This document shows, one piece after another, positions 1-64,000 of a stretch of 64,000 bases of DNA. The stretch is from Leptolyngbya sp. Heron Island J. GTDB taxonomy: Bacteria > Cyanobacteriota > Cyanobacteriia > Phormidesmidales > Phormidesmidaceae. The translations under genes and the position numbers were made by a program. Location of the stretch: contig NZ_AWNH01000008.1 of NCBI RefSeq assembly GCF_000482245.1, positions 62,001 to 126,000 of the forward strand. Reading direction: 5' to 3'. Under the pieces are notes generated by a model that saw nothing but the letters and a program-made list of their open reading frames with translations, made no database searches and was not told the DNA's origin. The number at the start of each line of letters is the position of its first letter. Within the stretch, counting starts at the first letter, position 1.

Positions 1-1366
1 AACAAATGGGGGCATCGTAGCGATAGATGACGATGCCAGGAATTGTAGTGGCATCGTCCCAATCGTCAATATCATGCCAACCGGCGAGACCGAGAACTTT
101 ACCCAGTACGGCATCGTGGGGACGGGCCACGCGGGCAAAGAGATCAATAACAGACAGACTGATTGCGATCGCAATGCCCACCAACAAATCAGTGGCCAAC
201 ACCCCCAGGGTGGTCACCACGGCTAGGGCAAATTCAGTACTGCGAAATCGTAACAGTCGGACAAATTCCGAAATCTCAATCAAGCGAGTCGCCGCATAAA
301 TCACCAGGGCTCCCAGGGCCGCCTGGGGAAATAGCGACAACAGTGGTCGCAAAAAGACCAACACCCCCACCACCGTCACCAGGGCCACCAGGGAAAAGAG
401 CTGAGTTTTGTTCCCCAGAGCATTGCCCAGCACCGTGCGGCTGCCGCTACTGCTGATGGGAAACCCCTGCATCAGACCCGCACCGATGTTGACAGCGCCC
501 AGGGCCAGCAGTTCCTGGTTAGCATCAATTTTGTAGCCATTGCGGGTGGCAAAGGCCCGAGCCGTCAGCACATTGTCGGAATAGCCAACAATGGCAATAC
601 CGATAGCCGCTGCAATCAGGGGATTCACTTGAGCCATCGACAGTTTTGGTACGGTCATTTGGGGGAATCCGGCTGGAATATCTCCCACCACCGCCACCCC
701 CAGCTGGTCCAGCTGAAACAGCTTCACAGCCGCTGTTGCCAGCAGCACCGCTAACAATGGCCCAGGGGCATTGGACCAGCGCGATTGCACAACAAACAAA
801 AAGGCCAAAACAGCCATCGATACCATCAGGGTAGGACCATGAAACTGGCTAAGATGATTCAAAAAAGCCTGAATCTCTCCAAAAACACTGTCAGCATCGA
901 CAGGAATACCGCTGACTTGGCTAAGCTGCCCTGTCATCATAATCACGGCAACTCCCGCCATATAGCCAATCAGAATGGGTTTAGACAGTAAATCGGCAAG
1001 AAACCCCAATCGCGTTATGTAGCCGAGCAGGTATATCAGTCCCACCACCAGAGCCAACAGCGCCGCCAGGATGGCATAGTTGCTACCGCCGGGTGTCGCC
1101 AATGGCCCAATGGCGACGGCTGTCATTACTGCAGTTGTCGATTCTGGCCCTACAGAAAGCTGGGGCGATGACCCCAGCAGGGCGTAAATCACCATTGCTG
1201 GCAAGATGGCCCATAGCCCTGCTACGGGTTGCACTCCAGCCAACTCGCCATAGGCCATGCATTGGGGAATTAAATAAGCCGCCACCGTCAATCCAGCTAA
1301 GATATCCCCCCTTAACCAGGCTGACTGATAAGACAACAATTGCTTTAGCCCCAATGGCAGCTCCAT
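1..1366 (-). CDS. SulP/SLC26 family anion transporter, 3' end beyond window
   Basis: About 455 residues of a SulP-family inner-membrane anion permease (sulfate, bicarbonate or similar) can be read on the minus strand. It starts at an ATG whose complement is at 1364-1366 and runs off the left edge. The N-terminus has the family hallmark of a short amphipathic leader followed by a run like AGLTVAAYLIPQCMAYGELAG and later a QLSVGPESTTAV segment. Many hydrophobic helices follow, including one with NIGAGLMQGFPISSSGSRT. The last visible residues pass the final membrane helix and enter what should be the cytoplasmic STAS domain (VLGKVLGLAGWHDIDD), so only the C-terminal part is missing. Substrate cannot be decided from sequence; cyanobacterial members include the BicA bicarbonate transporter as well as sulfate permeases. 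Family call is secure, substrate unknown. Confidence 0.9.
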   Translation of the reverse strand, partial: MELPLGLKQLLSYQSAWLRGDILAGLTVAAYLIPQCMAYGELAGVQPVAGLWAILPAMVIYALLGSSPQLSVGPESTTAVMTAVAIGPLATPGGSNYAILAALLALVVGLIYLLGYITRLGFLADLLSKPILIGYMAGVAVIMMTGQLSQVSGIPVDADSVFGEIQAFLNHLSQFHGPTLMVSMAVLAFLFVVQSRWSNAPGPLLAVLLATAAVKLFQLDQLGVAVVGDIPAGFPQMTVPKLSMAQVNPLIAAAIGIAIVGYSDNVLTARAFATRNGYKIDANQELLALGAVNIGAGLMQGFPISSSGSRTVLGNALGNKTQLFSLVALVTVVGVLVFLRPLLSLFPQAALGALVIYAATRLIEISEFVRLLRFRSTEFALAVVTTLGVLATDLLVGIAIAISLSVIDLFARVARPHDAVLGKVLGLAGWHDIDDWDDATTIPGIVIYRYDAPIC

Positions 1367-1595
1367 AATCGATCTAACTCACACTCACAGATGTCTTTAT
1401 CCTAAAAAATTCCGACAACTTTCAGTCAAGCCTCAGGGTAAGGGATACCCCTAGCGGTTAGGTTTGCCCATGGTGTCAAGCGAGAACAAGGTTAAGTAAC
1501 GTAAAGCCCTGTAAATATATGGAATTTACGTTTCCTGACTCCACCTTGAATTATTAGGATCAGAGTACAAATACTTAATGGGGAAGGAGAGCGTT

Positions 1596-1781
1596 ATGCA
1601 ACGGACTGCTTTCATTAGTGTAGTGTTAGCGATCGCAATTGTTCTCTTCATGCCAACGGTTGCTTTGGGTTCTGCTAACTCTACAGACGCCAATACCTCA
1701 GATGTAACCGATACGGTCACACCTAAGCATCGAGGCGGCTCTCATCACGGTGGCCATGGCAACCACGGCGGATGTTATTAG
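1596..1781 (+). CDS. Small secreted His/Gly-rich peptide
   Basis: A 61-residue ORF. I chose the second ATG because an AAGGAG ribosome-binding site sits about seven bases before it; an upstream in-frame ATG at 1578 would include that site in the coding region. Residues 1-25 look like a Sec signal peptide (hydrophobic core ISVVLAIAIVLFMP, then TVALGSA). The mature part is Thr/Asp-rich, then ends in a basic His/Gly tail (HRGGSHHGGHGNHGGCY) that could bind metal ions. It is convergent with the radical SAM gene that ends at 1970. Gly-rich secreted peptides are known substrates of some cyanobacterial radical SAM/SPASM enzymes (GrrA/GrrM type), so a precursor-peptide role is possible but only inferred; the tail is much shorter than usual for that family. 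Confidence 0.55.
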   Translation: MQRTAFISVVLAIAIVLFMPTVALGSANSTDANTSDVTDTVTPKHRGGSHHGGHGNHGGCY

Positions 1782-1969
1782 GTAACTCTAAGCAAACTCT
1801 AAGCACAACTTTGCTAGATGCTCTAGAAGCTGCTCCCTGCTTCACAATGGTCGATCATACCATCGATAATGGCAGTGGCTCACTCATCTTCTTACTCGAA
1901 CCTACGACTCGCTAACTCATGACTTTTGAGTGGATGCTACTCGGTTTCAAGCTCAGTAAAATTACAGAA

Positions 1970-3511
1970 TTAGCAACCGTGAAATTTGAGTAACCGTAGT
2001 CCTTCCAGCCGTAACAGTTCTGGATAAAGTGTTTTATAAATGGCACAGTTAGGACTTTTCACATCCCAACGTCCGGTAACGCGAAATGTTTCCACTGGAC
2101 ATCCCCCTGTACAGCGATAACGATAGGTACAGGTCTGACACTCTGATTTTTCCTGTACAGACAGGTTTTGAATCGGGCCATGGGCCAATGCAGGCAAAAG
2201 CTGGTAGGAATCGAGATCATCGCTAACGGGTTGATTCAGCTGCATCTGACATTGGGCAATTTGGCCGGTATGGGTGATTACCGCATAGGTCTGACCAACG
2301 CCACAGGTATGGGTGTGAGCCTGGGATTGCACTTTGTCTAGTAGACCATTGACTAAGGAACGAGACAGTAAGCTTGGTGCTGTTGGCTGTTCAATAGCCT
2401 GCTCAATTACCCGGTAGGCTGCTTGCATGCCAGCAATCATAGCGCTCTCCTCTAATTCGAGTTCTTTATGATCAGCACTTAAAGGAGTTTGGCGATAAAA
2501 GTTCAAACTAAAAGGCCAATCATGACTCAAGATCCACTGCACTAACTCAGATAGATAGGGCGCACTTGCTCCCGTTACTGTCACACTCAGATGTAGATCA
2601 ATCTGACGCGGTTGAATCAACTTTTCTAACGTGTGCATCACTTGGCTAAAGCTCGTCCCACCTCCTTTGTTTGGGCGTTGCCGATCATGGACTGCACCCA
2701 ACCCATCCAAGGAGATCATTAAACGTACTTGAGTCGCTTCAAACCAGTTCACCATGGCGGGGGTGAGGGCAACTCCATTACTGAGTACCACTTCTCGTAA
2801 CGCCAAACCCGTTTTCTGAGCTAACTCCATAGCCCGCTCATGCAACCTTTGAATCAGAGAAAAGTGAAGTGTGGCTTCGCCTCCAGCATATTTCAGTTTA
2901 AGCTGAGAAAAGTTCTGGCGATGAGCAGCAGCAAACAAATTTTCGATAGCATTTAAGCCTGTTTCTAAGCTCATATGGGCAGATGATTTACGCACATAGC
3001 AATAGGGACAATCCAAATTGCAGGCGTTGGTTACGTGTAACCAAGCTGTTAGCTGATCGGGTGAAGCAGGCTGAATCTGAGGCTGATGTCCGGTGGGAAC
3101 CAGTAAATTTTGTTGCGCCAGCTCATGATCAATTGTCTCTTTTAGGGGCTGGGGTTTTTGGTGAAATATCTGATACCGCTGCCATGCAGCTGGGTTCAAA
3201 ACACTAGGGCCAGCTGGAGCAAAAGGACTAAATGCTAGCTGATACCCCTGGCGTAGGGGAATTGTGTAGGTATCTGGCAAGGCAGAGAATGATGTGTCTT
3301 GCGGGTTTATGATCGCAATAGCAAAGGGAGTATTAGAGCAAGCACAATCGCAGTCTGTTTCATTACCCTTTATATCATTACCAACCGATGCACTGGTCAG
3401 CAACTGTGGTGTTTGAGGAGAGTTAACAGACGACTGCAACGCTTGATCGTCCAGATCTTCTAATCGGTTTAAGCAGGACACAGCGATCGCCTCAATTTTG
3501 GTTGATATCAC
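1970..3511 (-). CDS. Radical SAM/SPASM domain protein
   Basis: 513 residues. The radical SAM cluster motif CxxxCxxC is at C164-C168-C171 (ACNLDCPYCY), followed by a TIM-barrel-like region with KYAGGEATL and MISLDGLG. The C-terminal SPASM-type region (roughly residues 395-490) has further cysteines (TCGVG, CQMQ, CQTC, CTGGCP, NCAIY) expected to hold auxiliary Fe-S clusters. Such enzymes usually modify peptides or proteins. The first ~150 residues lie outside the catalytic core and include an odd CxCxC run (DCDCACS, 53-59). The gene overlaps the Trypco1 gene upstream by 20 bp, so the two are probably translationally coupled. That makes the Trypco1 protein, or another operon product, a reasonable substrate or partner. 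Enzyme class is certain; substrate unknown. Confidence 0.88.
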   Translation of the reverse strand: MISTKIEAIAVSCLNRLEDLDDQALQSSVNSPQTPQLLTSASVGNDIKGNETDCDCACSNTPFAIAIINPQDTSFSALPDTYTIPLRQGYQLAFSPFAPAGPSVLNPAAWQRYQIFHQKPQPLKETIDHELAQQNLLVPTGHQPQIQPASPDQLTAWLHVTNACNLDCPYCYVRKSSAHMSLETGLNAIENLFAAAHRQNFSQLKLKYAGGEATLHFSLIQRLHERAMELAQKTGLALREVVLSNGVALTPAMVNWFEATQVRLMISLDGLGAVHDRQRPNKGGGTSFSQVMHTLEKLIQPRQIDLHLSVTVTGASAPYLSELVQWILSHDWPFSLNFYRQTPLSADHKELELEESAMIAGMQAAYRVIEQAIEQPTAPSLLSRSLVNGLLDKVQSQAHTHTCGVGQTYAVITHTGQIAQCQMQLNQPVSDDLDSYQLLPALAHGPIQNLSVQEKSECQTCTYRYRCTGGCPVETFRVTGRWDVKSPNCAIYKTLYPELLRLEGLRLLKFHGC

Positions 3512-3863
3512 ATTCAGCCTGAGAAGACTTTTTATTTTTTCCCTCAGGTTGATTCCCAGACTGCCACTTTAGGGTCACGGTATAGCTGGCCTCTCCATTC
3601 ACCTGGGCTAGGGCAAATACAGGCGTACTGGCTTCTACACCCACACTCATACCAAAGGTAACTTCCACTTCCTGAGGTCCCAAGCTGGACATTAAATTGA
3701 TTAAATACTGGGCGTTTTTCTTCAGGGCCTGAGCAGAGGCCTCAAAAGTATGAGGAATATCTCTACGATTGGCTACCAATTCCACAGAATCAGTGTCCTC
3801 TCCATCGGGAACCTCTACCCAAATAGGTCCTCCTGGAGTTTTAACCGATAGAAAATGACTCAT
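3492..3863 (-). CDS. Trypco1 (CU044_2847 family) domain protein
   Basis: A 123-residue protein matching the pattern I know for trypsin-co-occurring domain 1. It begins MSHF, has a beta-rich start (GGPIWVEVPDGED), a helical middle (TFEASAQALKKNAQYLINLMSSL) and ends with EVEVTFGMSVGVEA and a YTVTLKWQ strand. Residues ~102-123 form a polar tail (KNKKSSQAECDINQN) beyond the domain, and the radical SAM gene starts within its codons. In other bacteria this domain sits beside trypsin-like proteases and STAND ATPases in predicted conflict systems, and the same neighbours are present here. A GAGG ribosome-binding site precedes the ATG. Its biochemical role is unknown in the family; it may be an adaptor or protease substrate. 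Confidence 0.82.
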   Translation of the reverse strand: MSHFLSVKTPGGPIWVEVPDGEDTDSVELVANRRDIPHTFEASAQALKKNAQYLINLMSSLGPQEVEVTFGMSVGVEASTPVFALAQVNGEASYTVTLKWQSGNQPEGKNKKSSQAECDINQN

Positions 3864-3985
3864 AACTTTACCTCATAAGATTCCAAGCTGATGTAAAACT
3901 GATCTCTTCTCACTATTGTCCCCTCTCTCTGTTATTGTCTAACTTATTTACATAGCTTCTACGAGTGCGTATTCATCGATTCTCA

Positions 3986-6040
3986 TCACAAGGTAAGCTG
4001 CAAATCGGCTAGAACTCCTAAAATAGTGGTGGCAGGAATGCAATAAACCACATCTGTTCCTAACCTAGCGTGAATCATACCCACCAATTGTCTTCCTTCA
4101 ACATGACAGAGGGGGGCACCACTGACGCCTCCTTCAACTTTAGTAGGTCCAAGGTTGAGCAGTTTGATAAAGCCATTCCCCACCTGTTCATCAAACACCA
4201 GGGATGCAAAACTCTCACCCTTCAGACGTTTGGGGGCAGGATAACCAAAACTATAGAGAGTTGTTGCCTGTCGATAGCCGTTTAGACTCATGGATTCATG
4301 GCTCAGGGGCAGCAGATTCTTTAAATCTAAAACAGATATTTGAGGGACTGTTGTAGAAACCGGTCGCAGAATAGCAATGTCCTGCCGAGAGCTCCAATCT
4401 CTATCGCTACAGTCTTCAGGCACTCTGTACCACAAGACTTCCAGGTCTAAATCTTGAACATTAGGTCCAAAGGTTCTAGCCTTAACTAGGTCTCTTTCTG
4501 AGCATTGCAGCTGTTTGAGCACGTGGGCACAGGTCACCACATATAGCTTTTGCTCTAGAGTTACCCAAAATCCTGTACCTGACACCTCACCAATTTTATT
4601 GCCTAAGGCAACTGTGATGGCTTTACACTGGTTTTGAATAGTTTTCATCTGTGGCCGAGTATTATCCTCAGTCGTAGCATCTGAATAAGAGACAAAAGCA
4701 TAATCGACCAATCTAATCCAGTCTGAATTCAAGGTTTGCAATAGTGATTGACTATCCTCATCATCTTCTAAAAGTGTTTCTAGAATAGATCGAGTGTCCA
4801 TCGTCTCTGTCTGTCTACGATTCAAAATCTGAATACCATAGCGCAAACAATCAATAAGCTCAGATTGTTCTAAACGTTCCTGTTCTTCCATACGACTCAA
4901 ACAGTGATAAATGCTCTCTCCCAAGCATCTGATTACATCATCATAGGATCGGTTGTTGTCAGCTGCCCAATCTTGGTAAGTTTTCTGAGCAAATTGGTGC
5001 TGTTTGGAATATTGTTCTTGATCTTTTAGTGACATTCGCGCTAGCGAACCTAGACGGAAAACAGGATTTAAAGCTTTTACCCCCTGAGCAGGACGATAAG
5101 AATGAAGAAGGTTACATTGACGAAACGTACTCATTAGTTGGGGTAAGTTCTGCTGGCTTGATAGCTCATATTTCTGTTCAATGACTTGAAGGGTTGCAAA
5201 ATCAATAGTGCGAAAAATAACTAAATGCGAGAGATAGGTTTTGCAAACGGGATCTAGATTTTCTATAAATCTTTTTAATTCCTCTTCTACATGCGTTTCA
5301 AAGACTCTGAGATCTTGTTTGCGTCCCAAGCTACGGGAAGGTGCCCAACCTTTTTCTAGCTCTTGCAGTAGTCCAATGGACGCTCGAGGATGACCACCGG
5401 AGAACTGAAGAATTCGATCTACTACAAAACGACGATAGTGTTGTGACCGGCGCTGCCAGAGTTCATCCATGTCAAGGACATCAATGAACTGATTAATCGC
5501 TTCTCTCTGAAATAGCGTCAACTCAATAGACCGACTACCCAAAGGCCAGGGGGTTGCACTACGAATACTGTGACCGGAAAAGATCAACAAAAAGTTATTC
5601 CCAGTTAAATCTTTTAACTCACGTTGAAGATCAGGAGCAAGTGTACGTTTGACCCAATTTAGTGTTTCTACCCCCAGGCACTGAACATCATCAAACATCA
5701 ATATCTGCGGCTGTCCAGGTTGTAATTGCTCTAGCAAAATCTCAAGAGCATAGGATAGATTATCTGGCGGTTCAATTGACTTGGCAGCGATCGCTTCAAT
5801 GGCAGCCGTCACCGTATCCAATTCACTTCGTGCTCGCTTTAATGGGATTATAGAACAGTGCCATTTTAGACTTTCATACTCTGTTCTAAGCTTATTGAGA
5901 AAAGCAGTTTTACCGTACCCAGGCAGGGCATCCAAGACGACTAATTCCCCCAAAGAGTTTTTCACTCGGTTGAAGGCACGTTTTTGGTTGTGAAAAGCAA
6001 ACCTAAGGTTTGGTGAACTAGTAGACATGCGTAAAACCAT
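3986..6040 (-). CDS. AAA/STAND-like ATPase fused to a trypsin-like serine protease
   Basis: 684 residues in two parts. The N-terminal ATPase has a Walker A (PGYGKT, ~40-45) and a Walker B (ILMFDDVQ, ~113-120), with a sensor-like stretch LLIFSGHS. A helical middle follows. From ~475 on is a chymotrypsin-fold protease with a visible triad: His in TCAHVL (~506), Asp in RQDIAIL (~553) and Ser in GGVSGAP (~640). It then has LVGMIHAR and VYCIPA strands as in V8/HtrA-like enzymes. No signal peptide or membrane helix is evident, so it is cytoplasmic. The protease may be held inactive until the ATPase part senses a cue; that is inference. It lies 122 bp before the Trypco1 gene and 82 bp after the STAND/TPR gene, in one operon. 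A second ATG four codons in is an alternative start. Confidence 0.88.
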   Translation of the reverse strand: MVLRMSTSSPNLRFAFHNQKRAFNRVKNSLGELVVLDALPGYGKTAFLNKLRTEYESLKWHCSIIPLKRARSELDTVTAAIEAIAAKSIEPPDNLSYALEILLEQLQPGQPQILMFDDVQCLGVETLNWVKRTLAPDLQRELKDLTGNNFLLIFSGHSIRSATPWPLGSRSIELTLFQREAINQFIDVLDMDELWQRRSQHYRRFVVDRILQFSGGHPRASIGLLQELEKGWAPSRSLGRKQDLRVFETHVEEELKRFIENLDPVCKTYLSHLVIFRTIDFATLQVIEQKYELSSQQNLPQLMSTFRQCNLLHSYRPAQGVKALNPVFRLGSLARMSLKDQEQYSKQHQFAQKTYQDWAADNNRSYDDVIRCLGESIYHCLSRMEEQERLEQSELIDCLRYGIQILNRRQTETMDTRSILETLLEDDEDSQSLLQTLNSDWIRLVDYAFVSYSDATTEDNTRPQMKTIQNQCKAITVALGNKIGEVSGTGFWVTLEQKLYVVTCAHVLKQLQCSERDLVKARTFGPNVQDLDLEVLWYRVPEDCSDRDWSSRQDIAILRPVSTTVPQISVLDLKNLLPLSHESMSLNGYRQATTLYSFGYPAPKRLKGESFASLVFDEQVGNGFIKLLNLGPTKVEGGVSGAPLCHVEGRQLVGMIHARLGTDVVYCIPATTILGVLADLQLTL

Positions 6041-6122
6041 TGTGACGTTGAGCTAGAAACACCCAAATATTTATTCTGCAAATCATAGATGGCCTGCTGG
6101 TTTATTGCGATTGCTGATTTAT

Positions 6123-8840
6123 TTAAATATTCAACTCGGATAATAAATCTTCCAAAGTAATAATAAAACCTGGATAATGCTCGGCAAGGACTCGATTACT
6201 GGCTATGGCCTTATCCCATTGCGCAATTAGGTAATGACATTGGCTTTTTCTCAAGGTGACATCCTCTATCTTTTCCAGCAGTTCTTCTGTTAGCCATGCC
6301 AACCATTCTTCTATGAGTAGATCCCGCATGGCAGGACTATTATTGAGGCTGTATTGATCTAGTTTTAAAATGTTGATGCAGGACTCTAGCGCTATTTCCA
6401 GAGATTTCTCATATTCTCCATTCTGAAATAGGATATTAGCCAATGTGCGTTGTGCTCTACTGACAAGGTGGGGAGACAGTTGTTTTTCTGCTAGATTTTT
6501 GGCTTGACTGGAGGCAGCTTGAGCCTGGTCTAATTTGTCCTGAAGATAGTAGGCAACCCCAATATCCTGTAGGTTGTCTATTCTCCAGATGGGATTATCT
6601 AATTTTTCAGCAATTGACTGACTCTTCTGATAAAAATCAATAGCGTCGTCAAACCGACCTTGTTCTCTCAATAAAGTACCTTTTTCATTGTAGATCTCTG
6701 CCAACAGTTCCTGACGTTGTTGACAGTGCTCAAATGCGTGATCAAACATTGTCATTGCTTGGTCATAATCTACTTGAGCGTCATTGCTACTGGTACGGAG
6801 CGGTTTAACTTTATCCCAGCCAATTTGCCGATAGAGTCTGCCATAGGCAATATTTACCATGGCTAACCCCGGAGTAAAGTCAATTTCGGAAAAGCTAGAG
6901 AGGGCCGCTTCGAAGTGTCTGATAGCCTCTTGTTCATGTAAGGAGTTAGCCGCAATAATCCCTAAAACACTATGGCTTCTACCAAGTTGTTTCAAGTCTC
7001 CAGAGCGCTGACCTATTTTGAGCGCGGTTTTACCATGGGCGATTGCCTCGCGGTTTTTTCCCATAATATGAAAAACATAGGCCAGATTAGTTTTTGTAGA
7101 GGCTCGCTCCAGATCGGCTTTTTTTACTTGCTGAAGCACTTTTAGTGATTCTTGATAATAGATGATGGCTTGACTAAATTCACCCTTCTTACGATAGGCC
7201 CAGCCCATGGCGTTGAGGGTTTGGCTAAAATTCTGTAGAAGTTGTTGATATTCCTCAAGTGAACAGTGACACAGTTTGAGTTCGGACCGAAACCAAGTTT
7301 CACTTTGTTGTCCTGTAGATATACTGCTGGCAAAGTCATCTAGGTGAGCATAGATGTAAACTAAATATGGGCGTACTCTACTTTGAATAATTCGAGACGG
7401 GAATTTTTCAAAAATACGTTCAAAGCTAACCAAAGCCTCTCCATATCGGCCTCGACCGTAATCTAGATTTGCCCATTCTAACTCCAGTTCTCCTTGCTCA
7501 TCTTGATTCAATTCAGATTTAAAGCTTTGAACCTCTTCATTAAGAGCCGATTTAAACTCCTTAGAATGGGCCTGAGTATTGGCCTGTTTCAGGAGACTAC
7601 GCCACATATCTAAACCCTGATCTATGTCGACATACAAGGTGTAATAAAGTTGTTCCTGTTGAAGATTTTGTCTGCTGATCAAATCTTTCTCAACCGCAAG
7701 CAACTGGTCGTAATAGTCAACCGCCTTAGCACTCCATGCTCGCCTGAGAACCTTGTTTGGGTCATCGTGCTGCCAGATGTGGGTATACACCAGTCGTTGC
7801 ATTTCGTCATGCAGCAAACAGCTCTGGCGTTTGCCGTCAGTGCTGTAATGTGATTTTACAAAGGAATATTTAGAGACGGATTCAATCAAGTCTGATGCCT
7901 TTGCCACGGGCTCTCCCAATATCTCTGCTAGAAAACCAGCATCAAAGCGACGTTTTAATTGGGCCATCGCTAGGATCACTTGATCTTCTGAATAGCGCAG
8001 CTCGCTGATGCGTTCAATCATCATTTTCTCAAACGCCTCAGGACTATCGGCATCTAAGTCTTCTGGTTTGCTGCCATTGTTTAGCCAATCGATGGTTAAG
8101 ACCACTAAAATCGGCCGTCCTTGTGAGAGAGTAGCTATGCGATTAACAAATTCTGGTGAAATTTCGTATGTGGACTGTACTGTCGGTGCTTGCTCGAAGT
8201 ACTGACGGATTTCGATTGGTGATAAACCCTGTAGCTCCAAACAATCAATTTGAGGATGATGACAGTAGTCAGTGAGGGGAGTTCGGCCCGCTGTGACGAT
8301 CAAGGGACGGAATTTTCTCTGTTTCCTGGGCCCCAGTTGAGGCAGCATTTCCTGAAAAAATCTTTTTATTGCTTGATTTGTACACTCAGTGGTATCAAAC
8401 AGCAGAATTACCTGCTCGGCATCCAAAGTATCGTAACAGTCTAAAAAGATTGATCTGAGGTTAATCTCTTCTTCAACAGCTTGAAAGCTGCGATCCAGCG
8501 CAGTAAAAAAATGGGCAAAAGGGTTGGTTTTAGAAGCAGAGGTTAATTGTTCTGCAATGCTTCTGAGAATTCCCGGCTCAGTCTGATGAGAGGTCAGGTA
8601 CAGGTCAATGGGATATTGGGTAATGAGAACATTTTGCGGATTAGTAGAGTCTCGATGCTTTTGAGCCATCTCAACAAACTGCTTGAGTAATTGAGTCTTA
8701 CCCATCCCACCAGAGGCTTGAATGGAGAGTATCCACTGGGGATTAGAGTCTGTCAAAGAAGCCTGCATCATTTGGGTTAACCAGGCAAGTTCCTTTTCTC
8801 GACCAACAAAAATGATACGGCTGTAAATGGAATCTGACAT
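6123..8840 (-). CDS. STAND-type ATPase with C-terminal TPR repeats
   Basis: 905 residues from the ATG I prefer, which has AGGAAG close upstream; an earlier in-frame ATG at 8855 adds five residues. After a VGREKEL lead-in it has a Walker A (SGGMGKT) and a Walker B (VILLFDTTE), then a helical STAND-like region with LSQGRPILVVL and a winged-helix-like stretch. From about residue 430 to 850 there are many TPR-like helical pairs (for example AMGWAYRKKGEFSQAIIYYQ, EKGTLLREQGRFDDAIDFYQ). This is the usual architecture of a sensor/oligomerising switch: TPRs detect, ATPase switches. No effector domain is fused to it, so the effector is probably the downstream protease fusion. First gene of a four-gene minus-strand operon. 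Family call strong; ligand unknown. Confidence 0.87.
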   Translation of the reverse strand: MSDSIYSRIIFVGREKELAWLTQMMQASLTDSNPQWILSIQASGGMGKTQLLKQFVEMAQKHRDSTNPQNVLITQYPIDLYLTSHQTEPGILRSIAEQLTSASKTNPFAHFFTALDRSFQAVEEEINLRSIFLDCYDTLDAEQVILLFDTTECTNQAIKRFFQEMLPQLGPRKQRKFRPLIVTAGRTPLTDYCHHPQIDCLELQGLSPIEIRQYFEQAPTVQSTYEISPEFVNRIATLSQGRPILVVLTIDWLNNGSKPEDLDADSPEAFEKMMIERISELRYSEDQVILAMAQLKRRFDAGFLAEILGEPVAKASDLIESVSKYSFVKSHYSTDGKRQSCLLHDEMQRLVYTHIWQHDDPNKVLRRAWSAKAVDYYDQLLAVEKDLISRQNLQQEQLYYTLYVDIDQGLDMWRSLLKQANTQAHSKEFKSALNEEVQSFKSELNQDEQGELELEWANLDYGRGRYGEALVSFERIFEKFPSRIIQSRVRPYLVYIYAHLDDFASSISTGQQSETWFRSELKLCHCSLEEYQQLLQNFSQTLNAMGWAYRKKGEFSQAIIYYQESLKVLQQVKKADLERASTKTNLAYVFHIMGKNREAIAHGKTALKIGQRSGDLKQLGRSHSVLGIIAANSLHEQEAIRHFEAALSSFSEIDFTPGLAMVNIAYGRLYRQIGWDKVKPLRTSSNDAQVDYDQAMTMFDHAFEHCQQRQELLAEIYNEKGTLLREQGRFDDAIDFYQKSQSIAEKLDNPIWRIDNLQDIGVAYYLQDKLDQAQAASSQAKNLAEKQLSPHLVSRAQRTLANILFQNGEYEKSLEIALESCINILKLDQYSLNNSPAMRDLLIEEWLAWLTEELLEKIEDVTLRKSQCHYLIAQWDKAIASNRVLAEHYPGFIITLEDLLSELNI

Positions 8841-9542
8841 AGACTTCCTACACATGGGATAACATTCTGAGCAGAGGCGTATCTCAACAGCAAATTTGCT
8901 GTTGAGACTGGAAAGCTCTGGTCAGATCAAGAATCAGCTGTTATGGGTTTTGGTATTAACCATTAGCAAAGAAGCTGACTAAATCACTATGATCTGTGGA
9001 TAACAAATCTTTAAAGACCCAGATTCAATTTAGTTAAAAAACCATAGCGCTGCTGATTCTCGGTCTGGTTTTATCTGAAAGATGCTGATATACGGCATCT
9101 CTAACCGATAGATTTATCCTCTAAATCAGCAACGACAAAACCATCTCGCTTTGAATGACTCCTAAAAATATTTAGAGTAAGTCAATCTTTCAGAGGGTTA
9201 TTAGGGGTATGAGAATTATTGAAAAAGCAACTGTCATAGAGGGGCTTAGCAACCGTTAGCTTTACTCCAGCTTATAATGTCAACAATTACATTTGATTCT
9301 TACATCTACTAACGGGTTGGAAAATCGCAAAAATACGAGTTCATATGTTAGAACATCAGTCTAATTAACTACATCCGACTTGAAAACTGAGGAATTAGAA
9401 TTTATTAATGTCCAGCTTTTTACCCACTCTGTGAGCAGCCGCTTGGGCGTCCACAGCCTAAATCCTTCTACCCCTAGGAGAAGGATAAAGATCCTTAAAT
9501 GTTCAGATTGTGGCTTTAAACCAGACAGCGATAGCCAACAAA
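8841..9542. other. Intergenic region between conflict operon and Zn ATPase
   Basis: About 700 bp without a convincing gene. It must hold the promoter of the STAND/TPR operon at its left end. It is AT-rich for most of its length. One short plus-strand frame near 9370-9552 ends in a CSDCGF-like run, but it lacks a good start or recognisable fold and I do not call it. No repeat or hairpin stands out. Confidence 0.5.
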
Positions 9543-11459
9543 TTAACTTTTAAGCACTCGCCCGGCATTTAGAATCGCCAGCAATGCCACCCCAACATCG
9601 GCAAAGACGGCTTCCCAAAGGTTGGCTACACCGATGGCTCCAAGAGCAATAAAGAGAAGTTTGACCACCATCGCCAAGATAATGTTTTGCCACACAATCC
9701 GTCGGGTTTTCTGGGCAATCTGAATGGCTTCAGCCACTTTGGAGGGGGCATCGGTCATAATCACCACATCGGCGGTTTCAATGGCTGCATCAGACCCCAA
9801 CCCCCCCATGGCAATACCCACATCGGCCCTGGCGATTACGGGGGCATCGTTAATGCCATCACCCACAAACGCAATCTTATTGTTGGTCTGCTGCGCCTGT
9901 TGTAAAAAGTCTTCTAACGCGTCCACTTTATCTTCAGGCAACAGCTCGGCTCGGTACTGGTCCAACCCGAGCCTGCGGGCAATTGTATCAGCTACCGACT
10001 GGTTATCTCCGGTGAGCATGGCTGTGGCTACCCCCTGACGATGGAGCGCGGCAATGGCCTCAGCGGCATCCTGCTTGAGTTCATCGGCAATCACAATGTG
10101 GCCGCTATATTCACCATCAATTGCCAAATGCGCCACGGTCCCCTCAACCACACACCTATCGTGGGGAATCTGTTCTCGGTGCAACAGCCGATCATTACCC
10201 GCTAACACTGTGCGTCCCTGCACCTGAGCGCGAATGCCATGGCCAGCAATCTCTTCATAGTTTTTTATATCCACCGTCTCAATCGCTTGACCATAGGCTA
10301 GCCGAATAGACTGAGCTACCGGATGATTGGACTGTGATTCTACTTGGGCAGCCAGTTTTAGCAGCTGATGCTGACTCAGACCATTGTGGGTGACCACATC
10401 GGTGACTTGAAAAGTCCCTTGGGTCAGGGTACCTGTTTTATCAAACACCACCGTTTTGACCTGGGCCAGAGCATCTAAAAAGGTGGAGCCTTTGACTAAA
10501 ATGCCCTGTTTAGCTGCACCACCCACGCCCCCAAAGTAGCCCAGGGGAATACTGATCACCAGACCGCAGGGGCAAGAGATCACTAACAGCACCAGGGCAC
10601 GATAGGTCCAGTCTGCCTGGGTAGCCCCTGGGATCAACAGGGGGGGCAACAGCGCCACGGCCAGGGAGAGCAGCACCACCACCGGGGTGTAATAGCGGGC
10701 AAATCGGGTAATAAATTTTTCGGTCTCGGCTTTTTTACTACTGGCGTTTTCTACCAGGTCCAAAATTTTGGCAATTGATGATTCACTAAAGGGTTTAGTC
10801 ACCTCCACGGTCAATCCCCCTGACTGGTTGATCATGCCGGCTAAAACAGATTTGCCAGGGGTGATAGTACGGGGAACCGATTCTCCGGTGAGGGCTGAGG
10901 TGTCCACCAGAGACTTGCCTTCCAAGACCGCACCATCCAGGGGGACTTTTTCGCCGGGACGCACCACTATTAAATCTCCCACGTTGACAGCATCGGGGGA
11001 TACGGTGGAGATAGCACCATCCACCTGCAAATTGGCTGTATCGGGTCGGACTGCTAACAGGGCTTTAATCGAGCGTCGCGCTCGACCTACGGAATAGTTC
11101 TGAAACAGCTCTCCTATTTGAAAAAACAGCATGACTGCCACCGCTTCTGGGAGCTCATGGATTGCGATCGCACCCAGCGTAGCAATGGTCATCAGAAAAT
11201 TCTCATCAAAAATCCGCCCCTTGAGCAGATTGCGTCCTGCTGTAGTCAGCACCTGACCACCACTAATCAAATAGGCTGGCAGCAGCACCGCATACTCAGC
11301 GATAGCAAAGGGCGTATTGTGGAGCGGCTGATAAAAAACAAGACCCAGCACAAACAGCAGTGCTGCAACCGCAACCGGTGCCCAACGTCCTTCCAACTCG
11401 TCTACACCATGATCATGACCACAGCATCCGTGGGAATGAGATCCTGCCATAGTAGCCAC
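9543..11459 (-). CDS. Zn/Cd-type heavy-metal P1B ATPase (CadA/ZntA/ZiaA-like)
   Basis: 638-residue metal-exporting P-type ATPase. The N-terminus lacks a ferredoxin-like HMA domain and instead carries a short His/Cys-rich segment (SHSHGCCGHDHG, residues 7-18) for metal handling. The membrane CPC motif is at ~295 (ISCPCGLV), with the phosphorylation site DKTGTLT at ~339, TGES in the actuator domain and GDGINDAP near the C-terminus. CPC together with a final helix region like NAGRVLKS and an SmtB-type regulator next door point to Zn2+/Cd2+/Co2+ rather than Cu+. It would pump excess divalent metal across the cytoplasmic membrane. An SmtB-type palindrome lies 11 bp before its start codon. The regulator gene sits upstream on the same strand but is separated by ~165 bp, so it probably has its own promoter. 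Confidence 0.93.
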   Translation of the reverse strand: MATMAGSHSHGCCGHDHGVDELEGRWAPVAVAALLFVLGLVFYQPLHNTPFAIAEYAVLLPAYLISGGQVLTTAGRNLLKGRIFDENFLMTIATLGAIAIHELPEAVAVMLFFQIGELFQNYSVGRARRSIKALLAVRPDTANLQVDGAISTVSPDAVNVGDLIVVRPGEKVPLDGAVLEGKSLVDTSALTGESVPRTITPGKSVLAGMINQSGGLTVEVTKPFSESSIAKILDLVENASSKKAETEKFITRFARYYTPVVVLLSLAVALLPPLLIPGATQADWTYRALVLLVISCPCGLVISIPLGYFGGVGGAAKQGILVKGSTFLDALAQVKTVVFDKTGTLTQGTFQVTDVVTHNGLSQHQLLKLAAQVESQSNHPVAQSIRLAYGQAIETVDIKNYEEIAGHGIRAQVQGRTVLAGNDRLLHREQIPHDRCVVEGTVAHLAIDGEYSGHIVIADELKQDAAEAIAALHRQGVATAMLTGDNQSVADTIARRLGLDQYRAELLPEDKVDALEDFLQQAQQTNNKIAFVGDGINDAPVIARADVGIAMGGLGSDAAIETADVVIMTDAPSKVAEAIQIAQKTRRIVWQNIILAMVVKLLFIALGAIGVANLWEAVFADVGVALLAILNAGRVLKS

Positions 11460-11469
11460 CCTAAAACTG

Positions 11470-11495
11470 AATATCTGAATTACTGTTCAGATATT
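11470..11495. promoter_or_regulatory. SmtB/ZiaR-type operator before the Zn ATPase
   Basis: A perfect inverted repeat with 10-base arms, AATATCTGAA and TTCAGATATT, and a 6-base centre. The half-site resembles the known smtA operator (TTCAGATA). Its place just upstream of the ATPase ATG fits repression by the neighbouring ArsR/SmtB protein, with release on zinc binding. Confidence 0.75.
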
Positions 11496-11624
11496 ATATC
11501 CAAGTCTAGGGAAATGGAAACAGCTGCATAAAAAGGTAGCCGTCAAGGTAGCCATTCCAGCTATCCTTGGCTGAGCAGAGTCCGTTCTGGACAGACACAA
11601 GGGTAAAACAGCAGCTAGACCCTG

Positions 11625-12029
11625 CTACTCATCTAAATGATCGGCGACGTCTCTATAAATGGACGCCACATGACCATCTGCCAGGCTATAGAAAACATTG
11701 CGCCCCTGACGGCGGTATTTGACCAAGCGATGAGATTTTAGCACCCGTAGCTGATGGGATACGGCTGATTCGCCCATTTTGACCGCCGCTGCCAAATCAC
11801 ACACGCACAGCTCCTGTTGCGCCAGGGCAGAGAGCAGTTTCAGTCGATGAGGATCAGAAAGAACGCTAAAAAACTCCGCCATCCGCTGCGCCTTAGTCGT
11901 TTCTAACACCTCTGGCTGCACCTGGCGTACGTTCTCTAAATGCACTAGCGGTACGTCACAACTGGGAGCATCGCCAATCGCTTTTTTATTTTTCTGACTT
12001 GAAGCAGGCATGGGGAAGATCAATAGCAT
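11625..12029 (-). CDS. ArsR/SmtB family metal-responsive repressor (Zn type)
   Basis: 134-residue winged-helix repressor. The core has the ELCVCDL motif at the alpha-3 helix and the recognition helix ESAVSHQLRVLKSHRLV, then a wing (YRRQGRNVFYSL). The C-terminal helix carries the alpha-5 zinc site pattern D-x-H-(10)-H-x-x-E (DGHVASIYRDVADHLDE), and Cys residues near the N-terminus (SCDVPLVH) could complete an alpha-3N site as in ZiaR/CadC. It should dissociate from DNA when it binds Zn2+ (or Cd2+), derepressing the ATPase downstream and itself. Palindromes lie before both genes. An alternative start at 12011 removes six residues. Very likely the regulator of the adjacent ATPase. Confidence 0.9.
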   Translation of the reverse strand: MLLIFPMPASSQKNKKAIGDAPSCDVPLVHLENVRQVQPEVLETTKAQRMAEFFSVLSDPHRLKLLSALAQQELCVCDLAAAVKMGESAVSHQLRVLKSHRLVKYRRQGRNVFYSLADGHVASIYRDVADHLDE

Positions 12030-12059
12030 TCTCTATATGATACTGAGAATCATTACCAC

Positions 12060-12075
12060 TTGAACACCTGTTCAA
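12060..12075. promoter_or_regulatory. Second SmtB-type operator, before the repressor gene
   Basis: A 7-2-7 inverted repeat, TTGAACA/cc/TGTTCAA, 30 bp upstream of the repressor start. It matches the TGAACA half-site of cyanobacterial SmtB operators, so autoregulation is likely. The multicopper oxidase gene ends 38 bp to its right. Confidence 0.65.
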
Positions 12076-12113
12076 TAGTTTTGGTTTGCTCGCTCAGTGG
12101 CGATTGGTACACT

Positions 12114-13517
12114 TTAAGAGATTTCGACAATTCCCATCATGCCCTGATCTTCGTGATCAAGAATATGGCAGTGATAGACGGTGCGCCCCACAAAGTCTTC
12201 AAACCGCACACGAATGACAACGGTTTCACTCCCTTGAATACTGACGGTATCTTTCCAGGTGAGAAGAGATTCAGGCTGACCATTGCGTTCAATCACCTGA
12301 AAGCGGTTGGTATGGAGATGAAACGGATGATCAATGCTAGCTTTGTTAATGATTTTCCAATCTTCGACCTGATTCAGCCGCACCTGGGTATCTACACGGT
12401 TCATGTCAAAGGACTTGTCGTTAATGATAAAGCCGTTCGAGTCTGCAGTGATGCCATGATTAAGTACCAACTCACGGGTAACCGCAGGCGTTGGTAAGGG
12501 CTCCACCGGAATTAAAGCGGAGGGCAAGGGCAACGGCTCGGCGTAGTCGCTGGGTTGATAGCGTAGGGTTGCCAGGGTCGTTTGAGTGGGCGGCACCACC
12601 CCTGACATGTTGTTAATGATGGGTCGCAATGAGTTGATCATGGTGCCAATGCCGCGATCGTAGGACAGGCTGAGCAGGGGATAATCTCCCGGTTCTTGCT
12701 GGCCGGAGATGAGGATCTCGGCACGTTCACCGGGGGAGAGACGGAGGGTATCGAGTGGGGTAGGGGCTGCGATCGCACCTCGATCTGTCGCGATTAAAAA
12801 CCAGGGATGATCCTGAAGTTGCAGCTGATAGATCCGAGAAGCCGAGGCATTGACCAACCGCAACCGCAACAAGCCATTTTGCGGTATTGTCACCACCGGA
12901 TTGCGCCCACCATTCGCCAGCAGAAATTCCCCTTGTCGTCCCCATTTTCTAGCCAGGGCATGGGGATCTTGCGGCAGCAACGTCGGTTCAAAATCCTGGA
13001 GCACCAGCACAGCCTCCTCCGTCTGCTGTAGTTCCGGAATCTCATCTAAATCACCTCGAATAATCAGCGGACCTGCCAGCCCGCCAAAGACCTGACGGGC
13101 CACATCCAGATGGTAGTGGGGATGGTACCAGGCCGTCACCGCCGGGTGATTAGCTGGAATTTGAAACTCGTAGGTATACCGTTCACCGGGGGGTATCGCT
13201 CGAAACACATTGTCGATCTCAGGTGAAATGTGTAGACCGTGGTAATGAAGATTGGTGGGAGTTTCTAGCTGATTAATTAGGGTTAAACGCACCGTGTCTC
13301 CAGCGCGGGCTTCCAGAACAGGTCCAGGCATTTGATTGTTGTAGGTCAACATTCTGGTACGCTCACCTGCTAGCCTTTTAGTCTGAGCTTGAGCTGTCAA
13401 AGACAATTCCAGCAACCCGTCTGTGCCGACAACACGGCGAGTTGTCTGAACACATCGAGACAACAATGGCGCACCAGCGGCAATCGCCAAAAAGCTAAGA
13501 AGTTGACGACGATACAT
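12114..13517 (-). CDS. Multicopper oxidase (CueO/laccase-like), Tat-exported
   Basis: 467 residues from the ATG at 13517; the longer frame to 13562 would put 15 residues before a clear export signal. The signal has a twin-arginine RRQLLSF motif, a hydrophobic stretch and LLSRC, which could be a lipoprotein box. All four copper-ligand motifs are present: HYHGLH, WYHPHYH, HPFHLH and the C-terminal HCHILDHEDQGMM, giving type 1 and trinuclear sites. It should oxidise Cu(I) or other metal/phenolic substrates outside the cytoplasm, protecting against copper. It is divergent from the copper chaperone gene and sits between a zinc and a copper efflux unit. The C-terminal Met/His region is short, with no Met-rich insert as in CueO. 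Confidence 0.92.
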   Translation of the reverse strand: MYRRQLLSFLAIAAGAPLLSRCVQTTRRVVGTDGLLELSLTAQAQTKRLAGERTRMLTYNNQMPGPVLEARAGDTVRLTLINQLETPTNLHYHGLHISPEIDNVFRAIPPGERYTYEFQIPANHPAVTAWYHPHYHLDVARQVFGGLAGPLIIRGDLDEIPELQQTEEAVLVLQDFEPTLLPQDPHALARKWGRQGEFLLANGGRNPVVTIPQNGLLRLRLVNASASRIYQLQLQDHPWFLIATDRGAIAAPTPLDTLRLSPGERAEILISGQQEPGDYPLLSLSYDRGIGTMINSLRPIINNMSGVVPPTQTTLATLRYQPSDYAEPLPLPSALIPVEPLPTPAVTRELVLNHGITADSNGFIINDKSFDMNRVDTQVRLNQVEDWKIINKASIDHPFHLHTNRFQVIERNGQPESLLTWKDTVSIQGSETVVIRVRFEDFVGRTVYHCHILDHEDQGMMGIVEIS

Positions 13518-13675
13518 ACAGCTACGATAGAGAAGGACTTCTATTGTCATCGAAAAATGCAATCGTAGCTAGGCTAAAAAACAAAACCATGACCGTCTGC
13601 TAGGCCGTTTGAAGATCGAGGATTCCTATCATGCTTCGATCCTCATGATCTAAAATTTGTTAAGCTCTCTAGACT

Positions 13676-13691
13676 CTCTAGTTAACTAGAG
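13676..13691. promoter_or_regulatory. Perfect 16-bp palindrome in divergent copper promoter
   Basis: CTCTAGTTAACTAGAG lies between the divergent multicopper oxidase and copper chaperone genes, 36 bp before the chaperone ATG. Its symmetry and position suggest an operator for a dimeric regulator; which one is not visible in the window. Confidence 0.4.
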
Positions 13692-13727
13692 GGTTTAAGC
13701 TAATGCTAGTCCATTGAAAGCAATGTC

Positions 13728-13925
13728 ATGACACTCCAGCTAACGGTTCCCAATATGGCCTGTGATGTCTGTGCTAAGAACATCACAAACGCCGTCAAAG
13801 CTTTAGATAGCAAAGCTACGGTTACCGCCGATCCCAAAACTAAGCAGGTAGATATTGAGACAGAAACGGCTGAAACCGCCATACGAGAAGCCCTTGAGCA
13901 GGCAGGTTATCCAGCCTCAGCTTAG
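13728..13925 (+). CDS. Heavy-metal-associated (HMA) domain copper chaperone
   Basis: 65-residue single ferredoxin-like HMA domain of the Atx1/CopZ kind. The metal-binding loop is NMACDVC (residues 9-15) with the two cysteines of MxCxxC. The rest shows the beta-alpha-beta-beta-alpha-beta pattern (TVTADPKTKQVDIET, EALEQAGYPA). In cyanobacteria such proteins carry Cu(I) to CtaA/PacS-type ATPases, and a Cu ATPase lies ~375 bp downstream on the same strand. No His at position 61 can be assigned by eye. Cytoplasmic. Confidence 0.88.
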   Translation: MTLQLTVPNMACDVCAKNITNAVKALDSKATVTADPKTKQVDIETETAETAIREALEQAGYPASA

Positions 13926-13969
13926 CTCAGAACAGATAACAAACTTACTAAATGTCAACCCACACCGCC

Positions 13970-14213
13970 CCCCTCTCAGGAGGCTACCGTGTATACACAA
14001 GTTGGAGAGTAGCTTCAATTTTCGAGCCCACTCTGCGAGAAGAGCAAAGCTCTACATCCCCCAGCCCCTTCTCCCCCAAGGCGAAGGGGTGCCAGAGTCA
14101 AAGTCCCTCGCCCTGGGGGAGAGGGATTTAGGGTGAGGGCCAATTCAAGGCCAGCAGTACCTTTTAGACCATTATCTTCTAGATGTATATACACAGTAGC
14201 CTCTCAGGAGGGG
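13970..14213. repeat. MITE-like element with imperfect terminal inverted repeats
   Basis: Arms at 13970-13999 and 14184-14213 are inverted copies matching at 24 of 30 positions (outer part CCCCTC, inner part GAGGCTAC then GTGTATA). Between them, 14056-14140 is a G/C palindromic repeat of a kind common between cyanobacterial genes, with runs such as CCCCTTCTCCCCCAAGG and GGGGGAGAGGGATTTAGG. No open frame is present. It separates the chaperone from the Cu ATPase and may be a non-autonomous mobile element or a structured leader. Confidence 0.55.
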
Positions 14214-14300
14214 ATAGATGTTGGCTATTGCATTAGATTCTTGACCTTCAGTTGCTTTACGACAATTCTATCCAGAGGGTAGCCCCCTTAGGAGAACCTT

Positions 14301-16553
14301 ATGACTACTGCTACTCTCACTCTAAAAGGCATGAGCTGTGCGGCCTGTGCCAACGCTATTGAAACCGCGATTTGCCAGGTGCCCGGCGTTCAGAAAGCTC
14401 AAGTCAACTTTGCGACTGAGCAAGCCAATGTTGACTTTGATGAGTACAGCACCAGCATCAATACGATAGCCGCCGCCGTTGCCGATGCGGGGTATGAAGC
14501 GGCTGAAGTTCGTGATAATTGTATTGAAAAAGAGCGTATTGAACGACAACAGCGGCAGCGGTCATTGTTATTGCGGGTGGTGGTCAGCAACATGATTGGG
14601 ATTGTGCTGATTGTTGGCTCTATGCCTGCCATGCTGGGTATGCACATTCCTGGCTGGCCAATGTTTTTGCATAATTTCTGGCTGCAGCTGGTGGTGTCGA
14701 CTCCGGTTTTGTTCTGGTGTGGGCAATCCTTTTTTGTGGGGGCCTGGAAAGCTTTTACCCATCGGACCGCTAATATGAATACTCTAGTAGCGCTGGGGAC
14801 GGGAACCGCCTATTTCTATTCGTTATTTATCACTCTGTTTCCAAATGTATTAATTGCTCAGGGGCTCAAGCCTGAGGTGTATTACGAGGCGGCTGTGGTG
14901 ATTATTGCGCTGTTGCTACTGGGACGTTATTTGGAAAGCCGTGCCAGGGAACATACCTCAGATGCTATTCGCCAGCTGATGGGATTACAGCCTAATGTGG
15001 CCAGGGTGGTGCGCCAGGGCAGCGAGATTGATATTGCCATTGAGCAGGTGGTGGTGGGAGACATTGTAGTGGTACGCCCTGGAGAGAAAATCCCGGTGGA
15101 TGGTGATGTGGTATCTGGTCGCTCCACGGTGGATGAGTCCATGGTGACTGGTGAACCGATGCCGGTTGATAAACAGACGGGCGATGAGGTGATTGGGGCG
15201 ACGATTAATAAAACCGGTAGCTTCCAGTTTCGAGCGGCAAGAGTTGGCCAAGATACGGTGCTCGCCCAGATTGTGCAGCTGGTGCAGGCAGCCCAGGGGT
15301 CAAAAGCGCCGATTCAAAAGCTAGCGGATCAGGTAACTGGCTTGTTTGTTCCGGTGGTGATTGCGATCGCACTTCTCACCTTTCTCCTCTGGTTCAACCT
15401 CACTGGTAACACCACCCTGTCGTTGTTGACCACCGTCGGTGTCTTAATCATCGCCTGCCCCTGTGCTTTGGGCTTAGCCACACCAACATCCATCATGGTT
15501 GGCACCGGCAAAGGCGCTGAAAACGGCATTTTGATCAAGGATGCTGAGAGTTTAGAACAGGCCCACAGACTACAGACCATTGTGGTGGATAAAACCGGCA
15601 CCCTGACCCAGGGTAAACCTACGGTGACAGACTATATCACCGTGCGGGGAACAGCCAATCGCAATGAAGTCAGACTGTTGCAGTTGGCGGCGGCGGTTGA
15701 AAATAATTCAGAACATCCGTTGGCGGCGGCCATTGTCAACTATGCCAAAGCTCAGGGAGTGGAGAGACTGCCAGCCGTTCACAATTTTGAGGCTATTGTT
15801 GGTAGCGGTGTCCAGGGCGTCGTCAATGGTCAGCAGCTACAGATTGGTACCGAACGCTGGATGAAAACCCTGGGGATTGATACCCAGCCGCTCCAAGCTC
15901 GACAACAGGCCTGGGAAGCAGCGGCTAAAACCACCGTCTGGGTTGCCGTGGATGGTAAAGCAGAGGCTCTGTTAGGCATTGCCGATGCCCTCAAGCCCTC
16001 ATCCGCCAGCGTTGTACGTACCCTGAAACGCATGGGTTTAGAGGTGGTAATGCTAACAGGAGATAACCCGCAAACCGCCGCCGCCATTGCCCAGCATGTG
16101 GGTATTCGTCGGTATATTGCCAATGTGCGGCCTGATCAGAAAGCTGCCCACGTGCAACAGCTACAGGCAGATGGAAACCGAGTTGCCATGGTGGGCGATG
16201 GCATTAACGATGCCCCGGCCCTAGCCCAGGCGGATGTGGGGATTGCCATTGGCACAGGGACAGATGTTGCGATCGCAGCCAGCGATATTACCCTGATTTC
16301 TGGTGACCTCAGTGGCATTGTTACCGCCATTCGTCTCAGCAAAGCCACCATGGCCAATATTCGCCAGAACTTGTTCTTTGCCTTTATCTATAACGTGGTG
16401 GGTATCCCCATTGCAGCCGGTATACTGTATCCTCTTTTGGGCTGGTTGCTCAACCCCATGATTGCCGGAGCTGCCATGGCCTTTAGCTCAGTCTCAGTTG
16501 TTACCAATGCCCTACGGTTGAGAACCTTTAAATCTGTGGAGGTAAGACCATGA
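14301..16553 (+). CDS. copA: Cu(I)-exporting P1B-type ATPase (CopA/PacS/CtaA-like)
   Basis: 750 residues. A single N-terminal HMA domain has GMSCAAC (Cys13, Cys16). Then come eight membrane helices with the CPC motif at ~384 ([13 protein letters not shown]), the actuator TGEP, the phosphorylation site [10 protein letters not shown] at ~430, the HP motif SEHPLA, and [18 protein letters not shown]. These are the copper (P1B-1) signatures, including the ATP-binding-domain pattern and the [16 protein letters not shown] end typical of CopA. It could export Cu(I) (CopA/PacS role) or load it to plastocyanin (CtaA role); sequence alone does not decide. An AGGAG site precedes the ATG. The stop codon overlaps the next ORF by 4 bp. 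Confidence 0.94.
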
Positions 16554-16738
16554 AACTAAAATCTCTGCTACTAATCGGTGGTGTGAGTCTCGGCATCACG
16601 GTTAGCACGGCGGCAATGGCCAGTGTTAGCAACTTTCAAGCCATTGAACAACCATTGGAGATCAAGTTGGGAGTTTCTATCATGGGATTGGGCCTAATTG
16701 TATTAGAGCTATGGTGGTTTCTCGCTAAACAAAAATAA
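16550..16738 (+). CDS. Small two-helix membrane protein translationally coupled to Cu ATPase
   Basis: 62 residues starting in an ATGA overlap with the Cu ATPase stop. It has an N-terminal hydrophobic segment ending in AMAS (signal anchor or cleavable signal) and a C-terminal helix ([23 protein letters not shown]). The LELWWF-type helix resembles the membrane anchor that precedes cupredoxin domains in some cyanobacterial copper loci, but no cupredoxin follows here. It may be a small subunit or regulator of the ATPase. No function is assigned. Confidence 0.6.
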
Positions 16739-16781
16739 ACCACAAACAGGGATGCCCTATCTCTGAGCGGCTCTATTGGGC

Positions 16782-19586
16782 TTATTCAACCTCATCCCAG
16801 GTTTGTTCCGATGCTTTGATAGAGTCAGGGTTTGAGTCTTCTATCATGATCACAAAAATAGTTTCCAGACCATTAGAGAATCGCAGGGTATTGACCAGAT
16901 CATGGTCAATGGAAATAGCTGAATCAACAATGATCATATCGGGCTGGAGTGAGAGTGCTTTCTCAATGCCTTCTTTACCCGTAGTTGCTGCAGTCACGGT
17001 ATAGCCGCTGGAGAGTAGCAACTCTGTCAAATTTTTAGTGGTAGACACATCCATGTCAACAACAAGTATTTTGCGATTGGATGTTCCTTGATCCAATAAG
17101 GTTTTAATATCGTACAGCAATAGTTCCGTATCAATCGGCTTGGTCAGATAGCGATCGATCCCTAAACGATAGCCCCGCTCTTGATCTTGAATAATAGAGA
17201 GAATAATCGTAGGAATTCCCATAGTGGCCGGGTTATGCTTAAGCACAGCCGCCAGGTCAAACCCATTGATTGTTGGCATCATCACATCTAGGATAATCAA
17301 ATCCGGCGGGTCTGCCTTAATTTGATTGAGACCATCCACACCGTCCTTAGCCGTTTTAACTCGATAGCCTGCAGCCTCTAGTTCCTGGCGCAACAGCTGA
17401 CGAATATGTAACTCATCATCCACCACTAAAATTGTTTTATGGGACTTGTCCGTTGGCGTAACTGCTCGGTCCACATTTTCTTTTAATTGTTGCACCAGAG
17501 ATTGTAAATTGCCATGGGTGATGCTTGCTGTTTCCCGATCTACTATAGGTAAGGTAAATGAGAATTTACTGCCTTCACCTAAGGTACTCTCAGCCCAAAT
17601 ACGGCCCTGATGATGTTCAATAATTTGTTTACAGATCGGTAACCCTAAGCCGGTTCCTTTGGGTTTATTGGTCATTACTTCACCCACCTGGGTGAATTTC
17701 TCAAACACTTTGTCGAGATCGTTCTCTGAAAGGCCAATACCTGTATCAATGATACTGATAATTACTTCGTCATCTTGCTGATAGGCATGGCAGGTAACAG
17801 ATCCCTGATCGGTAAATTTAATCGCGTTGGCCAGCAGGTTAATTAATACTTGGATTAAGCGGTTGCGATCGCACATCACCCCTGGCAGTCCAGGTTCAAT
17901 GTCACAGAGCATCTCCAAACCGCTGTTTTGCACCAGCACCGATGTCGCTGAAATAGCCTGATCAATAATCTCTAGAACCGATATAGCCTGAATATTCCAC
18001 TCAAGTTTACCCGCCTCAATTTTAGAGATGTCTAACACATCATTAATCAATGAGGTTAAACGTTCTCCCTCAGTCACAATGATGTTTAGGTTGTTACGCA
18101 CCTGACGCGCCGCTCGTCGCGTTTTGCCCGTCTCAGCACTGACAGCAGGCAAGATCACATCCTCTAGCTTTTTTTGAATCAGCTTGGCAAACCCTAACAC
18201 CGATGTTAGCGGCGTCCGCAACTCATGGGAAACCGTAGAAAGAAAATCAGTCTTCATTTGATCAACTTCTTTCTCAGCGGTAATATCACGAATTAAAACA
18301 ACAGATCCATTAGCCTGTAAGGGCTCTATCTTAGAGGTTGTTTCTCGGTCAGGGGTAATGGCCGTGACAAGCGCCTGACCCACACGATCGTCCAATAAGT
18401 TGACTTCAACACTCAGATTTATCTCCGGGGCTTGCTGGTTCTGAATAATCAGCTCAGTAATGGATGGATCAAAAAGTGATTGCATTGGCTGGCCCTGTAG
18501 CACATCCCCATGGAATCTAAACATCTTTTTTAGAGCCGGGTTCACACGGGTAATCATGCCTTGGGAGTCAATGACTAATAGACCATCACCCAGGTTATCA
18601 ATGATGGCATTGAGTTCCTGGGCCTGATTTTCCAAATCCTTCTGGGTCATTCTCAGCGCGTTAGTATAGCTACCGACCCACTCAATCAGCTGATTGAGGG
18701 ACTGGGCTAAACTACCGATTTCATCATCGTTGACTGCCCCGGCGCGCAGGTTGAAATTTTCATCCCGTGTCACCTGTAGGGCCGTTTCTTCCACGGCCCG
18801 CAGCGGTCGACTGATGGTGTGGCTGATGAGATAGGCTAGCAAACTAGCCAAGAGCAGTGAGAGTGCAACACTAATAGAAACTACCTGAATCTGCAGTCGA
18901 GAAGATTCTCGAATAATCTCTCTAGCCTCTCGCAGCTCGTCCTCTTCAATAAAATCAGCAAGATCGGCAAGTTCACCAGCAAACTGTTCTAGCCTGAGGG
19001 CAGCCGAGCGGCGGTTCAAATCAATAAACTCTTGACGTGCCACCAACAGATTTCTATCCTGTAGCTCATTCAAATCAAGACTGTCGACAAACTGCTCAAC
19101 ATCTTGAATATTCTCTGCAACAACCCCGTCATAGCTATCAATCAGATTATCTAAAAATTCGAGTTCCTCATCGGTTTCTTCGACGCCTGCTGCCAAATCG
19201 TCATCATACTGTCGCAACAATTTAGACCAATCTTCTTGAAAGTCATTGCCACTACTCCGATAGAGATCGTAGTTGACCAGAAACTGGTCTGGATTTTCGA
19301 GCCAGGTAATCAGCTGGCGTTCATAGGCAATAAATCGATTGAGCGATTTTTCTAAATTTCTCAGACTAAGAATCTCTTCAACAGCATCTTCATTACCCCG
19401 ATGAGCTTCAGCGGCATAACGCCGAGATAGGCTAATACCGATACCCGTTCCAGCTACAACAATACCGACAATCAGAGCGTATCCCAAGCCAATCTTTTGG
19501 ATGACCTTGAGTTGGCGTAAGTGGCCTTTGAGCCAGACTGGCAGCATGCCAGGGAAGGCATTAGATGACAAGGGTTGGCGATTCAT
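16782..19586 (-). CDS. Hybrid sensor histidine kinase, HAMP-PAS-HisKA-HATPase-REC-REC
   Basis: 934 residues. A first membrane helix (~30-52, YALIVGIVVAGTGIGISL) and a second (~232-252) bracket an acidic helical sensor region. A HAMP domain, a PAS domain (IIDNLGDGLLVIDSQGM) and a HisKA box with SHELRTPLTSVLGF follow. The ATPase has NLLANAIKF, DTGIGLS and GTGLGLPICK. REC1 (~718-835) keeps the acidic pair (VVDDE), LDVMMP and a C-terminal Lys (YLTKPID). REC2 (~842-934) is degraded: VVDMD instead of the acidic triad, phospho-Asp in IVDSAIS, and no conserved Lys at the end. The last gene of a four-gene signalling operon and a close paralogue of the kinase at 20036. Confidence 0.9.
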   Translation of the reverse strand: MNRQPLSSNAFPGMLPVWLKGHLRQLKVIQKIGLGYALIVGIVVAGTGIGISLSRRYAAEAHRGNEDAVEEILSLRNLEKSLNRFIAYERQLITWLENPDQFLVNYDLYRSSGNDFQEDWSKLLRQYDDDLAAGVEETDEELEFLDNLIDSYDGVVAENIQDVEQFVDSLDLNELQDRNLLVARQEFIDLNRRSAALRLEQFAGELADLADFIEEDELREAREIIRESSRLQIQVVSISVALSLLLASLLAYLISHTISRPLRAVEETALQVTRDENFNLRAGAVNDDEIGSLAQSLNQLIEWVGSYTNALRMTQKDLENQAQELNAIIDNLGDGLLVIDSQGMITRVNPALKKMFRFHGDVLQGQPMQSLFDPSITELIIQNQQAPEINLSVEVNLLDDRVGQALVTAITPDRETTSKIEPLQANGSVVLIRDITAEKEVDQMKTDFLSTVSHELRTPLTSVLGFAKLIQKKLEDVILPAVSAETGKTRRAARQVRNNLNIIVTEGERLTSLINDVLDISKIEAGKLEWNIQAISVLEIIDQAISATSVLVQNSGLEMLCDIEPGLPGVMCDRNRLIQVLINLLANAIKFTDQGSVTCHAYQQDDEVIISIIDTGIGLSENDLDKVFEKFTQVGEVMTNKPKGTGLGLPICKQIIEHHQGRIWAESTLGEGSKFSFTLPIVDRETASITHGNLQSLVQQLKENVDRAVTPTDKSHKTILVVDDELHIRQLLRQELEAAGYRVKTAKDGVDGLNQIKADPPDLIILDVMMPTINGFDLAAVLKHNPATMGIPTIILSIIQDQERGYRLGIDRYLTKPIDTELLLYDIKTLLDQGTSNRKILVVDMDVSTTKNLTELLLSSGYTVTAATTGKEGIEKALSLQPDMIIVDSAISIDHDLVNTLRFSNGLETIFVIMIEDSNPDSIKASEQTWDEVE

Positions 19587-19594
19587 AGGGCGTT

Positions 19595-19978
19595 CTACAG
19601 AGCAAGAGCTAAAACTTCTGCAGCTTTTTCTAATATCTCATCAGGGTCAAAGGGCTTTGTCATGTACAAATTTGCTCCCACTTCTCGACCCTGTTTTTGG
19701 TCAAATTCTTGCCCCTTAGCTGTCAGCATGATGATGTAGGTCCCCTGAAGCGCGGCATTTTGCTTAACGGTTTGACACACCTCAAATCCGTTCATTTTAG
19801 GCATCATCACATCTAGAAAGACGAGATCAGGCTGCTCAGAACGAATCATCTCCAATGCATCTACACCATTAGTTGCCGTCAGTAATTCCACTCCCTCATC
19901 TTCCAAATCCTCTAAGATTTGTTCCATCAAAACGCGGATATGTACTTCATCATCAACAATTAAGATCGTTTTATTCAT
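19595..19978 (-). CDS. Single-domain CheY-like response regulator
   Basis: 127 residues, one receiver domain and no output domain. It has the acidic pair IVDDEVH, the phospho-acceptor in FLDVMMPKMNGFEV (Asp ~57), a Thr/Lys switch (MLTAKG, MTKPFDPDE) and normal length. It lies between the two hybrid kinases, 8 bp before one and 57 bp after the other, so all are probably co-transcribed. It likely shuttles phosphate between the kinases and a partner; output not visible. No partner DNA-binding regulator is in the window. Confidence 0.92.
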   Translation of the reverse strand: MNKTILIVDDEVHIRVLMEQILEDLEDEGVELLTATNGVDALEMIRSEQPDLVFLDVMMPKMNGFEVCQTVKQNAALQGTYIIMLTAKGQEFDQKQGREVGANLYMTKPFDPDEILEKAAEVLALAL

Positions 19979-20035
19979 ACAATTACTCCCGTAGGCCCTA
20001 GGGTCATAACAAAAAAATACATGTCAGTGGCTATC

Positions 20036-23000
20036 TTATCCAGAACTTTCAGGAATCTCAGTCTGGGCATGTTTTACCATAATAATGAAGATATTTTCTA
20101 AACCATTTTCAAAGCGTAGGGTGTTGACAAGGTCGTGGTCCATCGAAATGGCCGAATCGACGATCAACATATCGGGTTTGAGGGCCAGAGCTTTTTCGAT
20201 GCCATCTTTGCCAGTCGTTGCTTTGGTGACGGCATAGCCTTTGGAAACCAAAACCTCGGTTAGGGTTTTGGTAGTGGAGATATCAATATCGACAACGAGC
20301 ACCTGACGGTTGGATGTACCCTGGTCTAATAAGGTTTTGACATCATGCAGCAATACCTCGGTATCAATCGGTTTACTCAAATAGCGGTCGACACCGAGGC
20401 GATAACCACGTTCTTGATCCTGGACAATGGAAACCACAATAATCGGAATTGTCATAGTGGTTGGATTGTTTTTTAGCACAGCCGTTAAATCGAAGCCATT
20501 GATGTTTGGCATCATCATGTCTAGGATAATCAGGTCAGGCGGCGTCATTTTGATCTGATTGAGGGCATCCATGCCGTCTTGAGCGATTTGGACTCGATAT
20601 CCAGCCGTTTCTAATTCCTGGCGTAAAAGCTGACGAATGTGGGGCTCATCATCAACAACCAAAATTGTCTTCTGGGAGGTATCGGCTGCAGTTGTTGAGG
20701 CCACACTCAGCTGTACCTTTTCTTTAAGCTGTTGCACCAAAGCTCGCAAATTAATATTGTCTGGCTGAGGTGCTATCAGGTTGTTCAGAGGTAGGGTGAC
20801 GGTAAAGGTGCTACCCTGACCCAGGGCGCTTTCGGCCCAAATTCGACCACCGTGGTGTTCGATAATTTGTTTACAAATAGGCAAACCTAACCCGGTGCCC
20901 TTGGGTTTATCAGTCATGATTTTGCCGACCTGGGTAAATTTCTCGAATACTTTTTCAAGATCGTCTGCTGCCAGACCGATGCCTGTGTCAATCACGCTAA
21001 TGGAGATCTCGGCATCTTGACGACGGACAAAACAGGTAATCGAGCCTTTAGGGGTAAATTTGATCGCGTTGGATAAAAGATTAATTAACACTTGAATTAA
21101 ACGATTGCGATCGCACAGCACCGCTGGCAGACCTGGCTCAATATCCTGAATAATCTCTAACCCACTATTTTCAGCCAGTACCGATGTGGCAGCAATTGCC
21201 CGCTCAACAATCTCGGCAACAGCGATAGGCTCCATATTCCATTCAATTTTACCCGCCTCAATTTTAGAAATATCGAGCACATCATTGATCAGCGAAGTCA
21301 AACGCTCCCCTTCAGATACGATAATGCCAAGATTCTCCCGTACCTGACGCACTGCTCGTTCAGTTTTTTTAGTCTCAACCTGGACTGCAGGTAACACTAA
21401 ATCTTCTAACTTTTTCTGAATCAGTTTGGCAAAACCCAGCACTGACGTTAGCGGCGTCCGCAGTTCATGGGACACGGTGGAGATAAAATCAGTTTTCATC
21501 TGGTCTACCTCTTTCTCAGCCGTAATGTCACGGATCAGCACAATGGAATCAAAAGTACCACCAGGAATAACATCAGCAGCATCCTTTGCCACAGCTGTGA
21601 CTAACGCCTGACCAATGCCCTGATTAGGCAGCTCAACATCGGTGATTAAGAGTTGGGTCGGATCAGTCTGATTACGAGCAATCAGCTGTGATAAATCGGC
21701 ATTAAAAACAGCATGACAAGGTTGTCCCAAAACAGATTGGCGATGCAAATTAAACATATTAATCAGCATGGGGTTGCTACGAATAATAATGCCTGCTGCA
21801 TCAATTACCAACAAGCCATCACCCAGGTTATCAATGATGGCATTGAGCTGCCCCGTACGCTCTTGCACCCGTTGTTCCAGGCTTTCCTGACTTTGTTTCA
21901 GTTCTTTAGTGTATTGCCCCACAGAACTGATTAACTGATTTAGAGAACTGGCTAACAGACCAATTTCATCCTGGCTATTTACCTGAGCCCGAGTCGTGAA
22001 ATCTCCTCCCTGGGTCACCTGTCGGGCTACGCGAGTGAGATGCTGAATTGGTCGAATGGCCCGGTTAGCCACATAGGCTGTAATGGCTCCTACCAAAACC
22101 GCTGCCATGCCAGTGCCCACGACAAAAATCCTGAGCAGCTGATATTGAGGGGCAAAGGCAACAGCTGTATCCGCCGTCAGCAGGGCTCCAATAGGTGGAG
22201 AATTAAACGTGTCACTGAGATAGACAGGACTATAGGAGATCAGCTGTTGTCGATTGTCTTCTTGAGCATTGCCAAAGATATCAGCCCTGGAGTGCCCAGT
22301 TTGCACCCTATCCATTAAACCTGGGTAGTAACTCTCAACAGATTGAGCCAGATAATCCTGTCGGGCACTGGCAAAAATTAGACCGTCTGCATCAAGCAAA
22401 TGCCATACTCGTTTATGACTCTCAAACAGGTCAAACAAGTCACTAATGTGATGCCCTGGGACCCGAGCTCTAATAATATAGACCGTGTCGTCTGTCGCCA
22501 CGTCCTTCACTGGCACAGCATATTCAACTCGTAATAAACCGGAGCTAGAAGAAAGCCCCGGTCCGTTCATGGTGGTTTGTCCAGTCTTTAGGGCGTCTTG
22601 AAAGTATTGACGATCGCCGTAATTCCCGACAAAAGGTTTGCCTGTTGTCGATTGCGATACAGGATTACCGTTAACGTCAAAAAGAATAACACTATCAAAG
22701 TATTGAATCGCGTTAGCAAACTCAGTTAGTAATAGCTGTTGTTTATCTGAAGATGAGCGATCGCGCAGGATTTTATCAGTCAAAATTGGATTGACGGCTA
22801 ACGATTCAACCTCACGGAGGCGACTCACCAAAAACTGATCTAACGTTTCACCAATTATTTCGCTGCGCTGATGTTTTTCTTGAATAATTTGTTGGTATAT
22901 GGAACGGCTGGCAAACAAATAGGCCACACTGCCCGTTAACAATACGGGCAAGGTGCCCAACGCGATCGCAAGTGCCGTCACCTTATATCGTAAACTCTGG

Positions 23001-23065
23001 GGTTTACGGGGAGTCGCTGCCGCTTTACGTCTAAACCATTGAGACGATAGTAAACCATTATCCAT
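20036..23065 (-). CDS. Hybrid sensor histidine kinase with extracellular Cache-type sensor
   Basis: 1009 residues. Membrane helices at ~28-50 and ~303-325 flank a ~250-residue periplasmic region that looks like a double-Cache sensor (ILFDVNGNPVSQSTTGKPF, GDRQYFQDAL). Next are HAMP, PAS (IIDNLGDGLLVID), HisKA with SHELRTPLTSV, HATPase (NLLSNAIKF, DTGIGLA, GTGLGLPICK) and two receivers. REC1 has VVDDEP, LDMMMP and YLSKPID. REC2 is degraded in the same way as in the kinase at 16782 (VVDID, IVDSAIS, no terminal Lys). From HisKA onward the two proteins are near-identical over long runs, showing a tandem duplication in which the sensor halves diverged or were swapped. It should sense a small periplasmic ligand. 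Confidence 0.92.
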   Translation of the reverse strand: MDNGLLSSQWFRRKAAATPRKPQSLRYKVTALAIALGTLPVLLTGSVAYLFASRSIYQQIIQEKHQRSEIIGETLDQFLVSRLREVESLAVNPILTDKILRDRSSSDKQQLLLTEFANAIQYFDSVILFDVNGNPVSQSTTGKPFVGNYGDRQYFQDALKTGQTTMNGPGLSSSSGLLRVEYAVPVKDVATDDTVYIIRARVPGHHISDLFDLFESHKRVWHLLDADGLIFASARQDYLAQSVESYYPGLMDRVQTGHSRADIFGNAQEDNRQQLISYSPVYLSDTFNSPPIGALLTADTAVAFAPQYQLLRIFVVGTGMAAVLVGAITAYVANRAIRPIQHLTRVARQVTQGGDFTTRAQVNSQDEIGLLASSLNQLISSVGQYTKELKQSQESLEQRVQERTGQLNAIIDNLGDGLLVIDAAGIIIRSNPMLINMFNLHRQSVLGQPCHAVFNADLSQLIARNQTDPTQLLITDVELPNQGIGQALVTAVAKDAADVIPGGTFDSIVLIRDITAEKEVDQMKTDFISTVSHELRTPLTSVLGFAKLIQKKLEDLVLPAVQVETKKTERAVRQVRENLGIIVSEGERLTSLINDVLDISKIEAGKIEWNMEPIAVAEIVERAIAATSVLAENSGLEIIQDIEPGLPAVLCDRNRLIQVLINLLSNAIKFTPKGSITCFVRRQDAEISISVIDTGIGLAADDLEKVFEKFTQVGKIMTDKPKGTGLGLPICKQIIEHHGGRIWAESALGQGSTFTVTLPLNNLIAPQPDNINLRALVQQLKEKVQLSVASTTAADTSQKTILVVDDEPHIRQLLRQELETAGYRVQIAQDGMDALNQIKMTPPDLIILDMMMPNINGFDLTAVLKNNPTTMTIPIIVVSIVQDQERGYRLGVDRYLSKPIDTEVLLHDVKTLLDQGTSNRQVLVVDIDISTTKTLTEVLVSKGYAVTKATTGKDGIEKALALKPDMLIVDSAISMDHDLVNTLRFENGLENIFIIMVKHAQTEIPESSG

Positions 23066-23125
23066 GACTGTTACCTAAACTATGCGGCATGGCGTTCCCC
23101 AAAAAGATTATCCCTGCGACAAACA

Positions 23126-25378
23126 CTACTGTTCAGTCCCATCTTTCTGCACCGAGCGATGCACCTTGAGCGTATCTTGCTCAATCGGCAGTTCAATCAC
23201 AAAGGCCGTCCCGCGACCTAGCTGAGACTGACAGACCAGGCTCCCGTTATGACGTTCGGTAATAATCTGATAGCTAATGGACAGCCCCAACCCTGTACCT
23301 TTACCCACATCTTTCGTCGTAAAGAACGGATCAAACAACTTGTTGCGAATTTTAGCCACGATGCCAGGACCATTATCACTAATCCGAATTTGGATACGGT
23401 TAGCATCAATCTGGCGGGTGTCAATGGTAATCTTAGGCGAACTGGGAAACGGAGGAACCTCCAAAACATCAATGGCATTCGCCAAAAGATTCATAAATAC
23501 TTGATTAAGCTGACTGGGATAACAACTTATGGACGGTAAGTCACCGTAGTTTTTAACAATTTTAATACCCGGGAAACCATCATATGCCTTAAGACGGTGG
23601 CGCAAGATCAGTAATGTACTGTCCATACCCTCGTGAACATTAACCGCTTTCACATAGGCTTGGTCTAAACGTGCAAAATTCTTCAAAGACAGCACAATAT
23701 CGCGGATGCGCTCCGTGCCCACGGTCATACTGTTTAAGGTCTCAGGCAAGTCTTTTAGCAAAAAGGGTAAATCTATGTTCTCCACAGCCATCTTTAAATC
23801 CGCAGAAGGAGAGTGGCATTCCAGCTGGTACAGTTTCACCATGTCGACCAGATCCTGGGTGTATTGCTGCACAAATTCCAGATTGCCATAGATAAACGTG
23901 ACAGGATTATTAATCTCATGGGCTACCCCAGCCATCATCTGACCAATGCCAGACATTTTTTCACTTTGGATCAGCTGTAGCTGGGTTTGTTGCAGGGCTT
24001 CCAGGGTGGTTTCCAGTTGTTGTGCTTTGTCCTGGGCTAACTGAGCCGCATGGCGACTCTGGTCATAAAGTTCTGCTTGATCGAGGGCAATTGCTAGCTG
24101 ATTAGTGACCGCCTCCAGGAGATCAACTTCGTTGTCACTCCAGGCGCGAGGCTCCTGACTGGTACCGCAACAGATCGTTCCAATGTGTCCAGCGCGAGTC
24201 CGCACAGGAATTGCCAACAGAGATGCAAAGTCGTGGGTGTGCAAAAATGTTTTAGTGGCACCATCTGCTAACTCATGCACATCATTAATCTGCACTAATG
24301 GCTGCTGACCAAACCACTGGGCTAACTCACCGATAACACTTGCCCGATACTCTCCCACCAGAGGAGGCAGGTGGCTACGCTTGGATTCGGTAACAATTTC
24401 TAGGCCACACATGCTGGGGGACAATGAACAATCATCACCGGGCGTACTGTCTGATCCAGACTCAGTTTGCACCCAAAGAAAACAGCATCGCTCTACATTC
24501 AAGGTGCGATAGATTTCACCCACCGCTGTAGTCAGAATGATATCTAATTCCAAAGATTCTCGAATCTGGCTGGAGAGACGAAAAATCAAATCGTTCTGAC
24601 GGCTTTCTTTTAGCTGCCGCTCATGGAGCAGCGCATTGATCACCCCAGCCACCTGAAATGCCATGGTGGTCAGTAGCTTGAGGTCTTCGGCACTGTAGGG
24701 CTTGGCAACAGAACGGCTAAGTGAGATCGCACCGATCGTCGCTTCCTTACTTTTTAGTGGCACGCACATCAACGCCGCCTTTTGCGTCATTTGGGAGCGG
24801 TCATCAGCGGCCAAATCATTAACAATCTCACCTCGTCCAACCTGGACAATGCCGCCAATAATATCGCTACCCAGCGGAATAGCTGTCGGGAACAGCTCCT
24901 CCTCACCAAAGCTCGCAATCCGCTCCAGCACTTCCGTATCCTGCAATAGTAGCAAGGTACCCTGACTAGACTTCAGCAGATGGCGAGCCTCCTCTAGCAC
25001 TAGGGAAGCCACCTCCTGAATATCTGAACTATCAATTATTTTTTCCGATAGCTTAAATAGTAGGGAAATTTCCTTATATTTACCGATCAGTTCCTGGGCC
25101 AGCGATCGTTTCTCAGCTTCCCGATAGATCAGTTGAGAAATCAGATTAGCAATCACCTGGGCGTTTTGATCACCCCTGACCCAGCCTAAAATCTGTCCAT
25201 TCAAATCGATTGGGTAGCGGCTGCCACCGTTATCCTCGGTATTGCCCAGTAAGCACTCGCCATCCGGCGTTTCAACACTGACATTAGAGGCTGTGGCATT
25301 GATCACATCCTGAATCAGTGAGTATTCATTTCTTAGAACGATTTTTTTAAAGTCGATACTCACCATGAAAGGGGACAT
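23126..25378 (-). CDS. GAF-domain sensor histidine kinase
   Basis: 750 residues, no membrane helix. A ~70-residue N-terminal region precedes two GAF domains (~115-255 and ~275-435). A coiled linker leads to the HisKA-like box (GVAHEINNPVTFIYGN, ~490) and a HATPase with NLLANAIDV, DNGPGI and GTGLGLSISYQI. This is the soluble ATPase class (HWE-unlike, NtrB/ZraS-like) seen often in cyanobacteria with phytochrome-type GAFs. The GAFs show no clear chromophore cysteine by eye. First gene of the kinase operon, 60 bp before the Cache kinase, so it probably works in the same relay. An alternative start lies four codons in. Confidence 0.88.
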   Translation of the reverse strand: MSPFMVSIDFKKIVLRNEYSLIQDVINATASNVSVETPDGECLLGNTEDNGGSRYPIDLNGQILGWVRGDQNAQVIANLISQLIYREAEKRSLAQELIGKYKEISLLFKLSEKIIDSSDIQEVASLVLEEARHLLKSSQGTLLLLQDTEVLERIASFGEEELFPTAIPLGSDIIGGIVQVGRGEIVNDLAADDRSQMTQKAALMCVPLKSKEATIGAISLSRSVAKPYSAEDLKLLTTMAFQVAGVINALLHERQLKESRQNDLIFRLSSQIRESLELDIILTTAVGEIYRTLNVERCCFLWVQTESGSDSTPGDDCSLSPSMCGLEIVTESKRSHLPPLVGEYRASVIGELAQWFGQQPLVQINDVHELADGATKTFLHTHDFASLLAIPVRTRAGHIGTICCGTSQEPRAWSDNEVDLLEAVTNQLAIALDQAELYDQSRHAAQLAQDKAQQLETTLEALQQTQLQLIQSEKMSGIGQMMAGVAHEINNPVTFIYGNLEFVQQYTQDLVDMVKLYQLECHSPSADLKMAVENIDLPFLLKDLPETLNSMTVGTERIRDIVLSLKNFARLDQAYVKAVNVHEGMDSTLLILRHRLKAYDGFPGIKIVKNYGDLPSISCYPSQLNQVFMNLLANAIDVLEVPPFPSSPKITIDTRQIDANRIQIRISDNGPGIVAKIRNKLFDPFFTTKDVGKGTGLGLSISYQIITERHNGSLVCQSQLGRGTAFVIELPIEQDTLKVHRSVQKDGTEQ

Positions 25379-26147
25379 CCCTGCACGTTTTTGCCTCTAG
25401 CCTTAGCCGTTTGGAAACCAGTTTAGCCATGGGATCGGCTTACTTAGAGGGTATTTTAAAGGTAGCATCTAGCACCAGATTAGCCCCTCTAGCCTCCCAA
25501 GTTTAGGGGAGAGCGCTCTCAAAGTCCCCCAACGTTGGGGGATCTAGGTGGCTAACCAACTCATTTAGTCCGTTTCATACAACCCCTTAGCATGATAATC
25601 CACACTTTCTAAGAATTCCCGATCATCAGGACATCAGTAGCAGACTACTTAAATCTACGCTGAGATTTTCTTATTTTCTATACCTGTTCACCACCGCCCG
25701 CAGGAAAATTATTAAACATCAAGGTTACAAATTTTTCCTAAGTATCCAGTTAATTATCCGGACCCTATTCCGGACCTTATTAAGAGATTTATAAGTTCAC
25801 CCAAAAACAAACTGCAGTCACGAATTTTAAGCTCATTATTCACCTCAGATTTGCCATTCTTTGAGTTATTTTTATATCAATCAGCCATGATGTGTGCATT
25901 GCTAAGTAGATAGCCGCAAGTAAACGTCCCTGACACCGCTGGTTTCGACACCGCTCAACCAGCTAATTGAGAGAAGGTGAAGGCTGAGGCTGCAACGGTT
26001 CGGCTGCGACGGTGAGCTCGGCCGAACCGCTCAGCCGAACTGCGGAGTCGACGCCCGGATTGATGGACAGTTTTATCTATTTACTTATCAAGCTGGCGTT
26101 CAATAATTGCTGGGCTATAAAGGTAACGAGCCCGATATACACTGTCC
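25379..26147. other. Intergenic region with two dispersed repeats
   Basis: No gene seen in ~770 bp. 25482-25556 is a copy of the G/C-run palindromic repeat family (core AAAGTCCCCCAACGTTGGGG). 25997-26028 is a hairpin with arms GGTTCGGC and GCCGAACC; part of it (CGACGGTGAG...GCCGAACC) recurs near 58615. The right end holds the promoter of the HTTM gene, the left end that of the kinase operon. Confidence 0.55.
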
Positions 26148-27542
26148 ATGGTAAAACTACCTAAAATCTATCACCCCAAGACCTGCTCTCCTGTACTACA
26201 GTTTTTTAACCAGGCAGGTTGGCGATTTCTATTTGCCCCAGTGGACATCGCTATTCTCGTCTACGTTCGCATTGCGTTTGGTGGCATCATGCTTTGGGAA
26301 GTGTGGCGCTATTTTGACAAGGGTTGGATTGCTCGCTACTGGATCGACCCGATTCTTAATTTTCCCTACTTTGGCTTTGAGTGGTTCCATCCCTGGCCAG
26401 GGCAGGGAATGTACCTGCACTTTATCGGTCTGGGCATTCTGGCCAGCTTCATCGCATTAGGTTTTTGGTATCGTGCCAGTACGGTACTGTTTTTCCTAGG
26501 ATTTACCTACATGTTTCTCCTGGAGAAAGCTCGGTACCTCAACCATTTTTATTTGATCTGCCTAATTAGCTTTCTACTAATTTTTATTCCCGCCCATCGT
26601 GCTTTTTCCATTGATGCCTGGCGGCGTCCTGGCATGCGGACATCAACAGCCCCTGCCTGGACCCTATGGCTTTTACGAATCCAAATCGGTATTCCTTATT
26701 TTTATGGTGGTTTAGCCAAAATTAACGGCGATTGGTTACAGGGGGAACCCATGCGCATGTGGATGGCAGAACGCATGGATTTTCCGCTGATTGGTTCGTT
26801 GTTTACTCAGGAGTGGATGGTTTATTTTCTGAGTTATGGGGGACTGTTGCTGGATGTATTGGTGGTGCCGTTTTTAGTGTGGCGACGCACGCGAGTCTAT
26901 GCATTTGGGGCTTCCTTAGTCTTTCACCTGATGAATGTACAGCTATTTAATATTGGTATTTTTCCGTGGTTTATGATTGCGGCTACGGCCATCTTTTTCT
27001 CCCCTGACTGGCCTCGACGATTGGTGAAACAGCGGAGTTGCGATCGCAACCAGGCTCCACCAGCTCGCCTCACCCCGAGGCATAGGCTGATACTAACGCT
27101 GCTAGGCATTTATCTGTTTCTACAGCTAGTGCTTCCCTTCCGTCACTATCTTTATCCAGGCGATGCCAACTGGACCGAAGAAGGCCATCGGTTTGCCTGG
27201 CACATGAAGCTGAGAGATAAAAACACTGATATCAGATTTGTGATTACCAACAAGCTGGATGGTACAGTCAGCCATCTAGACCCAGACGATTTTATGCCTC
27301 GCTGGCAGGTGCGCAAGATGGCCGCTCGACCAGACATGATTTTGCAGCTTAGCCATATTATTGCTGAGGACGTTGGTGGGGCTGATCAAGACTCTATTGA
27401 AGTGAGAGCAGAAGCCTTAGCATCCCTGAATGGCCGAGAAAAACAACTGCTGATTGATCCAACCGTGGATTTGTCGAAAGAACACCAGTCGTTATTGCCA
27501 GCAGATTGGATCTTACCGTTAGAAACACCTTTGAACGAATAA
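26148..27542 (+). CDS. HTTM-domain (vitamin-K-dependent carboxylase-like) membrane protein
   Basis: 464 residues with about seven hydrophobic helices in the first ~310 residues, then a soluble C-terminal part. The helical region has the HTTM hallmark segments: ARIAFG-like opening (YVRIAFGGIMLWEVWRY), LEKARYLNHFYLICL, WLLRIQIGIPYFYGGLAKIN, DWLQGEPMRMW and VFHLMN. The bacterial HTTM family is related to gamma-glutamyl carboxylase, but the reaction in most bacteria is unknown. The C-terminal section (WHMKLRDKNTDIRFVI) resembles the lumenal domain that follows HTTM in carboxylase-like members. Monocistronic here. The start at 26148 is preceded by no strong ribosome-binding site. Confidence 0.85.
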   Translation: MVKLPKIYHPKTCSPVLQFFNQAGWRFLFAPVDIAILVYVRIAFGGIMLWEVWRYFDKGWIARYWIDPILNFPYFGFEWFHPWPGQGMYLHFIGLGILASFIALGFWYRASTVLFFLGFTYMFLLEKARYLNHFYLICLISFLLIFIPAHRAFSIDAWRRPGMRTSTAPAWTLWLLRIQIGIPYFYGGLAKINGDWLQGEPMRMWMAERMDFPLIGSLFTQEWMVYFLSYGGLLLDVLVVPFLVWRRTRVYAFGASLVFHLMNVQLFNIGIFPWFMIAATAIFFSPDWPRRLVKQRSCDRNQAPPARLTPRHRLILTLLGIYLFLQLVLPFRHYLYPGDANWTEEGHRFAWHMKLRDKNTDIRFVITNKLDGTVSHLDPDDFMPRWQVRKMAARPDMILQLSHIIAEDVGGADQDSIEVRAEALASLNGREKQLLIDPTVDLSKEHQSLLPADWILPLETPLNE

Positions 27543-27610
27543 CTGTACTGGGTGGATGAGTGATGGGGTAACGAGATAATTATTTAAGCGCGGAAGCCTA
27601 AGCGGCCCCT

Positions 27611-27722
27611 GAGCGAAGTCGTTGGCATAGCCTTCCCGAAGGGAATAGGGAACGCTGGCTGATACCGTTGGCTAACTCCGTTGGAGACGCTGCGCGAACG
27701 ACTTCGCTCAGCCAACGGTATC
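27611..27722. repeat. Interlaced inverted repeats upstream of CRISPR leader
   Basis: Two pairs of perfect 13-base arms overlap. GAGCGAAGTCGTT (27611-27623) pairs with AACGACTTCGCTC (27697-27709), and GATACCGTTGGCT (27661-27673) pairs with AGCCAACGGTATC (27710-27722). Both pairs cannot form at once. The middle (ATAGCCTTCCCGAAGGGAAT) is a short repeat type common in cyanobacterial intergenic DNA. Confidence 0.65.
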
Positions 27723-27742
27723 GGTGGGACAGTTATCTTTAG

Positions 27743-28098
27743 GGGCGTTTTAAGCGTCAGGGGTGGTCATATTTGGGTTGCCTATGGGCTGTTGCTATAG
27801 GTTATGCTGAAGGGTAGGTGAAGCGTGATCTTCTTGGTCAAAACTGCCCTGCGCGGATGGGAGGCGGTTTTGGTAACGACTCTGACTGAAGTATATGAAA
27901 CCCTTGCTGCATAAGCGCTTGGTGCTTTTTGGATGTTTTTTAGGTTCGCGCAAATGCTAAAGCATAGTCAGGTCAAGGGTTTGAAGGATTAAGGGAATCT
28001 GAAAAATTGTGGTTTTACGGATATGGCGGTTAGAATATAGATGCTTCGCGCAAATGGACCTTGAAAACTTAATGCAGCCAGCGTTTCAATTGGCTGCC
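27743..28098 (+). promoter_or_regulatory. Putative CRISPR leader
   Basis: About 350 bp without a gene, directly upstream of the first repeat. The 12-mer TTCGCGCAAATG occurs twice exactly 100 bp apart (27945-27956, 28045-28056), the second copy 42 bp before the first repeat. Direction follows from the repeat end ATTGAAAC, the usual 5' handle of mature crRNAs, which implies transcription to the right. Confidence 0.6.
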
Positions 28099-29077
28099 GT
28101 CACAATCAACCACTTCCCCTAACGGGGATTGAAACAGCTAACCGCAGATCAATACCAGCAGGATAGAGAGTCACAATCAACCACTTCCCCTAACGGGGAT
28201 TGAAACAGAACTCGATGGGTAAACCCAGGTGAACGAATGCGCGTCACAATCAACCACTTCCCCTAACGGGGATTGAAACCAATACAGCAAACCCTTAGAC
28301 CTGACACGGAAGGAAGTCACAATCAACCACTTCCCCTAACGGGGATTGAAACCCACTCACTGAACTCCTTGCCTCCGTTGTTGTAGACGTCACAATCAAC
28401 CACTTCCCCTAACGGGGATTGAAACTCCTCATTTGGTAGCTAGCCTTGCTAATCCTTCTGTCACAATCAACCACTTCCCCTAACGGGGATTGAAACGTCG
28501 TTAGCCCGCAAGCCAAGGATAACGCAGGCCACGTCACAATCAACCACTTCCCCTAACGGGGATTGAAACTCCCTAGTAGGGCAGGTGAGTGAGTTTGAGT
28601 TACGTCACAATCAACCACTTCCCCTAACGGGGATTGAAACACGCTAAAACGTTCTAATGCCGATTGAAACTCTGCCTGTCACAATCAACCACTTCCCCTA
28701 ACGGGGATTGAAACATGATTGCAAGGCGAATCGGATCACCGAGTGCTTTGTCACAATCAACCACTTCCCCTAACGGGGATTGAAACTTCTTGGCTGATAG
28801 GGTGAAATAGTTCTCAAGAAGTCACAATCAACCACTTCCCCTAACGGGGATTGAAACACCTGGCAGTTTGACACACGTTGTTACGATGTTTTAGTCACAA
28901 TCAACCACTTCCCCTAACGGGGATTGAAACAATCCCACCAACCCTAAGTATCTTTTAATCAGAGGGTCACAATCAACCACTTCCCCTAACGGGGATTGAA
29001 ACAACAAAGAATGTGTTTATTGCGTTTAATTCGGCTGTTCGTCACAATCAACCACTTCCCCTAACGGGGATTGAAAC
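28099..29077 (+). CRISPR. CRISPR array, 14 repeats and 13 spacers, no cas genes nearby
   Basis: The 37-bp repeat begins GTCACAATCAACCAC and ends AACGGGGATTGAAAC, with an internal CCCCTAACGGGG stem. Copies start at 28099, 28170, 28243, 28316, 28389, 28460, 28533, 28604, 28678, 28750, 28821, 28894, 28966 and 29041, and all look identical, including the last. Spacers are 34-38 bp. This repeat class in cyanobacteria goes with subtype I-D or type III systems, but no cas gene is within the window, so subtype is inference. After the last repeat a lone GTCACAA at 29119 may be a decayed repeat start. Spacer 8 (28641-28677) itself contains GATTGAAAC, the repeat's own end. Confidence 0.98.
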
Positions 29078-29242
29078 GAGTACTATGTAGCAGCGTAATA
29101 AGTGAGAAATAATGAGAGGTCACAAGGGTACATCTCAACTTTGCGCTAGGCATAATCACAACTTGACTTTGTCGATCATCCTAACTGGGCCACCTTTTGC
29201 ATAAACACTAAGCGCTAGTAACTACGACAGCTTTTTCAGAAC

Positions 29243-29875
29243 TCACTGACAGTTCGCCAACGCCTCAATATCTGCCCTGACAATCTTCTCCAGATTCCGC
29301 GTAATTTTTACCCCATCCCAATCCCACCAAGCAATCTCCAGCAAAGCTGCAATCACCGACGGCTCAAATCGTGGTCGAATCATTTTAGCCGGATTACCAC
29401 CAACAATCGTATAAGGCTCCACATCTTTGACCACAACAGACTGGGCCGCAATAATCGCCCCATGGCCCACCTGTACCCCAGGCATAATCATCGCTTCGTG
29501 GCCAATCCAAACATCGTTGCCAACCACCGTATCGCCTTTATAAGTCACCTCATCCTCTTCAGGCGTTACCTTCTCCCAACCATGGCCAAAAATGTTAAAC
29601 GGATAGGTAGAAAACCCACTCATCCGGTGGTTCGCACCATTCATAATGAACCTGACACCTCTGGCAATGGCACAAAATTTACCAATTATTAACCGATCGC
29701 CAACAAAGGGAAAATGGTATAGCACATTGCGCTCAAAGTTTTCCGAATCCTCTGGATCGTCATAATAGGTGTAGTCACCAATAATAATATTAGGATTTGA
29801 CACCGTATTTTTAATAAAACAGATCTGTGGAAATCCCTCCATGGGATGCTTGTTGTTGGGGTCAGCGCCGTGCAT
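29243..29875 (-). CDS. CatB/Vat-type hexapeptide acetyltransferase
   Basis: 210 residues of the xenobiotic O-acetyltransferase class: left-handed beta-helix hexapeptide repeats (VVGNDVWIGHEAMIMPGVQVGHGAIIAAQSVV), the extended loop with the catalytic His (NGANHRMSGFSTYPF), and the C-terminal helix after PAKMIRPRF. Enzymes of this group acetylate chloramphenicol or streptogramin A using acetyl-CoA, but environmental members often have unknown small substrates, so resistance should not be assumed. Monocistronic, convergent with the CRISPR array. Start at 29875; ribosome-binding site weak. Confidence 0.88.
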   Translation of the reverse strand: MHGADPNNKHPMEGFPQICFIKNTVSNPNIIIGDYTYYDDPEDSENFERNVLYHFPFVGDRLIIGKFCAIARGVRFIMNGANHRMSGFSTYPFNIFGHGWEKVTPEEDEVTYKGDTVVGNDVWIGHEAMIMPGVQVGHGAIIAAQSVVVKDVEPYTIVGGNPAKMIRPRFEPSVIAALLEIAWWDWDGVKITRNLEKIVRADIEALANCQ

Positions 29876-30084
29876 CTATTGCTACATCCTTAAGTTATGA
29901 GCCAGTCGACTATTTTAGTCGATACTCACCCTTACGGGACAATATGCAGCAGCTGACCCTTTAAACATTGTTCGCCTCTAGAACCGGAGTTTTTCGTATT
30001 AATATCAGAGGCATTACTGATCCCTAGTACCCGATGGGAGAAAAAACGACATATCCCCTAACCTTCGCCTCGCCTCTGCCGTCT

Positions 30085-31230
30085 ATGTCTCTGCGTATCG
30101 CTCTGCTCACCTATGCCACTAAACCCCGTGGCAGTGTCATCCATACCTTGGAACTTGCCGAAGCGCTCACTGAACTGGGTCACCAGGCTTCTGTTTTTGC
30201 CCTCGATAAAGACGGTCAGGGCTTTCATCGTCCGACGTCGTTTAAAGCCTGGCCTGTGTCTGCGACCCCTTGTAATGCAGGCATCGACCAGCTGATCCAA
30301 CAACGTATTGGTGAATTTGTTAACTTTTTTCAGCATCATCCGCACCGCTACGATATCTACCACGCCCAGGACTGCCTCAGTGCCAATGCTCTAGCTATCC
30401 TCAAACAGCAGGGTCAGATTCCCCACTTTGTACGCACTGTCCACCACATCGAAGATTTTCAAAGCCCCTATCTCCAAACCTGTCAGGAGAAGTCGATCCA
30501 TCAGCCTAAGCGTTGTCTTTGTGTGAGTGATGTATGGCAGCGAGTACTGGCACAAGCCTATGGCATTCAGGCTCATCGGGTCATTAACGGTGTAAGTCAC
30601 CGATTCTCGGCCCAGCCCGATGGGTCCGAGGCCGCTTTAGCCAATGTCTATGGCATCGGACGTGGCCCTGTGTTTTTAACCGTCGGTGGGATTGAACCGC
30701 GCAAAAACTCCATTAATTTGCTGAAAGCGTTTTACCAGGTTAGGCAGGTGGAACCTGAGGCTCAGCTGGTGATTGCAGGTGGGGCCACGCTGTTTGACTA
30801 TCAAGACTATCGGCACGAGTTTATGGAGTTAGTGGAGGCCTATAGCCTGGCCGACGGACTCGTGCTACCGGGGGTAGTACCTGATGCGGATCTACCAGCC
30901 CTCTACCGATTGGCTGATGTATTTGTATTCCCGTCTGTGCAAGAAGGGTGGGGGCTGGTGGTGTTAGAAGCGATCGCATCTGGCCTGCCAGTACTTACCT
31001 CTAACCAAGCGCCGTTTACGGAGTTTTTGTCAGAGCAGGATGCGATGTTGGTAGAGCCTGGGAATGTGGATGCGATCGCATCCGCTATGTTGACTCTACT
31101 CAATACCGATATCGCCCAAACCCTGATCGACCATAGCCGTCCTATTGTTGAGCGCTATAGCTGGCAACAATCCGCTAAGATGCACCTGGAGCTTTATGGT
31201 GAGTTAGCTGCTGAGTCAACTCAGGACTGA
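30085..31230 (+). CDS. MSMEG_0565-family glycosyltransferase (GT4 fold)
   Basis: 381 residues from the ATG at 30085, chosen because family members begin close to MxLRIALLTYxTKPRG; a 17-residue upstream extension is unlikely. The N-terminal Rossmann half has PRGSVIHTLELAEAL and the DIYHAQDCLSANAL segment. The C-terminal half has the donor-site features GGIEPRKNSINLL, PGVVPDADLPALYRLADVFVFPS and EGWGLVVLEAIASGLPVL. In many bacteria this family is encoded with the Nit1C nitrilase cluster; the MSMEG_0570 gene of that cluster is also here. The 3' end overlaps the convergent amidohydrolase gene by 56 bp. Acceptor unknown. Confidence 0.87.
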   Translation: MSLRIALLTYATKPRGSVIHTLELAEALTELGHQASVFALDKDGQGFHRPTSFKAWPVSATPCNAGIDQLIQQRIGEFVNFFQHHPHRYDIYHAQDCLSANALAILKQQGQIPHFVRTVHHIEDFQSPYLQTCQEKSIHQPKRCLCVSDVWQRVLAQAYGIQAHRVINGVSHRFSAQPDGSEAALANVYGIGRGPVFLTVGGIEPRKNSINLLKAFYQVRQVEPEAQLVIAGGATLFDYQDYRHEFMELVEAYSLADGLVLPGVVPDADLPALYRLADVFVFPSVQEGWGLVVLEAIASGLPVLTSNQAPFTEFLSEQDAMLVEPGNVDAIASAMLTLLNTDIAQTLIDHSRPIVERYSWQQSAKMHLELYGELAAESTQD

Positions 31231-32470
31231 ACCGTATGCTTTGGGCGTGAGTCTCGGCAACAATTTTTCCACCTTTAATGACGGTGCGCTCTATGGGCAC
31301 CATGCTGATGGTTTCAGAAGCCGATTTGGCATTAATTAAAACCAAATCGGCAATATTACCAGGCGCAACCCCGTAGTTTTGAACACCGATAGCCTTAGCA
31401 GCAGCGGTTGTCGCCATCTCTAAACATTGAATATGGCTTTTTGCAGTCCCCAACTGCAGCGTTTGAGCCAGTAGCGTACAAATTTTTAACACATCGCCAT
31501 CACCAAAGGGGGTAAACAGGTTTTGGATATTATTGGTAGCGACACCAACGGTAACGCCATAATTCATTAGTGTATGAATCGGAGCCACCCCGCGTCGTAC
31601 ATTGTGTGTATCTTTACGCCCCATCATATAAAGATCGGTAGCAGGCAACGCCAAAATTGAAATGCCCGCATCACACAGCATTACAGCCATTTCCTGTAAA
31701 GCCGGAGGAGGCAGACCAGCCAGTTTTGTCATATGCCCTAAACAAACACGCCCCTGCCAACCTCGCTTTAAGGTTTCTGCGACAACTGTAGGTAACAACA
31801 ATGGTGCATCATCATCCAAAAAATCTAGATGAAAATCAACATCGCAGTCAAACTCCTGGGCCAGGTCAAAAATGATGCGAATATTTTGTTCAGGCTCTGG
31901 ATCGACATAGGGGGCAGACCCAATCACATCCCCTCCCAGGGTCATCGCCCGTTGCAGCAAGTCAACCGTACCCGGCTGATTGGTAATCCCTTCCTGGGCA
32001 AAGACCGCCAGCTGTAGCGTTAGGCCCCAGGCATATTCTTGCTTGAGCGGCACCAATGCCTCCATCGCCGTGAGCTGCAGCATCGGGTCAACTTCTACAT
32101 GGCTGCGCATTAGGGTGGTGCCAAAGCTAATCTCGCGTTCGATCACCTCACGAGCACGGCATTGAATATCCTCAACGGTAAAGCCGCGTTTAAGGTTGCC
32201 CGTTTCTGTTAGGGCTTCTTGAAACGTACCGGTTTGGGCAGGATGCTGAGCTAGTAACAACGCTTTGTCTAAATGCAGGTGCCCATCAACCAGGCCGGGC
32301 ATCACCAGTCTACCTTTCGCATTTAGGGTGAGCTGGGCCTCGGCCTCTATTTGGGGTGCAACCTCAGTGATGACGCCGCCTTCCATGGCGATTGACCAGC
32401 GCCCATCCTGACCAGTAAGGGCAGCGTCAACAATTTTTAGCGTTGTTGCTACATTTGATACTTTATCCAT
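31175..32470 (-). CDS. Cytosine-deaminase-like amidohydrolase
   Basis: 431 residues of the amidohydrolase superfamily, CodA-like branch. Metal ligands can be read as HxH in VDGHLHLDK, His in HVEVDP, then DVDFHLDFLDD, His in CLGHMTKL and the Asp in LPATDLYMMGR. The ends form the small beta-sandwich typical of the fold (NAKGRLVMPG, VIKGGKIVAE). It would deaminate or hydrolyse a cyclic amide or pyrimidine-like compound in the cytoplasm; exact substrate is not predictable. It lies between two genes of the Nit1C neighbourhood and faces the MSMEG_0570 gene across a shared promoter, suggesting a common nitrogen-scavenging context. Its 3' end overlaps the glycosyltransferase's. Confidence 0.87.
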   Translation of the reverse strand: MDKVSNVATTLKIVDAALTGQDGRWSIAMEGGVITEVAPQIEAEAQLTLNAKGRLVMPGLVDGHLHLDKALLLAQHPAQTGTFQEALTETGNLKRGFTVEDIQCRAREVIEREISFGTTLMRSHVEVDPMLQLTAMEALVPLKQEYAWGLTLQLAVFAQEGITNQPGTVDLLQRAMTLGGDVIGSAPYVDPEPEQNIRIIFDLAQEFDCDVDFHLDFLDDDAPLLLPTVVAETLKRGWQGRVCLGHMTKLAGLPPPALQEMAVMLCDAGISILALPATDLYMMGRKDTHNVRRGVAPIHTLMNYGVTVGVATNNIQNLFTPFGDGDVLKICTLLAQTLQLGTAKSHIQCLEMATTAAAKAIGVQNYGVAPGNIADLVLINAKSASETISMVPIERTVIKGGKIVAETHAQSIRFSPELTQQLTHHKAPGAS

Positions 32471-32558
32471 CCCTGATTTCAGCTGTTAATGGTCTAGCAA
32501 GACTTCACTCCGGTCGAGCCTGTTATCAGAGTGAAATCGCAGTTTCCGCTATAGTATA

Positions 32559-32572
32559 GATTGATATCAATC
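32559..32572. promoter_or_regulatory. 14-bp perfect palindrome in divergent promoter
   Basis: GATTGATATCAATC lies between the divergent amidohydrolase and MSMEG_0570 genes, 37 bp before the latter's ATG. It is not an NtcA site (GTA-N8-TAC), so another dimeric regulator may act here. Confidence 0.4.
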
Positions 32573-32609
32573 ACAGTCCACCAGCTACACTCAACCTCCC
32601 CCAAGCACC

Positions 32610-32894
32610 ATGCCTGAGATCCGATTTCAGATTCAGTGGCCAGATGGTCAGCAGGAAAGCTGTTACTCCCCTTCATTAGTCGTTAAAGATTACTTTCAGG
32701 TAGGTGAGTCTTACACCATTACTGAATTTCTCAACCGGTCTCGCGAATCGCTTCAAATTGCCAGCGATCGGGTTAAAGCTAAATATGGTTTTCCCTGTAG
32801 TTTGGCCCTAGGACAGCTACAAAAAATTGAAGATGCCGCTCAACAGTATCTGAAACAACCTGACAGTAAGGTCACCGTTTTACAATTTAAGTAG
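32610..32894 (+). CDS. MSMEG_0570-family nitrogen-response protein
   Basis: 94 residues. The sequence follows the family pattern I know: a start like MPEIRFQIQWPDGQ, then CYSPSLVVKDYF, the Y..I.EFLNRSRESL helix, ASDRVKAKYGFPCSLALGQL and a terminal VTVLQF strand. In other bacteria the gene belongs to the conserved Nit1C cluster (sll0783-sll0787 type in Synechocystis) with a nitrilase, a radical SAM protein and a GNAT, induced by nitrogen limitation. None of those others is in the window, so this is a separate satellite. Molecular role unknown. Confidence 0.87.
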   Translation: MPEIRFQIQWPDGQQESCYSPSLVVKDYFQVGESYTITEFLNRSRESLQIASDRVKAKYGFPCSLALGQLQKIEDAAQQYLKQPDSKVTVLQFK

Positions 32895-32957
32895 CAGAGA
32901 ATACAGAAACTCCCTAGATCCCCATCAAGACCTCAGCTCTTTTCTTTGCTAACCCCG

Positions 32958-33272
32958 CTAGTCTGGACAGATGCGGGCGGGCAAGATGGGGCTCAACCGT
33001 CGGAACTCAGATAAATATTGCTCTAACACCACAAACTGTGGCAAGTTCAGCCGATAGTAAATCCAGCGTCCTTCTTGCCTGCCCTGGATGAGTCCTGCTT
33101 CGCGCAGGGTTTTCAGGTGAAAGGAAAGCTTAGAGGCACTAATGCCTAAATGGTTGGCAATATCGCAGGCGCATAGTTCGCGATCGCGCAATAGCTCAAT
33201 CACCTGTAAGCGATAAGGTTCTGAAAATGCCTGAAAAAGCGGCAAAACATCTGTTGAAATAGCTGCTGCCAT
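32958..33272 (-). CDS. ArsR family transcriptional regulator
   Basis: 104 residues, one winged helix. It carries ELCACDI at the alpha-3 metal position, with two Cys in a CxC, and the recognition helix SASKLSFHLKTLREAGLI. There is no alpha-5 His/Asp site at the C-terminus, unlike the Zn repressor at 11625, so arsenite or another thiophilic ligand is more likely, or metal-independent control. No efflux or arsenate reductase gene is adjacent, and its target is unclear. Convergent with the MSMEG_0570 gene. Confidence 0.85.
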   Translation of the reverse strand: MAAAISTDVLPLFQAFSEPYRLQVIELLRDRELCACDIANHLGISASKLSFHLKTLREAGLIQGRQEGRWIYYRLNLPQFVVLEQYLSEFRRLSPILPARICPD

Positions 33273-33503
33273 AACCCTTATTAGATTTATCAGTGATCAT
33301 AGCCCTTTAGAAGAAGACTTAACCACTAGCCGATCTAATCGATCATAAAAGGTATGACTCTACACATTACCTGAACCACACATTTCATGCAGAACCATAT
33401 ACCACATCATTGCTTAATAAAATTTAAAGATTTATTATTCCTGTTATGAAGATGTGAACTCAGGAAATTGAAGTGCCCTGTATTCTTATAAAAGGACTTC
33501 AGC

Positions 33504-33851
33504 ATGTTTAAGAAAGACTTTAAGGTCGGCAGAAAGCTCTTATTAGGGGCTGTTGTTATTTCAGTAATTTCATTGGGTTGCAGTAGTTCCGAAGACGTTG
33601 AAATACTCCAATCTGGTACATTTGGTGGCCCGCCAGCATTGAAAGTATCGATGTTTGATGCGAAGAACCCAGATCCAACAGAAGCGGGTGAGATTCTCCT
33701 AGCTCAAATTGGAACAGATGTAATTTTTCAGGAAGAATATCCTGATGGGAAGTGGGTCAAAGTTGAAATACGCAATATGAAGCTTTGGGTTGACAAAGGT
33801 AGTTTGCAGTGTACAGAGTTTAACTTGGGGCATTCTTGCACCCTCAAATAA
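33504..33851 (+). CDS. Small predicted lipoprotein with SH3-like fold
   Basis: 115 residues. A lipoprotein signal ends in SLGC (Cys ~26), after KKDFKVGRKLLLG. The mature part has short strands (TDVIFQEEYPDGKWVKVEIRNMKLWVDKGSLQC) suggestive of a bacterial SH3 domain, with a Cys pair near the end that could form a disulfide. An AAAGGA site precedes the ATG. It lies tail to tail with the caspase gene. No function assigned. Confidence 0.65.
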   Translation: MFKKDFKVGRKLLLGAVVISVISLGCSSSEDVEILQSGTFGGPPALKVSMFDAKNPDPTEAGEILLAQIGTDVIFQEEYPDGKWVKVEIRNMKLWVDKGSLQCTEFNLGHSCTLK

Positions 33852-33909
33852 GTAAAGAAAATTAGTTAGAGGAATCCGTGCGTCTACCCTCAGAGACTCT
33901 TTGTCTTCT

Positions 33910-35034
33910 TCATTTGGAACGTGTAATCGGTATACCAATCCAATCACATACTTTTGCCTCTGGAGCATACTCAATGGTAGTTGAATGATATCTTGCTCTA
34001 ACCCAAGAATTGTTGGGTCCGCCAACTCTCCATTTATAGTTTAAGGTCTGACATCCCCATTTTGTAAACAGATAAGACAGGCTTAGAAATACAGCCAGAG
34101 CATACATTGGTATCTTAAACCGTCTAACTATTCCATTTAGAAAAGTTTGACTTCTAGCAGCTCCACTATGGATAAGCGTATTCATGAGCAACCTTGTATT
34201 ATTAGAAAAGTTTGTTGTTTCAAGAATTCGAATGTTCTCTCCCCCCTGTTCTGTGTATATTTCGGGCTTTAATGTAGAAAACTGAGTTTGAATTTTCTGT
34301 TTGACATATTGATGCAGCTCATTTACAGATCCTTTACCCTTACACATACCTTCAATTAGACAACGCGTATAGGGAGATAGATCGGAAGTCATGCCACTGA
34401 AGGAGAGCTGGGTGGCACCAGATGAACTAAGAATTACTCGACCTTTTCCACCAAGTTGACTACGAATATCAACAGACGTATCATCCTTTGCTACAAACCC
34501 TTGAGGAAAAGCACCACTGAAACAACAATCTAGAATAATAACCTGGCGCTTTGACCGACACTCATTCATCAAATTATGAACAAAACTAGCTGATATAACA
34601 GAAGAGTCTATCAGGTTTCCATAGGAGTCTTTAGATGCACTTTTAGCACCCAGATATAATTTGTTGTTAATATCCTTAAAGCCGTGGCCAGAAAAGTATA
34701 AAAGCACCAAATCATTTTCACCACGATTTGCAAACAGCTCATACATGGCTTGTTGCATCTGAGATGAATCGGGATTCTCAAGTAATGGTAAAACTTGGTC
34801 AAACTTGCCAAGGGATGGAGCAGAGAGTACAGTCTGCATCGCTTGAGCGTCTTTAACTGCCCCAGGGAGCTCTGCAAAACCGGAGTCATACTCACTGACA
34901 CCAACTAGTAAGGCAACTTTGCTAACGCTTGACGGTGCTGAATTAGCAGCATGCTGCCACGACTCTGCTGAAGAATTAGATGATAGAGCCGTGGCGGCTA
35001 CTTTCCCGGCAGCTTTGCTTTTACCTTCTCCCAA
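33910..35034 (-). CDS. Caspase-like (metacaspase/peptidase C14) protein with C-terminal TM
   Basis: 374 residues. The p20-like domain (~38-260) starts KVALLVGVSEYD and shows the catalytic His in YFSGHGF (H117) and Cys in LDCCFSGAF (C171, pattern D-x-C-x-S-G). The p10-like part (VILSSSGATQLSF, SPYTRCLIEGM) follows. A single helix at ~305-325 (MYALAVFLSLSYLFTKWG) could tether it to a membrane, and a ~50-residue tail follows. Metacaspases cleave after Arg/Lys and in bacteria are linked to stress, cell death and conflict systems. The first 37 bases overlap the coiled-coil gene, so the pair is probably coupled. The N-terminal ~35 residues are low complexity, so a later start is possible. Confidence 0.88.
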   Translation of the reverse strand: MGEGKSKAAGKVAATALSSNSSAESWQHAANSAPSSVSKVALLVGVSEYDSGFAELPGAVKDAQAMQTVLSAPSLGKFDQVLPLLENPDSSQMQQAMYELFANRGENDLVLLYFSGHGFKDINNKLYLGAKSASKDSYGNLIDSSVISASFVHNLMNECRSKRQVIILDCCFSGAFPQGFVAKDDTSVDIRSQLGGKGRVILSSSGATQLSFSGMTSDLSPYTRCLIEGMCKGKGSVNELHQYVKQKIQTQFSTLKPEIYTEQGGENIRILETTNFSNNTRLLMNTLIHSGAARSQTFLNGIVRRFKIPMYALAVFLSLSYLFTKWGCQTLNYKWRVGGPNNSWVRARYHSTTIEYAPEAKVCDWIGIPITRSK

Positions 35035-35735
35035 AATGCTTTAACATCAAATCCGGTGCCTAGTTCTACCTCACTCTCATATTCAACAGCAGGCAAAAAG
35101 GGTAATAACTGAGGAATTAAAGGAACCGCCACCTTTAGCCGATGTCTGAAACTGGCCTCTGGCGAATTCATAATCCCTAAGACAGCCTCGGCATCATCTC
35201 CAGATAAGGAAGGAATATGCTGCTGCAGGTCTGCCAGCATAGTTTTCATCTCTGAGTCTGATAGTTGATTAGCCTCTATTCCATCTAGAAGTAACCTGAC
35301 TAAGGTAGTTTGATTTTTATTGAAATTCTCTGTTATCGATGCAATGACCTCCCTCTCATTATCTTTGTAATGATTGAGAAGAATTTCTCGTGACTTAATG
35401 AGTTCAGCATGGATAGCACGATGAGCATTTTTTATTTCTCGCTGTCCCACCAGTAGGGAATCTAATCTGTCATCTATCTCATCTAACCGGCTACTAACTT
35501 GCTCCTGTTCAGCACTTGATTTATCAGTCAGCTTTGTGACAAGTGACTCATATTCGATCTGATAACGACTGGCACGCTTTCGAATTTCTTTAATATCCTG
35601 TTTAAACCTACGTTTATCAAGCGGATCCCTGGATAAACGTAGCGCATCCTCAAAATCCTTTAGAAGTTCATAATCTTCACTGATATTATCATCCAGGTCT
35701 TTTATTCTTTGCTCCAGCACTGAAGGTTTCATCAA
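34998..35735 (-). CDS. Coiled-coil protein paired with the caspase-like gene
   Basis: 245 residues, unrecognised. Residues 1-150 are almost all charged helix with heptad-like spacing (LEQRIKDLDDNISEDYELLKDF..., LDEIDDRLDSLLVGQREIKNAH), predicted to form coiled coils. Residues ~165-200 look like a small helical bundle (SEMKTMLADLQQHIPSL), and the C-terminus is a helix (FDVKAFWEKVKAKL). There is no membrane helix or signal peptide. The length and layout resemble effector-associated adaptor proteins next to proteases in conflict modules. Overlap with the caspase gene supports a joint role, possibly oligomerising or inhibiting the protease; this is inference. Confidence 0.7.
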   Translation of the reverse strand: MMKPSVLEQRIKDLDDNISEDYELLKDFEDALRLSRDPLDKRRFKQDIKEIRKRASRYQIEYESLVTKLTDKSSAEQEQVSSRLDEIDDRLDSLLVGQREIKNAHRAIHAELIKSREILLNHYKDNEREVIASITENFNKNQTTLVRLLLDGIEANQLSDSEMKTMLADLQQHIPSLSGDDAEAVLGIMNSPEASFRHRLKVAVPLIPQLLPFLPAVEYESEVELGTGFDVKAFWEKVKAKLPGK

Positions 35736-35939
35736 ATTACTTTCAAGAAGCTACAGGTAGATGATTAAGTACTGAATAACGCATATTATCAAAGTAACAA
35801 AAGAATCAGGCATACTACAAGAGTAGTAACGGCTTTGATATATCTAAGTTAGCTAGTTTTAATAAAATTTTATATTTTTCGTACTGATTTAGTGATTTTC
35901 AGTATCTGCAGGCTCTTTCTCGTTGGATAACCAATAAAA

Positions 35940-35964
35940 AAGCTGGCTCTCATTGAGCCAGCTT
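35940..35964 (-). terminator. Rho-independent terminator after ycf35
   Basis: Perfect 10-bp stem (AAGCTGGCTC / GAGCCAGCTT) with a 5-base loop. On the minus strand the stem is followed by a T-run (TTTTTTATT), the expected direction for the ycf35 gene 44 bp away. Confidence 0.85.
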
Positions 35965-36007
35965 AAACACTGCGCGGGAACGCGTATAGGAAGCAGCAGT
36001 AGTCTTG

Positions 36008-36358
36008 CTACTGAAGTACAAGCTTCACGTTTGCGTTCTGCAACCCAGGGCGCTTAACCTCGGACAGAGTACGATTAACCGCATACTTCTGGTTAATAGA
36101 ATTGATTAGCTCAGTCTGGTTATGCTTCTTAGCAACACCCCAAAGGTCAGCAATCAGATCAAAGGAGCCATCAGCATTGCGGGACCAGCCCAGATCATAC
36201 TCACCTTCTAGAACAGCTACGATGTCAGCACGCACGCGCTGGCCATTGTAACCACGAACATCAGCATCAGTCTTAACCGAGATACCGAGGTCCTTCAAAG
36301 AAGAAGTAAGAATTTCAGCTTCAGTGATCTTAGTGCGTAGAGTACTAAAGTGTGACAT
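36008..36358 (-). CDS. ycf35: Ycf35/DUF1257 family protein
   Basis: 116 residues matching the DUF1257/Ycf35 pattern: MSHFSTLRTKI, DLGISVKTDADVRGYNGQ, DIVAVLEGEYDLGW, then ADLWGVAKKHN, ending in a VKLVL strand. This family is conserved in cyanobacteria and red-algal plastids and has no established biochemistry. It lies ~170 bp after ycf46 on the same strand and ends at a clear terminator; a GGAGGAAA site precedes the ATG. Function unknown; family call strong. Confidence 0.88.
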   Translation of the reverse strand: MSHFSTLRTKITEAEILTSSLKDLGISVKTDADVRGYNGQRVRADIVAVLEGEYDLGWSRNADGSFDLIADLWGVAKKHNQTELINSINQKYAVNRTLSEVKRPGLQNANVKLVLQ

Positions 36359-36528
36359 TGGTGTTTCCTCCAGTAGGAAATGAGAGATACAAAACTAGTT
36401 CGTCGATCAAAAAACGCAAAGCCAATAGATTAACAAATTTGGGATTGTTATTTGCTAAGCCATTGCCTCAAAACTGCTAACCCTGAGGTTAGCCCCTTGT
36501 TAGGAGACGTGCTCCTAACAAAAGCCTG

Positions 36529-38037
36529 TTAAAACTCCATCCGCTGATATTCAGCGACGGATGAAGCCGCGGGGCGAGCACGTTGTCGTGCCCAATCGCG
36601 AAGCGCCGTTACCTGTTCACTCATTGTCTTAGACAACGGTAAGGTAGCCCGAATCGCTGCAATAATGTCGAGTTGATTAAACTCACGACCCTGGGCAAAC
36701 GCCTCATACATTGCCGAGATTAAACCCTGTTCAATCTCCGCCCCCGAAAACCCTTCGCATACTTTAGTAAGCTGATCGAAATCAAAGCGTTCGATGTCGC
36801 GGCGACGCTTACTAAGATGAATTCTAAATATCTCTTTGCGTTCTTCTTCATTGGGTAGATCCACAAAGAAGATTTCGTCAAATCGGCCCTTGCGCAAGAA
36901 TTCACTGGGTAACCGTTCTACCCGGTTCGCTGTGGCCATTACAAATACTGGTGAATCTTTCTCCTGCATCCAGGTTAAGAAGCTACCAAAAATCCGGCTG
37001 GACGTACCGCCATCGGAATCAGCAGAGCCCGCACCGCCAGCAAATGCTTTATCAATCTCATCAATAAAGAGAATGGCGGGTGAGATTGATTCCGCTGTGC
37101 GTAGGGCACTGCGCAGGTTAGCCTCAGAACGGCCTACCATGGAACCATCATAGACTCGACCGATATCTAAGCGCAGCAGGGGCAGACCCCACAGTCGGGC
37201 TGTCGTCTTAGCAATGAGAGACTTACCGCAGCCGGGAACTCCCAAAATCAGCATGCCTTTGGGCTGTGGTAAACCGTACTCACGAGCCCGCTCGGTAAAG
37301 GCATTGGACCGCTGTCTCAGCCAGTGCTTAAGTTCTTCTAAACCGCCAACTGAATCCAGGGTTTCATCTTCTTCGATATATTCCAGAATGCCGTTACGGC
37401 GGATCAGTTGCTTTTTCTCAGAAAGAACAACATCAACTTCAGATTCAGTGAGCTTACCGGCAACTACCCGAGCTTTGCGAAATACTTTCTCGGCTTCGTC
37501 TTCAGTAAGACCTAGAGCTGCCTTTAACAGCTTTTCTCGAACATCGGTGGTGATGTTAGACCCCTGGGATTTGCCGAGTTCTGCCGTTAATACCTGGTTC
37601 AATTCACCCATAGTAGGCATTGAGAAGTCCAGGACTACTACTTCCTTTTCTAGCTCCACCGGAATCTCTTGCACCGGGGACATGAGGATAATTGTCTTAT
37701 GGGTTCCTTTAAAGCTTGCGATCGCATCCCTCAGACACCGAGTCACTGCTGGCGAGTCCATAAATGGATGCAGATCCTTAAATACATAGATTCCTGGATC
37801 TTTCTGACGGATTGCCCAGTCTATAGCAGCCTCAGGAGAAACCGTATTACCATTTTGTGAGCCACGGGTCTGACCATATTCGACCACACCGTGAGTAACC
37901 GTCCACGTAAACAACCGCCTCTGAGGATGCTGTTTAGTCAGCGCCGCAATTGTCCGCTCCGCCCTTTCTTCCTCAAACGTGAGCAAGTAGATCAGAGGAT
38001 ACTGAGCCTTAATTAGGACCTGAAGCTCTTCTTTCAT
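36529..38037 (-). CDS. ycf46: Ycf46-family AAA ATPase
   Basis: 502 residues. The N-terminal ~180 residues (LLTFEEERAERTIAAL, KDPGIYVFKDLHPFM) form the Ycf46-specific degenerate ATPase-like domain. The C-terminal AAA module has Walker A GVPGCGKS (~265), Walker B ILFIDEID (~320), sensor/arginine region FLRKGRFDEIFFVDLPNEEER and a lid with FSGAEIEQGLISAMYEAF. Ycf46 is conserved in cyanobacteria and plastids and has been linked to photosynthetic carbon uptake and stress. Expected to be soluble and hexameric. It lies between the ribbon-helix-helix gene and ycf35, all on the minus strand, and may form one transcription unit as in the Synechocystis slr0373/0374 neighbourhood. Confidence 0.9.
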   Translation of the reverse strand: MKEELQVLIKAQYPLIYLLTFEEERAERTIAALTKQHPQRRLFTWTVTHGVVEYGQTRGSQNGNTVSPEAAIDWAIRQKDPGIYVFKDLHPFMDSPAVTRCLRDAIASFKGTHKTIILMSPVQEIPVELEKEVVVLDFSMPTMGELNQVLTAELGKSQGSNITTDVREKLLKAALGLTEDEAEKVFRKARVVAGKLTESEVDVVLSEKKQLIRRNGILEYIEEDETLDSVGGLEELKHWLRQRSNAFTERAREYGLPQPKGMLILGVPGCGKSLIAKTTARLWGLPLLRLDIGRVYDGSMVGRSEANLRSALRTAESISPAILFIDEIDKAFAGGAGSADSDGGTSSRIFGSFLTWMQEKDSPVFVMATANRVERLPSEFLRKGRFDEIFFVDLPNEEERKEIFRIHLSKRRRDIERFDFDQLTKVCEGFSGAEIEQGLISAMYEAFAQGREFNQLDIIAAIRATLPLSKTMSEQVTALRDWARQRARPAASSVAEYQRMEF

Positions 38038-38141
38038 AATTGCTTATCCTCTCAACGTCGACCGACACCAACAGACTAACCAAAACCCATAGCCCTACGA
38101 CCGCAACTTAGCGCCGTTACGTAAGGGCCACAAACCGCTCC

Positions 38142-38474
38142 CTAGCAGGGAACCAGTTCTCCTTCGTCAGAACGCACTGAGCTAGGAACCACATCAGGCA
38201 CTTCAGTTAAAGACTCTGCATGCAAGTCTCCATGAGCTTCCACCGCCATTAGATCACCATCTCGCAATACCACAGAGGTCGTACAAGAGGGACACTCATA
38301 CACTAAATGAGCCGCACCCTGGACCCCATCAACAACATCAGAATGGTCGAGATAGAACCCAATTGCCCGTTCAGCCAAGGTAGACATAGGCTCCCCATCT
38401 ACCGCAGCGCGAATCTTAAGCTTGCGGTGCAGGTCATCGGGCATATAAAGAGTGACCTTCTGCTTACCTTGCAT
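38142..38474 (-). CDS. Small ribbon-helix-helix protein with C-terminal Cys pair
   Basis: 110 residues. The N-terminus (QKVTLYMPDDLHRKLKIRAAVDGEPMSTLAERAIGFYL) has the strand-helix-helix outline of the ribbon-helix-helix DNA-binding family. A short section YECPSCTTS carries one CxxC that may help bind zinc, with another Cys at the very end (ELVPC). The rest is acidic. Its place 104 bp before ycf46 suggests a local regulator or a member of a stress operon. Moderately sure it is a gene, less sure of DNA binding. Confidence 0.7.
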   Translation of the reverse strand: MQGKQKVTLYMPDDLHRKLKIRAAVDGEPMSTLAERAIGFYLDHSDVVDGVQGAAHLVYECPSCTTSVVLRDGDLMAVEAHGDLHAESLTEVPDVVPSSVRSDEGELVPC

Positions 38475-38771
38475 ACCAACCTTAATGAATAGAAGTTAAA
38501 CCACGGGGCGTTTCACCCATGGAGATAACATACCGACCTTAGCGGATGCCGTCAAGCCGCTATGACATTATGACGCCAAAACGTTTACATTGCTTTACAA
38601 AACCTCGGTATTGAATTGATCGCAGAGTCGTAAGGATACATCGCCTGCATCACGCCATGAGTTCAGGCCGATAGCTGCGAAGATAAAATTGGCTCAGGCT
38701 CCTCAGCTATCTTGTGAAGAGTTGTAGGTTATGTGCTGAGAAAACTGAAGGTAGTGCGCCAATGGCACGTG

Positions 38772-39293
38772 CTAAACATCAAAGCAAAAAATGATCATCC
38801 GTCCTCGGCGCTTCCAGTGTTTTTTGTCTTGGGGCATAGCTTTCAAGGCATCGACTTCTGATTTAAGAATGAATTGCATCTCACCTGGCACGACATGACA
38901 ATCGATAAATTCCCAAGCTCGATCAATTCCGGCTGCTCGTTCTGCTGCAAAGTCAGTTAAAATTTCGCCGCATTTGATGGAGCATCGGTGGCGCAGTATT
39001 GCTTTTTCCCAAGTTGCTGAGTAATGGGGATTTTTTTCGCTATCTGCACCCAGACAGGTAGTTTGAAAAAATTTGGGTTTCTCGGTAGTACCGAAATTAA
39101 AGCCTAAAAATACGGTGATGACTTGAAACTGACCCGCTGGATCATTGGCAACTAATAGGTTATCGCCGTTATTCATGAAGGCTCGCCAAGTAGTTTCGTC
39201 GTCACAGATAACAGGTACCTGATTTTCTAGAATATAGTGCTGTGGGTCTTCGGAATCTTCTGGTACTTGCGTCATGCCTACATTGCAACCCAT
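38772..39293 (-). CDS. Unknown protein, downstream paralogue of a tandem pair
   Basis: 173 residues, unnamed. It is a close paralogue of the protein at 39298, 4 bp upstream. Conserved blocks are HYILENQVPV, WRAFMNN, FQVITVFLGFNFG, KFFQTTCLG, AERAAGIDR and KHWKRRGRMIIF. The block pattern, ending a ~110-residue core with TVFLGxxxG, resembles small hypothetical proteins seen widely near phage or plasmid genes. M1 or M7 (39275) could be the start. No catalytic motif. The C-terminal residues after FILKSEVDALKAMP differ from the paralogue. Confidence 0.65.
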   Translation of the reverse strand: MGCNVGMTQVPEDSEDPQHYILENQVPVICDDETTWRAFMNNGDNLLVANDPAGQFQVITVFLGFNFGTTEKPKFFQTTCLGADSEKNPHYSATWEKAILRHRCSIKCGEILTDFAAERAAGIDRAWEFIDCHVVPGEMQFILKSEVDALKAMPQDKKHWKRRGRMIIFCFDV

Positions 39294-39297
39294 TGCG

Positions 39298-39807
39298 TCA
39301 TGGCTGATGCAAGCGAAGTGATTGTCTAGGGTAAACGAGGAAGACGATCATGCGACCACGTCGTTCCCAGTGTTTGCGATTGGTTGGCATACTGCGGATA
39401 GCCTCAGCTTCAGATTCCAAGATGAACTGAATCTCACCAGCTTCGGGTTCAAGGATGCAATCGATAGCTTTAAAGGAGCGGTCAATGCCAGCGGCCTTCT
39501 CGGCAGAAAACTTAGTTAATCCCCGGGCGCAGGCAATTTTTCCACGATGTTCTAAGCAAGCACGTTGCCAAGTTCCCGAGTATTTTGGCCTTGAGCTATT
39601 GGTACCAAAACAAGTGGTTTGAAAAAACATAGGTTTCTCGGAATCGCCGTGATTGAAACCAAGGAAGACCGTCATCACTCGGAACTGACCGATAACATCT
39701 TGGGCTATGAGAACATTCTTCTTATGCCTCATAAACTCTCGCCAGGCAGCAGCATCATGGCAGGGGACAGGCACCTGGTTTTCGAGAATGTAGCGTTGAG
39801 CCTGCAT
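39298..39807 (-). CDS. Unknown protein, upstream paralogue of a tandem pair
   Basis: 169 residues, same family as the gene 4 bp downstream. It shares YILENQVPVPCHD, WREFMRHKKN, FRVMTVFLGFNHGDSEKP, FFQTTCFG, AEKAAGIDRSF and KHWERRGRMI. The similarity along the full length shows gene duplication. In this copy the core contains RGLTKFSAEKAAG where the other has ILTDFAAERAAG. Cytoplasmic, no signal or TM. Unknown function. Confidence 0.65.
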   Translation of the reverse strand: MQAQRYILENQVPVPCHDAAAWREFMRHKKNVLIAQDVIGQFRVMTVFLGFNHGDSEKPMFFQTTCFGTNSSRPKYSGTWQRACLEHRGKIACARGLTKFSAEKAAGIDRSFKAIDCILEPEAGEIQFILESEAEAIRSMPTNRKHWERRGRMIVFLVYPRQSLRLHQP

Positions 39808-40072
39808 GAGGTCTACTCCAAAAGTTTACGCCCGTCTTGAATTGGCTGATTGATAGCATCGCGAAGGATAAATCTAGCTACGTTCTATTTAAGTGTTTCA
39901 ATGCGGTTTCTTATCACCCATTTCTATGAAGACTTAATGCTGCGGCCAGAAGAACCTTTATCGACAGGAGAGCAGTGATCCTTAAACTCTTAGAGTTACG
40001 AACTGTAAAGCTATCATCGTTAGTATTGGCCCCCCGGTGACTAAAATAAATAGCCGGTGAATTGATACATCC

Positions 40073-42277
40073 ATGGCTAGCGCAACGACCATCACATCGT
40101 TTCCCTCTTTAGAGAAAGCTCTTAAGCATTTCTTTGGCTATGACGGCTTTCGTCACTATCAGCGAGATATCATTGAGCACGTCCTCAAAAATCGCGATGT
40201 GCTGGTGATTATGCCTACGGGTGGGGGAAAATCCCTGTGCTATCAGCTACCGGCCCTACTGCGAGTGGGCGTCACTATTGTGGTTTCTCCCCTGATTGCG
40301 CTGATGCAGGATCAGGTTAATAGCCTCAAGGATAATGGCATTGCCGCTACTTTTATCAACAGCAGTTTGACCTTTAACGAGGTGCGCGATCGCGAACAGG
40401 CCCTGCTCAAAGGTGAGATCAAACTGCTTTACCTGGCCCCAGAGCGGCTAATGAGCCCCAGTTTTTGGCCGCTGCTAGAACAACTGCAGCAAACTATCGG
40501 CATCAGTGCCTTTGCCATTGACGAAGCCCACTGCGTTTCCGAATGGGGCCACGACTTTCGCCCTGAATATCGCCAATTGTTTCAACTAAAACAGCAGCTG
40601 CCCCAAATACCGACCATGGCCCTGACCGCCACCGCCACCGAGCGCGTGCGGCAGGATATTGTTCAACAGCTGCGGCTTAACGATCCCCAAATCTTTGTCT
40701 CCGGGTTTAACCGACAAAACCTATATTACGAAGTAAAACCTAAAACAAAACAAAGTTACGACCATCTACTCAAGCTGGTTAAACAACAGCCAGGAGCCGG
40801 TATCATTTACTGTCTCAGCCGCAAACGCGTCAACGAAATCTCCTTTCGGCTTAAACAAGATGGCATTTCAGCCCTGCCCTACCATGCAGGGCTCAGCGCC
40901 CAGGAACGCCAGGAAAACCAGGAACAATTTATCCGCGACGATGTGCGGATTATTGTTGCCACCATCGCCTTTGGCATGGGCATTAACAAACCCGATGTGC
41001 GATTTGTTATTCACTATGATCTGCCCCGCACCATCGAAAGCTACTATCAAGAATCCGGTCGAGCCGGGCGAGATGGCGACCCTGCCAACTGCACCGTATT
41101 CTTTAGCTATGCCGATGTCGCCACCGTCGATTATTTAATTAATCAAAAGCCCGATGAGCAGGAACAGCGCATTGCCCGGCAGCAACTGCGCCACGTCATT
41201 AACTATACCGAAAGTGCCATCTGTCGCCGCAAAATACAGCTGAGCTACTTTGGCGAGAGCTTTGCTGGCAACTGCCAAAATTGCGACAATTGCCTAAACC
41301 CCGTACCGCTAGAAGACTGGACCATTGAAGCCCAAAAGTTTCTCTCCTGCGTAGCCCGTTGTCAGGAACGATTTGGCATGAATCATATTATTGACGTACT
41401 GCGAGGATCTCGTAAAAAGCGGCTAGTAGAACTGGGGCACGACCAGCTTTCCACCTACGGTATTGGCCAGGACCATAGCGTCGACGAATGGCGACAGCTG
41501 TGTCGTTCGTTGCTACACCAGGAGCTACTGGCAGAAACCACGGACGGCTATTCTGTGCTGAAGCTTAATGCTGGCAGCTGGCAAGTCTTAAAAAAACAAA
41601 TTCCAGTTAACATTCATATCTTCAAACGAGCTGAAGCACCCAAAGCCACGAAGGCCAGCAATGAAGTCCAACTTAACGCTGATGAAATCCTGTTGCTCGA
41701 ACAGCTGCGGCGTCTGCGCAAGCGTCTGGCCGATGAACAATCTGTGCCTCCCTATGTTGTCTTTGCCGATGCTAGCCTACGGCAGATGGCCCAGCAGCGA
41801 CCGATTACAACCACAGCCTTTGCGGCTATTTCCGGTGTGGGTAAACGTAAGCTTGAACAATACGGTCAGATCTTTACCAACGAAATTCAACACTTTTGTC
41901 AGTCTCATAATCTAACGCCCAACAACATTGTTAGCGTCCCAACAGCTACTCCCCAACAATCTGCCCAAGAACTCACGTCTACTTATATCACCACCCATAC
42001 TCTACACAAACAGGGCCTTTCACCCTCAGAGATTGCCCTGGAACGGGGGTTAAGACTCGGCACCATTATTGAACATCTGTGCCAGCTGATTGAAATGGGT
42101 CAAGATATCGACCTGAACAGCACCGTTTCACCAGAGCGACAGGTTCCTATTTTTGAAGCCATTGAAAAAGTCGGCTCCCATTCCTTAAGAAACATTCGTG
42201 ATGAACTGGGCGAAACCTTTGACTACAATGAAATTCGCCTGGTCAGGGCTGTGTGGGAAAGGCAGAATTTAGCTTAA
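40073..42277 (+). CDS. recQ: ATP-dependent DNA helicase RecQ
   Basis: 734 residues with the full RecQ layout: motif I PTGGGKS (~48), motif II DEAH with CVSEWGHDFRPEY, motif III ALTATATE, motif IV IYCLSRKRV, and motif VI ESGRAGRDG. The zinc-binding RQC region has CRRKIQLSYFGES followed by CQNCDNC. An HRDC-like domain (LLEQLRRLRKRLADEQSVPPYVVFAD) and a further C-terminal helix-turn-helix section (LSPSEIALERGLRLGTIIEHL) follow; that extra section is seen in bacterial RecQ proteins of this length. It unwinds duplex DNA 3'-5' in recombination repair. Monocistronic. Confidence 0.96.
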   Translation: MASATTITSFPSLEKALKHFFGYDGFRHYQRDIIEHVLKNRDVLVIMPTGGGKSLCYQLPALLRVGVTIVVSPLIALMQDQVNSLKDNGIAATFINSSLTFNEVRDREQALLKGEIKLLYLAPERLMSPSFWPLLEQLQQTIGISAFAIDEAHCVSEWGHDFRPEYRQLFQLKQQLPQIPTMALTATATERVRQDIVQQLRLNDPQIFVSGFNRQNLYYEVKPKTKQSYDHLLKLVKQQPGAGIIYCLSRKRVNEISFRLKQDGISALPYHAGLSAQERQENQEQFIRDDVRIIVATIAFGMGINKPDVRFVIHYDLPRTIESYYQESGRAGRDGDPANCTVFFSYADVATVDYLINQKPDEQEQRIARQQLRHVINYTESAICRRKIQLSYFGESFAGNCQNCDNCLNPVPLEDWTIEAQKFLSCVARCQERFGMNHIIDVLRGSRKKRLVELGHDQLSTYGIGQDHSVDEWRQLCRSLLHQELLAETTDGYSVLKLNAGSWQVLKKQIPVNIHIFKRAEAPKATKASNEVQLNADEILLLEQLRRLRKRLADEQSVPPYVVFADASLRQMAQQRPITTTAFAAISGVGKRKLEQYGQIFTNEIQHFCQSHNLTPNNIVSVPTATPQQSAQELTSTYITTHTLHKQGLSPSEIALERGLRLGTIIEHLCQLIEMGQDIDLNSTVSPERQVPIFEAIEKVGSHSLRNIRDELGETFDYNEIRLVRAVWERQNLA

Positions 42278-42676
42278 GAGGCTGCCGCTATTACTCCGGC
42301 AATCAAACAAGCAGCATCGGCTGGCCCAGACCCTAGAGATATAGGTTTTAGGCTAAAATCTTATGGTTCTATTTCATTGCCGGAGTAGTAAATAAAATAC
42401 CAGCATGAAATTATGTTATCGGCTGTCCTCTCCTTACCTAAGGGGAGAACGCTTATAGACACTTAGGAATGAGGATTCAATTAGCTCCTATCTTCTTTCG
42501 TACAGGCGTTCCATGGAACGCCTCTGCAGACAACATTTTTGGATCTTATAAAACCTGATCCCTTAGGTTTTATTTACGTACAATCGCCTAGGCGGTAAAG
42601 AAACCCTTCAAAGTTGTGCGGACATGATGGGAGAAGTCTGTAAATGATGGCTGTAGAAAATGAATATTGAATCTAG
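42278..42676. other. Intergenic region with a long-loop inverted repeat
   Basis: No gene in ~400 bp. TACTCCGGCAAT (42292-42303) and ATTGCCGGAGTA (42376-42387) are a perfect 12-bp inverted pair with a 72-base loop, starting 15 bp after recQ. The loop is too long for a simple terminator. Rest shows no motif. Confidence 0.5.
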
Positions 42677-43186
42677 TCAAACATCACCACTTAAGTGCTG
42701 AGGTAGTTCCGACAAACTCCGCAACTCTTCCAGCAAGATCCACTCATCCGTCACCTCCCCCACAAACCCCAACAACGCCGCTTCTGGCTCATCCGCCTCC
42801 AGGTCCAAACCCATAACGATATACGCAACGCGATCGCAACTCACATCTGCTGGCACATAACACTTAGTTGCCTCCGCCTCCACCACCCGACATTCAATCC
42901 GTCCATAGCCCGGCACATACAGATCCGCCACATCGTTGACCACCTGCAGCACCGGATTCCAGCTATCCCCCTGGGTCACATCTGTCTCAAACCCCAACAG
43001 CCTGAGATATTGATCCACCACCCCCACCGCCAGCGTATTGCGATAGATCCGCTCACCACAGGCAGGATGGCGCTGCGCAAACCGTTGCGCAGTTTGCTGC
43101 AACGATTGGGTCGGAATAACAACAGTAACGTCTACTTCAGATAACAACGGCTTAGATGAAAAGTGCATAACCTTGACATGTATCAT
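42677..43186 (-). CDS. DUF1822 family protein
   Basis: 169 residues of the cyanobacterial DUF1822 family, N-terminal module only. Markers: LQQTAQRFAQRHP, ERIYRNTLAVGVVDQYLRLLGFETD, GDSWNPVLQVVNDVADLYVPGYGRIECR, CYVPADVSCDRVAYIV, LLGFV, and LEELRSLSELPQHL. Many family members are 300-400 residues; this one stops after the first module. Known members often sit next to GUN4-like, CHAT or sigma-like genes; here it precedes the injection system on the opposite strand. M7 (43168) is an alternative start. Function unknown. Confidence 0.82.
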   Translation of the reverse strand: MIHVKVMHFSSKPLLSEVDVTVVIPTQSLQQTAQRFAQRHPACGERIYRNTLAVGVVDQYLRLLGFETDVTQGDSWNPVLQVVNDVADLYVPGYGRIECRVVEAEATKCYVPADVSCDRVAYIVMGLDLEADEPEAALLGFVGEVTDEWILLEELRSLSELPQHLSGDV

Positions 43187-43723
43187 TATCCCCCAAATAG
43201 CCCAAAGTGACCGCTTATCCTAAACTACGTAAGCGCCACAGGTAGCGGTTTTTACCGCCCAGTGACCTACTGACGATAGACCAGCGCTCACCATCGGACC
43301 CTTACTAGTTCCACGGCTGAACCAGACACTTTTCGCAGTCAGATAATTTCTTAACAGTTATGGGAAACGTATCAAATAGGCTGATTGGCTCTCTAAATCG
43401 CCTAAATCTGGCAAGGCTGATTCTTTAGCAAAAAGATATTTTTGCGATCAAGCAACTGGCTAAAGTGGCTAAAGTTATCCAGGCCCCCAAACCCCCAATG
43501 ATGGGGGCTTTGAGTCTTGTCCCTCTCAAAGTTTGGGGGCTAGGGGGGCCTGAATAACCGTTGACTGCCTCTACAAACCCCATAAAGAGGAGTACCTAAT
43601 GCTGAGTACTACCTTGTAAAGCTCAAATGTAAGCAAACGTGAACTCTGAGCCCTACAACTGCGAAAACCTCAGTTCATCATCGCTAGAACAATACGTGCG
43701 GTATAGGCTCAAAGGATAGCACT
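43187..43723. other. Leader region of the injection-system locus with palindromic repeat
   Basis: 537 bp, no gene. 43477-43556 is a palindromic repeat with terminal arms CAGGCCCCC and GGGGGGCCTG and an internal GGGGGCTTTGAG core, the same family as the copies at 46563-46671 and inside the coding region at ~50435-50900. A TTGACT at 43559-43564 with TAAAGA 16 bp further on may be a promoter, low confidence. An AAAGGA site precedes the sheath ATG. Confidence 0.6.
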
Positions 43724-45469
43724 ATGGCTCGACTCGATTACTTTGCCCCAGGTGTATATGTAGAAGAAATCCCCAGCGGTAGCCGGGCGATTCAAGGCGT
43801 AAGTTTGAGTGTGGCCGGTTTTGTCGGATTTACAGAAGATATACGCGGGGATGCTGAGATTTTTCAGCCGCAGCTAATCACCAGTTGGAGTCAGTATTTA
43901 GACAGTTTTGCCAAACTCGGGTCCGATGGCTTTACCGATTTTGGTGCTTATTTACCCTTTGCTGTTAAGGGTTGGTTTGATAATGGTGGCGGTCGCTGCT
44001 GGGTGATTAGCCTCGGCACTCAGCTGCCTCTGGCGAATACCGCCCCTGAAGAAGATACCGACAACATTCCATTACCCGCTACACCTATTCTCACCTCAGG
44101 CCGCAAAAAGTCCCTGGAATTTACAGTCAAGCCCGAACGTGAAGATGAAGGTCGTGTCCGGGTCTTTATTGAACCGGATGACCCCCAACCTTCAGATGAT
44201 CCTGATGATGAGCCGTTTAACAGCGGCGAATTTTTTAGGGTGAAAGTGCTGGCGGGCAACGGCGATGAGAAAACATTTCGTCACTTAACCATGCAAAACC
44301 CGGAGGGCGTCGCTGAAGAAGATCGCTCTGCGGGGATGTATATTATGCACGCCCGGTCTGAACCTGAAACTGCTGACGACGAGGGCGTGCTGCTGCAGGA
44401 GTATATTGATATTACTATCGACCCAGAACCGGCATTACCCCTGGCCAAACGTCCTAGCAACGGGGTATTCGACATTAAACCCCGGCGGGTGCCCTATCGC
44501 ACCAAACGCTGGTATAAAGAACTGGCAGGCAACAGAAAACGTCGCACGGGTATTCAAGGTCTGTTTGAGATTGATGAAATTGCCATGGTGGCTTGCCCGG
44601 ACCTGATGCTGGTTTACCAAAAAGGTTTGATGGGGCTGCCGGAAGTGCATGGCATTATGGAAACCATGTTACAAAGCTGTGAGACAGCTGCACCGGGACC
44701 GGCTTACCGGATGGCGGTGCTTGATCCACCGCCGGTGAAGCCGCGTAAAAGTGCCATGCCGGTGAAGCCACAACAACAAACTCCCCAGGATGTGGAATCT
44801 TGGCTGATGGACCACTTTGGCCGCCGTAGCCAGTTTGGGGCGCTCTACTATCCTTGGATTCAGGTGCCCAACCCCAAGGATTCGGGTAAGCCGATTTCTG
44901 TTCCTCCCTGTGGCCACATGATGGGGCTATGGTGTCGCACTGATGAGTCTCGTGGTATCCATAAGGCTCCAGCTAATGATATTCCGCGCGGCGTGGTTGG
45001 TCTCGCCTATGATACAAATTTCCGTGAACAGGAGTTGTTAAACCCGAAGGGGATTAACTGTATTCGTAAGTTTCGCAACCGTGGCACCCTGGTATGGGGT
45101 GCTCGCACTCTGGCCCAGCTGGATGATACAGATTGGCGCTATGTTAGTGTGCGCCGGCTGATGAGCTATATTGCTAAATCCATTGAAGAGGGTACCCAGT
45201 GGGCGGTATTTGAACCCAACGATGAGGATCTGTGGGCTAGGGTGACTCGCACCGTGAGAAACTTTTTGGAGCGGATCTGGCGACAGGGGGCGCTGTTTGG
45301 TAGTACACCGGAAGAAGCGTTTTATGTAAAGTGCGATCGCGAACTCAACACTCCAGAGACCATGAAGCTGGGCATGTTGTTTATCGAAATTGGCGTCTGC
45401 CCGGTGAGACCTGCTGAATTTGTTATCTTCCGAATTCGTCAATGGGACCCTTCACAGGATGAAGCATAA
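43724..45469 (+). CDS. Contractile injection system sheath protein (Afp2-4-like)
   Basis: 581 residues of the phage-tail-sheath family. It starts ARLDYFAPGVYVEEIPSGSRAIQGVSLSVAGFVGFT, the usual eCIS sheath opening. The C-terminal domain has IHKAPAN, LNPKGINCIRKFRNRGTLVWGARTL, RYVSVRRLMSYIAKSIEEGTQW, EPNDEDLWARV and ENPxx-like closing strands (GVCPVRPAEFVIFRI). The middle ~280 residues are a variable, acidic insertion facing the outside of the sheath. It polymerises around the tube and contracts. Only one sheath gene is visible, against three in Afp. First gene of the plus-strand locus. Confidence 0.94.
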   Translation: MARLDYFAPGVYVEEIPSGSRAIQGVSLSVAGFVGFTEDIRGDAEIFQPQLITSWSQYLDSFAKLGSDGFTDFGAYLPFAVKGWFDNGGGRCWVISLGTQLPLANTAPEEDTDNIPLPATPILTSGRKKSLEFTVKPEREDEGRVRVFIEPDDPQPSDDPDDEPFNSGEFFRVKVLAGNGDEKTFRHLTMQNPEGVAEEDRSAGMYIMHARSEPETADDEGVLLQEYIDITIDPEPALPLAKRPSNGVFDIKPRRVPYRTKRWYKELAGNRKRRTGIQGLFEIDEIAMVACPDLMLVYQKGLMGLPEVHGIMETMLQSCETAAPGPAYRMAVLDPPPVKPRKSAMPVKPQQQTPQDVESWLMDHFGRRSQFGALYYPWIQVPNPKDSGKPISVPPCGHMMGLWCRTDESRGIHKAPANDIPRGVVGLAYDTNFREQELLNPKGINCIRKFRNRGTLVWGARTLAQLDDTDWRYVSVRRLMSYIAKSIEEGTQWAVFEPNDEDLWARVTRTVRNFLERIWRQGALFGSTPEEAFYVKCDRELNTPETMKLGMLFIEIGVCPVRPAEFVIFRIRQWDPSQDEA

Positions 45470-45513
45470 GAACTGACAGTGTTTTTTTAGCATAAGGAGA
45501 CAAAAAACAACCT

Positions 45514-45972
45514 ATGGCTGAACTATTAACAGCGTGTCGGTTTTATTTTGAAGCTGACGGTGTTGCGGAAAAGTTAGTGTTGGAAGTCGCGGGGCTTTCT
45601 GTTGAGTCTCCGGTGGCTGGAGATGGCGGTGTTCACGGGTCTGGTAAAAGCGGCGTGCGGGTGCGTCAAGCTACACCTACAGTGGAAAAGTTCTCTAATG
45701 TCACCGTCAAGATGGTGGCTACCACCGATGTGGATCTGTATGAATGGTACAAAAACTGCAATACCAACGACGGGGGCTCTTCCGCCTGGGATAGCAATCG
45801 TAAAGCCGCTTCGGTGAGCGCCTATGACCAGGCTGGCAATATGCAAGCCCGCTGGGAACTGGTCAATGCCTATCCCTGTAAATACGAAGGGCCGAGCTTT
45901 ACCGCTGGTGACAGCAATATGGCCAACGAGACCCTGGAGCTGGTCCACGAAGGCATTACCCGCGTGCAATAG
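45514..45972 (+). CDS. Inner tube protein 1 (Afp1/5-like)
   Basis: 152 residues of the phage tube family (T4 gp19-like): LLTACRFYFEADGV, GLSVESPVAG, the beta-hairpin TVEKFSNVTVKMVATTDVDLYEWY, ASVSAYDQAGNMQARWELVNAYPCKYEGPSFTAGDSNMANETLELVHEGI. Tube monomers stack as hexameric rings inside the sheath. It follows the sheath gene by 44 bp with an AAGGAG site before the ATG. It differs clearly from the next tube protein, so the two may make distinct rings (tube versus adaptor). Confidence 0.92.
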   Translation: MAELLTACRFYFEADGVAEKLVLEVAGLSVESPVAGDGGVHGSGKSGVRVRQATPTVEKFSNVTVKMVATTDVDLYEWYKNCNTNDGGSSAWDSNRKAASVSAYDQAGNMQARWELVNAYPCKYEGPSFTAGDSNMANETLELVHEGITRVQ

Positions 45973-46007
45973 GTTTGGATTTAACACAATGACCAGGAGG
46001 CCAGACT

Positions 46008-46505
46008 ATGCCCAGCGTTGATTTTCCATCTGAGCTATTACTGGCCAGTCGGTTTTATTTTGAACTCTCCATTAAGTTAAAAGGAGGTAACGAGACCGTT
46101 GATGCTGTCTTTTTGGAATGTCAAAAATTTCAGAAAGAGCAAAAAAATATCGAGATTGTTGAAGTGGCCAAAGCCCAATGGGCCAATGCCAAAATGGGGC
46201 AGTTGGTCACTACTAAGATCCCCAGTCGTTCCACTATTGAGAATCTGGTACTTAAACGCGGGCTAACAGATTCTCTGGCCCTGTGGCAATGGTTTACAGA
46301 CATTGAATCCGGGAAATGGGACAGCGACCATGTCTCTGCCGGTTCTCTGAATGTCTTTGACCAGGCAGGTACGGTAAAAGCCAAGTTTGACTTTACCGGG
46401 GCCTGGCCCACGCGCTATAGCACCTCAGAGATGAATGCCCAAAGTAATGACATGGCGATTGAGGAATTGGAGTTAGCTGTTGATGGGTTTACGCGGAGTC
46501 AGTAG
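46008..46505 (+). CDS. Inner tube protein 2
   Basis: 165 residues, the same fold as the previous gene: LLLASRFYFELSI, ALECQKFQKEQ-like front, TKIPSRSTIENLVLKRGLTDSLALWQWF, LNVFDQAGTVKAKFDFTGAWPTRYSTSEMNAQSNDMAIEELELAVDGF. The loop EVAKAQWANAKMGQL is absent from tube 1. An AGGAGG site is 7 bp from the ATG. It is the second of three tube-like genes; which one forms the bulk of the tube cannot be settled by eye. Confidence 0.9.
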   Translation: MPSVDFPSELLLASRFYFELSIKLKGGNETVDAVFLECQKFQKEQKNIEIVEVAKAQWANAKMGQLVTTKIPSRSTIENLVLKRGLTDSLALWQWFTDIESGKWDSDHVSAGSLNVFDQAGTVKAKFDFTGAWPTRYSTSEMNAQSNDMAIEELELAVDGFTRSQ

Positions 46506-46767
46506 AGGTGTTTTTATGTTTCAACATAATTTAGAAAAATTAGCAATGAGGCGAACGTTATTCAGGCCCCCAAACCCCCAATTCTGGGGGCTTTAGAAAC
46601 TAATCCCTCAAAAGAACTGTGGGAGAGTATAGATTCAAAGTCCCCCAGGATTGGGGGATTTAGGGGGCCTCCGGGAGATTTGCTATATTCCAAAATAATT
46701 CGCCAGTAGTATCTTACGAAGAGGAGAATATCCCAAAAGCGCCTGTACATTATTTTAGAGAGCCCCA
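46506..46767. repeat. Intergenic copy of the GC-run palindromic repeat
   Basis: 46563-46671 carries a full repeat: left arm CAGGCCCCCAAACCCCC, core GGGGGCTTTAG, right part AAAGTCCCCCAGGATTGGGG and terminal TAGGGGGCCT. It sits inside the locus, directly before the tail-assembly gene. A 26-codon frame from 46516 starts ATGTTTCAA, as does the following gene at 46768; it looks non-functional. Confidence 0.7.
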
Positions 46768-47121
46768 ATGTTTCAAACGGAGTTTGAATTCTCATTACCT
46801 AAAGGCTACTACGATGGCGAGGGGAATCTCCATCGTAAGGGAAAAATGCGGCTGGCTAAGGCGGCGGATGAGATTACACCAATGCGCGACCCCAGGGTCA
46901 AGGCCAACCCGGCCTATGCGACGGTTTTGGTGCTGTCGCGAGTGGTGATTCAGCTGGGGGCTCTGTCGGATATTACTCCCCGGATTATTGAAGATTTATA
47001 CGCGGCAGATTTGAATTATCTCTATACGTTTTACCGCGAGATTAATGATCTGCCGCCCCTAACACCGTCAGCCCAATCCACTAGCCCAGATTCTGGAGAA
47101 GCCGATGGTCAGACTATCTGA
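46768..47121 (+). CDS. Tail-assembly protein (T4 gp-like), first of two paralogues
   Basis: 117 residues. It shares FSLPKGYYDGEGNLHRKGKMRLAKAADEITPMRDP, PAYATVLVLSRVVIQLG and ITPRIIEDLYAADLNYLYTFYREIND with the protein at 60053. This family is the usual small protein after the tube genes in extracellular and cyanobacterial injection systems, probably a chaperone-like assembly factor. The C-terminus here is a low-complexity Ser/Pro tail (PPLTPSAQSTSPDSGEAD) in place of the Cys pair in the paralogue. It overlaps the next gene by 17 bp. Confidence 0.85.
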   Translation: MFQTEFEFSLPKGYYDGEGNLHRKGKMRLAKAADEITPMRDPRVKANPAYATVLVLSRVVIQLGALSDITPRIIEDLYAADLNYLYTFYREINDLPPLTPSAQSTSPDSGEADGQTI

Positions 47122-49561
47122 GTTGGTAAGTCAGATGCGACGACGGATGAGCGAAGGTCAGAACTTTGCTCGCAATCCGTTGCAAATGGTAAAACAGTCG
47201 GTATACAAATATGGCATTCTTCTCTATGGTAAGCTCTCACTGCCGACGGGAAGTAAGGGCAAGGAGACCACGGCTGATTCTCCAGCGGAACTAGAATTGG
47301 GCCATGGGGAGGATAGGAATACCAATGGGGCAGATGCCATAGGTGTTATTAACAATGGTGCGTCTCATGCACCATTTCAAACAACTGACATATCCTCTCT
47401 GAAACCAGAGCCCATCATTCACCAGCAGCCAACCCTATGGCAACCGACCCTACAGCCAGGGGAACGATTACAGGGAGGCTGGTGGGGCGTATACACGATC
47501 AAATCCTGTGTGTATGCCCAAGACTGGATTCGTCGTTATGACGGTCTCCAGGACAATGGCAGTGAGCCGGTTTGGATTTATGAGTATTGCTTGGATGAGG
47601 AGCATTGGTCAGCAGAGGAGATTGACGAGCGTAAGCGTCGCTTTAAGCATTTAATTGATCTAAATTTACGGCTGGGAGAAGGGTCTGATTTTAGAATTGT
47701 TCGTCCTAAGGATGTGATTAAACCAGCGGGTAATCGTGTTTACCTAATTACTCGCCCGGTGCTTCAAAGTCTTACCCTGAATGAGTTTCTAACGCAGCAG
47801 CCCATTCCCTGGACCCGCAGTCAGATAGAGCGTTTTCTCTCCCAAGTTTTGCAGTCTCTGCAATATTTGCAAACCTATCTGGTAAATTGGCCCGGCGATC
47901 GCTGGGAGCAAAAACTATCCCATGGCAATTTATCCGGTGACTGTCTTTGGATTCGGCTGCCAGAGGGCCACACTGAGCTAAATGAACATCCATTTTTTGT
48001 CTACTTGGGTCGCTTTCCCCTCTGGGAACATCTTGTCTGGCCCCACCCCATGGCTGAGCACAATGATCAGATGGGGAGCGTTGATGACGATTTACAGGCA
48101 TTGGCCCATATCACCTTTGACCTGATCCGGGGTTATCCTAGCGATGATGATCCAGCGAATATCAGCCTGTGGCCCGATGATGACAGTATGCGGGTGCTGT
48201 ATCCCTACATACTACAGATCCTAGGCCGTGGCGAAGGATTTAAGTCTATTGACAGTGCGCTTTCGGTGCTCCAAACGCTGCCAGCGAACCAATATCCAGT
48301 GGCGGAGCCGGAAGAGCCACTAGTTGAAGAGTCTCCAGTCGAGTCCTCCTCTTTTCCATCTCTGCTGTTGTGGCTGTTGGGGGGTGGTCTCCTGCTGGGT
48401 CTGATGGTCTGGTTCGCGGCGGTGCTCAAGCCGGAAAGCCGTGAATTTGCCTGTAAACTTCCCTGTCGCCTGGAGGATGTGGAAAGCTTGGGTCGTAATC
48501 AGTCCCTACGATATGGTATTGAACAAGGAAGTTCTTGGGAGAAAGCCTTCTTTAGTACCCTGACGTCTCCGCTCAAAGCGCCTCGACCTGTTTCTCAATT
48601 TGGTGAGATGACCGAGCTGCAGCGTACACTGCAGGAAAGGGATGCTGATTTTCTCCTGGAGAAGGCTAGTAATGTTCGTATCCCTAGGAACTTACTGTTT
48701 GCGTCGCTGCGTACGAATAGTCTGGATACTGCCCTGATTCAAAATTCTCCTGACTTGCCCAGCGACCTGGAAAAACGAACCGTTGGCTATGACGGCATTA
48801 CCATCTTTGTCACCCATAGCAATGCCCAGCGTCAAGATAATATTCCCAATCGGCTGCGGGGACGGATTAGTTTGCAACAGCTGCGTCGAGTGCTGCTGGA
48901 CCCTAATGCGCCGCTGGATGGGGCCAGAGTTGAGATTTACTGGCCTGAGGATGAGGTCACGGTCAATACACTACGGGATATTTTGTTTGAGCGCGACGCC
49001 GACAAATTGATATTTGAGCAACGGTATAACGAAGAACAGCCTTTTGACTCATCATCGCTTGTCTCACAGCAGAGAAACATGTATGAACACATGCTGGATG
49101 ATTTTGAAACTAATGCTCGGGCCGACAATGAGGATATTATTGGCATTGGCTTTAATCGAATTAGTCGGCTTATAGGTCAGTGTTCGGTGTATCCCCTGGC
49201 GCTGGTAGATAAGGGACGTACCCATCATTTGTTTGTGGATGCCCATGGTGCTCCCATTGATCAAACTACGGATCTGTGTGGGGATAAGGGCACCTACTGG
49301 GTGAATGATCGGTTGTTTCAACCATCAGCAGTGACCTATCCCCTCGCCTATGAGATGGCGGTGGTCTATCATCGCCCGGTGGATGTGGACTCGTGCGATC
49401 GCTACACGGAAGGCTGTGCTAAAGGTCAATTGCTGGCGGATAAGCTGCTCACGCCAGAAGGTCAGTATCTACTCAGCGAGGTGGGTCTGGTGCCGGTGTT
49501 ACCCATTTCAGAAATTCGGCAAATGGTGTGGAGTTCGATGGGCCAAGGAGAGACCCCATGA
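47105..49561 (+). CDS. Pseudokinase-TM-periplasmic-binding-protein fusion (candidate membrane anchor)
   Basis: 818 residues and unlike any standard injection-system component I know. Residues ~120-390 resemble a protein kinase fold that has lost catalysis: the catalytic loop reads SHGNLSGDCLW (~272) instead of HRDxKxxN, and no DFG is present (VYLGRFPLW). DDDLQALAHITFDLIRG matches the kinase helix F region. A single hydrophobic helix lies at ~417-441 (LLLWLLGGGLLLGLMVWFAAVL). Residues ~450-818 look like a PstS-type substrate-binding domain (YDGITIFVTHSNAQ, LRGRISLQQLRRVL, PLAYEMAVVY, LLTPEGQYLLSEVGLVPV). Topology would place the kinase part inside and the binding domain in the lumen or periplasm. 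It sits among tube, spike and baseplate genes, so it may anchor the machine or gate it. The fold calls are by eye and need structure prediction. Confidence 0.75.
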   Translation: MVRLSELVSQMRRRMSEGQNFARNPLQMVKQSVYKYGILLYGKLSLPTGSKGKETTADSPAELELGHGEDRNTNGADAIGVINNGASHAPFQTTDISSLKPEPIIHQQPTLWQPTLQPGERLQGGWWGVYTIKSCVYAQDWIRRYDGLQDNGSEPVWIYEYCLDEEHWSAEEIDERKRRFKHLIDLNLRLGEGSDFRIVRPKDVIKPAGNRVYLITRPVLQSLTLNEFLTQQPIPWTRSQIERFLSQVLQSLQYLQTYLVNWPGDRWEQKLSHGNLSGDCLWIRLPEGHTELNEHPFFVYLGRFPLWEHLVWPHPMAEHNDQMGSVDDDLQALAHITFDLIRGYPSDDDPANISLWPDDDSMRVLYPYILQILGRGEGFKSIDSALSVLQTLPANQYPVAEPEEPLVEESPVESSSFPSLLLWLLGGGLLLGLMVWFAAVLKPESREFACKLPCRLEDVESLGRNQSLRYGIEQGSSWEKAFFSTLTSPLKAPRPVSQFGEMTELQRTLQERDADFLLEKASNVRIPRNLLFASLRTNSLDTALIQNSPDLPSDLEKRTVGYDGITIFVTHSNAQRQDNIPNRLRGRISLQQLRRVLLDPNAPLDGARVEIYWPEDEVTVNTLRDILFERDADKLIFEQRYNEEQPFDSSSLVSQQRNMYEHMLDDFETNARADNEDIIGIGFNRISRLIGQCSVYPLALVDKGRTHHLFVDAHGAPIDQTTDLCGDKGTYWVNDRLFQPSAVTYPLAYEMAVVYHRPVDVDSCDRYTEGCAKGQLLADKLLTPEGQYLLSEVGLVPVLPISEIRQMVWSSMGQGETP

Positions 49562-49707
49562 CCCCACAACAGCTTGAAACACTGGCTAGGAAGATACTGC
49601 AGGACCCGGTGCTGATGGGGAAACTATGCGATCGCATTTACTATCTGCTCAATGCCGATAGGCGATTACAGCAAGAGCGTGGAGGCCGCTATGACCGATC
49701 CATTTAA
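49558..49707 (+). CDS. 49-residue injection-system locus protein
   Basis: A short ORF whose ATG overlaps the stop of the previous gene (ATGA) and whose end overlaps the next gene's ATG at 49691 by 17 bp. The product is a helix (ETLARKILQDPVLMGKLCDRIYYLL) followed by a basic tail (RRLQQERGGRYDRS). Tight overlaps on both sides support translation. Small proteins with a CDRxYxLL-type helix occur between tube-like and baseplate genes in cyanobacterial loci, by recollection only. Confidence 0.6.
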   Translation: MTPQQLETLARKILQDPVLMGKLCDRIYYLLNADRRLQQERGGRYDRSI

Positions 49708-50191
49708 CTATGTCACCACCAATCGGTTCTATGTAGAAATCGACAGTGAGATTTCGGCTTCATTTAGCGAATGTTCTGGCATTGGCGTTACCCTCAAAAC
49801 CCAGTCAATTGTTGAAGGTGGCGTCAATGGCCAGCAGCGATTTTTTATCGACAATCCAGAATTTTCCAATGTTGTCCTCAAGCGAGGCATTACCAATAGT
49901 GTCGACTTTTGGACATGGATCAAAGCCGTCCTCAACAACCAATCCAAACAGCGACGCAACGTCAGCATTTTGTTATTTAACCAGGCCGGAGACACTATGC
50001 AAGCCTGGACCCTGGTTGGGGCCATCCCCGTCGGCTGGAAAGCCGATGCCCTCCAGGCCAGTGCCGACAGTGTTGCCTTAGAAGAACTGACCCTGGCATA
50101 CGAAGGCTTAAAAATTGAAAAAGAAGGCGGCAGCGACACCACCAAACACGACAAGCGGGGTGATACAGGCTACTTCGCGGGGGATAATTGA
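49691..50191 (+). CDS. Tube-like phage tail protein (Afp5-type)
   Basis: 166 residues from the ATG at 49691, which has a GGAGG site just upstream; the longer frame from 49652 is unlikely. It shows the tube family pattern: NYVTTNRFYVEIDSEISASFSECSGIGV, VNGQQRFFIDNPEFSNVVLKRGITNSVDFWTWI, LLFNQAGDTMQAWTLVGAIPVGWKADALQASADSVALEELTLAYEGL. A short polar tail ends it (EKEGGSDTTKHDKRGDTGYF). In eCIS this gene normally caps the tube base and contacts the CIS-tube/LysM protein two genes downstream. Confidence 0.9.
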   Translation: MTDPFNYVTTNRFYVEIDSEISASFSECSGIGVTLKTQSIVEGGVNGQQRFFIDNPEFSNVVLKRGITNSVDFWTWIKAVLNNQSKQRRNVSILLFNQAGDTMQAWTLVGAIPVGWKADALQASADSVALEELTLAYEGLKIEKEGGSDTTKHDKRGDTGYFAGDN

Positions 50192-52935
50192 TGGCCAATA
50201 CTCCACCCGAGCCCGCCTATCTTGACCTGGCCAAACACCGTCCTCCCCTAGGATGGCCGCTGCAGCGGCGTCATTTTCAGTGGCAGACGTTTCCCCTCGG
50301 GCATGGCACTGGCGCAGCCTCTTCTGGAGAGAGTACTCCGGATGTCCAGCCTCTACGTCAGGCTGCTCAATTAGTGGGACTTCCCCCGGAGCTTGGCGAT
50401 GGGTCTGGCTTTTCTAACTTTGTGGATGATACTAGGTATTCTGGACCATTAGATCTTCCAGTAATAGGGGACTTTGATTCTGGTTCTGCGCAAGTTAGGG
50501 AGATCTTTAACCAGCATGTTCCTTCTGAAGATACTGGTTATCCCGGCCCCCTAAATCCCCCAATACTGGGGGACTTTGAGTTTGATCTCCCTCAAGCTGA
50601 TGGGACCACAGAGGCTTTTAATCGGCAAAGTCTTTTTGAAGAGAACCCTGAATCTATAGATAGTCCTACGGCGGGTACTCAGGACATTGCTAGAAAAGAG
50701 GATACTCGTGATTCTGGTCCTCTAAATCCTAGGTCTACAGAGGATACGTCGACAGTTGATCAGTCTGTAGATGACAAATCGATAGATAGTCTTAAGGACA
50801 TCCTTGGTCAAGAAGCGACCACTTATTCAGGCCCCCAAACCCCTAAGCCTGGGGGCTTTGAGTCTGGTCTCCCCCAGGTTTGGGAAAGCCCCAGTATGCC
50901 TGGTGGGGAGAATATAGATGTTTCCATAAGGGGGAACTTCAATCAGAACAATCTTTTCGAAGCCTCTCCCGAGGCTACAGGGAATACATCGACGGTTGAC
51001 CAGCCTGTAGATCATCAACCGATAGACAGTGTCAAATCCCTTTCTCTGGATGGTCAGCCCCCTAGCCCCCTGCAGCGACAGCCCCTGGGGCAACGTCCCC
51101 CCCTCGGGTTTAGCCGACCAGTAATTACAACAGACGCCACGACATCAGACGCCATGGCTCAGCGTCTGCCAAACATTAGGCCAGTTCCCTCCCCGTCTTC
51201 TCTAGATGCCTCCGAGCAATCACGATCTGACTCCTCTGATGGGGCGGAGGTGACGGAATCAGAGAGCAGCCAGCCAGATGTGGTTCAGCCAGTGAATGAT
51301 GAGTCAGTTACCGCTGTACCCCCCACAGAAGCTTCCGCCGCAATTCAGCTCTCTCCAGATCTCCCCCTGGAGCAGGACAGCATCAGCGATATGCCGATGG
51401 CTGATGCTGTGCAGCAGTTGCCAATCGAAACGGCTCCTGAAGCTGAGCCACCAATCGATGCAGTCGTCCACTCACCTGCGGATATCCTGGCTGAACCGGT
51501 GAATGCCATAGACAGTGCCCCAACCGAATCTTCGATTAAACCTACGCTGGCTGACAATCTCTCGGATACAGTTCAATCAGATTCAGAGCCATCCTTCACA
51601 TCTCCGCTACCGCTCTCACCCGAGCAGCTATCGCCCGCACCCGAGCCAGATTCACCAGATTCCCTGGCAGTCACTCAATCTGCTCTGCCATCCTCTGAGC
51701 TGACCATCCCTCCTCAATCTCTCCCTGACCCACCGGCTCTCGATACAGTTTCTCTATCTGAACCGGCCCCAATCGATGAGACTACGATTCACCCCAAACC
51801 CACCTCACCTGAGACAGGTCAACCGACTCCAACACAGCCTATCCCTGAGCAGAGTTCTGATCTTGCTGTAGATACGCCAACAGTTAGCTCTCTTCCAGAA
51901 ACCGTTGCGCAGCTCCGGCTAGATCAACCCGGTCTAGAAAAAACAGAGCCAGCCGCTTTGCCTCATCAGATTCCTTCTACTGAGGAGCAACATGGCTCTG
52001 ATTCTGTTGATCCAAGCAGTCTTCAAGCATTACCAAATCAGATTCCTTCTACTGAGGAGCAACATGGCTCTGATTCTGTTGATCCAAGCAGTCTTCAAGC
52101 ATTACCAAAAGAGACTGCACCCCAACCTACAGAAACTCCAGATGAACGCCAGGCTGCTATTCCACAAGACCAGCCACCAGAGATGCCCTCAGTCTCTGAA
52201 CCACTGCCGCCAGAACTGTCGGTCGAAGCCCCCGACGCGGTTGGGCAGACCATTCAAACCTCTTTACTTTCCGAGGCTGTTACCCAACCCCTGGGCCGAC
52301 ATCAACCCATGTTTGATGGTCTGCAAGCCACGGTAAAGGAACAACCTTCTGTAGAGGTAGCGCGATCTCAAGTCAAACCCACATTCCCAACCATCCAGGC
52401 AAAACAGGTGATGGAGCAGCCATCGGAACAGCCGCTCCGTCCGCTGTCATCCAAACTGGTATCACTCCGATCCGCCTATGGGCTATCCGATGAGTTGTCA
52501 GAACCCTGGTTAGAATCAGCCCCTAGGGCAACCCTTGAAACAGATTTAGACGAGACTCCCGTTGCCAAGACAGCCGAGACGGTCTCTCTATCCGTGACTC
52601 AAGCCCTGGCTGAGATGGCAGAGAACAATACAACCGCCCATATCTCATCCGGCGAAGATGAAGACCAGGCGCTGTGGCAGCTGGCCCACCTGTTGTATAG
52701 CGAGCTAAGGAAGGATTGGCTGGTGCGATCGCACATCTCAGACAATTTCCAACGCGCCAGCCCAGCCCTGATGCCAATCCAGTCCCATAACAGCAAACAC
52801 GCCCACTTGCCCCTGACCCTTTGGCCACCCACTGCTCACCAGCTGGTCACAACTGTCAAACAACAGCTCACCATTAGACTCCGCCACAGCCACCGTCGGG
52901 CTCAACCTTCTACTCTAAGACGACCCATCACTTAA
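50191..52935 (+). CDS. Large disordered Pro/Ser-rich protein with repeat-derived segments
   Basis: 914 residues, mostly low complexity and rich in Pro, Ser, Glu, Asp and Gln, with no recognised globular domain until the end. Residues ~78-240 hold 4-5 degenerate segments (DTGYPGPLNPPILGDFE, DTRYSGPLDLPVIGDFD, TYSGPQTPKPGGFES) spaced by ~40 residues; their DNA matches the intergenic palindromic repeat of this locus. A 24-residue unit is repeated exactly in tandem near residue 592-639 (51965-52108). The last ~110 residues (SLSVTQALAEMAENN, QALWQLAHLLYSELRKDWLVR) may fold as helices. By position it replaces Afp6 between tube and spike genes. It might be a flexible linker, ruler or cargo carrier. 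A TTG at 50188 is the only longer start. Function unknown. Confidence 0.75.
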   Translation: MANTPPEPAYLDLAKHRPPLGWPLQRRHFQWQTFPLGHGTGAASSGESTPDVQPLRQAAQLVGLPPELGDGSGFSNFVDDTRYSGPLDLPVIGDFDSGSAQVREIFNQHVPSEDTGYPGPLNPPILGDFEFDLPQADGTTEAFNRQSLFEENPESIDSPTAGTQDIARKEDTRDSGPLNPRSTEDTSTVDQSVDDKSIDSLKDILGQEATTYSGPQTPKPGGFESGLPQVWESPSMPGGENIDVSIRGNFNQNNLFEASPEATGNTSTVDQPVDHQPIDSVKSLSLDGQPPSPLQRQPLGQRPPLGFSRPVITTDATTSDAMAQRLPNIRPVPSPSSLDASEQSRSDSSDGAEVTESESSQPDVVQPVNDESVTAVPPTEASAAIQLSPDLPLEQDSISDMPMADAVQQLPIETAPEAEPPIDAVVHSPADILAEPVNAIDSAPTESSIKPTLADNLSDTVQSDSEPSFTSPLPLSPEQLSPAPEPDSPDSLAVTQSALPSSELTIPPQSLPDPPALDTVSLSEPAPIDETTIHPKPTSPETGQPTPTQPIPEQSSDLAVDTPTVSSLPETVAQLRLDQPGLEKTEPAALPHQIPSTEEQHGSDSVDPSSLQALPNQIPSTEEQHGSDSVDPSSLQALPKETAPQPTETPDERQAAIPQDQPPEMPSVSEPLPPELSVEAPDAVGQTIQTSLLSEAVTQPLGRHQPMFDGLQATVKEQPSVEVARSQVKPTFPTIQAKQVMEQPSEQPLRPLSSKLVSLRSAYGLSDELSEPWLESAPRATLETDLDETPVAKTAETVSLSVTQALAEMAENNTTAHISSGEDEDQALWQLAHLLYSELRKDWLVRSHISDNFQRASPALMPIQSHNSKHAHLPLTLWPPTAHQLVTTVKQQLTIRLRHSHRRAQPSTLRRPIT
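51965..52108 (+). repeat. Exact 72-bp tandem duplication inside the disordered protein gene
   Basis: Two abutting 72-base copies (51965-52036 and 52037-52108) are identical and in frame. Each encodes a 24-residue unit starting NQIPSTEEQHGSDS in the second copy. No silent difference was found, so the duplication is recent. Confidence 0.9.
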
Positions 52936-52940
52936 CCCAC

Positions 52941-53465
52941 ATGAGCAATCAATCCAAGTTAGAAAAAGCCAAACTGAAACCTCTGCAGGGTGAAAATGCC
53001 AATGAAATTGTCTTTATGTTTAACCCTAAGGAACTGTCCTTTACAAATCAGGTCAACACCTCGGATAATCCCGGCTCGCGGGTAGCCAAATCGGGCCGTC
53101 CCCACGTCAGCTTTAGTGATCTTCCTCCCAAACAACTCGTCATTAAGGATATCTGGTTTGATACCTATGAGACCGGTCAAGATGTTATCGACACCTGTCT
53201 TAAACCCTTTATTGAATCGGTTAACTTTAGCGACAAAAAAGAACGCCCTCCTATCTATCGCTTTACCTGGGGTCCCCATGACTATCTGCAGTCATGCTTT
53301 ATCCAACAGCTGAATTACCGGCTAACAAAGTTTATGCCCGATGGCACCCCTGTGCGGGCTGTGATTGAAAGCCTGGGATTAAAAGAGACCGAAAAACCCT
53401 CAGATAGTAAATCAGCCACGAATAGACAACCTGATCCTGGAGATACTCGCCAAAGCCGCTCATGA
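52941..53465 (+). CDS. CIS-tube/baseplate protein (Afp7-like) without LysM
   Basis: 174 residues. The fold marker is the eCIS tube-contacting domain: KAKLKPLQGENANEIVFMFNPKELSFTNQVN, FSDLPPKQLVIKDIWFDTYETGQDVI, RFTWGPHDYLQSCFIQQLNYRLTKFMPDGTPVRAVIESLGLKE. Usual Afp7 members are ~210-230 residues and end in a LysM domain. Here the protein stops after a polar tail (KPSDSKSATNRQPDPGDTRQ), so the LysM is missing. It connects tube and spike. Its gene begins 5 bp after the disordered protein. Confidence 0.87.
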   Translation: MSNQSKLEKAKLKPLQGENANEIVFMFNPKELSFTNQVNTSDNPGSRVAKSGRPHVSFSDLPPKQLVIKDIWFDTYETGQDVIDTCLKPFIESVNFSDKKERPPIYRFTWGPHDYLQSCFIQQLNYRLTKFMPDGTPVRAVIESLGLKETEKPSDSKSATNRQPDPGDTRQSRS

Positions 53466-53522
53466 TTGTTTTGCCCCTATTGTCAATGACGTAGTGTCAA
53501 TCACCCAGCTTTTCCATACTTT

Positions 53523-55226
53523 ATGCCAGTTAGTAATCGCTCTCTACCCAGTATTAAAATTGACAATGAGGATGTCGCCAAGGACATCCTTGAAAATATT
53601 CTGCAGGTGATTATTGAAGAGAGCCTCCATCGCCCCAGTCTGCTGACCCTGGTCATCCGTAATGATTACCAGCCCGGCGTTTCTAACGATGATCCCTGGG
53701 AGCGACAAAAACCATTTCAGATTGGCAAAACAATTCAAATTGGGTTTAGTCCTAGCATCCCCAACGCTGAAGCTAAAAAAGAATCATCAGAAGAGATTCC
53801 CTACCTCTTCCATGGAGAAATTACCGGGTTAGAGACCCAATTTACCGAACAAACCCAGGCTCCGATTATTATCCGCGCCTATGACCATTCCCATCGGCTT
53901 CATCGCGGTTATCATAATCGATCCTTTCAGAATATGACCGACAGCGACGTCGTTGAAAAAATTGCCGATGAGGTAGGTATTAAAATCGACCAGCTTGACA
54001 ACAGCGGTGAACCCCACGACTATATCTTCCAGGAAAATCAAACCAATATGGCCTTTTTACGCCAACGGGCTGCTCGCATTGGGTTTGAGCTGTTTATGTA
54101 TGATGGCAAACTCAATTTTCGCCAACCCAAGTCTGAAGAAACCCTGGAACTGACCTGGTTAGATGATGTGCGCAGTTTCCATGTTCAACTCACTAGTGCA
54201 GAGCAGGTCAAGTCTGTAGAGGTACGCGGCTGGGATTACACCACCAAGGAACCAATTGTTGCCACTGCCGATCAAGAAAATCTGCTTACCCAGATTGAGA
54301 GTGAAGAAGAGTCTGGCACTAAAGCTAGCCAGGCCTTTGACAAACTGCAAGATCCTAAAAGAATTGTGGTCGACCAGCCTGTCTTTAAACGCAAAGAAGC
54401 TGATGCGATCGCACAGGCCCTATGCGACGAAATTAGCGGACAATTCGTCATGGGTGACGCCATGGCCGCAGGCAACCCAGAGATTCGTCCCGGTCGTATG
54501 GTCAAACTGCAAGCGCTAGGCCCCTATACCGGTGAATATTATATTACTGAGACCCGGCACGTTTACATCAATCGCGTTTACGACACCGAATTTAGCGTGC
54601 GCGGCTTACGGGGAGGAGACTTTGCCGAGCGGCTCACATCGGCACCTCCCTTAAAGCCAGGACAGACTCTCCTGGTAGGCATTGTCACTGATAACGAAGA
54701 CCCTGACGAGCTGGGTCGGGTCAAAGTCAAGTTCCCCACCCTGACCGAAGACCACAACAGCAACTGGGCACGAGTTGTGAGCATGGGCGCAGGCAACAGT
54801 CGCGGTTTTGACTGTCTTCCTGAGATTGACGATGAGGTTTTAGTCGCCTTTGAACATGGGGACATTCATCGACCCTATGTATTAGGCGGTGTCTGGAATG
54901 GCGCAGACGCACCGCCCAATACCGTTAGCAAAAATGTACAGGATGGCAAAGTCCGTCTAAGAACAATCCAAACCCGCACGGGGCACAAAATTCAGTTTGT
55001 CGAAGAAGATCAGGATACAAAAGCAGGGGTGTATGTGGAAACCAAAGCGGGACACAAACTACAGATGAATGACAGCGAACAGTTTATGGAATTAATTACC
55101 AAGGGGGGACACCGACTATGTTTAAGTGACAAGGATAAAAGTATTGTTATGGATTCCAAAGGAACAATTGAAATTAAAGCGGCTGGGAATATTTCTGTCA
55201 ACGGCGCAACGATTATGTTGAATTAA
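53523..55226 (+). CDS. VgrG-like central spike/baseplate protein (Afp8-like)
   Basis: 567 residues. The N-terminal part has gp27-like strands (NDDPWERQKPFQIGKTIQIGF, FLRQRAARIGFELFMYDGKLNFRQ). The gp5 OB fold follows at ~385-465: GQTLLVGIVTDNEDPDELGRVKVKFP, ARVVSMGAGNSRGFDCLPEIDDEVLVAFEHGDIHRPYVLGGVWNG. The last ~90 residues are a beta-helical needle (GHKIQFVEEDQDTKAG, SKGTIEIKAAGNISVNG). It trimerises under the tube and carries the PAAR tip encoded next. The length is typical. Confidence 0.94.
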   Translation: MPVSNRSLPSIKIDNEDVAKDILENILQVIIEESLHRPSLLTLVIRNDYQPGVSNDDPWERQKPFQIGKTIQIGFSPSIPNAEAKKESSEEIPYLFHGEITGLETQFTEQTQAPIIIRAYDHSHRLHRGYHNRSFQNMTDSDVVEKIADEVGIKIDQLDNSGEPHDYIFQENQTNMAFLRQRAARIGFELFMYDGKLNFRQPKSEETLELTWLDDVRSFHVQLTSAEQVKSVEVRGWDYTTKEPIVATADQENLLTQIESEEESGTKASQAFDKLQDPKRIVVDQPVFKRKEADAIAQALCDEISGQFVMGDAMAAGNPEIRPGRMVKLQALGPYTGEYYITETRHVYINRVYDTEFSVRGLRGGDFAERLTSAPPLKPGQTLLVGIVTDNEDPDELGRVKVKFPTLTEDHNSNWARVVSMGAGNSRGFDCLPEIDDEVLVAFEHGDIHRPYVLGGVWNGADAPPNTVSKNVQDGKVRLRTIQTRTGHKIQFVEEDQDTKAGVYVETKAGHKLQMNDSEQFMELITKGGHRLCLSDKDKSIVMDSKGTIEIKAAGNISVNGATIMLN

Positions 55227-55284
55227 ACGATCAGCAACATTTAATTAAATTCTGATTGATTATTTACTAGAGGAGCCTTGAAAC

Positions 55285-55740
55285 ATGCCAGGTCTACCTG
55301 CAGCTAGATTGGGTGATGCGACAGCCCATGGCGATCCCCTAAAACCTGGACCCTGCAGCTCTAACGTTTTTATCGGTGGCCAAAAAGCCTGGCGTGCCCT
55401 GAGTCCAGCCATGGTAAAGGCACTGTTAGATCAAGCTGAAAAAGCCGCAAAAAGCACCGCTGCAGCAGGTGCAGCTACAACAGAGGCAGAAAGGGCCAAG
55501 CATATGGATGATTTAGCAGATGCGGCAGAAGCAATGGCTAAGATTATGGCATCTACAGATCAACATGCCTGCACCGTTATAAAACTCCTTATTCCAGACG
55601 GCAATGGAGTTGTCACTAAAGGTAGCTCCAGCGTTCTTATCAATGGGCTACCTGCTTGTCGTGTAAATGATCCGATTCAAGAAATAACCAGTATTAATAG
55701 CATCGTCGCCGGAGACCCTACTGTCTTAATTGGAGGCTAA
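55285..55740 (+). CDS. PAAR-domain spike tip protein with helical insert
   Basis: 151 residues. The PAAR repeats are split: LPAARLGDATAHGDPLKPGPCSSNVFIGGQKAWRA at the start and HACTVIKLLIPDGNGVVTKGSSSVLINGLPACRVND...GDPTVLIGG at the end. His/Cys residues that bind the tip metal are visible in AHGDP and ACRVND. An Ala/Lys-rich helical insert (~50-95, LLDQAEKAAKSTAAAGAATTEAERAKHMDDLADAAEAMAKI) interrupts the domain. It caps the spike. Gene is 58 bp after the spike. Confidence 0.9.
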   Translation: MPGLPAARLGDATAHGDPLKPGPCSSNVFIGGQKAWRALSPAMVKALLDQAEKAAKSTAAAGAATTEAERAKHMDDLADAAEAMAKIMASTDQHACTVIKLLIPDGNGVVTKGSSSVLINGLPACRVNDPIQEITSINSIVAGDPTVLIGG

Positions 55741-55754
55741 CAGGAGATATAACA

Positions 55755-56180
55755 ATGGCGCTCACCAACGACTTCTCACCTCCTCATATTGGCGCGGGTC
55801 TTGCCTGTCCCATTCATACCAATGCCCAGGGCAGCTTTCAGCTGAGCCAGGGCACCCGCAACCTGGAAGAAGCCATTAGCATCATCCTCAGAACACGGTT
55901 AGGCGAGCGCGTATACCGCCCCAATTTTGGGTCTCGGCTATCAGAACTGGCCTTTGAACCCATGAACACCGAAACCCTCTCGCTGATTCGCCTGTATGTG
56001 CGAGAAGCCATCGAACTCTGGGAACCCCGCATTGACCTGATCGACATCCTGACAGAGCCCGACCCCAGCACTGGCCAAGTCAATATCACCATTTTGTATC
56101 AACCCAAAGGCAGTTACGATACCCGCAGCATGGTCTATCCCTTCTACCTGATGCCTCCCGAATCCCTCACCAACCTCTAG
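55755..56180 (+). CDS. GPW/gp25 baseplate protein (Afp9-like)
   Basis: 141 residues: an N-terminal stretch, then GTRNLEEAISIILRTRLGERVYRPNFGSRLSELAFEPMNTETLSLIRLYVREAIELWEPRIDLIDI, the core of the gp25 family, and the final NITILYQPKGSYDTRSMVYPFYL. It joins the baseplate wedge to the sheath. It follows the PAAR gene by 14 bp with an AGGAGAT site. No unusual residue. Confidence 0.94.
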   Translation: MALTNDFSPPHIGAGLACPIHTNAQGSFQLSQGTRNLEEAISIILRTRLGERVYRPNFGSRLSELAFEPMNTETLSLIRLYVREAIELWEPRIDLIDILTEPDPSTGQVNITILYQPKGSYDTRSMVYPFYLMPPESLTNL

Positions 56181-56199
56181 CCCTCCCGCCTCTATCCCC

Positions 56200-58560
56200 A
56201 TGTCCCCCGAGTCCCTCACTACCACCGACTACCTGCCCGATCTCCCCAAGGCTAACTTGGATGATCGCACCTTTGACGAACTGGTAGAAGAATGTTTGCT
56301 CCGCATTCCTCGCTACTGCCCTGAGTGGACAAACTACAATGCGGGCGATCCGGGTGTCACCCTGATAGAGCTATTTGCCTGGCTGGTGCACCAAATGCTC
56401 TACCGCTTTAACCAGGTGCCCACCCGTCACTATGTTGCCTTTTTAGAATTGTTAGGGATTCGTCTGCAGCCGCCAGTACCTGCCCGCACCAAGGTAACCT
56501 TTTATCTAACCAAGGCCCAAGCGACGACAAAAGTCATACCAGCGGGTACCGAAATCGCTACAGTGAGGACCGAAAATCAGCCTGCGATTGTATTTACTAC
56601 GGACCAGCCTCTGGTGATTGGTACACCCCGGATCAAACATTTGCTGTTAGGCCTAGAACCCTTGTCATGCCCTACTGATGGAGAACTCGATAATGTCCTC
56701 CGCAGCAATCAAGATTCAGCTAATCTGGAAGTCTCATTACAGTTATTTAAGGCTTGTGATGTTGGTAACTGCGCGTACTTTGTCCTAGATGTCGATATAC
56801 CTGACCAGAGTGAGACTAATATCAGTAATCCTGGTGTTGCTGACTCCGAAACTACTGGCTCAGAGACTGTTAACCAAATCGCAGGGAATGTGCTCGCCTT
56901 TAACTTTAATGGCCCAGCTGCTGTTACCACCGGTATCGACCCCAACAATCCTCCCCTGAGCTGGCAATATTGGGATGGTAGCGATTGGCAGGATGGTATT
57001 CTACGGGAACAAACCGATGACAAAACCAAGGGCTTTAGCTTTGATAAGCTGAGCCAGGGGGGACCAAACCCTGAGGAAGAGGGAGCCGATGTCATCCTAC
57101 ACTTGCCCCGGCAATGGGCCGAAACTACCTTTGGCAACTACACAGGTCACTGGATTCGATGTGTCTATACTGCCCCAAGAAGTACTCTTAATCAGAGCAA
57201 CATTCAGCAGTTTAACTACCAGCGTTCACCCGAAATTACTGGAGTAGCCGTTCGCGCTATTGGTGGTGTCACCCTGGCCAGTGAATGTGTCAAACTTAAA
57301 ACAGAGCTTTTGGGAGTGAGTACCGGCAAGCCAGGACAGGTATTTGAACTTAGCAAACGTCCGGTTTTACAACGTCAGCCCGCAACAGAATATATCGAAG
57401 TTCACCCCCTTAATGCCCCCTCGGAATCGTGGCAAGAAGTTAAACATTTTGGTGCATCCGGAGCCGATGATCCCCACTACCTGATTGATAATGCCAGCGG
57501 GACGGTGCAATTTGGCCCCTTGATCCGGGAGCCCAACCAGCTACAGAAAAAGATTTACGAACGAGCCGCCATTCAATCCTGGGGGCGGCCTAGCCGTATC
57601 CGTCAGTCAGTGACATCGCTGGCTGAATCAGACTATATGCCAGCGGTTTTAGAACCTATAGATCGCTTAAACGAACGTCAGTATGGCAAAGTTCCTCCCA
57701 TTGGTGCAGAGATTTATATGACCACCTATCGTGTGGGCGGCGGCAGCGGTGGCAATGTCTGTGCCGGGGCCTTAAGGGTTTTAAAGTCCTCTATCCCCTA
57801 TGTCAAACAGGTGGTCAACTATGAACCAGCCGAGGGTGGTCGTGATGCTGAATCCCTGAACCAGGCCATGATTCGGGTTCCTGAAATTCTCCGCACCCGA
57901 GAAACAGCCATTAGCCCCGAAGATTTTGAACGCACCGCCCAACAGTTTGACTTAGGCCGCGCTGTTTACTTTGCCCACTGTGTCCGGGCTCCTCATCTCA
58001 CCACCCCCGGTGTGATCCGTTTGTTAATTATTCCCCAGATCAAAATAGAATCATTTGACCAGGGGCTTCATCCCGACCAGCTGCAGCTCCACGATACCTT
58101 CAAACAGTCTCTTCAAGACCATCTCAATTTACATCGAGCGTTGGGCATTCGAGCCACCGTTGAGCCGCCTAACTATGTGGGTATTCAGGTATCCGCCGAG
58201 ATCTATCTGCAGCCCCAATATCAGCAGTCAGCAGATTTGGGATATCTCCAACAAACCTTTATTAAGCAGCTGTATGAGTTTCTTAACCCGATTACCGGCG
58301 GCTTTGATAAACAGGGTTGGCCGTTAGGACGGGCGGTGCAGGCCTCTGATGTGATTGCCCTTTTACAAGATTATCCTGAAGTCCGCTCCGTCGGTCAGGT
58401 ACAGCTATTTTGCTGGCGACGCTACCATCATCAAGACACTGTCGGCTGGATGCGAATTCCTACTGCTATGGTTACTGTGCCCCTGGGAGAATTGGAAATG
58501 GCTACCTCATGGCAGGATGATACCAATCCGGGGCACGCCATTACGTTTATGTCGTTGTGA
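56200..58560 (+). CDS. Baseplate assembly protein J family (Afp11-like)
   Basis: 786 residues. Opening LDDRTFDELVEECLLRIPRYCPEWTNYNAGDPGVTLIELFAWLVHQMLYRFNQVPTRHYVAFLELLGIRLQPPVPARTKVTFYLTKAQ is a clear eCIS baseplate J signature. The middle is variable and acidic (DSETTGSETVNQIAG). The end has the gp6-like segment EILRTRETAISPEDFERTAQQFDLGRAVYFAHCVR and SAEIYLQPQYQQSADLGYLQQTFIKQLYEFLNPITGGFDKQGWPLGRAVQASDVIALLQD. It forms baseplate wedges with the gp25 protein. Confidence 0.94.
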   Translation: MSPESLTTTDYLPDLPKANLDDRTFDELVEECLLRIPRYCPEWTNYNAGDPGVTLIELFAWLVHQMLYRFNQVPTRHYVAFLELLGIRLQPPVPARTKVTFYLTKAQATTKVIPAGTEIATVRTENQPAIVFTTDQPLVIGTPRIKHLLLGLEPLSCPTDGELDNVLRSNQDSANLEVSLQLFKACDVGNCAYFVLDVDIPDQSETNISNPGVADSETTGSETVNQIAGNVLAFNFNGPAAVTTGIDPNNPPLSWQYWDGSDWQDGILREQTDDKTKGFSFDKLSQGGPNPEEEGADVILHLPRQWAETTFGNYTGHWIRCVYTAPRSTLNQSNIQQFNYQRSPEITGVAVRAIGGVTLASECVKLKTELLGVSTGKPGQVFELSKRPVLQRQPATEYIEVHPLNAPSESWQEVKHFGASGADDPHYLIDNASGTVQFGPLIREPNQLQKKIYERAAIQSWGRPSRIRQSVTSLAESDYMPAVLEPIDRLNERQYGKVPPIGAEIYMTTYRVGGGSGGNVCAGALRVLKSSIPYVKQVVNYEPAEGGRDAESLNQAMIRVPEILRTRETAISPEDFERTAQQFDLGRAVYFAHCVRAPHLTTPGVIRLLIIPQIKIESFDQGLHPDQLQLHDTFKQSLQDHLNLHRALGIRATVEPPNYVGIQVSAEIYLQPQYQQSADLGYLQQTFIKQLYEFLNPITGGFDKQGWPLGRAVQASDVIALLQDYPEVRSVGQVQLFCWRRYHHQDTVGWMRIPTAMVTVPLGELEMATSWQDDTNPGHAITFMSL

Positions 58561-58746
58561 TTGGTGGTATGTGCCGAGGTGGGACTTCGGCGTGAGGCTT
58601 CGACGGTGAGGCTTCGACGGTGAGCGCAGCCGAACCCACAAGGCGCAGCCCCGAAAGGTTTTTCTATCAGTCTTCTCACTCTCAGTTTCTCCTACCCCTT
58701 CACCTCTACTAACAGTCTCTCCCTACACTGCTTTACAAACTAGCCG
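58561..58746. repeat. Short intergenic repeat with tandem 14-mer
   Basis: Between baseplate J and tail protein I. A 14-base unit AGGCTTCGACGGTG occurs twice in tandem (58597-58624) and is followed by AGCGCAGCCGAACCC, which recurs in the 25997-26028 repeat as GCTCGGCCGAACC. No gene seen. Confidence 0.5.
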
Positions 58747-59925
58747 ATGGTTTCCTTGCCGCAGCCCAATGTTGACCTCACCGTAGCGACGCCTTCCCCA
58801 ATTGATTGGAAGAGTGGCTTAAATGGGGCTGCGGCACCCGCGCCAGGGGAAGTGTTGCTTATACCCGGTAAACTAACAGAAGTCACGGCCAGGGTTAAAA
58901 ATAATAGTCAACAGGCGCTATGGGTGAGTGTGGGGGTCCAGGGTGATTTCCCAGAGAGTTGGTTTACGCCTGAGCTACCCCCTGGGCAGCCGCGAAATGA
59001 AGAGCCTCGACATGGGATCTGGCGTGAGAATGTTGAACTTTCTAGGCAGCAGTCACTCAGGTTTGGCACCGATTATTTTGCACTACAACCCCGAGAAACG
59101 GTTTCTATCAACCTGGGGTTTACGCTACCGAGTCGTTTTTTTGAAGATCCTGAGGCGTTGCGAACTGAGCAGTCGGCTATGCGATCGCACCCCACCTTAA
59201 GCTACGGCAGTGAAATCTTTCTCCACCAGACCGATGATCCCGAGCAGAGTTCAGCCGTCCAGCTGATCGCCTACAAAACCCTGCAGCTCTACCCCCGTCC
59301 TGAGCGCATCTATCAAAAATTTCTGCCCGAATTTTACCAAGAGTCAGACTTTCTCGGACGTTTTCTCAACATTACCGAACAATCCTTTGAACCCGTCTAC
59401 GAGACTACCGAAACCTTTTGGGCCTATTTAGACCCGCTACTCACCCCTAAAGCGCTAGTCCCCTTTTTAGCCCACTGGGTCGCCTGGCCCATGAACCCCA
59501 GCTTAACCCTGAGCCAGCAGCGACGGCTGATCCGCCATGCCGTAGAGATTTACCAATGGCGAGGCACCGCCCGTGGTCTCAAGCTGTGTCTGCATTTGTG
59601 TACAGGGCTAGAGCAGCAACAAATCGAAGTGCTTGAACCCGATGAACGCGAGTTTGCCATCGGCGAGATCACCCTGGGTGACCAACCCAGCCTGGGCGGC
59701 GGCAAAGCCTATCATTTTGTCGTCATACTCAACCCTGACAGTCAGGAACAGTTAGCCAGCCTGGACGAAACCGCTATTCGTACCCTGATTGAACAAGAAA
59801 AACCCGCCTTCTGCACCTACACCCTGGAGATTTCACCCCTAATCACCCCAGCCGATCCAACCGCCACCTCAACATCTCCCACCCCCCATCACCCCATCAC
59901 CCCATCACCCCCATCCCGCCGATGA
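58747..59925 (+). CDS. Tail protein I/baseplate protein (Afp12-like)
   Basis: 392 residues. The core (~180-330) has RPERIYQKFLPEFYQESDFLGRFLNITEQSFEPVYETTETFWAYLDPLLTPKALVPFLAHWVAWPMN, then LRIGREIL-like SQQRRLIRHAVEIYQWRGTARGLKLCLHLCTGL. This is the P2 gpI/Afp12 family that binds fibres. A ~170-residue N-terminal extension (VTARVKNNSQQALWVSVGVQGDF) adds beta strands not seen in short members. The C-terminus is Pro/Thr/Ser low complexity and overlaps the convergent DUF6760 gene by 37 bp. Confidence 0.9.
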   Translation: MVSLPQPNVDLTVATPSPIDWKSGLNGAAAPAPGEVLLIPGKLTEVTARVKNNSQQALWVSVGVQGDFPESWFTPELPPGQPRNEEPRHGIWRENVELSRQQSLRFGTDYFALQPRETVSINLGFTLPSRFFEDPEALRTEQSAMRSHPTLSYGSEIFLHQTDDPEQSSAVQLIAYKTLQLYPRPERIYQKFLPEFYQESDFLGRFLNITEQSFEPVYETTETFWAYLDPLLTPKALVPFLAHWVAWPMNPSLTLSQQRRLIRHAVEIYQWRGTARGLKLCLHLCTGLEQQQIEVLEPDEREFAIGEITLGDQPSLGGGKAYHFVVILNPDSQEQLASLDETAIRTLIEQEKPAFCTYTLEISPLITPADPTATSTSPTPHHPITPSPPSRR

Positions 59926-60038
59926 ATCCCCATAGCCGACTGACACCACCGCCGCCGACTCACATGGTTAAGCGCCAAAATACTCTCCAAGGACCAATGA
60001 AAGTGATACGCAATACAGGCTACCTCCTCTCGCAGCAT
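59889..60038 (-). CDS. DUF6760-like small injection-system protein
   Basis: 49 residues. It reads MLREEVACIAYHFHWSLESILALNHVSRRRWCQS and a Gly/Arg/Asp tail. The EVAxIAYHFHW...L..H..RRRW pattern is that of DUF6760, a small eCIS-locus protein. It starts 15 bp after the stop of the tail-assembly paralogue. Its frame upstream of the ATG stays open for ~18 codons without a normal start. Its 3' end overlaps the convergent tail protein I gene by 37 bp. Confidence 0.8.
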   Translation of the reverse strand: MLREEVACIAYHFHWSLESILALNHVSRRRWCQSAMGIHRRDGGDGVMG

Positions 60039-60052
60039 TTCTGAGGGGTAGC

Positions 60053-60427
60053 TCAGAGCTTTCCCGACGGGGTTAGCTCCACATTAAAACGATGCTGACA
60101 CTGGGGACACTGGGCCGTCAGCTCCGGTGTAGCCCCCTGGTGCACCTGTTCATAAAACAGCTTTAAATATTGAAAATCCGGTCTAAACAGATTTTCCAAT
60201 AGTTCCGGTGTAATCGTCTCTAGGTCACCCAGTTGTTCAATCACCTGGGATAGCATCACGAAGGTACTGTAGCTTGGATCAGATTGTACGATCGGGTGCT
60301 GCCCACAAACAATTTCATCCTTGGCCGTCGCCAGACGCATTCGTCCCTGTCGATGGAGATTGCCCTGATTGTCAATCAGTCCCTTGGGCAGAACAAATTT
60401 AAAGCTGACAGGAAACAAACTGGTCAT
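60053..60427 (-). CDS. Tail-assembly protein, second paralogue, with Cys pair
   Basis: 124 residues from the ATG at 60427, which overlaps the TPR gene stop (ATGA); a longer frame to 60502 runs inside the TPR gene and is unlikely. It shares FVLPKGLIDNQGNLHRQGRMRLATAKDEI and ITPELLENLFRPDFQYLKLFYEQVH with the protein at 46768. It adds a short C-terminal CPQCQHRF pair, perhaps half of a zinc knuckle. DUF6760 gene follows immediately, as in other eCIS loci. Confidence 0.85.
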   Translation of the reverse strand: MTSLFPVSFKFVLPKGLIDNQGNLHRQGRMRLATAKDEIVCGQHPIVQSDPSYSTFVMLSQVIEQLGDLETITPELLENLFRPDFQYLKLFYEQVHQGATPELTAQCPQCQHRFNVELTPSGKL

Positions 60428-62328
60428 GGCAGGATGGGGAGAGAAGCAGGTAGAGGAGAAGAAGGGGGAGGAGTTGGGGCAGGCGGAAAAAGCTGAGTAC
60501 ACTGGCTAACATCGACGGTGGAGGCACTGACAAATGGTGCCCCTTCGGTGCTAAGCGTAGCCATTAGATTCCTGTGACGTTCAGCTACCAGAGTGTTGTC
60601 TGGGGCAGCATTCAGTAATAGCTCATAGTACTGTAGAGCCGTTTGGGAACAGCCTGCACGGTCTAATACCTCTCCCTGTCTAATGGCGATGTCAATATTG
60701 TCGGGGGTTACCATGGCAGCACGCTGTAAAGCTTCCCAGGCAATGGGCAGCTGATATCCCCTCAGCGCATCGTCCCCCAGTTTGTACCATGCCGAAGCTA
60801 AGTCCGGTTGTTCAGGGTCCAGCTCATTAGCCTGGGTAAGCGCATCTAGAGCATAGCCATAGTTACCTACGGCGCTCTGGATTAGACCTGAGTTATACCA
60901 GATCTCATAGGACTCGGGTGCAAACTGAGTGGCGCGTTCTGCATAGTCGCCAGCTTGCCAGAAGCGGCCGCGATCGCCAGTGGCATGGAGTGCGATCGCA
61001 AAGTTAGACCACAGCCTGGCCAAAAAATCATCACTGACTAGCTGTCCCCCCACCAGCTGCGGTTGCCAGTCCGCCAACACCGCTTCCGCCCGCTGGTAGG
61101 CCTCAACAGCGGCTGTATGGGCACCCAGATCCAACAAAATTGAACCCTGATTAAACGCCGTAAACACCCGTCGCCTGTGAAATAAAATTGGCGACTCCTG
61201 ATAGGAGCGATCAAAGGTTTCTGTTGCTAACGTTTCTAAAATATCTTTCTCTTTGCTGTACGCCGTAGTAATCGCCACGGTGGCCTCATGCAGTTGTTCC
61301 AAATGCCAGAGACTCACCGCTCGATTGTTCCAGCCCCCTGGATAGTCTGGCAGTAGCGCTACCGCTCGGTCAGCAGACGCCAGCGCCCCTTCATAATCCC
61401 CTGCCCCCACCTGAGCCGCACTGCGCTGGCTCCAGGCATAGCCCGGCCCCAATCGATCCCATTTGCCATTACCGGCTAAGGCCGCATCACAGGCCGCTAG
61501 GGCCGTTTCAAAGTCTTCTAGCTGATTGAGCACACCACACTGATGGGCCAGGGCCAGGGAATAATCTTCTACCAGGGTAATGGCTTGTTCGTAGGAGGTC
61601 AGCGCCTGGGCATAGCGCCCCAGTTGTTCTAACGCTAATCCCTGTTGAAACCAGAGAGTTTCAGTATCAGGCTGTTGGGCCAGAGCCTGCTCATAGGCAA
61701 CAACAGATTCTCCTAGGGTACAGCCCCGATAGCTATTGCCCGCGCCGCCACTATACCCCAGCTCAGCCGCCACAGCACACTGGCCCGCCCGCGCCATCAC
61801 ATTCTCTGGATCGACCCTAAGGGCACGGCCATAGGACCCCAGTGCTGTTTCTAACCGCCCCATGGTTTGCAGTGCCAGACCATGATAGTACCAGGCCAGA
61901 GCTGGAGAATCAGTGCCCCAGCTACCATTGATCGCTAAGGCTTGTTCACAGGTGGCGATCGCATCGTCCAAGCGGGATAGCTGCACATAGGACGCACACT
62001 GATAGGCCAGTGCCACCGACTCACGTGGAGCCACCTCCAACACTCGATTGTAAGAGCCAATGGCATCCACATATTGCCCCAGCTCAAATAGAGCCCGACT
62101 GCGGGCCGACCACAGTTCTAAATTATCTCGCTTACGTTTAAGACCAATGGCGGTCTCACAAGCTTCCAGGGTTTTCTCATAGTCCGTATCCTGACTTAAC
62201 AGCAAACACTGCTCAGCCCAAAAGTCAAAATCTTCTAACTCAAACTCGGCATCCTGTGCCCAAACGGGCGTTCCCAAAACTGTTAACACCCACAGCGGAG
62301 TTAGCCAACGGAACCAACGGCTACCCAT
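60424..62328 (-). CDS. Exported TPR-repeat protein in the injection locus
   Basis: 634 residues from the ATG at 62328; the frame extends to 62553 but residues before this ATG have no good start and the signal peptide begins here (GSRWFRWLTPLWVLTVLGTPVWA, probable cleavage before QDAEF). The mature protein is almost entirely TPR-like helical pairs (for example ALFELGQYVDAIGSYNRVLEVAP, WFQQGLALEQLGRYAQALTSYEQA), about 14-16 units. It ends in a Pro/Ser-rich tail (PPAPTPPPSSPLPAS). It would act outside the cytoplasm, in periplasm or lumen, as a scaffold. It is the first gene of a minus-strand island in the injection-system locus and may partner with the binding domain of the fusion protein at 47105. 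Confidence 0.82.
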   Translation of the reverse strand: MGSRWFRWLTPLWVLTVLGTPVWAQDAEFELEDFDFWAEQCLLLSQDTDYEKTLEACETAIGLKRKRDNLELWSARSRALFELGQYVDAIGSYNRVLEVAPRESVALAYQCASYVQLSRLDDAIATCEQALAINGSWGTDSPALAWYYHGLALQTMGRLETALGSYGRALRVDPENVMARAGQCAVAAELGYSGGAGNSYRGCTLGESVVAYEQALAQQPDTETLWFQQGLALEQLGRYAQALTSYEQAITLVEDYSLALAHQCGVLNQLEDFETALAACDAALAGNGKWDRLGPGYAWSQRSAAQVGAGDYEGALASADRAVALLPDYPGGWNNRAVSLWHLEQLHEATVAITTAYSKEKDILETLATETFDRSYQESPILFHRRRVFTAFNQGSILLDLGAHTAAVEAYQRAEAVLADWQPQLVGGQLVSDDFLARLWSNFAIALHATGDRGRFWQAGDYAERATQFAPESYEIWYNSGLIQSAVGNYGYALDALTQANELDPEQPDLASAWYKLGDDALRGYQLPIAWEALQRAAMVTPDNIDIAIRQGEVLDRAGCSQTALQYYELLLNAAPDNTLVAERHRNLMATLSTEGAPFVSASTVDVSQCTQLFPPAPTPPPSSPLPASLPILP

Positions 62329-62541
62329 AGGAGATTTGTACCAATTATTCTCACCAATCCTAAAGTAATTGTCTATGATTAGCCACAAATCTAAAGCTAT
62401 GTATGGATTTTCTCGACAGCTGCGAAAGTGGGTCGGTTTCACCGTTGTAACTAGAGTTGGGTCAGGGGCATGCCTTGTGGGTGCCCTGACAATGGCGATC
62501 GCAAAGGGAGACAAGGCGGATGGAGACAAGGGAGGGTGCCT
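62329..62541. promoter_or_regulatory. Divergent promoter region of TPR island and cap gene
   Basis: 213 bp between the exported TPR gene (minus) and the DUF4255 gene (plus). It should hold promoters both ways. A GGGAGGG site lies just before the plus-strand ATG. No palindrome stands out. Confidence 0.4.
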
Positions 62542-63867
62542 ATGAGTAATCATCTTGCGATCGCAACGGTGACAGCCGTACTCAACAAGCTATTGCAAGA
62601 AGGCATTTCTCAGGATGTGCCCGGTGCTCAAATTACCACCCAGCGACCCGATGCACCCGGTGGCAATGTTGCTGGTGCCCGGATCAATGCATTTCTTTAC
62701 CATGCTACCCCCAACACCGCCTGGCGCAATGCCGATATTAGAACCCGACGTCCCAAAGGAGACTTAGTTAAACACGGTCAGGCCAGCCTGGACCTCCACT
62801 ATATTCTCACCTTCTATGGTAATGAACAGCGGTTGGAGCCTCAGCGACTAATGGGCAGCTCCATCCAAACCCTGGTGGATAGTCCCTTAATTACCCAAGA
62901 GATGATTCGTGAAACAGTCTCTAGCTCAACTATCCAGGAACTAGAAGGCTCCACTCTGGCAGAACAGGTGCAGCTGGTAAAGTTTTTCCCCAGCGACATT
63001 ACCACTGAAGAACTATCGCGGGTATGGTCCGTCTTTTTTCAAATTCCCTATTCTTTATCCTTTGCCTATCAGGCAACCGCCGTCGTCATTCAAGGTCGAA
63101 AGCCAGGCAAATCGCCGTTACCCGTACGCAGTCGCCGTTTCTTTACCTCTCCTGTGCGGCCTGTGTTGACTAAGGTGAGCACCCCTGGCAGTCTCAATAC
63201 CCCCATCACCTTAGACAGTCATTTGTTTTTGCAAGGACGACAGCTGCAAAGTGGACAAACCAGTAATCAAGACAATATTAAAGTGCAAGTGCAGCTGGGA
63301 CAGGCGCGACTCACCCCTCAACACGTGAGCAAACAACAAGTAGAAATCACGCTACCTACCCTGTCATCAGCTGAAAAAACGCAGCTACGAGCTGGTGCCC
63401 AGGGTATTCGCGTTGCCCATGTGGAAACCGTTAGCGACAATGGTAACCACAGCCAAGACTTTTCAATTTTGTCGAACCTGGTACCAATCATTCTGTGCCC
63501 CACAATTCTCTCGGCAGTCGAAAATGAACCCCCATTTGCCTTAGATTTGACGGAAATTGATGATGGCGTTTATGACGGACAGCTAAGTTTAAGGGTTGAT
63601 ATTACCGTAGCTGCCCATCAGAGTACCTATCTGTTATTAAACGATCAAGAGCGCGACACTCAAGTGTATGTGGGCAAGGGAGAACGTCGAACAACCGATA
63701 CCAACTGCCTCACCTTTCCCTTAAAAGAAATACGCACAGGCACCTATCTAGTCAGAGTCCAAATTGACGGGGCAGAAAGCCCTCTAGAGGTAGATTCACC
63801 TGAGTCTGAAAATCCTATGGTACAGCGCTATATTGGCCCAACGGTAACAATTGGGGCAGCCATATGA
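62542..63867 (+). CDS. DUF4255/Afp16-like sheath cap protein
   Basis: 441 residues from the ATG at 62542, chosen for its GGGAGGG site and because members begin with a helix like LAIATVTAVLNKLLQE; the upstream 24 residues are basic low complexity. The N-terminal domain (~1-190) shows RINAFLYHATPNTAWRNADI, LDLHYILTFYGNEQRLEPQRLMGSSIQTLVD, QVQLVKFFPSDITTEELSRVWSVFFQIPYSLSFAYQ, the Pvc16/Afp16 family. The C-terminal half is Ig-like strands (LRAGAQGIRVAHVETV). It terminates tube and sheath growth. It overlaps the next gene by 4 bp. Confidence 0.9.
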   Translation: MSNHLAIATVTAVLNKLLQEGISQDVPGAQITTQRPDAPGGNVAGARINAFLYHATPNTAWRNADIRTRRPKGDLVKHGQASLDLHYILTFYGNEQRLEPQRLMGSSIQTLVDSPLITQEMIRETVSSSTIQELEGSTLAEQVQLVKFFPSDITTEELSRVWSVFFQIPYSLSFAYQATAVVIQGRKPGKSPLPVRSRRFFTSPVRPVLTKVSTPGSLNTPITLDSHLFLQGRQLQSGQTSNQDNIKVQVQLGQARLTPQHVSKQQVEITLPTLSSAEKTQLRAGAQGIRVAHVETVSDNGNHSQDFSILSNLVPIILCPTILSAVENEPPFALDLTEIDDGVYDGQLSLRVDITVAAHQSTYLLLNDQERDTQVYVGKGERRTTDTNCLTFPLKEIRTGTYLVRVQIDGAESPLEVDSPESENPMVQRYIGPTVTIGAAI

Positions 63868-64000
63868 GTAGCGCTAGAAGTCAATGGCTAAACGAAAATC
63901 AACAGTATCTGAGTGCGGCTATCACCATAGTAAAAGCTCGCCTGGTCGAGCGGTTGCGACAGGCCTCCATGGAGCTGTCTATGTTGTCTCATATCCCGTC
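63864..64000 (+). CDS. Injection-system AAA ATPase (Afp15-like), 5' part only
   Basis: The first 45 codons are visible, starting in an ATGA overlap with the cap gene and running off the edge. The N-terminus SQWLNENQQYLSAAITIVKARLVERL matches the helical lead-in of eCIS ATPases (WxxxNxxYLxAAxxxVxxxLxxx). Walker motifs lie beyond the window. The gene order cap-ATPase supports the call. Confidence 0.8.
   Translation, partial: MSSARSQWLNENQQYLSAAITIVKARLVERLRQASMELSMLSHIP

Follow-up and report, generated by a model that had tools for sequence, protein, structure and literature searches.

A pseudokinase-PstS-like membrane protein in a Streptomyces-type injection-system locus: a candidate cyanobacterial counterpart of CisA

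The window, a stretch of 64,000 nucleotides from an 8.06-Mb cyanobacterial genome, carries an injection-system (CIS) gene cluster. Inside this cluster, an open reading frame extends from an ATG at position 47105 to a stop at 49561 on the forward strand. Its product of 818 residues is a single-pass membrane protein that combines a pseudokinase, one transmembrane (TM) helix and a PstS-like substrate-binding domain, and we refer to it as KPBP. The following genes could be assigned:

43724..45469, +, CIS sheath
45514..45972, +, first tube protein (A), of the T4 gp19 family
46008..46505, +, second tube protein (B), of the T4 gp19 family
46768..47121, +, tail-assembly-chaperone-like protein (phrog_508, 3.9e-7)
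47105..49561, +, KPBP, 818-aa pseudokinase-TM-PstS-like protein
49652..50191, +, third tube protein (C), of the gp19 family, usually the next gene after KPBP throughout the family
50188..52935, +, 915-aa Pro/Ser-rich protein with no family match, between the tube C and Cis7-like genes
52941..53465, +, CIS_tube / Cis7-like protein
53523..55226, +, VgrG/Cis8-like spike
55285..55740, +, PAAR tip protein
55755..56180, +, gp25/Cis9-like baseplate wedge
56200..58560, +, Cis11-like baseplate J
58747..59925, +, 392-aa Cis12-like tail protein I
62470..63867, +, Pvc16-type cap protein

The initial annotation had placed KPBP between tail-assembly and tube genes, with overlaps. The position is correct and so is the upstream overlap, where the 3′ end of the chaperone-like gene and the start of KPBP share 17 nt. 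Downstream, a gap of 90 nt separates the end of KPBP from the start of tube C, so that the overlap is restricted to the upstream side. The slot of the Pro/Ser-rich protein is filled by long hypothetical proteins in relatives, including Pseudanabaena. None of the cluster genes could be recognised as coding for a tail fibre, as is the case in Streptomyces (PMC12237407). On the opposite strand, a 709-aa TPR protein (60424-62553, -) is encoded between the Cis12-like and cap genes. A caspase-like protein (33910-35034, -; Peptidase_C14, 4.6e-23) is encoded about 9 kb before the sheath gene and possibly provides a link to cell death. The window also codes for a homologue of vitamin K-dependent gamma-carboxylase (26148-27542, +; HTTM 6e-92, VKGC lumenal domain 6e-44).

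Solved structures allowed the type of the locus to be assigned. Over its whole length the sheath matches that of the Streptomyces coelicolor CIS (8bky/9gtp, E 7e-106; both PDB entries were confirmed as S. coelicolor CIS), while Anabaena All3325 is matched with 3.5e-49 and by the C-terminal part only. For the Cis11-like baseplate J, the match to S. coelicolor 9gtp has an E-value of 3e-96, compared to merely 2.6e-4 for Anabaena All3317. The sole match below 0.01 of the Cis12-like protein is to 9gtp (2.4e-5), and All3315 was not matched. Judged from these comparisons of sheath, Cis11 and Cis12, the locus is a Streptomyces-type (cytoplasmic) CIS, a type labelled subclade IId (PMC10066040). A thylakoid-anchored tCIS of the Anabaena kind, the context assumed in the initial annotation, was rejected on the sheath and baseplate comparison, and the argument that KPBP serves as a thylakoid anchor thus does not carry over. 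The same genome has a second CIS-like locus (L147, L148; G000:C14:176001-213000) with two sheath genes and without KPBP. The 1075-aa Cis12-like protein of this second locus was tested for an Anabaena tCIS assignment and gave no PDB match.

The closest full-length relatives of KPBP are from Leptolyngbya cf. ectocarpi and from a Leptolyngbyaceae MAG. In L002 and L003, both from Leptolyngbyaceae (67% and 61% identity), the gene is intact, has its full length and is found in unchanged gene order. Comparison with these two gives a dN/dS ratio of about 0.13, dS being close to saturation. As the reading frame is intact in both, the gene order is kept and dN/dS is low, KPBP is a real gene; it is under purifying selection. 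Viral contigs were searched for relatives and none were found.

The protein can be divided into five segments:

47105..47239, +, residues 1-45, basic N-terminal segment, candidate docking segment
47240..47455, +, residues 46-117, variable linker (identity 23% to L002, 16% to L003)
47456..48298, +, residues 118-398 (about), pseudokinase domain, from profile and motif evidence
48362..48418, +, residues 420-438, sole transmembrane helix
48467..49558, +, residues 455-818, PstS-like substrate-binding domain

The best conserved part is the pseudokinase (81% to L002, 77% to L003), followed by the binding-protein part (68% and 59%). As a single sequence, KPBP has no match in Pfam or PHROG, and AlphaFold2 models from the window KPBP with L002 and L003 were poor (mean pLDDT 33.7). 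A profile from 19 family members matched PstS proteins (2.5e-8) and kinases (E 1.5e-4) in the PDB. Pfam Pkinase weakly matches nine of the 19 members (best 6e-4) and PBP_like_2 matches 13 (best 6e-10), in two relatives above the gathering cut-off. By hhalign, the kinase region aligned to kinases with 99.3% over 242 columns, and the C-terminal domain to cyanobacterial PstS-like proteins with 99.9% over 279 columns, in each case covering both lobes. In controls with the kinase and PBP pairs swapped, these values dropped to 0.1% for the kinase and 0.5% for the binding protein. KPBP thus belongs by fold to the protein kinase superfamily and, with its C-terminal domain, to the PstS / PBP_like_2 substrate-binding proteins. 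The initial annotation, which had recognised both domains and the single membrane helix from one sequence, had named the absence of either fold, or of a syntenic homologue in other cyanobacterial injection loci, as fatal to its reading; by sequence profile both domains survive, and many syntenic homologues were found.

The loss of the catalytic Asp and of DFG was also correctly noticed, and is accompanied by loss of the lysine. In the window KPBP, the VAIK Lys is replaced by Y159, HRD reads HGN (273-275) and DFG reads GRF (302-304), so that none of the three residues that mark a Ser/Thr kinase as active (the Lys of VAIK, the Asp of HRD and that of DFG) is left. Among 51 family members, 47 have Asn at the position of the HRD Asp and none has Asp, and the DFG Gly is retained in one. 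Lys is retained in 31 of the 51 members and the DFG Asp in 43, and most relatives might still bind nucleotide, as far as can be read from these residues. In the clade of the window KPBP, both have been lost. The C-terminal domain has a near-invariant pair of cysteines (Cys693 in 50 of the 51 members, Cys725 in 49). Both PstS ligand motifs, GSG-x-GI and SGT, are missing at the aligned positions. This makes phosphate sensing by KPBP unlikely, and the phosphate-status sensor considered in the initial annotation was set aside.

With respect to topology, the pseudokinase is predicted to be cytoplasmic and the PstS-like domain to be outside. This is based on an Arg/Lys-rich flank on the N side of the helix in many relatives and on the Cys pair of the outer domain; in the window KPBP itself that flank is acidic, not basic, and positive-inside support comes from the relatives only.

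We searched 390 cyanobacterial genomes for KPBP (full-family match with E <= 1e-60, three kinase-only matches being excluded; 101 genomes) and for the IId sheath (E <= 1e-110; 100 genomes, with a clear gap to the next best genome at about 1e-75), scoring the best few candidates per genome. Both were found in 95 genomes, KPBP only in six, the sheath only in five and neither in 284 (Fisher p 1.7e-76, ignoring kinship). Among the 58 genomes that have only other sheath types, just two carry KPBP. Some of the exceptions are only apparent. In the KPBP-only genomes G067 (L166) and G241 (L164), CIS parts adjoin KPBP after all, and the sheath-only genome G230 (L137) contains a divergent KPBP copy. KPBP and sheath are at most 50 kb apart on one contig in 43 genomes; in others, the assembly is fragmented or the genes of the cluster lie apart. 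Wider contexts and co-occurrence led us to reject the idea that copies with about 30% identity are stand-alone paralogues outside of CIS loci. We conclude that in cyanobacteria a Streptomyces-type CIS is almost always accompanied by KPBP, which appears nearly obligatory for it.

Nine sequences form a clade of cluster-embedded KPBPs, on one side of a branch with support 92/95. They have the gene order chaperone-KPBP-tubeC and share the basic N-terminal segment, which is conserved within this clade; R3, R12, R13, S16, E17, N20, P25, Q27 and Y41 are invariant in six members. In split clusters, KPBP is often found beside tubeC (L117, L119/L144, L137, L141, L051, L176, L178, L179). In the close relatives G019, G056, G060 and G045, it is located 10-16 kb beyond the cluster.

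A possible precursor was found in another cyanobacterium (G374), where a protein of 651 aa (L162:904-2859, -) combines a Ser/Thr kinase, a TM helix and a PstS-like domain. The domain order is the same as in KPBP, but its kinase has retained HRDIKPEN and DYG as intact motifs, and the binding protein keeps GSGTGI. Since this architecture thus exists with HRD and DYG unaltered, KPBP is likely to descend from a receptor kinase of this design. Proteins of 363-370 aa that consist of pseudokinase and TM without a PBP (L163:8729-9823, L165:8035-9183, L171:8874-9962) have the motif HGNLSLDSLL or HGNLSLESLV and no CIS genes nearby. They were left out of the KPBP counts.

The initial annotation knew of no described injection component of this build. 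Two of related build have been described, CisA of Streptomyces and PpkA of the T6SS (PMC12237407, PMC12607579). CIS particles of S. coelicolor float in the cytoplasm, and CisA is needed for contraction and for death of the producer under stress; it is bound to the membrane by one TM helix, has a cytoplasmic N-terminus and an extracytoplasmic domain, and the latter was termed solute-binding-like by its authors (PMC12237407). CisA (SCO4242) and KPBP both belong to a IId-type CIS, are encoded in the cluster and have one TM between domains, the orientation being a prediction for KPBP. They differ in that the N-terminus of CisA is largely unstructured while KPBP has a pseudokinase together with an outer PstS-like domain. 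As stand-ins for SCO4242, we used proteins in the CisA position from Streptomyces plasmids. These have zinc ribbons and match F5/8 type C models, compared to kinase and PBP in KPBP, and the outer domains are unrelated. Judged via these stand-ins, KPBP has neither the zinc ribbon nor the C-terminal domain of the CisA family. The CisA-position proteins L118:33265-35019, L121:32176-33285 and L122:33949-34749 match F5/8 type C / NADase_transloc (best 2e-12) and not binding-protein models, and in view of these matches it may be worth reconsidering whether the outer domain of CisA is solute-binding-like.

PpkA combines a kinase with a TM helix and a periplasmic domain, and its action is mediated by Fha (PMC12607579). 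It shares with KPBP the kinase fold, the TM, an outer domain and the role of a membrane factor of a contractile machine, and in five loci KPBP also has an FHA partner. PpkA is an active kinase, whereas in KPBP the catalytic residues are gone and the outer domain is PstS-like. Kinase-fold membrane proteins inside a CIS locus were also found on Deinococcus plasmids, where the sheaths are 37-38% identical to the window sheath:

L123:11631-16409, -, Deinococcus kinase-FHA-TM-Ig protein
L125:6662-11470, -, Deinococcus kinase-FHA-TM-Ig protein

Unlike KPBP, these proteins have 1592 and 1602 aa, an FHA domain and Ig-like repeats, and they lack a PBP. At the position of the catalytic Asp, one of the pair has HGD and the other HGN. 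Finally, the anchors Cis12 and Cis13 of the Anabaena tCIS (PMC8894136) link machine and membrane in cyanobacteria, as KPBP would do, but they are other proteins of another CIS type. The open-licence literature was searched for a CIS with pseudokinases and none was found.

We consider it moderately probable that KPBP serves the cyanobacterial IId CIS as a dedicated membrane receptor, which docks the particles and permits firing. KPBP would be located in a membrane, plasma or thylakoid; its pseudokinase would face the cytoplasm, and its PstS-like domain the outer side. The dead kinase fold, in the embedded clade together with the basic N-terminal segment, would offer a surface on which the assembled particle can dock, most likely with its baseplate. 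Binding of a ligand or partner to the outer domain could change the conformation or oligomeric state of KPBP, and free cytoplasmic particles might then be recruited to the membrane and be permitted to fire, as has been proposed for CisA. Orientation, docking partner, ligand and role in firing are all inferred. Points that speak against this reading are the distance between gene and cluster in several close relatives, the acidic TM flank of the window KPBP, an outer domain unlike that of the CisA-position proteins, and a co-occurrence count that ignores phylogeny. Of the anchor or sensor proposed in the initial annotation, this is what persists as the best reading, with the thylakoid argument and phosphate sensing removed from it. 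The KPBP family is most likely the cyanobacterial counterpart of CisA, as a functional analogue which is non-homologous by the tests run.

Three other explanations have to be weighed. KPBP might be a phospho-threonine signalling scaffold which, comparable to PpkA and Fha, controls assembly or timing by binding or activating a kinase or FHA partner and has no contact with the particle. In five cyanobacterial loci, a gene for an FHA-domain protein directly follows KPBP, with distances ranging from an overlap of 31 nt to a gap of 13 nt:

L117:4692-5393, FHA protein downstream of KPBP
L140:4961-5605, FHA protein downstream of KPBP
L141:5418-6047, FHA protein downstream of KPBP
L168:1928-2461, FHA protein downstream of KPBP
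L178:8462-9163, FHA protein downstream of KPBP

The Deinococcus kinase-FHA-TM proteins adjoin Cis12- and Cis7-like genes, and PpkA, with its kinase-TM-periplasmic layout, takes part in recruiting T6SS components at the membrane (PMC12607579). This recurrence of kinase-fold membrane proteins in contractile systems keeps the scaffold alive, but KPBP cannot be a normal kinase and no relative of these FHA proteins is found beside KPBP in the other contexts examined, so that we consider it rather unlikely.

It is improbable that KPBP is a permanent structural anchor which, like Cis13 of Anabaena, replaces the tail fibre and does not sense. The TM of KPBP and the lack of a recognised tail-fibre gene would fit such an anchor, as would the length of the Cis12-like protein, which has 392 aa while the extended Cis12 of Anabaena has residues up to about 1,100 (PMC8894136). 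A plain anchor would nevertheless have no need for a binding-protein domain of 360 residues, which is conserved family-wide, and purified Streptomyces particles contain no CisA (PMC12237407). A cargo or effector, or a protein for self-protection that is carried along with the cluster, might be suspected as KPBP is the most divergent of the compared cluster genes (67%, compared to 82-98% for its neighbours). Yet KPBP is kept family-wide with the sheath, is usually encoded inside the structural block and not at the effector end, and is a large, membrane-anchored protein without a match to a toxin domain, which makes this explanation very improbable.

Returning to the receptor, we tentatively suggest a more general picture, which we hold to be possible but short of probable. 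The IId CISs may share a lineage-specific slot for a bitopic membrane receptor that licenses firing, and this slot would be filled by CisA in Streptomyces, by the kinase-FHA-Ig proteins in Deinococcus and by the pseudokinase-PstS protein in cyanobacteria. In the latter, a PBP-sensing receptor kinase would have been captured and turned into an inactive docking switch. If this is true, the moment at which the cell fires this self-directed machine would depend on a small molecule from outside. CisA of Streptomyces is the only known case that concerns membrane recruitment and the firing cue of a cytoplasmic CIS. KPBP is a candidate for its cyanobacterial counterpart, and many cyanobacterial CISs are not of the thylakoid-anchored kind.
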